Assembly: GCA_031265445.1 (NCBI GenBank)
Contig: JAISCQ010000282.1
Location: 1-38,913, forward strand
DNA length: 38,913 nucleotides
Direction of reading: 5' to 3'
Source: Bacteroidales bacterium
GTDB lineage: Bacteria; Bacteroidota; Bacteroidia; Bacteroidales; UBA4181
Shown here piece after piece: positions 1-38,913 of this stretch. Each line of letters starts with the position of its first letter. Position 1 is the first letter of the stretch. Made by a program: the position numbers and the translations under genes. Below the pieces are notes generated by a model. It searched no databases and was not told the DNA's origin. It saw only the letters and a program-made list of their open reading frames with translations.

Positions 1-2514
1 TCGGTGTCCATTCTGAAAGATGCTTCATCGACGGCGGTTTTCGGGGTACGCGGCGCTAACGGGGTTATTCTGGTGACCACCCGGCAAGGCGACTCCGCTA
101 AACCGCAACTGAGCGTGACAGGCGAATTTAGCCTGCAATCGCTCGCTGCGCGTTTCGACCGTATCCATTCGTGGGAATATGCCGAACTGCGCAATGAATC
201 GGGTCGCAACGACGGCATTGCCGAAGCAAATCTGCCTTATACGCCCTACATGATACAAAAGTACAAGGATGGTTCAGACCCTGTATTCTTTCCTGACAGG
301 GATATCTATCACGACTATTTCCATGATTTCGCCCCGCAAACCCGTTTTAATCTGAACTATTCGGGCACAACTGACAAGCTCAGATATTTTTTCAATGCAG
401 GATACATCAACCAACAGGGATTGGTTAAAACCGAATCGCCCAAGGATCTGGGTTATGATCCCGCTTTTAAAATGAACCGATATAGCTTTCGCTCCAATTT
501 AGAATACAATATTTTCGACAATCTGAAAGTAACGGCAAATGTGGCGTCGTACATGGAACAGTTGAATACATCAGGCCGCTTCTCCGGAACAAGCCTCGAC
601 GATCACCAGCGTGATCTGATGGCTTCCATGTGGACCATGCCTCCGGTGTGGCCCGGACCGGTAACCGTAGCTGGCTACACTGCATCCGATGGCTCCGATA
701 TTCCCGAAAATCAACCTGTTAATATAGATGCTGAACGGAATGTTTATGGATTTTTAAACCGTAGCGGGTACCTGACAAGAAATACGACGAATTTTTACAG
801 TTCTGTGGGAATAGAATGGGGTCTTGACTTTATTACCCCGGGATTAAGCACCAAAGTCTTGTTTTCATACGACGGATTCTATTACGCACAACTGCTGGGA
901 AATCGCGCTTTTCCGAGTTATGGTTTTTATCAGGCGCGGTCGGAAAGCGAAGTCAGCACTTATACGGTTTTACGAGGTATCGAACAGGTGAACGAAGCGA
1001 TCAGTCTGAGCAAAGAGGGCGGTTCAAGATTTTATGTGAATTTTCAATACTCATTGAATTATACGCGGCAATTTGGGAAACACAACGTTACCGGATTGTT
1101 CATGCTGCAACGCGATAACTGGGAAAACTATGACGCCGACCTGCCTTTCAACATTTTTGGAATGTCGGGGCGCCTTACCTACAATTACGACCAGCGCTAC
1201 ATGGCGGAATTTAATGCCGGTTACAACGGATCGGAACAATTTGCCAAAGGTAGTCGTTTTGGCTTTTTTCCTGCGTTTTCCGCCGGGTGGGTCGTATCCA
1301 ACGAAAGTCTTCTGAAAGACAACAATATATTGACCCATTTGAAATTACGCGCCTCATATGGTAAGGTTGGCAATGACAAATTAGGAGACGCCCGTTTCGT
1401 TTACCGCACTACAATGATGGAGGAGGATGGTTATTACAGTCAATTGAACTCGAAAAGAGTCATACTGCAGAGATTGGGTAATGAAAAAGTGAGTTGGGAA
1501 ACCGCCGAAAAGCAAAATTATGGCTTTGATATACAGTTATTTCGTGAATTTTCGTTTTCCCTTGATCTCTTTTTCGAAGAACGCAACAATGTGTTTATTA
1601 CCTCAGGTATGATTCCTGAATTTATAGGTTTTCGCTCTTGGGAATTACCCAGGCTTAACATCGGCAGGATACAAAACCGCGGATACGAAGCAGAAGCGAT
1701 GTACCAAAAAAATCTGAACAACGGACTGTCGTTCTCTATCAAGGGTAATTTCGCTTACAATCGCAACAAAATGCTTTACATGGACGAGGCGTTGCTGCCG
1801 GATGATTACGCGGTGCGGTACAGAAGTACAGGCTACAGTGTAGGTCAGTTTTTCGGGTACAAAATTGATAAAAGTAATGGCAACGGTTATCTCAATACGC
1901 AGGAGGAATTGGACTGGGCGAAAGGCGCCTATAGTATTGGAACGCCCCGATTGGGCTATATCAAATATTCGGATGAAAACGGAGATGGCATCATTGATGT
2001 AAAGGATCACATACCCATTCGTTATCATCCTGTTCCGCGTATTACTTATGGATTTTCGGGCAGCGTCGCCTGCATGGGATTTGATTTTTCTTTCCTGTTT
2101 ACGGGAATCACTCAAAGCAGTACATATATGGACAGAGGTATCAGGGAAAATGAAGTGGAAGGCTTTTATAATGATATACACCGTCGCGCATGGACAGAAG
2201 AACGTTACCTCAACGGCGAAAAAATAACTTTTCCCGCATTGAGTCTGATGATCAACACCAACCATGAAATGAATGAATTTAGCAGGATTCAGGATCGCTC
2301 CTTTTTAAAGTTGAAAAACGTCGAATTAGGATATAACCTGCCTGCGAAATGGCTGCAAACGATGAGTATCAGCCGGATAAGGGTGTACACAAACGCCAAC
2401 AACCTGTTAACATGGTCGAAAATGCCGTTAAAAACGATTGACCCGGAACAAAGTACGCTCATGGCAGTTCCAAACATGAAAATGGTCAATTTCGGATTAA
2501 ATGTTGTATTTTAA
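1..2514 (+). CDS. SusC-like TonB-dependent outer-membrane receptor, 5' end cut off by the window edge
   Basis: The reading frame is open from the first base, so the N-terminus (signal peptide, any carboxypeptidase-like domain, first part of the plug) lies outside. The visible part opens in the plug with SILKDASSTAVFG followed by RGANGVILVTT, the hallmark of SusC/RagA porins, and continues as an 830-residue beta-barrel rich in aromatic/Gly alternation, ending in a terminal phenylalanine (NFGLNVVF). The product is an energised glycan importer that works with the SusD lipoprotein encoded 35 bases downstream. Its C-terminal third resembles the second SusC at 4427-7273 (shared AWTxERY...GEKI..PALSL pattern, then a GY-LPA block), suggesting tandem duplication. 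Substrate cannot be deduced. A GTG at position 4 is an internal codon, not the real start. Confidence 0.95.
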   Translation, partial: SVSILKDASSTAVFGVRGANGVILVTTRQGDSAKPQLSVTGEFSLQSLAARFDRIHSWEYAELRNESGRNDGIAEANLPYTPYMIQKYKDGSDPVFFPDRDIYHDYFHDFAPQTRFNLNYSGTTDKLRYFFNAGYINQQGLVKTESPKDLGYDPAFKMNRYSFRSNLEYNIFDNLKVTANVASYMEQLNTSGRFSGTSLDDHQRDLMASMWTMPPVWPGPVTVAGYTASDGSDIPENQPVNIDAERNVYGFLNRSGYLTRNTTNFYSSVGIEWGLDFITPGLSTKVLFSYDGFYYAQLLGNRAFPSYGFYQARSESEVSTYTVLRGIEQVNEAISLSKEGGSRFYVNFQYSLNYTRQFGKHNVTGLFMLQRDNWENYDADLPFNIFGMSGRLTYNYDQRYMAEFNAGYNGSEQFAKGSRFGFFPAFSAGWVVSNESLLKDNNILTHLKLRASYGKVGNDKLGDARFVYRTTMMEEDGYYSQLNSKRVILQRLGNEKVSWETAEKQNYGFDIQLFREFSFSLDLFFEERNNVFITSGMIPEFIGFRSWELPRLNIGRIQNRGYEAEAMYQKNLNNGLSFSIKGNFAYNRNKMLYMDEALLPDDYAVRYRSTGYSVGQFFGYKIDKSNGNGYLNTQEELDWAKGAYSIGTPRLGYIKYSDENGDGIIDVKDHIPIRYHPVPRITYGFSGSVACMGFDFSFLFTGITQSSTYMDRGIRENEVEGFYNDIHRRAWTEERYLNGEKITFPALSLMINTNHEMNEFSRIQDRSFLKLKNVELGYNLPAKWLQTMSISRIRVYTNANNLLTWSKMPLKTIDPEQSTLMAVPNMKMVNFGLNVVF

Positions 2515-2549
2515 AGTTAAAGGTCAGTTATCAATAATAACAAAAGCAA

Positions 2550-4397
2550 ATGAAAAGAGTAAATCTGATGATCATAATAATAGCATTCGTCTTGGGAACG
2601 ATGCTGTCATCCTGTATGGATGTACTTGATACGGCGCCCGACGGAAACCTGGGAGTGAATGATGTACTGGCGGATCCTCTTAAAACAGCCGCTTTGCTAC
2701 ACGCCTGTTATGACGAATTGCCTGCCTACGGATGGACATTCGAAAATTTTGATAATATCATCGTTGCCTGCACCGACGATGCCTGGTCACCTCAAAATGG
2801 CGGTCCGAATACGAGCACGCAACGAATGTACAATGGACAATCCTCTGCATCCAGTCATCCCATCCAGCATGTCTGGACATGGAGCCCGACGTCAAATAAT
2901 GAGGGTTATTGGTGGGAGCGTTTTTTTAAGCAGATACGTAAATGCACGCAAGTTATAGAATTAATAGATCAGTCGGCGGCAAGCGAAACCAATAAACGGT
3001 TGTATAAAGCCGAAGCCCATGTATTAAGGGCCTGGTTTTATTTAGAACTCACCAAATGGTATGGCAAATTACCGGTATTGGAAAGCATGGTTGCCATCGA
3101 TTCGGATTTTTCCGGCTGGAAACGCGAACCGGTGTACAATGTAGTCTCCAAAATAATCGGCCCCGACTGCGACGCTGCTATTGCCACTGCGGAGCTACCG
3201 TGGCGTATCGACAATATCGGCAATGATCAGCGCGTTACCAAGGCGCTGGCGCACGCCATCAAAGCCACTGCCTATCTCTTTGCTGCCAGCCCCCTGCACA
3301 ACGAAGGTAACAATTACTGGGAGGAGGTCTATCAGGTATGCCTTACATCAGTGAACGAACTTAAAGCGAATGGATACGAATTATTTACCGAGTGTACGGA
3401 ACCTGCCATATACGGAACTGGTGATGAGGCTGCATTTCACCAGCTGGTATCCCGTCCGATGGATTATCCTCAAAACCGCGACAGGGAAACAATATGGCAA
3501 AAACGCCCCAATTGGGGATATGGTTACGAACAGTCCGGATACGTTTTCTGCTACATTGGCAGTTTATACGATAATACATACAGTTGTTCCGTCCATCCGA
3601 CCCAGGAGTTGGTGGATGCTTTCGAAACCCGGGATGGTAAGCCGATACTCGATTTGAGACAGCCCTATCTTGATGAAAAGCATTTGCAACCGAATTTCAG
3701 ACCGGGCACAGGCTACAACGACCAGGATCCGTACGTTAACCGAGACCCGCGATTTTATGCGACAGTGTTGAAGAATGGCGATGTTATTACATGGCGTAAC
3801 GGACAACAGCTTACCATAGATTCATATGCAGGAGGCGTATTTTCCATCAATTTCGATATAAATAGATGGGATTGTACGCGTACCGGTTATTTTCACCGGA
3901 AATTGGTTGTACCCGGCTCCAGCCCAACCAATGACCAAAAATATGCCACCCATAAGTATTATCGACTTGCCGAAATCATCCTTTCTTTTGCAGAAGCGGC
4001 GGCCGAAGCAGGCCATCTTGTCGAAGCGAAAACCGCTGCGGATGAAGTCCGTGCAAGGGTTAACATGCCGCCCCTACCGGCAGATTTGTCGAAAGAAGAC
4101 CTGATACTGAGGATACGAAACGAACGACGGGTGGAATTGTCATTCGAAAATCAGCGCTATTTCGACATACGCCGCTGGCAAAAACCCGATGGTAATTTTG
4201 AATTCGAATTCAAATGGGCTACAGGTATGTGGATAGAAAAACAGCCCGATGGTGCGTTTACCTACGAACGAGTGAATTCCGCTTCCGTACCCCGCTATGG
4301 ATCCGAAAACAAGTATCTGCTACTGCCGCTTAGCGTGCGTGAAGCAGCGCTGATGGAATCGCGAACGGGAGTTAAATGGCAAAATCCGGGTTGGTAG
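2550..4397 (+). CDS. SusD/RagB-family outer-membrane lipoprotein
   Basis: The 615-residue product starts with MKR, a hydrophobic stretch and the lipobox LSSC near residue 22, so it should be exported and lipid-anchored. The alpha-helical SusD body is recognisable: an early region with aromatic residues (YWWERFFKQIRKC), the segment AHVLRAWFYLELTKWYG typical of SusD TPR helices, the late RNERRVELSFENQRYFDIRRW block, and the family-typical C-terminus ending WQNPGW. SusD proteins cap the SusC barrel and bind the glycan. It lies 35 bases after the upstream SusC and is followed by a second SusC, so it forms the first of two tandem SusC/D pairs. Length is normal for larger SusD members. Substrate unknown. 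Confidence 0.95.
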   Translation: MKRVNLMIIIIAFVLGTMLSSCMDVLDTAPDGNLGVNDVLADPLKTAALLHACYDELPAYGWTFENFDNIIVACTDDAWSPQNGGPNTSTQRMYNGQSSASSHPIQHVWTWSPTSNNEGYWWERFFKQIRKCTQVIELIDQSAASETNKRLYKAEAHVLRAWFYLELTKWYGKLPVLESMVAIDSDFSGWKREPVYNVVSKIIGPDCDAAIATAELPWRIDNIGNDQRVTKALAHAIKATAYLFAASPLHNEGNNYWEEVYQVCLTSVNELKANGYELFTECTEPAIYGTGDEAAFHQLVSRPMDYPQNRDRETIWQKRPNWGYGYEQSGYVFCYIGSLYDNTYSCSVHPTQELVDAFETRDGKPILDLRQPYLDEKHLQPNFRPGTGYNDQDPYVNRDPRFYATVLKNGDVITWRNGQQLTIDSYAGGVFSINFDINRWDCTRTGYFHRKLVVPGSSPTNDQKYATHKYYRLAEIILSFAEAAAEAGHLVEAKTAADEVRARVNMPPLPADLSKEDLILRIRNERRVELSFENQRYFDIRRWQKPDGNFEFEFKWATGMWIEKQPDGAFTYERVNSASVPRYGSENKYLLLPLSVREAALMESRTGVKWQNPGW

Positions 4398-4426
4398 TTT
4401 TGAATTGAAAATTGAAAGTGTCGAAT

Positions 4427-7273
4427 ATGAAAATTATAAATAGAACAACAGGGATCATTACGGTTTGCGGTCTGCTGTTATGTATGTCGGGCAGAGCGCA
4501 GGATATATCGTTGTCGGCAGACAGTTGTGGAAAAATCAGTACGGGCTTTAACAGTTTTCCGAAAATGGCAATTACCGGTTCAGTAGCTACCGTAGAAGGG
4601 CAAGCGATGATGACGCCGGTATCAAATTTATCTTTCTCCTTAATGGGTAAGTTGCCGGGATTGAATACACTTGAAGAAAGTTCCGAACTTACCCGTGCTG
4701 GGGTCTTCATAGGTATCCGTGGCTATTCGACGAACATCCACACTACGCCGATTGTAATTGTGGATGGGATCATCACTGAGCTTTCCACTATTGATTTTAT
4801 GAACATCAATGAAATAGAAAACATTTCCATAGTGAAAGACGGCTCATCCCTTGCTATTTACGGAATACAGAGCGCCAATGGCGCTATTGTGATCACTACC
4901 AAAAGGGGTACTACAGGACCGCTGAAAGTGAATGCATGGTATCATTATTCGCTGCAGCAGATGACCAAACAACCGCCGTTTGTCAGTTCTGCTGAATACG
5001 CACGGTTGCGGAATGAAGCAGGCGTAAACAGTGGATTGAGCGCTTACTCGCAGTTTACGCAAGATCAGATCGACCGGTTTGCATCGGGAAACAGTCTGTC
5101 GTATCCCAATAACAACTGGTACGACATGTTTGTACGCAAGGTAAGTTCCATGCATCAGGCTGGATTTTCCGTGCAGGGTGGAAATGACAGGATCAAACAC
5201 TTTTCTACCATCAATTATTACCACCAGTCGTCGCCGTTTAATATCGCCGATGAGCCGGAACGAAATTATACACCCACTATAGCTGTTGATCAAGCAAGCA
5301 TCCGTTCCAATGTTGATGTGAAATTCAACAATTATCTAAGTGCGTTCATGCTGATGAATGGTACAATACGTGTAGACAATGGCGTTCCAAGCGGGAATTC
5401 CTCTATTTACAGCCAAATACTCCAAACCCCTTCCCTGATGTACGGCCCCCTGACACCGATAGAAATGGTTTCGTCCAGCGGAGAGACAAGCCTGCAAAGC
5501 AAGCAGGTAACCACTTACGAAGGCGGCGATTCTCCTCCGTATGGACTTCTGAACCGTTCCGGATACAACAGGGTTTTGAACTCCTGGATTTATACGCAGG
5601 CAGGCGTGACGCTTGATTTGGGATTCCTCACCGACGGTCTTTCACTGACCGGCTTGATGGCATACCAGATGTATGGTCGCAACACTACTCTTACATCCCA
5701 AACTTATGAACGGTATATCCGCAGTAACAGTTATTCGGAGTTTGAGTTTACCAAATACGGGAATATTGATAATAGCCCTTTATCTTATAGCAAATCTCAC
5801 GTATTCAGGTATAATTTGAGTTTGTCTGCACGAGCTGATTATGCAAAAATGTTCGGCACACACGCCGTACAGGCTTCTGCCTTCTATTATTACTCCAAAC
5901 AGGAAAAAGAAGACATGAGCGGTCTGGGCATATTGCCTTACCTGAACGAAATGATGGGTGTAACGGCTTTATACGGCTATCGCGACAAATATTTTTTGAA
6001 GGCGGATATCGGTTATTCCGGATCGGAACAGTTTCATCCCGACTACCGCTACACTGCCACGCCTGCCATTTCTGCCGCCTGGGTCGTTTCGGGTGAAGAT
6101 TTCATGGCTGGCTTAGACTGGCTGTCATTGTTGAAACTGAGGGTTTCGTATGGCGCCAATGCCAACGATCAATTGGGTGGAGAACGTTACCTGTATGCCG
6201 ATTACATTAATGTTTGGGGTACGGAGGGTATGCGTGGCAATCCCCGGCTGAGCGCCGAAAAAATCTGGAAACAGGACTTTGGTATTGACCTGGGGCTGTT
6301 GAGTTCCGTTTCCCTGTCGGTAGACTGGTTCTATCACAAATGCGACAATATGCTGGTGAACAACGGTTTGATACCCGAACTCCAAACCATTCCATTATAT
6401 TATTATCCGAAGCTGAACACCGGGAAAATGGAAAATCGTGGCATCGAAATTGAAATGGGCTATAACGACCGTTTGTCGCAGGATTTGTCGGTATTCGCCG
6501 GCGCCGGTTTCAGCTTTTCTCGGAATAAAGTGGTCACGATCAACGAACTGGCATATACAGACCGTTTTTATCCATATCGGTCAGAGGGCTACAGAAGGGG
6601 CCAACCATGGGGTTACCTGATAGACTATAGCAATGGCAATGGCATATTCAATTCGCAGCAGGAAATAGATGCAAGCGGATTGACTTATTCAGCCATGGTG
6701 GCGCCACGGGTCGGCGATTTTATTTACCGCGACCTGAACAAAGACGGAGTAATTGACATAGGAGACGCCGCGCCCATCGGTAATCCAAGGCTTCCGGAAA
6801 TTTTTTACAGTTTCAACGCTGGAGCGCAGTGGGAAAATTTCGATTTCAGTTTCCTCTTACAGGGCGCAGCAAACACTTCTGTTGCCATTAACGGACTGGG
6901 AGTTTATGAATATTCCGCCAGGGGCGTCTTCAGCGATCTGCATCAGAATGCATGGACCGCTGAGCGTTATGCTGCAGGCGAAAAAATAGACTATCCCGCC
7001 CTTTCGCTAACGGAATCGGCAAACCATGTCGCCAACAGTTTCTTTATCATGAATGCATCCTATTTGAAAATGAGAAATATGGAGATCGGTTATTCCCTGC
7101 CCGCGTCATTAGCAAAAAAAATGAAGTCTGAAAACATCAGAATTTCCCTGTCGGGGCAAAATCTTTTTACCATTGACCGGATGAAGACTAAATATATTGA
7201 TCCCGAAACCGCCTCAATGGGCGCTTTCCAACCTTACAGAGTGTATAGTGCAGGTGTCAGATGTACATTTTAA
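4427..7273 (+). CDS. SusC-like TonB-dependent receptor lacking the N-terminal carboxypeptidase-like domain
   Basis: A 948-residue outer-membrane receptor. I chose the ATG at 4427 over the in-frame TTG at 4412 because it gives a normal Sec signal peptide (MKIINRTTG, then a hydrophobic run ending GRAQ). Most SusC proteins carry a beta-sandwich carboxypeptidase-regulatory-like domain of about 80 residues next. Here only about 30 residues precede the plug, which has MGKLPGL, IRGYSTN, IVIVDGI and the SIVKDGSSLAIYG...SANGAIVITT hallmark. The barrel follows, ending VRCTF. There is no secretin-like STN domain, so no sign of anti-sigma signalling. The gene begins 29 bases after the first SusD, and its stop at 7273 falls just ahead of the second SusD, indicating one operon. 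Similarity to the first SusC suggests duplication with loss of the N-terminal domain. Confidence 0.93.
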   Translation: MKIINRTTGIITVCGLLLCMSGRAQDISLSADSCGKISTGFNSFPKMAITGSVATVEGQAMMTPVSNLSFSLMGKLPGLNTLEESSELTRAGVFIGIRGYSTNIHTTPIVIVDGIITELSTIDFMNINEIENISIVKDGSSLAIYGIQSANGAIVITTKRGTTGPLKVNAWYHYSLQQMTKQPPFVSSAEYARLRNEAGVNSGLSAYSQFTQDQIDRFASGNSLSYPNNNWYDMFVRKVSSMHQAGFSVQGGNDRIKHFSTINYYHQSSPFNIADEPERNYTPTIAVDQASIRSNVDVKFNNYLSAFMLMNGTIRVDNGVPSGNSSIYSQILQTPSLMYGPLTPIEMVSSSGETSLQSKQVTTYEGGDSPPYGLLNRSGYNRVLNSWIYTQAGVTLDLGFLTDGLSLTGLMAYQMYGRNTTLTSQTYERYIRSNSYSEFEFTKYGNIDNSPLSYSKSHVFRYNLSLSARADYAKMFGTHAVQASAFYYYSKQEKEDMSGLGILPYLNEMMGVTALYGYRDKYFLKADIGYSGSEQFHPDYRYTATPAISAAWVVSGEDFMAGLDWLSLLKLRVSYGANANDQLGGERYLYADYINVWGTEGMRGNPRLSAEKIWKQDFGIDLGLLSSVSLSVDWFYHKCDNMLVNNGLIPELQTIPLYYYPKLNTGKMENRGIEIEMGYNDRLSQDLSVFAGAGFSFSRNKVVTINELAYTDRFYPYRSEGYRRGQPWGYLIDYSNGNGIFNSQQEIDASGLTYSAMVAPRVGDFIYRDLNKDGVIDIGDAAPIGNPRLPEIFYSFNAGAQWENFDFSFLLQGAANTSVAINGLGVYEYSARGVFSDLHQNAWTAERYAAGEKIDYPALSLTESANHVANSFFIMNASYLKMRNMEIGYSLPASLAKKMKSENIRISLSGQNLFTIDRMKTKYIDPETASMGAFQPYRVYSAGVRCTF

Positions 7274-7290
7274 CAAACATTAGTCATATC

Positions 7291-9090
7291 ATGAGCAAGA
7301 TGAAAAAAATGAATATTTTATCCAAAACAATTGTGATGGCGCTGTGCATGTTCGCTTGTGCCGATCTGGATTTACCCAACGATGGACGCATCAGTTATCA
7401 GGAATTGTTCAGCACCTATAATCGAATCAAAAGTTACTATAATCAATGTGTCGCTATTCAGGGTATAGGATTTAACTACGCGAACACTCCGCTGGCTTCG
7501 TTTTGCGACGAGGCTCACGATGCAAGCGACATGACGGCAGGCAGTGTGTTTAACTGGTATAATGACCGTACGTCGCCTACGAGCGACCCCTTAGGAGGTT
7601 ACTGGGGGGGAGGGTATACAGTGATCGGCAAGTGTAATACATTTCTCAAATACATGACTGATCCCGAGCTACCCTACCAGTTTAAGAATCCGGATGAAAA
7701 AGACGGGCTTATTGCGCAGGTTAGGGTTGCCAGGGCATATTATTACCTGCAGTTGATCAAACGGTATGGAGGCTGCGCCATCGTTGACGTCCCTTATGAA
7801 GTAGATCACGATTTCTCGAAAGTGGAACGCGCTACTTTTGAAGAAGTTGCCGACTTTATCATCGCTGAGTGTGACATAGCATTAGCCGCTAAAGAAACCG
7901 AAGGCATGCCTTTCGGGCTACGCTGGGCAATTTCGGATACGGAGCGCGGTCAAATTACCCGCGCATTTGCTTATGCCGTAAAATCGCAGACTGCCCTTTA
8001 CGCCGCCTCTCCGTTATGGTATACGCCGGGAAGCAAATACACCTGGGAAAAGGCAACTGCCATTACCAAGGAAGCGTTGGATCAATGCCTGACACATGGC
8101 TTCCAACTTCATAACAGGACGGTGGCTTCTACCGTTGCACAAAATCCTTATGCCCATTATTTCATGACCCGTTCGGACGCAAGCCGTTCGTGGGATAGAG
8201 AAACCATTTTTGAATCGGATATTCAATTATCGGTATGGTCGTTGGCGGGCTTGCCTGTCACTACGGGTATGACGAAAGCAGGCCCCGGACCTTCGCAGGA
8301 ATTAGTGGACAGTTACGAGATGCAAACAAGCGGTGAACCGCCTATTCTGGGATATTCGGATGCCGATCATTTAGAAGTGATCCCAAATCTTACATCAGGA
8401 TATGATCCCAATAATCCTTACGTTGGACGCGACCCCCGTTTCTATGCTTCCATCTACTACAACGGGGCGATACAAAACCTGGCGAACCAAACGCCAATTG
8501 TAGAAACATATGTGGGCGGCAATTGCGGTATTTCCGATCAGGTGACCGATATCCGTTTTACCCGCACAGGTTACTACATGCGTAAATTCAATAATTACAG
8601 GTCGGACAATTTGTTAAATTCCGATGGTTACATGCGGATTTTCCGACTTGGGGAACTTTACCTGAATTTTGCCGAAGCGGCATATCAATCGGTAGGACCC
8701 GATGTGCCTGTGGTTTCTACGAGCGGGATCATACTGTCGGCCCGCGACGCTGTAAACGCAGTCAGAAGGCGGGCAGAAATGCCTAACTTTCCTGCCGGCA
8801 TGACCAAGGAGAATTTCGAAAAGAAATACCGCAACGAACGTCGTGTGGAACTTGCCTTTGAGGAACACCGTTTCTACGATGTGCGCCGATGGAAAATACT
8901 TCACCAGACCGACGGATTTGTTACCGGAATGAGAATTATCCCGGAAGGAGGGAATTTAACTTATAACCGTATCAAATTAGCCGATCGCGGAACCAACGCC
9001 GATAAATATCTGATACTTCCGTTAGATGCCGCCGAAGCGCAGAAAATGGAAACATTGACAGGTGAAGAATGGCAAAATCCCGGATGGTAA
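7291..9090 (+). CDS. SusD/RagB-family outer-membrane lipoprotein (second pair)
   Basis: About 599 residues. In-frame ATGs lie at 7261 (inside the SusC gene), 7291 and 7300; 7291 or 7300 gives a compact basic-hydrophobic signal ending CMFAC, with the Cys as probable lipidation site, so the 7261 start is unlikely. SusD features are clear: ARAYYYLQLIKRYGG in the TPR region, the block YRNERRVELAFEEHRFYDVRRWK, and the terminal EEWQNPGW nearly identical to the first SusD (VKWQNPGW). It pairs with the SusC ending 17 bases upstream. The lipobox (Phe at -2) is atypical, which is common in Bacteroidota. Substrate unknown, but the duplicated SusC/D pairs may take different parts of the same glycan. Confidence 0.94.
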   Translation: MSKMKKMNILSKTIVMALCMFACADLDLPNDGRISYQELFSTYNRIKSYYNQCVAIQGIGFNYANTPLASFCDEAHDASDMTAGSVFNWYNDRTSPTSDPLGGYWGGGYTVIGKCNTFLKYMTDPELPYQFKNPDEKDGLIAQVRVARAYYYLQLIKRYGGCAIVDVPYEVDHDFSKVERATFEEVADFIIAECDIALAAKETEGMPFGLRWAISDTERGQITRAFAYAVKSQTALYAASPLWYTPGSKYTWEKATAITKEALDQCLTHGFQLHNRTVASTVAQNPYAHYFMTRSDASRSWDRETIFESDIQLSVWSLAGLPVTTGMTKAGPGPSQELVDSYEMQTSGEPPILGYSDADHLEVIPNLTSGYDPNNPYVGRDPRFYASIYYNGAIQNLANQTPIVETYVGGNCGISDQVTDIRFTRTGYYMRKFNNYRSDNLLNSDGYMRIFRLGELYLNFAEAAYQSVGPDVPVVSTSGIILSARDAVNAVRRRAEMPNFPAGMTKENFEKKYRNERRVELAFEEHRFYDVRRWKILHQTDGFVTGMRIIPEGGNLTYNRIKLADRGTNADKYLILPLDAAEAQKMETLTGEEWQNPGW

Positions 9091-9114
9091 TAATTCATTA
9101 TTTCAAATAGTGTC

Positions 9115-10191
9115 ATGAATAAAATTAAAATTTTCAGTATCATGTTGTTGTGCCTCGCTGCGTTTTATTCGTGCGAGGAGAATGGAACAACCATAAAGGT
9201 TTCTACGAAAGAAATCCTGTTAGACAGGGCTGGTATGGATGAACATAATGAACCTGTCGTATTTCAAGTAACCACCGATAAACCCTGGATGCTTACCTGT
9301 ACTCCGTGGCTAGTAACCAGCGTATCGTCCGGAAGCGGTGGCGTTACCGAAGTTTCGGTCTATGCGATCGGAACTACAGAGGATCGTGAAGGGTTCATTA
9401 CCGTCCAGAATAACTTTACCTCTACAGTGATCACGGTAAAACAATCGGCAGAAGAAATGATCGCTTCGGAACTTACGGTTTTTGCAGTACCCGATGTGGA
9501 AGCCAACGGTTTAATGGCAGATGGAAGCAAGCCATATATCAGATTTTCGACCAACAAAAGATGGTCCATCCCCGATTCTAAATGGGTGACAGCGACCCCC
9601 AGTTCGGGTACATCCGGATCGAATATTACCGTAACTTTGACGATCAATGAAAATAATTACGCACCACGCGAATTGGATTTAATCATCTATGCGGGTTCGA
9701 TCTCAAACGGTGTCAATTTGAATCAAACCGGCAGATTTGAAGAACTTATCAATGTTGCTATAGATAAACCTGCTCAAGACAGTGATCATGAAGCATCAGC
9801 CACCGGAAAATTTGCTGTTGACGGCGATAGATATGATATTATGTCAAGATGGCTGTCAGCCGACAACACGAGTGAACACTGGGTTGAGATTGACCTGATA
9901 GATCAATGCGCCATAGGAGGATTAGGATTATGGCTCTGCTCGTATTCCCCACAGCCTATGTGGCGTTTTCAAGCCTGGATTGGTGGCGAGTGGACAACTG
10001 TTGTCAGCGAGGATCATCTTGATTTGAATACACTTCCAGATGCGGATATACCTACTGCACATCCATGTAAGGTATATTACAAGGATTTTGACCATGTATT
10101 AACGGATAGGGTCAGATGGTATTTCCCATCCTATACGCCCAATAACAGGTCAAATGTGTACGAAATAGAAGTTTATGGAGGAGTTTTGTAA
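9115..10191 (+). CDS. Lipoprotein with two BACON domains and a discoidin (F5/8 type C) domain
   Basis: The 358-residue product has a lipoprotein signal (MNKIKIF..., hydrophobic, FYSC). Residues ~28-112 and ~115-205 look like two BACON modules: each has a central W (KPWMLTC...W, KRWSIPDSKWV), a GSGG/GTSGSN turn and a closing strand of the TVKQ type. Residues ~212-357 form a discoidin-like beta-sandwich (DKPAQDSDHEASATG, FAVDGD...SRWLSAD...HWVEIDL, ending YEIEVYGG). BACON domains are mostly spacers between the membrane anchor and a ligand-binding module; discoidin domains bind sugars or other surface ligands. It sits directly behind the second SusC/D pair, so a surface glycan-binding role is the best inference. 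No catalytic module is visible. Confidence 0.85.
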   Translation: MNKIKIFSIMLLCLAAFYSCEENGTTIKVSTKEILLDRAGMDEHNEPVVFQVTTDKPWMLTCTPWLVTSVSSGSGGVTEVSVYAIGTTEDREGFITVQNNFTSTVITVKQSAEEMIASELTVFAVPDVEANGLMADGSKPYIRFSTNKRWSIPDSKWVTATPSSGTSGSNITVTLTINENNYAPRELDLIIYAGSISNGVNLNQTGRFEELINVAIDKPAQDSDHEASATGKFAVDGDRYDIMSRWLSADNTSEHWVEIDLIDQCAIGGLGLWLCSYSPQPMWRFQAWIGGEWTTVVSEDHLDLNTLPDADIPTAHPCKVYYKDFDHVLTDRVRWYFPSYTPNNRSNVYEIEVYGGVL

Positions 10192-10201
10192 TATAATAAA
10201 T

Positions 10202-13200
10202 ATGATGCACTTAAAACAATCCGTCAAGTTATTTCTGATTATTTTTTTCGTAGTAATTTGTTTTAGATTCCATGTGGTTGCATCTGTGCAGTATGAAACA
10301 GATCATTTTCGCTTAACCATTCTGACTAGCGGACAGGTAGAAAGTTTTGTTGATTTACGCAACGGCGCTAATTATGCCGATGCCAAAGATACGCGCTTTT
10401 GTGTGCTTAGGCTTCAAAAGAGTACTGCAGGCGTGGCAGCCGACCAAATGGTGCAAAATGGCGACATATTGACCTTTTCATTTCCCGGAACGGCTGTTGC
10501 GGTGAAATTACAGGTGACAGTCCATGAATCGCACCTGATTTTTGATGTGGTGGAAATAACCGGTGGCGATTTTTATGATCTTCAGTTTGCGCGCGTTGCG
10601 CTAATCATTGACTATCAAAAGGACGACTTTGCAGCCAGCGCCATGAGCCGGAAGCTGCATACCTCAACACTTGAGTTTCCGGGAAAGTCCAATCTGATTG
10701 GCGGTCAGTGCTATAAGGCGCACGGATGGGAAGGCGCCGGCGTATTTCTGCTGGGTATGCCCGAAGTGCATTTGCGCGAAACCATGCAACAGGTAGTAGC
10801 ATCCTATCCACCGGGCGAAATGCCGGTAAACCTTGCGGGAGGTCCTTTTGCAATGGATCATCCGAAAAATTACGGTTCGTACGTGATTGTATCCGAAGCA
10901 ATCACCGAGCAGCAGGTAGATGAATGGGTGGCGCATCTTTCCCGCTTTGGCGTTACACAGGTTGATTTCCACCAGGGAACGCCTTTCCGACAAGGCGATT
11001 TTCATTTCAACGAAAAAGCCTATCCGAACGGTGTTGCCGATTTCCGGAAAATGAGCGAGGCGTTTCGCAAGCATGGATTCATCACCGGCTTACACACCTA
11101 TGCCCAATACATAGATGTGAACTCGCAGTTTGTAACCCCTGTCCCCAGCAAAGATTTAGACGCAATGGGTACTTATGCGCTGACGGACGACTTGGATACC
11201 GACGAAACAACTGTCAGGGTGGATATATCAACTGCGGATATATCGGAAACAGTAGGATGGAGTATTCGCAACAGCAAAGTCATTCGTATAGATGATGAAT
11301 TGATGATTTTTGACAAGCCATCGCGAACGGCGCCCTACGGTTTTACATCCTGTCAGCGGGGCGCATACGGGACAAAGGTATCGGCGCACAGTAAAGGCGC
11401 TCGTGTGGAACATATAGTGCAGTTGTTCGATATGTTCATACCCAAAGATGGCAGCGAACTGTTTCTTGAGGTAGCCCGCGAAACAGCCCGCGCCTATAAT
11501 GAAGGAGGGTTTGGTATGATCTATCTCGACGCTTTGTGGTCGCCACGTACTGACGATTACGATCTTGGGCGGTATTACGAAACGCTTTTCGTGAACGAAC
11601 TGCTGAAACATGTAGAAACGCCGCCTTTATTGGAATATGGCAGTTTTTTTGCTACCAACCTTTGGTACGGACGTTCGCGCATGGGAGCATGGGATACCGG
11701 ACACCGAGGATACAGACAGTTTTTCGACAAACACATAGAGGCGAATCATACCACAGCCGACCCATTCTACCTGCCCGGGCACATGGGATGGATGGCACTT
11801 TGTCCATCGAACGGCGACAATGCAGATAATTTCCAGTATCATATTATGTTTCAGGAAGATGTTGAGTATTTAGGCGCCAAAATTCTGGCATATAATTATA
11901 GCCTTTCGTACAATGACATCCATAAAAATATTGCACAGCCATTCGCTTATCGAAACGGAAATATCTTGAAAAACTACGATTCTCTCCGTCGCGTCGGTTA
12001 TTTTCCTCCCGAAACGCTGGAACGTCTTCGTGATCCCAATGCAGATTTCCTGCTTCAACATTCCGGTGATGACTGGCGCCTGACGGAAGCGAACTATGAG
12101 CGTACCTTGTTGCGCCCCGACGTTCGTGAGTTTTCGTACAGCAATCCCTACCCCGAACAAACGCCCATGATACGCATCGAACACCGTCATCAGCCGGTGG
12201 CATACACATCGTCCGAAGGCATCGACTTAATAGCGTTTAACGAAACGCTACCGGTATCGTCAACAACTACCCGCAACTTTTCACCGCCCATCAATCTTTC
12301 AAATCATTTGGGGATGGGATTTTGGATATTTGGCGACGGGGGAAACCAACGCATCAATATCCAGGTGGAAGCGCCGTCAAATCTGATGTCCGGATATACC
12401 GACCATACAGTGACGGTTGATTTCGAGGGATGGCGTTATTTCGCGCTGGCGGAAGCCGACAACGGTATGATCAACAAAGCATATCCTTGCCCCATGCACG
12501 AACAGTGTGGAGATATTTATAAAGATTTGCGGCAAACTGTTTACTATAACAGCATCTCAAGAGTCCAAATGCAAATAGAAGGAGAAACAAAAAATCTGCG
12601 TTTTCGTACGGTTCGCGCGTTACCGCTACAGCATACCAACCTTGTCAACCCTACGCTCGAAATGGACGGAAAGAGTATCACTTTCCAGGGAAATATCAGA
12701 ACCGGGCAATATATGGAATATACGCCCGGCGGTCACGCGGTAGTGTATAACGCAGTGGGCAGAGAGGTCAGTGAAATGCAGCAGAATACGCCAGTGTTCA
12801 AACTCCCCACAGGCGATGCCACGATCAAATTTTCCGCTACTGATCCGTCCGGGAATAATCCTGTACGTATTACGTTGCGTACCGATGAAAATCCTCCGCC
12901 AGAAAAAGACAACCCGCCTATACCAACGGACTTGTCTGCAACATACGGGCAAATCCTGTCGGATGTAGCATTACCTGCGGGATGGTCGTGGGTGGACGAA
13001 ACAAAATCGGTTGGAAATGTGGGCGTTCAAACGCACGAAGCAAATTATACTCCGGATGACCCTAAAAAGTATTATGCGATGACCAATGTAGGTTTAAAAG
13101 TAACCGTAAAAGATGGCGGAGATCCGGAAATCACAAGCAGCGAAGAAATCCTGGCATATCCGCTTCGCGCATGGATACACAACAGATTGCTGCATGTGAC

Positions 13201-13360
13201 CGGATTAACTCCCGGAGAAACGTTGAGCGTATATACCGCTACCGGCGCACTGGAATATCATAGCATCGCCATATCAAACGAAGCGGATATAAAATTGAAG
13301 GTAATGGGAGTGTATATTGTGCAATCGGGTGGCAAATCAATAAAAGTAGTGTTTCATTAA
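10202..13360 (+). CDS. Putative secreted glycoside hydrolase of unassigned family, with C-terminal sorting domain
   Basis: About 1052 residues from the ATG at 10202, chosen because it yields a clean signal peptide (MMHLKQSVKLFLIIFFVVI...VVAS). Order seen: beta-rich N-domain (~30-210); TIM-barrel-like region (~225-600) with DFHQGTPF, GLHTYAQYID and GFGMIYLDALW, where Asp443 is a plausible catalytic residue; an inserted small beta domain (~315-405, IRIDDELMIF...QRGAYGT) inside the barrel; a jelly-roll-like carbohydrate-binding domain (~690-800); an MBG-like module (ATYGQILSDVALPAGWSW, ~915-970); and a final ~65 residues (LSVYTATGALEYHS...GVYIVQSGG) resembling a type IX secretion sorting domain. 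It is a paralog of the protein at 14846-17773. The YLDA strand-end Asp recalls alpha-galactosidase-type barrels, but I cannot name a CAZy family; hydrolase activity is inference. Confidence 0.7.
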   Translation: MMHLKQSVKLFLIIFFVVICFRFHVVASVQYETDHFRLTILTSGQVESFVDLRNGANYADAKDTRFCVLRLQKSTAGVAADQMVQNGDILTFSFPGTAVAVKLQVTVHESHLIFDVVEITGGDFYDLQFARVALIIDYQKDDFAASAMSRKLHTSTLEFPGKSNLIGGQCYKAHGWEGAGVFLLGMPEVHLRETMQQVVASYPPGEMPVNLAGGPFAMDHPKNYGSYVIVSEAITEQQVDEWVAHLSRFGVTQVDFHQGTPFRQGDFHFNEKAYPNGVADFRKMSEAFRKHGFITGLHTYAQYIDVNSQFVTPVPSKDLDAMGTYALTDDLDTDETTVRVDISTADISETVGWSIRNSKVIRIDDELMIFDKPSRTAPYGFTSCQRGAYGTKVSAHSKGARVEHIVQLFDMFIPKDGSELFLEVARETARAYNEGGFGMIYLDALWSPRTDDYDLGRYYETLFVNELLKHVETPPLLEYGSFFATNLWYGRSRMGAWDTGHRGYRQFFDKHIEANHTTADPFYLPGHMGWMALCPSNGDNADNFQYHIMFQEDVEYLGAKILAYNYSLSYNDIHKNIAQPFAYRNGNILKNYDSLRRVGYFPPETLERLRDPNADFLLQHSGDDWRLTEANYERTLLRPDVREFSYSNPYPEQTPMIRIEHRHQPVAYTSSEGIDLIAFNETLPVSSTTTRNFSPPINLSNHLGMGFWIFGDGGNQRINIQVEAPSNLMSGYTDHTVTVDFEGWRYFALAEADNGMINKAYPCPMHEQCGDIYKDLRQTVYYNSISRVQMQIEGETKNLRFRTVRALPLQHTNLVNPTLEMDGKSITFQGNIRTGQYMEYTPGGHAVVYNAVGREVSEMQQNTPVFKLPTGDATIKFSATDPSGNNPVRITLRTDENPPPEKDNPPIPTDLSATYGQILSDVALPAGWSWVDETKSVGNVGVQTHEANYTPDDPKKYYAMTNVGLKVTVKDGGDPEITSSEEILAYPLRAWIHNRLLHVTGLTPGETLSVYTATGALEYHSIAISNEADIKLKVMGVYIVQSGGKSIKVVFH

Positions 13361-13454
13361 TCATTTTTTACAAGAAGGGTGTGACATCCGATCAACATGA
13401 ATGATAAAATTAAAATCAAGTTATATAAAATAAATAAATTTAAATCGTAATCCA

Positions 13455-14720
13455 ATGAAAAAGCAATTCATTAAATTTTCAGCCGCTACGCTCATGGCAG
13501 CAGTAATGGCATTAGTGGTGTCCTGTAAGGACGATGACGATCCTGCATTATCCGTAACGCCTTCGGCAACGGCTATTGTATTTGCGGCGGATGGCGCCAG
13601 CGCCACATCGGCGGGCGCGGCAATTACCCCAACCTTCACGGTTGAAACCAACCAGGGCTTGTGGGATGTAACCTCAAACCAAACATGGGTAAAGGTGAAC
13701 AAGTCGGGTAAGACTTTTACTTTGAGCGCCGGTTCGGCTGGAACCACAGCGCCCGATCCCGCCACGGTAACCGTTACGGCTGGCGGGGCGAAACCCGTTA
13801 CCATCACCGTAACGCAGTTGGTTTCTGCGTCAATTCCGGTGTCGAGTATTTCCGTATCCCCGGCGTCTTTAAAATTATCTGAGGGAGATAGCGAGTTCCT
13901 GTTGGCAACCCTTTTGCCGGAAAACCATACAGATCAGGAGGCAAATAACACCCTTGTCTGGGAATCGTCCGACGAAAACGTGGTAACCGTAACGGGTGGC
14001 ATTGTAAATGTCGAGGGCGCGGGTAACGCCGTCATTACAGTCAGTTTGCAGCGCGACCCATCCATCAAAACGGAGGTTCCTGTTGTCGTTGGAACCGGCG
14101 TGTATCTTTCGCAATTTACTACAGTATCGATTGGTAACGAGGATTATCTCAAAGGCGAAATCTCCTTTACCAAAGACGCTTTAGTATTTATCAATGGAAT
14201 CGACGAATCAAAGATACCCAATGCGTACAATCGCGATTTCTTCACCTACGACCCGGAAACAGGCGATCTTACATTCATCGGAGAAACCGGTACATGGGAA
14301 GTGTGGTATATGCAAAGACTCAATTATTTTTATATTTTGAGAATGGCGGATGAAGTCCCTGTCGCCTGGTGGTTTGCCGGTCAAGGGTTTTGCGCTGCTA
14401 TAGAATGGGACTTTACCGGAAGTGGATGGGAAGATAACCATCCCAGAGATTTAGGATATATGAGGCCAATAGGTGATGGGAAATACCAAGTAAGCGGTTG
14501 GTTAAGAGCGGGATTTAGCTTGGCACTGCGATTAGGTGCTGCCGTTTATCCATTGAATCCTATCAGTGATATAACAGGAGATATTGAAGGAATGAATCTT
14601 TATCAGGATTTGCCTGCTACCAATACCCATTTTCAAGGAATGGGAGAAGGATTTATACAAGGTTATTATCTCATCACTTATGATTCGGATACTATGACAT
14701 TGAATTTTGAAAGGTTATAA
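13455..14720 (+). CDS. BACON/Ig-like lipoprotein, probable surface glycan-binding protein (SusE/F-like C-terminus)
   Basis: The 421-residue product has a lipoprotein signal ending VVSC followed by an Asp-rich stretch (KDDDDP), typical of surface-exported lipoproteins in this phylum. Residues ~28-125 form a BACON-type module (WDVTSNQTWVKV...TVTQLV). Residues ~130-213 form a bacterial Ig-like (Big_2) domain (VSSISVSPASLKLSEGDS, LVWESSDENVVTV). Residues ~215-421 hold aromatic-rich segments (KGEISFTKDALVFINGI, FFTYDPETGDLTFIGETGTWEVWY) resembling the SusE/SusF starch-binding repeats and DUF5125-like modules. It is placed between two putative hydrolases, so it likely holds the glycan near them. 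An AT-rich 94-base gap precedes it, and a strong inverted repeat follows 21 bases after the stop. Confidence 0.8.
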   Translation: MKKQFIKFSAATLMAAVMALVVSCKDDDDPALSVTPSATAIVFAADGASATSAGAAITPTFTVETNQGLWDVTSNQTWVKVNKSGKTFTLSAGSAGTTAPDPATVTVTAGGAKPVTITVTQLVSASIPVSSISVSPASLKLSEGDSEFLLATLLPENHTDQEANNTLVWESSDENVVTVTGGIVNVEGAGNAVITVSLQRDPSIKTEVPVVVGTGVYLSQFTTVSIGNEDYLKGEISFTKDALVFINGIDESKIPNAYNRDFFTYDPETGDLTFIGETGTWEVWYMQRLNYFYILRMADEVPVAWWFAGQGFCAAIEWDFTGSGWEDNHPRDLGYMRPIGDGKYQVSGWLRAGFSLALRLGAAVYPLNPISDITGDIEGMNLYQDLPATNTHFQGMGEGFIQGYYLITYDSDTMTLNFERL

Positions 14721-14741
14721 TCATTGTAAAAAAACATCCGC

Positions 14742-14770
14742 TTTGGGACGAGGTAAACCCTCGTCCCAAA
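14742..14770. repeat. Perfect 12-bp inverted repeat with 5-base loop (stem-loop)
   Basis: TTTGGGACGAGG (14742-14753) is followed by TAAAC and its exact reverse complement (14759-14770). It begins 21 bases after the BACON/Ig-like lipoprotein gene and ends 75 bases before the next gene. On the plus strand no T-run follows, so it is not a textbook intrinsic terminator in the direction of transcription; on the minus strand a run of seven T follows about 8 bases after the stem. It could be a processing or mRNA-stabilising hairpin that sets unequal expression of the flanking genes, or a dispersed repeat. Confidence 0.75.
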
Positions 14771-14845
14771 TGAGGGAACGAAGTACACGGTGCAAATTTG
14801 ATAAATTATTGTTTCCATTTTTATAAATTAAAAATAATAAAAATA

Positions 14846-17773
14846 ATGTTAGACACGATAAAATATTTGATGCTTATAGTATCCTGTGTCTTTTTTGCCA
14901 ATTGCAACAGCAATGATATCGTACTTGAAAACGACTATTTCAGGTATGTAATATCAAGCAACGGAACAAATCTTAAATTTGCAGACAAAGCAAGCGGCAA
15001 AAACCATCTTGATACGAATGTAAGTACAAAATGCGCCTCTATTTCAGTTGATGGAACAGAATACCAAGTGTCTGCCATATCATTTGAAGACCATCAATTG
15101 AGTATGGAATTTGGAAAGACCGGAGTAAAAATCAAACTCGATGTGAATCATTCGGGAGACAGAATCGCTTTAAAAGTAGCATCAGTTACCGGAAAAATCG
15201 AGTCCCTGACTTTTCTGAATGTTCCGTTAAAGCTGGAAGGTCAACCTTACGAACCTTTTGCAGCATGCGTGCTTTCGATGAATCTCTTTACTCATGTCAG
15301 GCAGTTACCTCCATTGCAAACCAGATTATGGGCAAAGTGTTATGAACGATTTGGCCTTGAAGGGGCTAAAATAACTTTGCTTGGCCTTCCTCACGAAAAA
15401 ATTCTGCCTGTGATTCGTGATGTAATGTCAAATGCCAAAGATATTCCTTTTTCCGACCAGGGAGGAGCATGGGCCTTGATGAGAGATGAAGGGTATGGCT
15501 CTTACCTGATGAACTTTGGAACCCTGACCGGGGAAACAGTCGATGACTGGATTGAAACGTGCCGCAGCCTGGGATTCAATCAGATAGACAGTCACGGTGG
15601 AGGCAGTTTTTTTGAATTTGGCACTTTTGATCTCAATAAGGAAAAATGGCCGGATGGATGGGATTCGTTTAAGCGAATTAATGCACGGTTGCATGAAGCC
15701 GGAATCTCTCATATTTTTCATACTTATGCCTTTTTTATAGATAAAACGTCGAGATATGTAACCCCTGTTCCCAGCAAAGATTTAGGATATGTTCGTACCT
15801 TTACCCTTGCTAAACCCCTGAGTGAAACTGCAGATGAAATCGTTGTGAAGGAATCCACCGCGAATATTTCCACCGCAACCGGATTCCATACGGAAAATAG
15901 TGTAACACTAAGAATTGAAGATGAATTTATAGAGTTCAGTAAAGTAGCTCAATCTCCTCCCTACAAATTTTCGGGATTAAAGCGGGGAGCCAATGGCACA
16001 AAACCATCGTCACATCATGTCAATGAAACTGCTTTTCATATGAGTGAAAGATTTGGAAGATTTGTTCCGGGGCCGGAAACCGGTCTTTTTGACGAAATGG
16101 CACAGAGACATGCGGAAATTGTAAATCATTGTGAATTTGACGGTATCTATTTGGATGCCATTGATGGAGCTGCCGTACTGGAAGGAGAAGAAAACTTTTG
16201 GTATTATGGAACGAAGTTTATTTTCGAAATTGCAAAACACTTAAAACATACGGTTGGAATGGAAATGAGTTCCATGTCACACCACTGGTGGCATTACCGG
16301 TCGCGCTGGCAAGCATGGGACAGGCCTGTCCGCGGATATAAAAGATTTATCGATATACATTTAGCCTCTATCAAAGCGTCTGCGCTTTTCCTGCCGGATG
16401 AAATCAGATCGAATGAATGGGAACATGGTCTATGGCCCGGTCATACGCCTCTGATAGATAAATACGCAGGTGTGGATAAGGGGCAAACAATGCTTCCGCT
16501 CCATTTAGGGTGGTGGGGACATCAGGCCTGGGATCCTCCTCAGACAGAACCGACTTTTTCTGACGACATAGAATACCTCGGCTGCAAAATGATAGCTAAT
16601 AATGCCGGCTTTTCACAGACAGGCGGAGTAGATAAAAATACTTTGGAAAAGATACCGATTTATAAACAAGCCGCAGAAATACTCAAACAATATGAAGAAT
16701 TGCGGCAGAAGAAATATTTTGGAGAAGACGTGAAAAAACTGTTGCGGCAACCCGGAAAAGAGTACACGCTGTTCCAAAACGAAAACGGAGATTGGAATTT
16801 TAAACCGGTTAGTTATCAAAAACATAAAATAGCCGGATTGGATCATCCTACGGCAAGATGGACTACAGAGAATCAATTTTATGACCAACCGATTCAATTA
16901 AGGATAGAATCATTGATGTCGGTAAAACCTTATGATGATCCATCCAATATTGTTTTAACCGATGGTTCTGACTTGACAGGTTTCAATATCAAATCAAATG
17001 CAACAGGAGTTTCGGGTCAGATAAAAGCGACAGAGGAAAAAACAGCAACCGGAGAGCAAAGTATTGCATATTTTTCAAAAAGCTCCGGAGAATCTCCCCA
17101 AGACGGTTCTTATATCAATATGGAAAAAAAATATGATCCATTGTTGGATTTAAGTAAAAATCAAGCGTTGGGCGTCTGGATAAAAGGAGATGGCAACGGG
17201 CAGATCCTGAATTTGAGTTTGAGGAGTCCTGACCATATCTCTTATGGTGCACATGGGGATCATTTTGTTAAAATTGATTTTACAGGCTGGAAATATTTTG
17301 AACTTGTTGAGATAGAATCTTCAAAAATCAGTGATTATATCTGGCCTGATGACTCTCATTTTTATGTTTACGACTCATACAGGCACACGATTCAATTCAG
17401 AAGTATTGAAAGCCTGCAATTTTGGTACAATCATCTGCCGAAGGGACGGGAAGTAAAGACAGTAATCGGGCCTGTTAAGGCAATACCAATGATAAGCGGA
17501 TATGTTGAAAATCCCTCTGTTACAATAGCTGGAAAAAAGATCGTTTTTCCGGTGAAAATGGAATCAGGAATGTATTTGGAATTTAGATCTTTAAGTGACT
17601 GTAAATTATGCGATTCCAAAGGAGAGCTTCTTGGAGAAGTAAAACCTCAAGGTACGGTTCCTGAACTGAAAAAAGGAAATAATGAAATCATTTTTTCAGG
17701 TGAAGGTTCCGAAAAATGTAATACACGATTACAGATAACTGTAATTAGTGAAGGTTCAATTGACATCAGATAA
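14846..17773 (+). CDS. Second putative glycoside hydrolase, paralog of the protein at 10202-13360
   Basis: About 975 residues from ATG 14846; the in-frame TTG at 14798 would put extra residues ahead of the export signal. The short signal ends at Cys14 (IVSC) or Cys20 (FANC), suggesting a lipoprotein. The domain plan copies its paralog: beta N-domain, barrel with QIDSHGGG, HIFHTYAFFID, VTPVPSKDL and FDGIYLDAIDG (Asp437), the same inserted beta domain (LRIEDEFIEF...KRGANGT), a SRWQAWDRPVRGYKRFID segment, LGWWGH, and DDIEYLGCKMIANNAGFS. A jelly-roll-like binding domain covers ~690-870. It lacks the MBG-like and sorting domains. The gene is visibly more AT-rich than its neighbours, hinting at separate origin. 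Family unassigned; enzymatic role inferred from the conserved acidic residues and the locus. Confidence 0.68.
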   Translation: MLDTIKYLMLIVSCVFFANCNSNDIVLENDYFRYVISSNGTNLKFADKASGKNHLDTNVSTKCASISVDGTEYQVSAISFEDHQLSMEFGKTGVKIKLDVNHSGDRIALKVASVTGKIESLTFLNVPLKLEGQPYEPFAACVLSMNLFTHVRQLPPLQTRLWAKCYERFGLEGAKITLLGLPHEKILPVIRDVMSNAKDIPFSDQGGAWALMRDEGYGSYLMNFGTLTGETVDDWIETCRSLGFNQIDSHGGGSFFEFGTFDLNKEKWPDGWDSFKRINARLHEAGISHIFHTYAFFIDKTSRYVTPVPSKDLGYVRTFTLAKPLSETADEIVVKESTANISTATGFHTENSVTLRIEDEFIEFSKVAQSPPYKFSGLKRGANGTKPSSHHVNETAFHMSERFGRFVPGPETGLFDEMAQRHAEIVNHCEFDGIYLDAIDGAAVLEGEENFWYYGTKFIFEIAKHLKHTVGMEMSSMSHHWWHYRSRWQAWDRPVRGYKRFIDIHLASIKASALFLPDEIRSNEWEHGLWPGHTPLIDKYAGVDKGQTMLPLHLGWWGHQAWDPPQTEPTFSDDIEYLGCKMIANNAGFSQTGGVDKNTLEKIPIYKQAAEILKQYEELRQKKYFGEDVKKLLRQPGKEYTLFQNENGDWNFKPVSYQKHKIAGLDHPTARWTTENQFYDQPIQLRIESLMSVKPYDDPSNIVLTDGSDLTGFNIKSNATGVSGQIKATEEKTATGEQSIAYFSKSSGESPQDGSYINMEKKYDPLLDLSKNQALGVWIKGDGNGQILNLSLRSPDHISYGAHGDHFVKIDFTGWKYFELVEIESSKISDYIWPDDSHFYVYDSYRHTIQFRSIESLQFWYNHLPKGREVKTVIGPVKAIPMISGYVENPSVTIAGKKIVFPVKMESGMYLEFRSLSDCKLCDSKGELLGEVKPQGTVPELKKGNNEIIFSGEGSEKCNTRLQITVISEGSIDIR

Positions 17774-17802
17774 AAATAATTTAGTCTATCAGAAAATAAT
17801 TA

Positions 17803-17830
17803 AATTCTCAATAATCAATTCTCAATAATC
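17803..17830. repeat. Two perfect tandem copies of a 14-bp AT-rich unit
   Basis: AATTCTCAATAATC occurs at 17803-17816 and again at 17817-17830, with a partial third copy (AAT) after. It lies in the 81-base gap between the second putative hydrolase and the M24-like gene. It may be simple slippage or a binding site; nothing else supports a regulatory function. No clear Bacteroidota -33/-7 promoter (TTTG / TAnnTTTG) could be placed around it. Confidence 0.6.
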
Positions 17831-17854
17831 AATAATTTTTAATTTTATAGCAAT

Positions 17855-19030
17855 ATGTATTATCATGCAAAAGAAAACGAAAGGCGTATTAAAAAGTTAC
17901 AAACGCTTTTGGAAGAGTATCATCTGGATTATGCTTTTGTGTATTACGATGAGCTGAATATAGCAAACGGGTGGTATTTAACCGGTTGGTGTCCGCAATT
18001 TGAAAGCGGAGCGGTTTTTGTGCCGCAGAAAGGCGAACCTTTGTTGCTTGGCGGACCCGAAAGCGAGCCTTTCGCGAAGCAATCGTCAGCGGTCAGGGAA
18101 ACGAGAAATTTTACCGCTTTTATGGTGCCCGACGAAGAATATCCCAATGCGATCATCAGCGGCTTTCCGGATTTGTTCAAAGAAATAAAGGATAAGTTGA
18201 TGAACGGGAAAATCGGAGTTGTCGGGTTGGATAAAATGCCGTATTATTTACATGAGCAGATTTCAAACGGATTCAAGGGCATTGAACTTGTTGATATTAC
18301 CGAAGAATATTTGAAATTCCGTCATTACAAATCGGATTGGGAAGTTGAGCAAATCAGCCAATCGTTCCGCATTTGCGATGATGCGTACAGAGCGATGACC
18401 GCAGCCGTCAGGCCCGGCGTTAAGGAAATCGAGGTTGCTGCCGAGGGAGAAGCAGTGTGCAGGAGAGCGGGCGCCAATGGTTTTGCCTATCAGACCATTG
18501 TGGGAAGCGGCGAAAGGTCAAACGCCGTAGTGCCGACGGCTACCAACAAAGTAATGGCTGACGGTGAAATGGTCATGCTGGGAATAGCGCCGCGTACTAA
18601 CGGATATGCGGGAACGTTCGGCCATACCGTGCCGGTGAACGGAACATATACGGATGAGCAGCGAAAATGTTTAAAAGATATGATCGAGGTTTTATTTGAT
18701 GTGAAAGCCGTATTAAAAATCGGAGCGGATGGAAAAACGATCGACGCGGCGGGCAGGAAACTGTATATCAAAGGCGGATACCTGAAATATATGGTATGTC
18801 CTTTCGCACATACGATAGGGCTGATGGAAGCCGAAGCGCCTTTTTTCGGACCTAACAGCACGGATGTTTTAAGTGAAAACATGACAGTTTGCGTGGACGT
18901 AAGTTTTTTCGGACATCCCCGGTTGAACGGGCTAAGAGTGGAAACGGGATATGTCATTACCAAAGACGGGGCGAAGTCGCTGTCGCCTTTTATGGAAAGT
19001 GAATTTCAAAAAATTTTAAAGGAGGAATAA
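17855..19030 (+). CDS. Creatinase/aminopeptidase P-fold (M24 family) protein missing canonical metal ligands
   Basis: The 391-residue protein has an N-terminal creatinase-like domain (~1-155) and a C-terminal pita-bread domain (~160-391), with no signal peptide, so it is cytoplasmic. Landmarks are recognisable: VRPGVKEIEVAAEGE, IVGSGERSN, GYAGTFGHTV, FAHTIGLMEAEAPFFGP, MTVCVDVSFF, RVETGYVIT. Active M24 peptidases bind two metals through Asp, Asp, His, Glu, Glu. Aligned by eye these positions are Gly243, Thr254, His319, Asp348 and Glu363, so both Asp are gone. The His of the usual PH motif is also absent (VVPTATN). Creatinase of this fold works without metal and cleaves a C-N bond, so a non-peptidase hydrolase or lyase is plausible; a ligand-binding role is also possible. 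It is followed by the ASRT-family gene after 3 bases. Confidence 0.88.
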   Translation: MYYHAKENERRIKKLQTLLEEYHLDYAFVYYDELNIANGWYLTGWCPQFESGAVFVPQKGEPLLLGGPESEPFAKQSSAVRETRNFTAFMVPDEEYPNAIISGFPDLFKEIKDKLMNGKIGVVGLDKMPYYLHEQISNGFKGIELVDITEEYLKFRHYKSDWEVEQISQSFRICDDAYRAMTAAVRPGVKEIEVAAEGEAVCRRAGANGFAYQTIVGSGERSNAVVPTATNKVMADGEMVMLGIAPRTNGYAGTFGHTVPVNGTYTDEQRKCLKDMIEVLFDVKAVLKIGADGKTIDAAGRKLYIKGGYLKYMVCPFAHTIGLMEAEAPFFGPNSTDVLSENMTVCVDVSFFGHPRLNGLRVETGYVITKDGAKSLSPFMESEFQKILKEE

Positions 19031-19033
19031 TCT
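19019..19033 (+). promoter_or_regulatory. Canonical Shine-Dalgarno site for the ASRT-family gene
   Basis: AAGGAGG ends at 19025, eight bases before the ATG at 19034, and overlaps the last codons of the M24-like gene. Strong Shine-Dalgarno sites are uncommon in Bacteroidota, where initiation usually relies on A-rich leaders, as seen for the other genes here. It fixes the start of the small gene and suggests translational coupling, or import of the gene pair from a lineage that uses such sites. Confidence 0.6.
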
Positions 19034-19399
19034 ATGAAAAACGGAGCACAAAACTGGATATTCTGCGATGGCGACCTGCCGCCTCAGGGAAGCAATCCCG
19101 ATTTCATCGGGCATGAAGCGTTGATGATCACAAACGTCGGAGATGAAGACGCCGATATCCTGATTGACGTATTATTTGAGGATAAAGACCCGGAAACAGG
19201 AATTAAGCTTCAACTGAAAGCAAAACGGGTAATTTGTATCAGGCTTGACAAGTCTTTCGGCGAGCAGCGGTATCAAATACCTTACGGACAGTATGCCCTG
19301 CATGTAAAAAGCAATGTTCCCGTATGCGCGGTATTCGGGCGTTGCGATGTAAGGCAGGCTAATTTGTCATATTATTCCGTAAACGGCGTGTCATTCTAA
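19034..19399 (+). CDS. ASRT-superfamily (Anabaena sensory rhodopsin transducer-like, PF07100) small protein
   Basis: The 121-residue soluble protein is read as a beta-sandwich of the ASRT superfamily. It shares with the Anabaena transducer, as I recall it, the pattern GHEALMITNVGDEDADILIDV (transducer: HETVCILNAGDEDAHVEITI), a following D-P-TG turn, KRVICIRLDK and KSNVPV...RCDVRQANLSYYS (transducer: QSNVPIVV...RLDSRQAENALLS). The cyanobacterial member partners with a rhodopsin; comparative work on the superfamily proposed that most members bind small molecules, probably sugars, in carbohydrate gene clusters. No rhodopsin is encoded here. It lies between the M24-like and M81-like genes with 3- and 14-base gaps, so it is likely a co-translated ligand-binding partner. 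Exact ligand unknown. Confidence 0.82.
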   Translation: MKNGAQNWIFCDGDLPPQGSNPDFIGHEALMITNVGDEDADILIDVLFEDKDPETGIKLQLKAKRVICIRLDKSFGEQRYQIPYGQYALHVKSNVPVCAVFGRCDVRQANLSYYSVNGVSF

Positions 19400-19413
19400 A
19401 TATCAAGTATTTT

Positions 19414-20808
19414 ATGAAAGTAATCGTTGCATCTTTTCAGTTTGAATCCTGTACTTTTTCGGAATTGTTGCCCGACATCAATGATTTTGAATATTTCGAG
19501 GGGCAGGATATTTTTAAAAAACTTGTCGTATATGAGCCGTTAAAATCCGCGGGGTTTGAGGTCATACCTTCGATTTATGCCAATGCGCTTCCCGGCGGAA
19601 TATTGCCGCTGGACCTATACAATGGTTTTAAGGAAAAAATATTGCGAACCGTGAAGGAAAATTCCGATGCGGAAGGAATATTTATTTACCTTCACGGGAG
19701 CATGGAAGTTGAAAAAATCGGAAGCGGCGAGCTTCAGTTATTGCGCGAATTGCGTGCAATAACGGGAAACCGTCCGCTTATCTCGCTGGTTTTGGATTTA
19801 CACGCCAACATTACCGGGGAACTTGTCGGTTACGCCGATATTATTTGCGGTTACAAAACCGCGCCGCATGTTGACCAGGCGGAAACGCAGTTAAGAGCGG
19901 TTCATTTATTAATCGACTGTCTCAAAAACAACATCCGTCCCGTATCAAAAATGACGGGAATACCGATGCTGCCTGTGGGAGACGCTATGCTGACTGCCGA
20001 AGAGCCACTCAAAACGCTGATACAAAAAACGTATGAGCTTGAAAAGTTGCCGGAAATTTTAAGCGTGAATTTATTTTTCGGACACATGTGGGTTGACGCG
20101 CCGAATACCCGTGCAAGCGTTGTGGTTACGGCGTCAAAAGCGGAACAGGCAGATGCTTTGGCAAAAGATACGGCAAAGATATTTTGGGAAACGCGCGGGA
20201 TGTACAGGCTGTCCGTTGAAAACGGCACAATAGGCGACTGTGTGGACAGCGCCTTGAAAACAGCCGCCCGAAGAGTTTTTATATCCGACAGCGGCGACAA
20301 TACTACTGCCGGCGCGGAGGGACGCAGCCTGATTGTCTTAAATGCTTTTGCAAGCCGCCTGCCTTTTCGGAAAAAAGTCTGTATAGCGGGAATAACCGAC
20401 GATGTATTGCTTGGCAAAGCAAAAGAGTTGAAAACATTTTCCTGTCATATAGGCGATCAAGAAATCATTTTTACCGTCAAAAACACAGGGAAAATTCTTG
20501 GCTGGGCGAAAGAAATGATAGGCGACTGTTTAACTGCGTCCTGTCAAAACATTGATGTGATATTCACACAAAAACGCAGCGCGTTTATCTCAAAGGAGAA
20601 TTTTGAAATGGCCGGCGTAAAGATGGAGGATTATGATATTATCGTGGTAAAATTGGGATACCTGTTCAGTGAATTGCAGCCGTTTTGCGATCAACATTAC
20701 TTTGCCTTGACGGACGGGAGCAGTTGCGTAGATATCAGGCGTTTTCACTATCAAAAACTGATACGTCCTCTGTATCCGCTGGATGAGAATATAAAAATAT
20801 TTCAATGA
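19414..20808 (+). CDS. M81/MlrC-type metallohydrolase
   Basis: The 464-residue cytoplasmic protein has the two-domain plan of the MlrC (microcystinase C) family. The N-domain (~1-300) carries LHGSM, then LDLHAN with Asp128 and His130, and TAPHVD with His152, matching the Asp-His...His zinc site known for MlrC. The C-domain holds SDSGDNTTAGAEG, the family's D-x-x-DN-glycine-rich motif, and ends after a YDIIVVKLGY strand typical of the family. MlrC cleaves peptide products of microcystin; most homologues have unknown substrates and many occur in sugar or amide catabolism clusters. All visible metal ligands are intact, so it should be active, unlike the M24-like neighbour. Its stop overlaps the start of the first transporter (ATGA), so they are translationally coupled. 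Confidence 0.87.
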   Translation: MKVIVASFQFESCTFSELLPDINDFEYFEGQDIFKKLVVYEPLKSAGFEVIPSIYANALPGGILPLDLYNGFKEKILRTVKENSDAEGIFIYLHGSMEVEKIGSGELQLLRELRAITGNRPLISLVLDLHANITGELVGYADIICGYKTAPHVDQAETQLRAVHLLIDCLKNNIRPVSKMTGIPMLPVGDAMLTAEEPLKTLIQKTYELEKLPEILSVNLFFGHMWVDAPNTRASVVVTASKAEQADALAKDTAKIFWETRGMYRLSVENGTIGDCVDSALKTAARRVFISDSGDNTTAGAEGRSLIVLNAFASRLPFRKKVCIAGITDDVLLGKAKELKTFSCHIGDQEIIFTVKNTGKILGWAKEMIGDCLTASCQNIDVIFTQKRSAFISKENFEMAGVKMEDYDIIVVKLGYLFSELQPFCDQHYFALTDGSSCVDIRRFHYQKLIRPLYPLDENIKIFQ

Positions 20809-22013
20809 AAAATCCGGCAAAAGGAAGTATGGCAGTTCCCCTGCTAATGGTGGGTTCGATGAATGCCGTTTATGGTTTTGCACTTGGAGTAAACGCCTTT
20901 TTTATCCCCTTTGTCAGGCAGGCATTCAATGTAACAACGGGCATGGCTTACATGATTATGGTAGCCACGTTTTCGGCCTATCTGGTATTTGGCGGATTTA
21001 CCGGTCCCATCCTGAAAAAGGCAGGATACAAGGGTGGAATGGTGATTGCTTTGATGCTGATGTCGGCTGGATTTCTGATGATTGTTCCATCGGCAAAAAC
21101 GGTCGGCTTTCCGTTGTTCCTGTCCGCGTTATTTGTCAACGGACTTGGACAGGCGCTACTTTCAGGCGCCTACAGCACGTATATTTCCATCATCGGCAAC
21201 CCCGACAGCGCCGCAGCCCGTATTTCCATCATGGGTATCTGCGCCAAGGTATTCTATGCCGTAGCGTCCTTCATCCTTGCATTTTTCATGGATCTTGCCG
21301 ATGTGAAAATTGACGACATCATTACTCCTTTTTACCTGATTGCAGGCATCACTTTTATCATGGGAATCGTGTATTATTATTCGCCGTTGCCCGAAGTAAA
21401 AGCAGCCGGTGGGGAATCCGGAAAAGCCGGCGAAGAAAATCAGTCCGCGTATGCAAGCTCCAAAACAGGTATTTGGCAATTTCCGCATTTACTGCTGGGT
21501 GTGCCGGCTATATTCTTTACCGTAGGGGTGGAATATCTGGCATTGGGAACGATGAATGATTATGCGCAGCATCTGGGACTTTCAAATCCACAGAATTATG
21601 TCTGGTTGGTATCATTTGCCATGATAGCGGGTTATATTGCGGGCGTACTGTTTATCCCGAAATATTTAAGTCAGGCCAACGCCCTGGTTGCCTCCACTGT
21701 TTTGGGTATGACGGTTACACTGCTCATACTGTTCATTCCGGCGGCGGCGTCCATTTGGCTGATACCTGTTCTGGGACTGGCAAACGCCCTTTTATGGCCT
21801 GCGGTTTGGCCCCTCGCCATTGCCGATTTGGGTAAATTTACCGAAACAGGAGCGTCTTTGCTGGTTACAGGTATCATCGGCGCCGGTATCGTATCGTTAA
21901 TGTTCGGATTTATGGCCGGAAAATACGGTTATCAGCCGGCATACATGGTCGCTTTTCCCGGATATCTTTTCATCTTTTATTTTGCATTATGGGGCAGTAA
22001 AATAAGAACATGA
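20805..22013 (+). CDS. MFS transporter, fucose:H+ symporter (FHS)-like
   Basis: A 402-residue inner-membrane protein with about twelve hydrophobic segments and a central hydrophilic loop near residues 195-220 (EVKAAGGESGKAGEENQS). The pattern NAVYGFALGVNAFFIPFVRQAF at the start of TM1, the FTGPILKKAGYKGG loop between TM2 and TM3, and the small-residue-rich later helices resemble fucose-permease-like sugar carriers common in Bacteroidota. It probably imports the mono- or disaccharide product, or exports an end product, of the pathway. It overlaps the M81 gene upstream and the second transporter downstream by 4 bases each. Specificity cannot be read from sequence. Confidence 0.85.
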   Translation: MKNPAKGSMAVPLLMVGSMNAVYGFALGVNAFFIPFVRQAFNVTTGMAYMIMVATFSAYLVFGGFTGPILKKAGYKGGMVIALMLMSAGFLMIVPSAKTVGFPLFLSALFVNGLGQALLSGAYSTYISIIGNPDSAAARISIMGICAKVFYAVASFILAFFMDLADVKIDDIITPFYLIAGITFIMGIVYYYSPLPEVKAAGGESGKAGEENQSAYASSKTGIWQFPHLLLGVPAIFFTVGVEYLALGTMNDYAQHLGLSNPQNYVWLVSFAMIAGYIAGVLFIPKYLSQANALVASTVLGMTVTLLILFIPAAASIWLIPVLGLANALLWPAVWPLAIADLGKFTETGASLLVTGIIGAGIVSLMFGFMAGKYGYQPAYMVAFPGYLFIFYFALWGSKIRT

Positions 22014-23245
22014 GAAATATCAAATTGATGGTATATCTCAACCTGATATTTTTTCAGGTAGGATTACTGGAATCAATGATGAGCGCCTTAATTCCCGAAA
22101 TGATACACAGTTTTCAGGTCGGTTACGGGTTAGCCTCGGTAATGCCGTTAGCCTATTATGCGGCAATTGCTCTGCTCTGTATTCCGGCAGGCATGATCGG
22201 GAGCAGGTATTCTTCCGTAAGGATGCTGTTCTTCGCTTTTATGCTTGCTTTAGCAGGCGTATTCATGTTTGTCGTATTTTTAAGCTATCAAGCGTCTGTC
22301 GCTTCATTGTTCCTGATGGGAAGCGCTGCCGCCGTCATGCAGGTTACCGCCATGCCGCTGGTGCGAAAAACGTGCGGCGCCGAAAACCTGTCATTCCATA
22401 CAACACTTAATCAGTTAATGTTTGGTTTGGGCGCTTTTTTAAGCCCGTTCATTTATTCACGGCTAACGTCCGGCATGCTCAGCGGGGAACGCTTCTTTCC
22501 CGTCAATCTTCTTCGGCATGTCGTACCCGGGGGGTTTGAATGGACATCTGCGTACTGGCTTTTTGTCCCGTCGATAATCTCACTGATGGTGGCGGCGGTA
22601 TTGGTGCGATTTCCGGAACATGCGAAAGACAGATCATCTGCTCAAACCGGAAAAAACGGAACCAGGGAGTTGTTCCGGAACAGATATGTCATTTTCTTTT
22701 TTGTATCGATGGCGGCTTATGCAAGCTGCGAACAGGGAATTGCCGCATGGATGTCCGAATATTTTCAGGATGTTCATGGCCTCGACCCGTTGACGGAAGG
22801 CGCCTCCAGATTGTCATTATACTGGCTGTTGCTTACTGTTGGCTGTTTGGGAGGAATGTTACTGCTCAAATTCTTTGAAAGCAGGAAAGTTCTTGCCGTT
22901 TCGACCGTATGCGCTATCGCAAGCCTGCTGTTTGCATTGCATGGCGGAACTCATGTTTCCGGAATCGCTTTTCCGCTGGTTGCGGTATTCGAATCGGTGA
23001 TGTGGCCTGTTATCATGTCATTGGCGCTAAATTCGGTAAGCAGACACCATGAGGTTCTTTCCGGCTTCATGTTTACGGCGTTCATTGGCGGCGCTCTGGG
23101 ACCCGTGATTATCGGAAGTATGGGCGACAGGCTGGGTTTGGGAATATCTTTGCATTATCTCTTTTTGCCGTTATCGGTCGTTTTAAGTGTCGCATTTCTG
23201 GCTAAGCCGTTAGTGAATAACAAACGCATAACCATTAAGAATTAA
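22010..23245 (+). CDS. Second MFS transporter, FHS-like
   Basis: A 411-residue inner-membrane protein with about twelve predicted membrane segments. Features include IPAGMIGSRYSSVRML between TM2 and TM3, LNQLMFGLGAFLSPFIYS (the asparagine-containing helix seen in sugar MFS carriers), a central loop with KDRSSAQTGKNG, and a late FMFTAFIGGALGPVIIGSMGDRLG segment. It starts inside the stop of the first transporter (ATGA) and is the last gene of the plus-strand block. The two carriers are similar in plan but clearly divergent, so a heteromeric or import/export division of labour is possible. The next gene is convergent, 17 bases away, with no obvious terminator hairpin between. Confidence 0.85.
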   Translation: MRNIKLMVYLNLIFFQVGLLESMMSALIPEMIHSFQVGYGLASVMPLAYYAAIALLCIPAGMIGSRYSSVRMLFFAFMLALAGVFMFVVFLSYQASVASLFLMGSAAAVMQVTAMPLVRKTCGAENLSFHTTLNQLMFGLGAFLSPFIYSRLTSGMLSGERFFPVNLLRHVVPGGFEWTSAYWLFVPSIISLMVAAVLVRFPEHAKDRSSAQTGKNGTRELFRNRYVIFFFVSMAAYASCEQGIAAWMSEYFQDVHGLDPLTEGASRLSLYWLLLTVGCLGGMLLLKFFESRKVLAVSTVCAIASLLFALHGGTHVSGIAFPLVAVFESVMWPVIMSLALNSVSRHHEVLSGFMFTAFIGGALGPVIIGSMGDRLGLGISLHYLFLPLSVVLSVAFLAKPLVNNKRITIKN

Positions 23246-23262
23246 GAGACCTGTCCTAAAAT

Positions 23263-24021
23263 TTAATTAACCACTAATCCATCCTGCTCAAACTTCACCG
23301 TGCCGAAACATTCCGGGCGGTGGTAGTCGGGCTTTTCCGCCTTTATCGGGTTCCACGTCAGGTAATGCTCTTCGGTCAATTCATCGCCGCACTTGAAGAA
23401 GTTGGCTTTTGCCTGCTTGCCTTCGGGCGTGTAGCCCGGATGCTTAAATAAACATTCGTAAGGAAGCATCAGCAGCAATTCCCATTCAAAATCGCCTGTA
23501 CGTTCTTCTGCAAACGGCTCACGTCCCAAACTCGGCAGGCGCCTGATTTTGGTCAGCAGTTCCGGGTCGGAAAACTCGCGGTTGTGGCGGCCCTCGCCCA
23601 CGTTAAACAGCACCACGCCAGCGCAGTTGGACTCTAAACTATAGTACAGGTCTCCGCCATCGGGCGAAATAAATATTTCCACGCAGGCGTCTAAGTTCAC
23701 CCGGCCGTTGTCTTCGGCGGCGCGTGCGCGGATGTATTTTTCTTTCACGCGATATTGAACAAAAAACGCCGAATCGCCGTACGCTAAGCGGAATTGCACT
23801 TGCGGACGATAGCCAAATTCCGGCCAGTTGATGACGTCAATACTGTTCCATTCCGACGCGGCCAGTGCGCTTTTGATTTCGTCCCACGCGGCGTCAGCGG
23901 CCACCGGGACTTTCTTTACGGTTAATTCTTTCATGACCGGTTGTTGATTACATTGTGTGAATAATAAAGCGGCTGTCAGCGTCAATAACGCTAACAACCC
24001 TCCTGTAATAATTGATTTCAT
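23263..24021 (-). CDS. CBM9-like carbohydrate-binding lipoprotein
   Basis: The 252-residue product has an N-terminal hydrophobic signal ending LLFTQC, suggesting an envelope lipoprotein with a non-standard Gln before the Cys. The rest is one beta-sandwich of the CBM9-like/DOMON-type family: FGYRPQVQFRLAYGDSAFFVQYRVKEKYIRA, then LDACVEIFISPDG, YYSLESNCAGV, and the closing LTWNPIKAEKPDYHRPECFGTVKFE, a typical ending of this family. Such proteins bind sugars, either alone or as modules of xylanases. It is the last gene of the minus-strand block, 15 bases after the epimerase stop. No catalytic residues expected. Confidence 0.82.
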   Translation of the reverse strand: MKSIITGGLLALLTLTAALLFTQCNQQPVMKELTVKKVPVAADAAWDEIKSALAASEWNSIDVINWPEFGYRPQVQFRLAYGDSAFFVQYRVKEKYIRARAAEDNGRVNLDACVEIFISPDGGDLYYSLESNCAGVVLFNVGEGRHNREFSDPELLTKIRRLPSLGREPFAEERTGDFEWELLLMLPYECLFKHPGYTPEGKQAKANFFKCGDELTEEHYLTWNPIKAEKPDYHRPECFGTVKFEQDGLVVN

Positions 24022-24036
24022 AGTGCGCCATTGAAA

Positions 24037-25032
24037 TCATCCGATGTATTTTGTGTCTATCCGTTTTTTGCCTGCTTTGCGGAAGGCTACGGCTTCATCC
24101 ACGATTTTGAAGATGTCGTAGGTGGGCGCATAGCCCAATACCGAGCGGGCAAAGGAAATGTCGTGACGGAAGTCGTTAAATTCCGGCACGGAGAAGCGCA
24201 GTACCGGTATATCCAGTTTCTTCGAGATGTATTCCGACAGCACGTCGTAGGTGAACGGTGACGGAGCGGCAATGGCAAATGCTTTCCCGATAGCGGCCTT
24301 GTTGCCGATAGCGCGCATGACCGCCTGCACCACATCGGGCAAGCCCACGATATGCCGCATACCCGGCGTTCCGTCCACGTGGTCCATGCGGCAGGCGGCG
24401 TCTAACCCTTCCGCCACAAAGCGTTTTTGTTCGGGTGTTTCGGCGATTTCTTTCCAGATGGGAACGCCCCATTGCGGGCCTTTCAGGGTGGCGTGCGCCA
24501 AAATATCATCCTGTCCATGCACCCACGAAAAGCGCAGCACGGTGATGGGTATGCCGTACTGTATGCGCATCTGTTCGCAAATGGTTTCTTCCAGTACTTT
24601 CGACAGCGGATAATAACCCGGATAGCCCGCATGAGGGAAATTCTCATCAATGGGGAAAGGGCGCGGATAGTAATAAATGCCCGCACGGGCGTCGGAGCCG
24701 GCCTGTATGAACTGCTGGATATGCCCGCAGTTTTTGGCTTCATCTATCAGGTAGAAGGTGCCGGACACATTGCTTTCAAGGAACAGTTCCCGGTTTTCCT
24801 TGCAGTTGCCCAGATGGATGACGGCATCCATGTCTTTCAGTGCGCGTTTTGCAAGCGTTTTGTCCCGCAAGTCGCCATCCATGATTTCGGTAACTTCCGG
24901 CGTTTCTTCGTTGTCGAAGCGAAGCGCACGCACTTTGTACCCGGCCTTCATCAGTTCGGGAATTACGGCGCTACCTACTTTACCGCTGCCGCCGGTAATG
25001 AAAATGTTTTTAATAACTAATTCTTTACTCAT
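24037..25032 (-). CDS. NAD-dependent epimerase/dehydratase (extended SDR)
   Basis: The 331-residue cytoplasmic enzyme has a Rossmann N-terminus with TGGSGKVG at residues 13-20 (GxxGxxG class), an acidic residue in RFDNEETPEV, MDGDLRD, DAVIHLGNCKEN, and the active-site YPLSK (YxxxK) preceded by QFIQAGSDAR. The C-terminal part carries WVHGQDDIL and a VVQAVMRAI segment, usual in sugar-nucleotide or sugar epimerases and dehydrogenases. The precise reaction is unknown; substrates in this family include nucleotide sugars and free sugar acids such as uronates. It is probably co-transcribed with the upstream GH38/57-like gene (26-base gap) and the downstream CBM9-like gene. Confidence 0.87.
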   Translation of the reverse strand: MSKELVIKNIFITGGSGKVGSAVIPELMKAGYKVRALRFDNEETPEVTEIMDGDLRDKTLAKRALKDMDAVIHLGNCKENRELFLESNVSGTFYLIDEAKNCGHIQQFIQAGSDARAGIYYYPRPFPIDENFPHAGYPGYYPLSKVLEETICEQMRIQYGIPITVLRFSWVHGQDDILAHATLKGPQWGVPIWKEIAETPEQKRFVAEGLDAACRMDHVDGTPGMRHIVGLPDVVQAVMRAIGNKAAIGKAFAIAAPSPFTYDVLSEYISKKLDIPVLRFSVPEFNDFRHDISFARSVLGYAPTYDIFKIVDEAVAFRKAGKKRIDTKYIG

Positions 25033-25058
25033 CTTTATTAATTGGTTATGAAATATAT

Positions 25059-27590
25059 TTATTTAATTTTTGTTTCAATAATGGCGTTGGCCGGGATTTT
25101 TACGTCTGCGGCCTTTTCACCGATGGTGAGTCGCACCGTAGCGTCTTTGCCGCTCTTGTTGTTCAGCCGAACGGTGGCGCCGTCCTTTGCCGAATAGTCC
25201 ATTGCCGTAACTTCGATGCCCGGCCGGTTCACGGTGAGCAGGCTTTGCTGCGGCGACAGGGCGCCGGCAGCGTTGGGCGCTATTTCGCGGAGATACACAG
25301 GTTGCGTGTAACTTTTTGCAACTTCCGGCAGCCGGCTGTCTTCCCATGTGCCGGTGTAAGGATACAGCATGAACCGATGGTCGTAAATGCCGTGGAAAGG
25401 CTCGCCGTACCAGTCCAAATCGGCTTCCACATGCGTTTTATCCACGAACGTCATGCCCATGTTGCGTACCGGCCCCGACGTGGTGGACGCGCCGATGTAA
25501 AGGCCGAACTCGCCCTTGTCGGGAATGGTGTAAAAGCCCTGTTCCCCCGTGCCGGTGGTCATCATCCAGCCGCCCTTGTCCGCATATTGGAGGATGGCGG
25601 CGCTCCATGCGCAGAAGTAACTCATACCGGTCAACAGGGTGTGCGGCGACATGCCGAAAGGAATGTCATACCATATTTGTCCGGCCTTACCTGTTTTCAC
25701 CTGCACCGTCAAGCCGCGCGGGTCGAAGTCGAACGACAGCCCTGCGCCAACGCCGCCGTCTTTCCGTATCACGGTGGGATGCGGAAAGTCAAAACACATG
25801 TCGCACAAAATCCGGTCGGGCAACAGTGTGAATGTTTGTTGCAGGTGGATGAGCCAGTCGATTTGGCTTTCTATCCGCAGTTGCGGGTACAGGGCATTTT
25901 TTACGGTTACGCGGGGTTGGCCGTGTGGCGTCGCCCGGCGCCACACGGCGTCGCCGGCGCCATAGTGCATATCGGCTAATGCTTTCAGTTGAAATTCGTC
26001 CAGCGACAGTTCTATGCGTTCATTCCCGCGTGCCACATAGATTTTGTCGTTCTCTACCGACACGCTCAGGGCGCCGTTGCGTACGCTGTTGCCGGGCGCC
26101 CAGGGGTAGCGGTTGCTGTTCGCGCTTTTCTTTAACCCGACCACTTTGTAGCCATAGGCGGGCAGGTCGGCCTCCACGTCCGTCATATATGCGCCGCCGT
26201 GCGACAGGGTTGTGCTGCGGAGCTGTTTCCCGGAAGCATCATCAAACACGTCACAGGCAAACGTCGTTTCGAGTTGGAGGGTTTGCGTGCGTGCGGCTTC
26301 GGCATTGAACAGGATGTAGTACCGGTCGTATCCCTCCGTCTTTATTTGTTGGGCAAGGGCGTCTAATCCCCGGTTGATAATTTCATTCGACAGGTTGGAA
26401 GAGTTATTGAAGGAATTGATGCGCTCGCGCCGCCGTTCATAGAGCGGATACCAGCCGCGCGCGTCGCTGTTCACGGCCCACAGCAGCAGGTGGTCGGCTT
26501 TGGTGAGGATAGTGATTTCACCGTCGCGTGTCAGGAATTTCGGCTCCACATCGGGGTACGTGGCGGCATGTTCTATGTCCCACGTTACGGGGTCTTCTTC
26601 GAGGGTGATTTTCGCCTGTTCGAACGGTTCATCTATTTTCTTGCCATAGCGCGCCTGTACCAAAGCGTTCATCAGCGTGGCCGCGCGGAAGTCGGACATG
26701 GCGCGGTTGGCATGCTCCTGTATAATGATGTCGAGCGGGTCGGCGGTCCAGCGCGAGTACGCGCCGTTATCCCTGTTTCCTGCCCTGACGGCAGAGTCTG
26801 CATAGCGTTCGGCATTCACGCCAAACTTCCTGATATACTCGTCCAGCGTAATCCACACCACGTCCAGGTCTTTTTCCTGTTCGTCGAAAGCGCTGACTTC
26901 ACGATACACATGGCTGAAGGCTTGTGGAATTTCGTAATCTTCCTCGATGAGGATGATGCCCTTGTCGGGCGCATTTTTGATTTTCCCCAACAGGTCGGAG
27001 CGGTCGATGACCGGAATACCGATGGTGGAGCCGTCCATGCCTTTAAGCTTGAAAGGGAAATAGACGTCGTCGCCGGTAGTTACCGGCGCCCAGTTCACGC
27101 CCGCCCGGTTCAGTATCCACGGCATTTGCGCATGAAAAGCCCGTTCCTGCACGAAAAAGCCGTCCACCGCGCCCACGACGTCTTTCAGGACATTTACCCC
27201 CAAGGCGGCGCAGCGCCAATTGGTTTCCCCGTCCATCGTCACGTTGAGGGCAGCCGAGTAGAACGCGCCGGTAAAGTTCACCTGACCGCGCCGGTGGAGC
27301 TTCATCGCATGTTCAATCACATGCGGGGCTGTTTGTTTCAGGGAATTGACGGTTTGTCCCGAGAACTCCACCTGCCCTTTGAAATCGGGGTGTTCTTCCA
27401 TGAAGTCCAGCAGGTAATCGTAGATGACCGGGAAGTCGCGCCATATTGTGGATTTGGTGTAGCGGTCGTAGTTCATGTTGCCGTGCAGGATATAGCTCAT
27501 GTACACGGTTTTCTTTTTCTGTTTCGGCGCCGCGCTCGTTCCGCCCATGAGCGGCAGCAGGAAGAGGAGCAGGGCGAGGCCTTTCGTCAT
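25059..27590 (-). CDS. Secreted GH38/GH57-like glycoside hydrolase (putative alpha-glycosidase)
   Basis: About 843 residues from the ATG at 27590. That start gives a textbook signal peptide (MTKGLALLLFLLPLMGGTSAA); an in-frame ATG at 27683 would add 31 residues without export character. N-terminal ~28-330 looks like the seven-stranded barrel of the GH38/GH57 superfamily: MSYILHGNMNYDRY (His36 near a metal/substrate site), EFSGQTVNSL, and FFVQERAFHAQMPWIL, where Glu149 aligns with the nucleophile strand of GH57 (..E..). The C-terminal half is beta-rich and galactose-mutarotase-like (YPWAPGNSVRNGALSV). The family contains alpha-mannosidases, amylases and galactosidases; exact specificity is not visible. 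It lies between a phosphatase and an epimerase, all on one strand. Confidence 0.72.
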   Translation of the reverse strand: MTKGLALLLFLLPLMGGTSAAPKQKKKTVYMSYILHGNMNYDRYTKSTIWRDFPVIYDYLLDFMEEHPDFKGQVEFSGQTVNSLKQTAPHVIEHAMKLHRRGQVNFTGAFYSAALNVTMDGETNWRCAALGVNVLKDVVGAVDGFFVQERAFHAQMPWILNRAGVNWAPVTTGDDVYFPFKLKGMDGSTIGIPVIDRSDLLGKIKNAPDKGIILIEEDYEIPQAFSHVYREVSAFDEQEKDLDVVWITLDEYIRKFGVNAERYADSAVRAGNRDNGAYSRWTADPLDIIIQEHANRAMSDFRAATLMNALVQARYGKKIDEPFEQAKITLEEDPVTWDIEHAATYPDVEPKFLTRDGEITILTKADHLLLWAVNSDARGWYPLYERRRERINSFNNSSNLSNEIINRGLDALAQQIKTEGYDRYYILFNAEAARTQTLQLETTFACDVFDDASGKQLRSTTLSHGGAYMTDVEADLPAYGYKVVGLKKSANSNRYPWAPGNSVRNGALSVSVENDKIYVARGNERIELSLDEFQLKALADMHYGAGDAVWRRATPHGQPRVTVKNALYPQLRIESQIDWLIHLQQTFTLLPDRILCDMCFDFPHPTVIRKDGGVGAGLSFDFDPRGLTVQVKTGKAGQIWYDIPFGMSPHTLLTGMSYFCAWSAAILQYADKGGWMMTTGTGEQGFYTIPDKGEFGLYIGASTTSGPVRNMGMTFVDKTHVEADLDWYGEPFHGIYDHRFMLYPYTGTWEDSRLPEVAKSYTQPVYLREIAPNAAGALSPQQSLLTVNRPGIEVTAMDYSAKDGATVRLNNKSGKDATVRLTIGEKAADVKIPANAIIETKIK

Positions 27591-27755
27591 GCGAGCGCCC
27601 CAAGCTGCGCCTTCGGCCTGCATAGGGTTATGAAAGTAACGTCCTCCCGGGACTACTCTAAGTAATGTGAAAATCTTTTTCATTTTTGGTTTTAAAAATA
27701 TCCACTGTTGTCCGGTAAAATCCTTAATTGATTTTGCGGTTTCAATTCCTTCACC

Positions 27756-29474
27756 TCATGTTACAGCAATTTTGTGTGCCGTTTGCCTTTTTCCGTCATG
27801 GAGGGTTACGATATAAACTCCCTGCTGCAAAGCCAGCGGAATGGCAAGATACTGTCCCCGGGCGCGGGTGGTTTGTATCGTGGCGCCTGCTTCATTCAGT
27901 ATTTTGACGGTGATGCTGTCGTAGTGCCTGTCCATTTCGGCATGAAGAACGGAGTTCCCGTCTATCGGGTTAGGATAGATTTTGATATTCCGAAAAGAGG
28001 CTTCCTGACTGTTCATACCTGTGGTTTCCTGTACCACCGTGAACGAATAAACCTTTTCCGTTCCGTCGTCTGCAACGGCAGTTAACCGGATGGTCTCGCT
28101 CGCCGTACAGGGTTTATTGCTGATGCTGCCCTTAACGGTTGAGGTTTCGCCGGATGGCTGTCCGGTGAGCGATAAGGTGCATATTGACGACGGGACCAGT
28201 ATCCGGTAGGACGTCTGTTGCGGATCAAAGGCGGGAGACAGCGTGCCGCCCGTCAGCGAAATGCTCGCCAGGGTTACATCCTCGCGGTAGATGGGAAACA
28301 CTTCGATATTCCCGGTGCAAGCCAGCGATTTCAGCGTCAGAACTTCGCCCCGTTTGATCAGGATCATGACCCTGCCGTTGCTTTCCGTGTTTCCACCGCC
28401 TACTGCCAGCGGAAAAGGATTGCTTGCCATGTTTTTCGGATAATACTTGAAACTGTGCAGGTGACCCGTAATATCAATATCGAACGGCGTTAACCTGAAA
28501 ATGGGATCCCAGAGGTCAAAACAGGGCATGAAACCGGGGTCCCAGCCGTTTGTCCAGCTATATATCGGGATATGATGCACCAGGATTTTACGGAAGGCGC
28601 CGGTGAAAGCGCTGCCGGCAAGTTCTTCGGCGAGCCAGTCCGTTTGCCGGTTGCGGAAGCCGTCAAAATCAACCAGTCCGGAATATTCCGGACTTCCGTC
28701 ATTTTTGTCTTCGCCGTTGTCTAAGAGGACAAAGCGCGTATCGCCCCAACTGAAGGCAAAGTAGGTGTCGCCCTCCGGCGTGTCGAAGAACGCCGGAAGT
28801 TGCATGGCATAAGGCCCCCGTATTTCGTGGTTTCCCCGCAGGTAGATCGCCGGTTTGTTAGCGGCGTCCACACGCTGGTTATAACGGGCGATCAGGCCAA
28901 GTACCTGAGCGTCCGACGCAGGGTCTTCAAAGATATCGCCGTTGAATATGGAAAAATCAAAGTTGATGCCGTACGCGGCTACCCTGTCCATGAGCTTGTC
29001 ATAAAGGGTAAGGTTGTTATGCAGGTCGGTAAAGATCAGGCAGGTGAAGTCCTTTGGCGTGACGCTCAGCGTGGTGAACGAATAAAAATCCGATTTTTCT
29101 ACCGGTCCCAGCGTCTTGGAATAGGCTCCGTAGGTGAGCACTTTCTGCGAACAGATGCGGTAAAAGTACTTCGTGTTGGGTGCAAGTCCGGTTATACGCA
29201 CTTTGTGCCGCGTGATATTAGCCGCTACGATGCCGCTTTCCGTCGTCCGGGCAATGTTCATCGGGCCGGTTTCGCTCGTTCCGTATTCCACATAACTGTA
29301 GGAAGGGTCGGCGGTGTGCCACATCACGGTCATCCCGTCGGGGGCGGGATTTTGCAGGTACGGCGGCAAGCCCGTGGCCTGTTCCGGAGCGGCAAATCCG
29401 CACAGTACAGGGGTAGCGCCCATAGCTAAAATCCCTGCGCCTGCCTGTTTTACAAAATTTCTTCTTGATGTCAT
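27756..29474 (-). CDS. Purple-acid-phosphatase-like metallophosphoesterase with Tat signal and T9SS sorting tail
   Basis: 572 residues from ATG 29474. An in-frame ATG at 29567 is rejected: it overlaps the upstream gene by 74 bases and adds a Lys/Met-rich leader, while 29474 starts a Tat signal (SRRNFVKQ, hydrophobic run, AAPEQ). Residues ~35-135 form the fibronectin-like N-domain of purple acid phosphatases (LPPYLQNPAPDGMTVMWHT...YVEYGTSE). The metallophosphoesterase domain (~145-375) keeps all motifs: FTDLH (Asp150, His152), NGD (Asp180), GNHE (Asn215-His216), VHH (His300), GHLH (His338, His340). A cadherin-like beta-sandwich (~400-480) and a canonical sorting domain (IKIYPNP... to the end) follow. 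It should hydrolyse phosphate mono- or diesters outside the cell. Confidence 0.9.
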   Translation of the reverse strand: MTSRRNFVKQAGAGILAMGATPVLCGFAAPEQATGLPPYLQNPAPDGMTVMWHTADPSYSYVEYGTSETGPMNIARTTESGIVAANITRHKVRITGLAPNTKYFYRICSQKVLTYGAYSKTLGPVEKSDFYSFTTLSVTPKDFTCLIFTDLHNNLTLYDKLMDRVAAYGINFDFSIFNGDIFEDPASDAQVLGLIARYNQRVDAANKPAIYLRGNHEIRGPYAMQLPAFFDTPEGDTYFAFSWGDTRFVLLDNGEDKNDGSPEYSGLVDFDGFRNRQTDWLAEELAGSAFTGAFRKILVHHIPIYSWTNGWDPGFMPCFDLWDPIFRLTPFDIDITGHLHSFKYYPKNMASNPFPLAVGGGNTESNGRVMILIKRGEVLTLKSLACTGNIEVFPIYREDVTLASISLTGGTLSPAFDPQQTSYRILVPSSICTLSLTGQPSGETSTVKGSISNKPCTASETIRLTAVADDGTEKVYSFTVVQETTGMNSQEASFRNIKIYPNPIDGNSVLHAEMDRHYDSITVKILNEAGATIQTTRARGQYLAIPLALQQGVYIVTLHDGKRQTAHKIAVT

Positions 29475-29493
29475 ATCTGTTTTTTTGATGGTT

Positions 29494-30240
29494 TTAATTC
29501 TCATTTTTCTTATTTTCATCATCTTCATCATTTTTCTTTTTCCCTTTCCGTTGTGCCAGCAACGCATCGTATTTTCCGATCAGGGTATTCATTTCGGCGA
29601 TCAGTTCCTGATGAGTGCCTTCGTCGGATTGCTGCCTGACGGCGAGGTTGATGGTATCCACAATGATGCGGTACACCGGATCGACCTGTTTACGTACCGC
29701 CGTTACCGGGGGCTGAGCGACGAGGAAGCGCGCGGCGACGACGGCGCGGCACTCCGTTTCCAAGCGTATGAAACGGCGGTTGGCTTCCAGCAGCTTGTCC
29801 ACATGCGGCTGTGCGCCGATGGCTTCCAAATCGGTGCGGTAAGGCTCCAGTTTGTTGCCCAGTGTGGTGATAACGGCGCTTTCGGCGTTTTCGGGCAGGC
29901 GCGAAGGATTGCCCACGCTCTTGATGACGGCCATCACCCGCTGGGCGGCGTCGAACAGGGGGTCTTCATCGTCGTACAGGATTGCTTTTACGTGGTTGAA
30001 AAGCTTGCTGTGCACCTTGTCGCGGTAATGTTCCGCCACGCCTTTCTCCCCGATAAGGGCATTGCCGGTTTCGGTCGCCATCGACGCCTCTTCCTGCTTC
30101 ACTAATCGTGAGTACTCGTTGTAGCAAGGCGACAACCGCTGACTCTCCGCCTGATGTTTCCGGAAAATCACATCAGCGTCGGTGTTGAATTGCAGATGTT
30201 CCGCTGAGCGGAGATTCTGCATCGGGAATTTGTTAATCAT
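29494..30240 (-). CDS. DUF6261-like cytoplasmic helical protein
   Basis: The 248-residue product lacks a signal peptide and is largely alpha-helical, with repeated amphipathic stretches (FNTDADVIFRKHQAESQRL, DAAQRVMAVIKSV, LEANRRFIRLETECRAVVAARF, TINLAVRQQSDEGTHQELIAEMNTLI). The N-terminus (NLRSAEHLQF) and helical plan match the Bacteroidota-specific DUF6261 group as I remember it; function is unknown. The tail is a low-complexity acidic/lysine run (KGKKKNDEDDENKKNEN), and its codons produce ATG repeats on the other frame that mimic an upstream start for the phosphatase gene. It begins after the repeat-rich gap and is 19 bases ahead of the phosphatase start. Its presence here may be chance. 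Confidence 0.75.
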   Translation of the reverse strand: MINKFPMQNLRSAEHLQFNTDADVIFRKHQAESQRLSPCYNEYSRLVKQEEASMATETGNALIGEKGVAEHYRDKVHSKLFNHVKAILYDDEDPLFDAAQRVMAVIKSVGNPSRLPENAESAVITTLGNKLEPYRTDLEAIGAQPHVDKLLEANRRFIRLETECRAVVAARFLVAQPPVTAVRKQVDPVYRIIVDTINLAVRQQSDEGTHQELIAEMNTLIGKYDALLAQRKGKKKNDEDDENKKNEN

Positions 30241-30359
30241 ATCATGTTGTTTTAAAATTTAAAATTTTTAAAATTATATAAAATTTATTAATAATGATGA
30301 TCTCTATTTTATTTTTTGTTTCACCCATTTTGGGGAAACTTCAAAACATTCCTGAAAAG

Positions 30360-30522
30360 CCGTTTCCACAAAATGGAAAGGACGAAACATTCCTGAAAAG
30401 GCGTTTCCACAAAATGGAAAAGGCAAAACATTTTTGAAAAGGCATTTCCACAAAATGGAGAGGGCGAAATCTCTTTGAAAAGGCGTTTCCATAAAAGGGA
30501 AAGGCAAAACATTTTTAAAAAG
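30360..30522. repeat. Tandem array of four ~41-bp units, each with a small hairpin
   Basis: Four head-to-tail imperfect copies run 30360-30400, 30401-30441, 30442-30482 and 30483-30522 (last is 40 bp), with a degenerate partial copy before the first. The core is GCGTTTCCACAAAATGGAAA, whose TTTCCA-CAAAA-TGGAAA can fold into a 6-bp stem with a 5-base loop; copies three and four carry changes in the right arm. There are no unique spacers, so it is not CRISPR. This resembles minisatellite-like intergenic repeats known from Bacteroidota. Confidence 0.8.
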
Positions 30523-30530
30523 GCACCGCA

Positions 30531-30709
30531 GGCAATTGCAAATTGCCTGATGTTCCGAGCCGAATTGCAAATTCGGCTCAACGGCGCTAACTTGCCGCTT
30601 GTCGGGGATAAGCGGAATATACGGCGCGGTTGAGCGGCAACTTAGCGAAGCGATCTCACCGCAGGTAATTGCGTTGCCGCTCGGAACATCATCCGGATTT
30701 GCAATCCGG
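30531..30709. repeat. Nested inverted repeats with shared ATTTGCAAT-type loops (REP-like element)
   Basis: Three short hairpins share an AATTGCAAATT-like centre: GGCAATTGCAAATTGCC (30531-30547), a perfect 10-bp stem with GCA loop at 30557-30579 (arms GAGCCGAATT / AATTCGGCTC), and CCGGATTTGCAATCCGG (30693-30709). Two larger pairs enclose the middle: TGATGTTCCGAGC (30548-30560) with its exact complement at 30679-30691, and GAGCGGCAAC (30632-30641) with GTTGCCGCTC (30673-30682). The whole could fold into a branched structure. It looks like a mobile REP-type element; no transposase gene is nearby. Confidence 0.75.
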
Positions 30710-30857
30710 TAATCAATTCTTGAATCGAAATATGTCGCTTTACTGTTTTCCATCTTCATTAAGGAATAACTTGTAAGATATTATGTCCGTTTTCTATCAA
30801 ACTTTCATTCCTGACGGGATTTGGGAGAGCGGAGACGGCGCCCTCCCACGGATTCCG

Positions 30858-32123
30858 CTATTTCCCCAATACATATATTTCGGCAAGGCCAATGTTGGCA
30901 TTGCTGCGCGAATTGGGCAGCACCAGTTTCAAATATTGACTACTGACGGCGTTTTGCGTGGTAATAAAGACCTGCAAACTTTTTTCCGGCGTATCCTGAT
31001 TGCTTACGTTGGCATATTCCACCCGGCCGAGTTCTGCCCAGTGATCGTTCGGCGTTCCCGGATAAGAATAGTTTTGAAAAAACTGATGCCCCGAATACGT
31101 TATGGGAACAGCGCCAAGCCATTTAATATCGTCGTCCGTCAGGGCATTGTCATCTACGGCGGGCACGTATGCTATCACGGTTTGCGCATTATTGTTATTT
31201 AACCGGCGATAGAGGTCAATCTGTACAATGTTGATCGGTTGTCCGAAATCCAGCACCAGCGTATGGGGACAGGGGTCCCTGGTAACGGTAGGATCAAGGG
31301 GATTGGTTCCTGCCGCATAAGTCGCATATCTCGAATGCCAGAATGTAGTAAAATTACCGTCAAGCATCAGGCGAGGCGTGCCTTCTACCGGTTGAGTTTC
31401 AGCCGGCATACCCTGCCATGAATTACAGTATTTCACAGTCCATCCTGTACGCGGGAACTGCCACACCGCACGCACCTCTTCCCAGGCAACGGCAAAGGTG
31501 TCGACGGCGTCAGGCTCCGGAAGGAAGAAGGAGCGCACCTCAAAGAGGTTGTCCGCGTTGTCGGCACACTGTGTAGCGGTTTGTTCCGCAGGCACGTTCA
31601 GGGTATTTTTCTGCTGGTCGATTTTCGTGTAGCGCAGCTCGCTCCGTATCAGGTTGGAAGCCGGAGGGTACCATGCCAGAGCGCCGTCGCTGAGATTTTT
31701 GATCGACCGGTTCACCAGCGACTGCCGGAAGAAATCCCCGTAGGAATTGGCAAAGCCGGTACTCCACAGGGAATGATTACCGAATACATCCGTCGTCCTG
31801 ACTTTGAAGGAATAGGATTTTTCTTCGGTGCAGGGAACTTCCACCGTCAGGCTGTCCAGAGCGGCGGACGGCGTTACCGGAATGATCAGCGAATCCTCGT
31901 CCCAGTATAAATCTACCGTTTTAACATTGACCGCATTGAAAAGCCAGAATTTAAGGTACACTTTGTTCGCTCCCGCATAAAACTTGACGGAATCAAGTTT
32001 GACAGTATAAACTGTTTCGCCGTCTTCGATATATTTTTTGTGAATATCCATCATGTTCTCGCACGAAACGAGGACGGACAGCATGATGATGGCCATACAG
32101 GCATATTGATTTATCTTTTTCAT
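30858..32123 (-). CDS. DUF4998 + discoidin surface lipoprotein
   Basis: The 421-residue product has a perfect lipobox (MLSVLVSC). Residues ~25-230 match the DUF4998 pattern seen in PUL lipoproteins (MMDIHKKYIEDGETVYTVKLDSV..., KVYLKFWLFNAVNVKTVDLYWD, SYSFKVRTTDVFGNHS), a fibronectin-like pair. Residues ~235-420 form a discoidin-like domain (GWTVKYCNSWQG, LMLDGNFTTFWHSRY, PHTLVLDFGQPINIVQIDLYRR, IGLAEIYVLG). It is the last gene of the SusC/SusD cluster, 33 bases after the DUF4959 protein, and should help hold glycan at the surface. No enzyme motif seen. Confidence 0.87.
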   Translation of the reverse strand: MKKINQYACMAIIMLSVLVSCENMMDIHKKYIEDGETVYTVKLDSVKFYAGANKVYLKFWLFNAVNVKTVDLYWDEDSLIIPVTPSAALDSLTVEVPCTEEKSYSFKVRTTDVFGNHSLWSTGFANSYGDFFRQSLVNRSIKNLSDGALAWYPPASNLIRSELRYTKIDQQKNTLNVPAEQTATQCADNADNLFEVRSFFLPEPDAVDTFAVAWEEVRAVWQFPRTGWTVKYCNSWQGMPAETQPVEGTPRLMLDGNFTTFWHSRYATYAAGTNPLDPTVTRDPCPHTLVLDFGQPINIVQIDLYRRLNNNNAQTVIAYVPAVDDNALTDDDIKWLGAVPITYSGHQFFQNYSYPGTPNDHWAELGRVEYANVSNQDTPEKSLQVFITTQNAVSSQYLKLVLPNSRSNANIGLAEIYVLGK

Positions 32124-32156
32124 TTTAAATATTTTAATCTATTTTAAATATGAACA

Positions 32157-33356
32157 CTATTCCGCATATTCCCCGTAAAAGACTATTTCCGCCGGATGTA
32201 CGTAGGGTCTGTTTTCCCACGAGGTCATAAACCTGAACCGGATGTAGCGATAAGGGGACGAACTCATCGGGATAGAGGCTTCGTGTCCGATTTGGGCGGC
32301 TTGCACGTCCTCGTCCGTACACACGAGATAATCGGAATTGGTACCCGACGGCTTGATCACGGTATAATCCGTCAATTCCGTCCATTCGTCCCAGCTTCCC
32401 GTTGCAGGCGGCTCTTCCCGTCCATACACGACAATCCGCCTCGGATTTCCCCAGTTGTAATACTGACCGCCATTAGCGCCGGAGCGCTGGAAAAAGACCA
32501 CGCGGCTCAACCGCGACGGTTTACCGAGATCCAGAGTGATGCTGACCGGAAGCGAACCGCTGTTACTGTGGCCGTAGGTTTGCAGGTCGCCGTCGAACAT
32601 GTACTCGTCCCTGCCTTCCCAGTTGATAAAATTAACATCCCCCGTCAGGTAATTATTGCTGATTTTAAATACGGACAGGAGTTTCCTGTCTAATTGCGAT
32701 TCCAGCCGGGGCGTGATGACGCCCCCTTCGGGAAGGATGATCTCCGAGACGTTGTCCCAGTTATCCCTGAAAATAAGCCCGAATTTTTGCGGTACAGGCT
32801 CGTATCCCCTGATGTTGAACCGGACGGAATCAAGACCGGAAGAGACAATCCGCGCCGTTTGCAGTTCTCCTTCCTCATTTTCCGACAGCATTTCAACAGT
32901 GAGCATCACTTTGTCGCTGTTTCGCCACGAGAAATAAGCGCCGCCGAAATCGCTGGCGATGCTTGCCGATTCCACGGCCTTGCTGATCGGGGACGCCAGC
33001 GGCGTAAAGTTCGCCGGCACGGGATCGGACAGTACCTGCGCACGGCTGACCGTGTACAGCAACGCCCGGTGTTCCGCAAGATCGTTATAGCCTTCCAGCG
33101 TCAGCGAGTTACCGTAAAACGAAGTGACGGCTTCGCGCTGTTTCCCGTTGGTGATCGTGTATACCGCCTTTACGGACAATACGTCCTCGTCCTGCGGTAT
33201 TTTAAAAAATATCGTAGCCCCGCCGGCTACCGGCTTTATGTCAATAACCTCCACCGGCGCAGGCTTGCCCTTGGAGGTATTGATCGGCTCCAGTTGCTTT
33301 TCCGCACAGGAAAAGAACAGGAACGCCAAACTGATAAAATAGACTGCTTTTTTCAT
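32157..33356 (-). CDS. DUF4959/DUF5126/DUF5000 surface lipoprotein
   Basis: The 399-residue product begins with a short lipoprotein signal (MKKAVYFISLAFLFFSC). The three-part plan is common in Bacteroidota PULs: an N-terminal DUF4959 fibronectin-like domain (~20-120, PAPVEVIDIKPVAGGATIFFKIPQ), a middle DUF5126-like domain (~125-225, SIASDFGGAYFSWRNSD...LIFRDNWDN), and a C-terminal DUF5000 discoidin-like domain (~245-397, YMFDGDLQTYGHSN, VSITLDLGKPSRLSRVVFFQR, YRYIRFRFM, VHPAEIVFYG). It acts as a surface glycan-binding accessory to the SusC/D pair. A 179-base gap with REP-like palindromes separates it from SusD. Confidence 0.9.
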   Translation of the reverse strand: MKKAVYFISLAFLFFSCAEKQLEPINTSKGKPAPVEVIDIKPVAGGATIFFKIPQDEDVLSVKAVYTITNGKQREAVTSFYGNSLTLEGYNDLAEHRALLYTVSRAQVLSDPVPANFTPLASPISKAVESASIASDFGGAYFSWRNSDKVMLTVEMLSENEEGELQTARIVSSGLDSVRFNIRGYEPVPQKFGLIFRDNWDNVSEIILPEGGVITPRLESQLDRKLLSVFKISNNYLTGDVNFINWEGRDEYMFDGDLQTYGHSNSGSLPVSITLDLGKPSRLSRVVFFQRSGANGGQYYNWGNPRRIVVYGREEPPATGSWDEWTELTDYTVIKPSGTNSDYLVCTDEDVQAAQIGHEASIPMSSSPYRYIRFRFMTSWENRPYVHPAEIVFYGEYAE

Positions 33357-33429
33357 GATACTTATTCAATTATAAATTTTGAATTTTGAATTTTATTATT
33401 ACCGTTGATCCCGTTGACCCTGTCGGAAA

Positions 33430-33449
33430 AGACGCGATGCATCGCGTCT
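33430..33449. repeat. 20-bp perfect palindrome (REP-like)
   Basis: AGACGCGATGCATCGCGTCT is self-complementary over all 20 bases and is followed by CTACAACG. The same GACGCGATGCATCGCGTC core is, to my knowledge, a frequent dispersed repeat in Bacteroidota and cyanobacteria. It sits in the 179-base gap between SusD and the DUF4959 lipoprotein gene, within an otherwise tight operon, where it could modulate mRNA stability or simply be an inserted repeat. Confidence 0.8.
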
Positions 33450-33460
33450 CTACAACGCAA

Positions 33461-33512
33461 CCTGACAGATCGGTAACGCACGACCTGACAGGGTCGTCAG
33501 ACCTGTCAGGGT
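33461..33512. repeat. CCTGACAGG inverted-repeat cluster
   Basis: CCTGACAG occurs at 33461-33468, ACCTGACAGGGT at 33483-33494 and its related copy ACCTGTCAGGGT at 33501-33512. The 9-base arms CCTGACAGG (33484-33492) and CCTGTCAGG (33502-33510) are exact reverse complements with a 9-base loop. Lying 11 bases after the 20-bp palindrome, the two may be parts of one composite repeat element. Confidence 0.7.
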
Positions 33513-33535
33513 CAATAGGGATCGATTGTAAAATA

Positions 33536-35503
33536 CTACCATCCCGGGTTTTGTACCAGTTGCGGGTTGTTAATCAGGTCGCTTTCGGGGATCGGCGCAA
33601 AGTAGTCGCGCACGGTAAACCGCTGCGTGTAGACGGTGGTTGGCGTATAGTACGCCTGCGGGCTGACGTCCTCCACCAGCGTGTTCCAACCCTGAATGTT
33701 GCGGTTCAGTTCCCGGTGGGCTACCTTCCAGCGTTTCCTGTCCCAGTAGTCCTGTCCTTCCAGCGCCAGTTCTATCTTCCGTTCATGACGGATAATGTCG
33801 CGCATCCCGCCTTTGGTCAGCGGCCTGCCTTTCCTTTCCGCTATGGCATATCTGTTCCAGCTTTCCACTACTCCTTCCAGTCCTGCCCGTGCGCGTACCA
33901 GATCAATATAGGTATATGTTTCCGGATCGACGGCGGCATTGTCCTCGCCCGGCGTTGCTTCATTGACGGCTTCGGAGGCGAGCAGCAGCAAGTCGGCAAA
34001 CCGTATGTCGGGGTAGGGATAGGGCATGTAAGTGAGTTCATTGGCGTCGCGCCACCTGGAGTTGAGCGCCACTAATTTTTTAGCCCAGTACCCGGTAGCA
34101 TTGTATTCGGAATTGGATACGCGGTTCGCTATTTCGGCAAACCGCGTCTGTACATAAAAACACTCGGCGTCGTCGTTCGGCTCGTTGTTGTAATGGTTGC
34201 CGTACCATTTGCCGCGGTCGAAACCCAGCGCCGCGTAGAAACGCACCTCCCTGTCGAAATGAAGGGCGGAAGTGATTTCGGCAGGTTGCAGGAAAAACCG
34301 GTGCGCCTCGTCGCCGGCGCGCAGCGTTTCGAAACGGCTGCTATACCTGTTCTGCATCGCCCATTCTTCGTCCTCGTCCAACGGCACGCCATGGTTGGAG
34401 TAGAACAGGTCGGCAATATGGAGCGGCACGTTTAAGCGGCTGGTGGCATTGGCTGCCGACCCGGCTTCGAAACGGGGAAGGCAATGCCTCTGGACATTGG
34501 CGGCGCACGGATAACCGGTGTTGCCGTATACCAGTTCCACATTCATGTTGATCTGTTCGCTCACCGCGCTTCTGAGCGTATTGACCAGCAGGGTAGTGTC
34601 CGACATGGGTTTGGTCTGCAAATAGTCGGCTTTCTGGTACAGGCGTATCCCGTTGTTCAGGCATACCTCTACCGCTTTCCGGCAGGCTTCGGCAGCCCGC
34701 GTCCACCGCGACGGGTCTTTCACCTGATTGAAGAACGGCTCGCCTTCATGGTTTTTGAAAGTGGCGTAATCCGTGTTCCCGTTGAACAGGTCGCTTGCCC
34801 AGTAGGTTAATACCCGCGCTTTCAAAGCATAAGGTACTGTCTGCGTGAAACGTCCCAGTTCCGTGGTTCGGTTGGTGATCCGGTCGGGCAGGGCGTTGCC
34901 TGCGATGATCCCGTCAAGCAGTTCAATCACATAGGCGAAGCAATCGTCTATTTTGTCGCGGTATACCCTGATTCCCTGCGTAGATTCGTTCACCGGCGCG
35001 CTTTCCCTTACAATGCAGACGGGGCCGTAATGGGTGATCAGGTAAAAGTGCATCCATGCCTTCAGCAGGTTCACCTCGGCGATCATCCTTTCGGTTTCGT
35101 CGCTTTTTAAGTCCTGTACTTTCCGGATGTTGTCCAGGAAGATATTACATTCGCGGATGCCGGCATAAAGCGACCGGATAGCGGTACCCGTCCCTCCCCA
35201 GTAATTGATGGCGGACGAGGTAGGGTTATCCTCTCCCAGTGCGAAGATCATTCCTCCGCTTGTGCGGAAATTGGAATTCATGATCATTTCCATGCTTCCC
35301 AGGAATGCGGGATTCTGATCCCATCCCGCCGCCTTCGGCATCCCCCAGTAACAGGTTGCCAGATACTGTTCGGCCGTGTAACGGTCGGCAAAAGCGTCGT
35401 CGATCGTTGGTATCTGGTCGGGCACTATGTCCAGATAGTTGCACGAAACCGCCAGTGCGCTGCAAAACATACTTATGATCCCGTATTTTATGATTCTTTT
35501 CAT
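33536..35503 (-). CDS. SusD/RagB-family outer-membrane lipoprotein (third pair)
   Basis: 655 residues from ATG 35503 (MKRIIKYGIISMF...LAVSC); an upstream in-frame ATG at 35551 would add 16 polar residues ahead of the signal and is rejected. SusD landmarks: YLDIVPDQIPTIDDAFADR at the N-terminus, EVNLLKAWMHFYLITHYGP in the TPR region, RHERKIELALEGQDYWDRKRWK, and LVQNPGW at the end. It belongs with the SusC gene upstream on the same strand (73-base gap). Members of this length are typical. Substrate not evident. Confidence 0.95.
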   Translation of the reverse strand: MKRIIKYGIISMFCSALAVSCNYLDIVPDQIPTIDDAFADRYTAEQYLATCYWGMPKAAGWDQNPAFLGSMEMIMNSNFRTSGGMIFALGEDNPTSSAINYWGGTGTAIRSLYAGIRECNIFLDNIRKVQDLKSDETERMIAEVNLLKAWMHFYLITHYGPVCIVRESAPVNESTQGIRVYRDKIDDCFAYVIELLDGIIAGNALPDRITNRTTELGRFTQTVPYALKARVLTYWASDLFNGNTDYATFKNHEGEPFFNQVKDPSRWTRAAEACRKAVEVCLNNGIRLYQKADYLQTKPMSDTTLLVNTLRSAVSEQINMNVELVYGNTGYPCAANVQRHCLPRFEAGSAANATSRLNVPLHIADLFYSNHGVPLDEDEEWAMQNRYSSRFETLRAGDEAHRFFLQPAEITSALHFDREVRFYAALGFDRGKWYGNHYNNEPNDDAECFYVQTRFAEIANRVSNSEYNATGYWAKKLVALNSRWRDANELTYMPYPYPDIRFADLLLLASEAVNEATPGEDNAAVDPETYTYIDLVRARAGLEGVVESWNRYAIAERKGRPLTKGGMRDIIRHERKIELALEGQDYWDRKRWKVAHRELNRNIQGWNTLVEDVSPQAYYTPTTVYTQRFTVRDYFAPIPESDLINNPQLVQNPGW

Positions 35504-35576
35504 TATGGTACATTTTTGATTTTGATTTTTGATGATTCCCGTATGATACATTTTTGTATTTCCGTTTAAATTAAAA

Positions 35577-38500
35577 TTAAAAACCTATATTCAATCCGAT
35601 ATTGACAACCCGTTGCAGGGGGTATCCAAGCCCGTTGCCCGCCATTTCGGGGTCCCACATTTTGAAGGGACTCCAGCAGTACAGGTTGGTGGCGCTTACA
35701 TATATCCTCAAATTGCTCATGAAAAATTTTCCTGTGAGCTTTTGAGGCAGCGAATAGCCTATTTCAGCGGATTTCAGCCGGAGAAAGGCGGCGCTTTGCA
35801 TGAACCAGGTACTGGTTCTGGTGTTGTTGTCGATGGCATAAGTAGCCAGACGGGGCCAGAAAGCGTACGGGTTTTGGTTGCTTTCCGTCCAGTAGTTATC
35901 GGCTATTGCCTGCAACACGGCATTTTCGCCTACCAGCCCGTCGTTGCCGTCGCCTGAATAAGAGCCGTCGAGGAAAGGCTGGATACGTCCGTTACCGGAA
36001 GTGTTCAGCCAGAAAGACTGCCGCGCGGATCCCTGGAAAAAGAACGAGAGGTCAAATCCCCGGTAGCCGACCGTCAATCCGAAGCCGTAATTGATTTCCG
36101 GTACGGTGGGGAATCCGATGGGCACCCTGTCCAGTTCGGATATGGCGCCGTCGCCGCTGACGTCGCGGTATTTGATGTCGCCGCCCCTCACCTGTCCGAA
36201 CTGCGCAGGCGAGTGTTTCACTTCCTCATCGTCCATAAACAGGCGTTCGGCAATGTATCCCCACTGCTGGTTGATGCTGTAGCCCACCCTCGACCGCCAC
36301 GGGCTTTCGTCATAATCAGGCTCTTCCCATTCCACGACCTTGCTGGTGGCGTAGGTGAAAGTGCCGCGTCCCGTGATAAAAAAGTCGGGCGTGAAATTCT
36401 TTTCATAATTCAGCTCCACATCCACGCCTTTCCCGCTGGCGATACCGAGGTTGGCTTTGATCTGCGGGATGATGCCCATTGTTTGCGGGATGACGCGCGA
36501 AAGCAGGATGTTTTCCCTTCTTTCGTGGAAAACGTCAATGTTGGCCGAGAAACCGCCGATAACCGTTATTTCCGCCCCGATATTGGTCTTGTATGCCGTT
36601 TCCCATCCGATCCGGTCGTTGGCATAATTGATTACTTCTATCCCGGCGGGATTATAGTTCAACAGAGGTCCCCATCCCGCATTCCTGTCGGCAGACATGT
36701 TGATCTGCGAGAGGTAGTAGAAACGGTCGTTATTGCTGCCTATAGCGTCGTTGCCCACCATGCCGTAAGTCGCTTTCAGCTTGAATTGCGGGATGATTTC
36801 TTTCAGCGGGGCGAAAAACTGTTCCCCCGAAAGCATCCAGGCCGCGCCTACCGAAGGGAAGAACCCCCAGCGGTGAGCTTCCGCAAAGCGTTCCGATCCG
36901 TTGTAGCCGAAGTTAAACTCGGCGAAGTAGCGGCTGTCGTAATTGTAGGCAAGGCGTCCGGAAAGGCCGAGGTTGCGGTTGGGCAGCGAAAGTTGCAGGT
37001 TGTTCGCGATGCCTGTCTTTTCCTGCCGCATGATATAAACCAGTAAACCGTTCAGGTGGTGTTTCTCCGTGATATCCCTGCTGTACTCCATCGCCGATTC
37101 GAGGTAGAACACCGTATTGATGTTGCGCGCTCCGGGCGAATACTGGAGGAAAGTATCGCCCCCGGCGGGGTTCAGGCATTTCAACGTATAAGAGTTCTGC
37201 TTCAGGTCGTAGGCGTCGATATTGTAATAAAACGGTGAATAATAGCGGTATACGGTAAATTCCGAGAAGCGGTTCATATTGACCATCGCGCGAAATGACA
37301 GTCCTTTGGCGAGCATATCCAGACCCTGTTTCAACTCAAACTGCGTCATCGTCATGTTCTTGCTGTAATCGCGGTATCCCCGCAACGCCTGCGCGTAAGG
37401 GTTGATATAGTTGGCGGTGGCGTAATTCCCGAAAAGGACGTGCCGTACATAGCCGAAATGTTCGTCAGGCTCGTAAGAGGGTTTGAAATACACGGGATTT
37501 GCCTGCATCACCTTGCGGTACATCTCCGAACCTCCGTCAAACGGGCCGAGATAGTCGTCGAAGGTTGAACTCAGGCGCAAAATCAGTTCCGTGCTGGCGG
37601 TCAGGTTCACGTTCACATTCGACCGCACGGCGTACTTGTTCAGGTCGATATTCGAATTGAAATTGTTTCGCCTGTCCACTTTCAGGTTGCCGTTGTCCTG
37701 GGCTATGTTTGCCGCCACATAATAACGCGCCACCTTGCCGCCGCCGCTGATGCTCAGATTAGCCCGCTGGTTGACGGAATAGTTGTTAAACATGGCCCTG
37801 TACCAGTCCGTTGCCGGAAAGATGTCGGGATATTTTCCCTGTTCGGTCATGCTTATTTTTTCTGCGGAATACATCCTGACGCCATTGGGATCGCGCGTGA
37901 GTATTGCCTCGTTGTGCATTCTCATGTACGTGACGGGATCGGCAAGCTGTACCATTTTCGTGGGGCCGGAGAATGAGTTTTCGATTCTAACGTTTACCGT
38001 TGCCCTTCCCTCGCGTCCTTCTTTGGTGGTCACCAGTATGACCCCGTTGGCGCCCCGCGCGCCGTAGAGCGCTGTTGCGGTAGCGTCCTTCATGATGGAG
38101 AAACTGGCGATGTCGTCGGTGTTCAGCCGTGCGAGGTCGTCGGCTGTCAGTTCCATCCCGTCAATCAGGATCAGCGGGTCTTTTTTGGCGTCCGCCCCGA
38201 AAGTAGTGATGCCCCGGATAAAGAAGCTGGCATTGTCGGCTCCCGGCTCGCCGCTGGTCTGGTAGGAGATCAGTCCTGCCACGCGTCCTGCAAAGGCGGT
38301 GGTAAGATTGCTCGACGGCACTTTCAGGTCTTTTGTGGAGATGGTGGTGATGGAGGAAATCACGCTTTCCTTCTTCTGCTTGCCGAAAGCCACAATCGTC
38401 ACTTCCTCCAGCTCGTCAACCTTGGGTTTGAGCCGCACTGCCAGCGCTTTCCGTTCGCCTGCCGTCACCGCCTGCGTTTCGTACCCCACAAAGGAGATTT

Positions 38501-38738
38501 CCAGCACGTCGTCCGGCTTCACATTGATCACAAAGCTGCCGTCGATGTCGGTACTGACGCCCCGCGTACTTCCCTGCACCTGAATGGTCGCGCCCGGCAG
38601 CGGCTCGCCGTTCTCATCGGTAATCACGCCGGTAACGGCGTTTTGCTGCGCCGACAGCGACAATGTACACACGCATGCGCATACGGATAACAGCAGTTTC
38701 CGCCATACGCGCCAATTAATAATGATTTGTCTGTTCAT
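35577..38738 (-). CDS. SusC-like TonB-dependent receptor, full length
   Basis: The 1053-residue product shows all parts expected: signal peptide (~1-30, ending LSAQ); carboxypeptidase-regulatory-like domain (~33-110, VTGVITDENGEPLPGATIQVQG...SFVGYETQ); TonB-box region (VEEVTIVAFGKQKK-like); plug (~115-235) with GRVAGL, LILIDGMEL and LYGARGANGVILVTTK; then the beta-barrel ending VNIGLNIGF. No STN domain, so no anti-sigma coupling. It is the porin partner of the SusD gene following it. The DNA is visibly more GC-rich than the SusC genes of the plus-strand block. A probable GH97 gene ends 50 bases upstream on the same strand. Confidence 0.97.
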   Translation of the reverse strand: MNRQIIINWRVWRKLLLSVCACVCTLSLSAQQNAVTGVITDENGEPLPGATIQVQGSTRGVSTDIDGSFVINVKPDDVLEISFVGYETQAVTAGERKALAVRLKPKVDELEEVTIVAFGKQKKESVISSITTISTKDLKVPSSNLTTAFAGRVAGLISYQTSGEPGADNASFFIRGITTFGADAKKDPLILIDGMELTADDLARLNTDDIASFSIMKDATATALYGARGANGVILVTTKEGREGRATVNVRIENSFSGPTKMVQLADPVTYMRMHNEAILTRDPNGVRMYSAEKISMTEQGKYPDIFPATDWYRAMFNNYSVNQRANLSISGGGKVARYYVAANIAQDNGNLKVDRRNNFNSNIDLNKYAVRSNVNVNLTASTELILRLSSTFDDYLGPFDGGSEMYRKVMQANPVYFKPSYEPDEHFGYVRHVLFGNYATANYINPYAQALRGYRDYSKNMTMTQFELKQGLDMLAKGLSFRAMVNMNRFSEFTVYRYYSPFYYNIDAYDLKQNSYTLKCLNPAGGDTFLQYSPGARNINTVFYLESAMEYSRDITEKHHLNGLLVYIMRQEKTGIANNLQLSLPNRNLGLSGRLAYNYDSRYFAEFNFGYNGSERFAEAHRWGFFPSVGAAWMLSGEQFFAPLKEIIPQFKLKATYGMVGNDAIGSNNDRFYYLSQINMSADRNAGWGPLLNYNPAGIEVINYANDRIGWETAYKTNIGAEITVIGGFSANIDVFHERRENILLSRVIPQTMGIIPQIKANLGIASGKGVDVELNYEKNFTPDFFITGRGTFTYATSKVVEWEEPDYDESPWRSRVGYSINQQWGYIAERLFMDDEEVKHSPAQFGQVRGGDIKYRDVSGDGAISELDRVPIGFPTVPEINYGFGLTVGYRGFDLSFFFQGSARQSFWLNTSGNGRIQPFLDGSYSGDGNDGLVGENAVLQAIADNYWTESNQNPYAFWPRLATYAIDNNTRTSTWFMQSAAFLRLKSAEIGYSLPQKLTGKFFMSNLRIYVSATNLYCWSPFKMWDPEMAGNGLGYPLQRVVNIGLNIGF

Positions 38739-38788
38739 ACGAATAAAAATTAGAAATTAGAAATATTGATTGCTTTACCTTAAACTTT

Positions 38789-38913
38789 TTATAGCGGCTT
38801 GATGTGTGCAACATATCCGCCGGCATTTGCCATTTTTACTTTTAAAGGTTTACCCGATTCCATGGTTTGTGTCGATTTTTTGATGTTTTTGGGATTTTTC
38901 CCGGCATCTTTGG
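38789..38913 (-). CDS. C-terminal 40 residues of a probable GH97 glycoside hydrolase, cut by the window edge
   Basis: On the minus strand an open frame enters from the window edge and stops at TAA (38789-38791). Its last 40 residues include NPKNIKKSTQTMESGKPLKV, MANAGGYVAHI and KPL. The order NP-x-x-(I)-x-x-x-(T), then L-K-V-K-M, then GGYVA, fits the C-terminal beta-sandwich of GH97 alpha-glucosidase/alpha-galactosidase enzymes as I remember them. The fragment is too short for certainty; another beta-sandwich-ending PUL enzyme is possible. It would be co-transcribed with the SusC gene 50 bases downstream. Confidence 0.5.
   Translation of the reverse strand, partial: KDAGKNPKNIKKSTQTMESGKPLKVKMANAGGYVAHIKPL

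Follow-up and report, generated by a model that had tools for sequence, protein, structure and literature searches.

What kind of enzyme, if any, is encoded by the two large genes that lie close together on the plus strand of contig JAISCQ010000282.1 from a Bacteroidales bacterium (assembly GCA_031265445.1)? A preliminary description, made from the letters of the window (the whole stretch of 38,913 nucleotides that was analysed), took their products, here proteins A and B, to be two paralogous barrel proteins with an inserted β domain and with no recognisable CAZy family. The answer developed below is that A and B are quite probably secreted or surface retaining α-glycosidases of an uncatalogued family within the α-galactosidase superfamily (clan GH-D-like), which would use as their catalytic pair Asp443 and Asp498 in A, and Asp437 and Asp492 in B. 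The features on which the argument draws are as follows.

1 to 9090, plus strand: two SusC/SusD-type outer-membrane uptake pairs upstream of A, the first SusC truncated by the contig start
9115 to 10191, plus strand: BACON and F5/8-type-C-like surface protein (Pfam)
10202 to 13360, plus strand: protein A, 1052 amino acids, alternative ATG at 10175; a signal-like helix at the N-terminus, then a β-sandwich, a (β/α)8-type barrel that holds the insert, β domains towards the C-terminus and a low-confidence last 150 residues
10880 to 11992, plus strand: predicted barrel of A including the insert, about residues 227 to 597, from AlphaFold secondary structure and the VIA match to GH36 over 29 to 618 of the model
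11156 to 11434, plus strand: β-rich insert of A, the RGA-x-GT module, about residues 319 to 411
11528 to 11530, plus strand: the IYLDA aspartate of A (Asp443), which closes β4 and is the probable nucleophile
11693 to 11695, plus strand: the AWD aspartate of A (Asp498), which follows β6 and is the probable acid/base
13455 to 14720, plus strand: BACON- and Big_2-type lipoprotein between A and B (Pfam)
14846 to 17773, plus strand: protein B, 975 amino acids, frame open from 14798; the N-terminus resembles that of a lipoprotein and is followed by a β-sandwich, a barrel that holds the insert and C-terminal β domains
15503 to 16708, plus strand: predicted barrel of B including the insert, about residues 220 to 621, from AlphaFold secondary structure and the VIA match to GH36 over 25 to 655 of the model
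15782 to 16060, plus strand: β-rich insert of B, about residues 313 to 405, similar to a phage/GTA tail module (phrog_1101, Rcc01698_C)
16154 to 16156, plus strand: the IYLDA aspartate of B (Asp437), which closes β4 and is the probable nucleophile
16319 to 16321, plus strand: the AWD aspartate of B (Asp492), which follows β6 and is the probable acid/base
17018 to 17356, plus strand: CBM11-like domain of B, in its C-terminal part (Pfam PF03425, E=8.2e-7)
17855 to 19030, plus strand: M24-fold protein (creatinase-like) without the two metal-ligand Asp, a conserved neighbour of B
19414 to 23245, plus strand: M81/MlrC-like protein and two MFS transporters, which extend the same-strand cluster

Both open reading frames are as previously described, and starts at 10202 and 14846 do put the IYLDA aspartate at residue 443 of A and 437 of B. 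The C-terminal end of A (residues ca 900 to 1052, positions 12900 to 13360) is an extension that is not found in relatives and has no Pfam match; it ends in GVYIVQSGGKSIKVVFH, which resembles a type IX secretion sorting tail. A second cluster opposes the first on the minus strand between 23263 and 38738, containing SusC/D genes at 33536 to 38738 together with DUF4959/DUF5000 and DUF4998 proteins, a purple acid phosphatase with a Por_Secre_tail, a weakly GH57-like protein, an epimerase and a CBM9 protein.

The fold of the two proteins is the natural starting point. Fold prediction and fold search, as proposed in the preliminary description, were run on each protein, and the AlphaFold models of both contain the barrel with an inserted β-rich stretch that had been described; a prediction lacking the barrel, named beforehand as an outcome that would refute the description, did not occur. 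The AlphaFold2 model of B, built from family alignments, has a pLDDT of 93.7 and a pTM of 0.91, and that of A has a pLDDT of 81.5 and a pTM of 0.79, with the last 150 residues being unreliable. When the model of B is compared with the PDB in Foldseek, GH101, GH36, GH129 and GH31 glycosidases rank first (E ~1e-9 to 1e-17). The best E-values are those of the GH101 endo-α-N-acetylgalactosaminidases and GH129, in which the barrel lies between β domains as it does in B, but these matches have low full-chain TM-scores and the two families give no Pfam match from A or B. In the VIA comparisons, the GH36 enzymes FpGalNase (a galactosaminidase, 8x1b; Z 21.1, rmsd 5.7, 454 aligned) and TmGalA (5m0x; Z 19.5, rmsd 5.8, 422 aligned) match B over the N-terminal sandwich and the barrel together (25 to 655 of the model), whereas GH13-type barrels, at Z 17-18, cover the barrel and little else. 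The separately folded A likewise finds 8x1b (Z 19.2, rmsd 5.6, 442 aligned), with Z values of ca 16.5 for GH36 α-galactosidases including TmGalA and of ca 15 for GH13 barrels. GH36 is thus the top structural match of both proteins, GH31 ranks after it among the best solved-structure matches, and the lead of GH36 over generic α-amylase-type barrels is a modest one of some 3-4 Z units. In other words, both predicted models have the GH36-type arrangement of an N-terminal β-sandwich, a (β/α)8 barrel and a C-terminal β domain, and in fold the two models belong with the α-galactosidase superfamily (GH36, GH31, GH101, GH129).

That A and B are homologous is evident from their alignment, which runs from end to end except for the last 150 residues of A, with 28% identity over 978 columns (BLASTP E=5e-109), far above chance. 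Relatives were sought with a query alignment of three sequences in GTDB genomes, one for each species; 139 were found and 79 loci retained, of which 27 are in Bacteroidota, 17 in Planctomycetota, 11 in Armatimonadota, six in Hydrogenedentota and five in Omnitrophota, with fewer in Verrucomicrobiota, Kiritimatiellota, Latescibacterota, Chloroflexota and Zixiibacteriota, making ten named phyla plus three unplaced records. Among 296 sampled Bacteroidota genomes the core family is rare, with full-length matches in two, the source genome counted; in nine further genomes of that sample the matches are shorter and weaker, and of the type seen with the sister family (see below). The motif order first noted in A and B (D-x-H-x-G, HTYA, VTPVPxxxL, RGA-x-GT, IYLDA, AWD, EYLG) is present and mostly kept across 73 aligned sequences from many phyla. 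Invariant in this alignment, in the numbering of B, are Asp437, Asp492, Glu360, Arg380, Thr385, Trp482, Trp491, His505, Gly555 and Trp556, with Asp248, His250, His292 and Glu473 being nearly so, the last kept in 72 of the 73.

Paralogy in the sense of homology therefore stands, but not in the sense of a recent tandem pair. In the tree, the only partner of A is a protein from a Tannerella MAG (L017), and the branch that the two form has a length of 3.4, whereas B lies inside a well-supported Bacteroidota clade, adjoining a protein of another Tannerella MAG (L088) with which it shares 86% identity. A recent tandem duplication is ruled out by these positions, and because of them the pair must be regarded as old: as far as the tree can tell, A and B are ancient paralogues. 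At the L017 locus the A-type gene is also followed, two genes further downstream, by a strongly diverged member of the wider family (13593-15860), after which comes a GHL6-type glycosidase.

The long branch of A and its sole close relative raises the possibility, a minority one but to be taken seriously, that B is the canonical hydrolase and A a paralogue that has diverged, become specialised or grown weak in catalysis, for instance a binding protein or an enzyme that acts on a different linkage. Commensurate with such divergence, A has lost the DG that follows IYLDA, has T in place of H479 and H in place of E568, both otherwise near-invariant, and has a low-confidence C-terminal stretch of 150 residues. 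On the other hand, A retains both candidate catalytic aspartates, the insert and the barrel, and its own model gives a GH36-like fold, all of which speaks against such a reading.

The insert, which lies between β3 and β4 of the barrel, had been thought probably to shape the active site since it is conserved. This argument is weakened by what the insert itself resembles. When searched alone against PHROG, the inserts of all 21 sampled members match phrog_1101, a tail protein (best E=1.4e-11; 2.1e-6 for that of B), and many of the 21 match further tail, tail-fibre and baseplate families, with shuffled inserts giving no PHROG match at all. In Pfam, 16 of the 21 match Rcc01698_C (PF23666, a gene-transfer-agent baseplate protein; best E=7e-5), although the insert of B, at 14.1 bits, misses the curated cut-off of 27 bits. 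The match between the insert and the tail module takes in the E...RG..GT....H stretch. The link to phages rests on profile matches, because tblastn of a single consensus-like insert sequence against phage genomes returned no match; the insert profile found only chance matches in the PDB, and Foldseek against viral models gave loose, partial matches, several of them to tail proteins and none spanning the enzyme.

As a result of this likeness to a tail-protein module, the conservation of the insert need not reflect the active site. It is somewhat unlikely, in our estimation, that the insert shapes the active site, with the invariant Glu360/366 and Arg380/386 (B/A) touching the substrate. Such a role would fit the position between β3 and β4 and the invariance of E360, R380 and T385 in 73 of 73 sequences, which extends to the sister family; set against it are the 21/21 and 16/21 matches to phrog_1101 and Rcc01698_C, the clean shuffled control and the presence of the module outside the setting of these enzymes. 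The best reading of the insert is that of a shared module, the conserved motif of which is probably structural. The module sits in tail proteins in the one case and, in A and B, inside the glycosidase-like barrel of cellular enzymes in the other. Several sites that bind oligosaccharides are described for the RcGTA tail, and the Rcc01698 'megatron' proteins account for three of these (PMC7296036); no statement of sugar binding by the C-terminal module of Rcc01698 in particular was found.

Family assignment by sequence is a harder matter than assignment by fold. In Pfam, A and B together yield a single match that passes the cut-off, the CBM11-like domain of B, NCBIfam offers nothing usable for A or B, and single-sequence phmmer finds no relative of either among PDB sequences at E<=1. 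At the same threshold the Melibiase model PF02065 (GH36) matches neither A, B nor seven relatives, despite recovering true GH36 proteins in the source genome, and the Pfam models for GH101, GH129 and GH31 match neither A nor B. The earlier judgement that no CAZy family is recognisable is accordingly upheld as far as Pfam, NCBIfam and PDB sequences go, and the family is, by these three measures, apparently uncatalogued within a known superfamily.

More sensitive comparisons do connect it to GH36. The family profile picks up FpGalNase by sequence alone (E=9e-4) over the stretch from strand 2 to strand 3, and hhalign to divergent GH36-type proteins of related genomes gives E=1.3e-5, improving to 2.3e-6 when the insert columns are removed. 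The insert-free alignment runs through strand 4, where FDGIYLDA is matched with GIDYYRQDF, the segment that holds the nucleophile in GH36-type proteins. With the standard GH36 alignment as partner, hhalign gives a weak match (E=0.012 with the insert, 0.009 without). FpGalNase (8x1b, 9ayu) and TmGalA share with A and B the N-terminal β-sandwich and (β/α)8 barrel, the Asp at the end of β4 and, with the family, the G-D-x-x-x-N-x-x-K-x-P-x-G motif after β2. They differ in that identity is only ca 10-12%, there is no Melibiase match, and A and B have longer C-terminal β domains and, inserted after β3 and before β4, an additional module of about 93 residues; moreover, K-x-D and DDGW are not kept as such, the GH36 members aligned having K-W-D where the A/B family has Y-L/F-D-A, so that K-x-D is absent. 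Pfam and NCBIfam can trail CAZy, and A and B might for that reason belong to a recently created numbered CAZy family that has neither a Pfam model nor a solved structure; this we hold to be unlikely, given a barrel that matches nothing in Pfam, NCBIfam or PDB sequences, and an open-licence literature in which no description of the A/B family, or of a new clan-D family of such a kind, was found.

Which residues would carry out catalysis in these apparently uncatalogued enzymes? The nucleophile of GH27 and GH31 enzymes is found at the end of strand 4 and their proton donor at the end of strand 6 (PMC1249566), and in FpGalNase D463 is essential (PMC11762096). Asp437/443 lies at the C-terminal end of β4 in the models, and Asp492/498 lies after β6. 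The suggestion that the IYLDA aspartate marks a site like that of retaining glycosidases has held up well: the residue is invariant in 73 of 73 sequences, ends β4 in the model and aligns with the GH36-type nucleophile segment, and on these grounds it is the probable nucleophile. The AWD segment had also been named as a motif, correctly, and its aspartate is likewise invariant (73/73), but its part as the probable second catalytic acid had been missed. The assignment of Asp492/498 as acid/base is probable too, if less secure than that of the nucleophile, as it draws on invariance and on the position after β6 in the model, the GH36 profile alignment being unreliable in the β6 half. That the acid/base of a retaining α-glycosidase is instead Glu473 of B (Glu478 of A) on β5, in the manner of GH13, with Asp492/498 only stabilising or binding substrate, is improbable: Glu473 is on β5 in the model and kept in 72/73, and GH13 barrels do reach Z 17-18 against B, but GH36 scores highest for both A and B with the N-terminal β-sandwich included, profile similarity also points to GH36, and it is Asp492 that is invariant and placed after β6.

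A sister family at six loci (L007, L008, L009, L011, L012, L013), with proteins of ca 740-830 amino acids, has the same domain order and the same insert (hhalign probability 100, E=5e-69), has no Pfam family either and finds only chance matches in the PDB. Since it has the insert too, the insert was probably present before the A/B family and the sister family split. In the sister group FDG replaces LDA, and segments of the NWGEPW or NVGGG type replace AWD, such that its acid/base may differ from the AWD aspartate.

The genes around B also recur. In several Bacteroidota relatives of B the genes encode, in this order, a regulator, SusC, SusD, the barrel protein, an M24-like protein, a NodB-type deacetylase, DUF6786 and a RhaT-like transporter, and parts of this order occur even in a Hydrogenedentota genome. 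Other loci of the family have GH36, GH20, GH35 or GH141-type genes or Gfo/Idh oxidoreductases nearby. The M24-like cluster (c4) is found at nine of the 79 relative loci (L017, L048, L049, L058, L060, L062, L088, L094, L095) and in the window; at the density of M24 genes in the source genome (4 per 4.6 Mb) about one such gene would be expected in the flanks, and a chance association is thereby ruled out. In the window protein (17855-19030) and in ten relatives in the cluster both Asp metal ligands are replaced, and because these are missing the M24-like neighbours look like metal-free creatinase and not like metallopeptidases. Beside the M24-like genes there recur NodB deacetylase, creatininase or MlrC-type genes, the creatininase being PF02633 in L017, with the same cluster in L058. 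No relevant paper was found on DUF6786, or on creatininase with SusC.

What the computations show is the homology, the predicted fold, the invariance of the two aspartates, the alignment of the β4 Asp with the nucleophile position of GH36-type proteins, the likeness of the insert to tail modules and the conserved operon of B. Catalysis, retention, α-stereochemistry, the identity of the acid/base and the substrate are inferred. As proposed, the (β/α)8 barrel would cleave an α-glycosidic bond by retaining double displacement, the residue that closes β4 (Asp437 in B, Asp443 in A) acting as nucleophile and the one after β6 (Asp492 or Asp498) as acid/base. The tail-related β-module between β3 and β4 would probably be a structural or glycan-contacting accessory domain, the C-terminal β domains (CBM11-like in B) may help to hold the substrate, and the products would enter through the adjoining SusC/SusD pairs. 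The substrate may, tentatively, be an α-linked galactose-type or amino-sugar glycoside, and from the creatinase/creatininase-like neighbours one might guess at one that bears nitrogen. By analogy with the deacetylase/galactosaminidase pair of Flavonifractor plautii, a two-step scheme can be drawn for the B operon, in which a family with a captured phage-tail-type glycan-contact module would work alongside a deacetylase or creatininase and a creatinase-like enzyme devoid of metal on an α-linked, nitrogen-bearing glycoside, the N-substituent being stripped before hydrolysis; this is a speculative scheme and a long shot.

The overall picture is that a testable fold, two catalytic aspartates and an origin for the insert are now proposed for a family found in ten phyla and represented by a model in neither Pfam nor NCBIfam, and for its sister family. 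The proposal indicates which residues might be mutated and which substrates might be screened. Beyond this, a glycosidase barrel split by a module otherwise known from phage/GTA tails counsels caution in equating the conservation of an insert with active-site constraint. What A and B would represent, then, is a useful new enzyme family, and not a new kind of biology.
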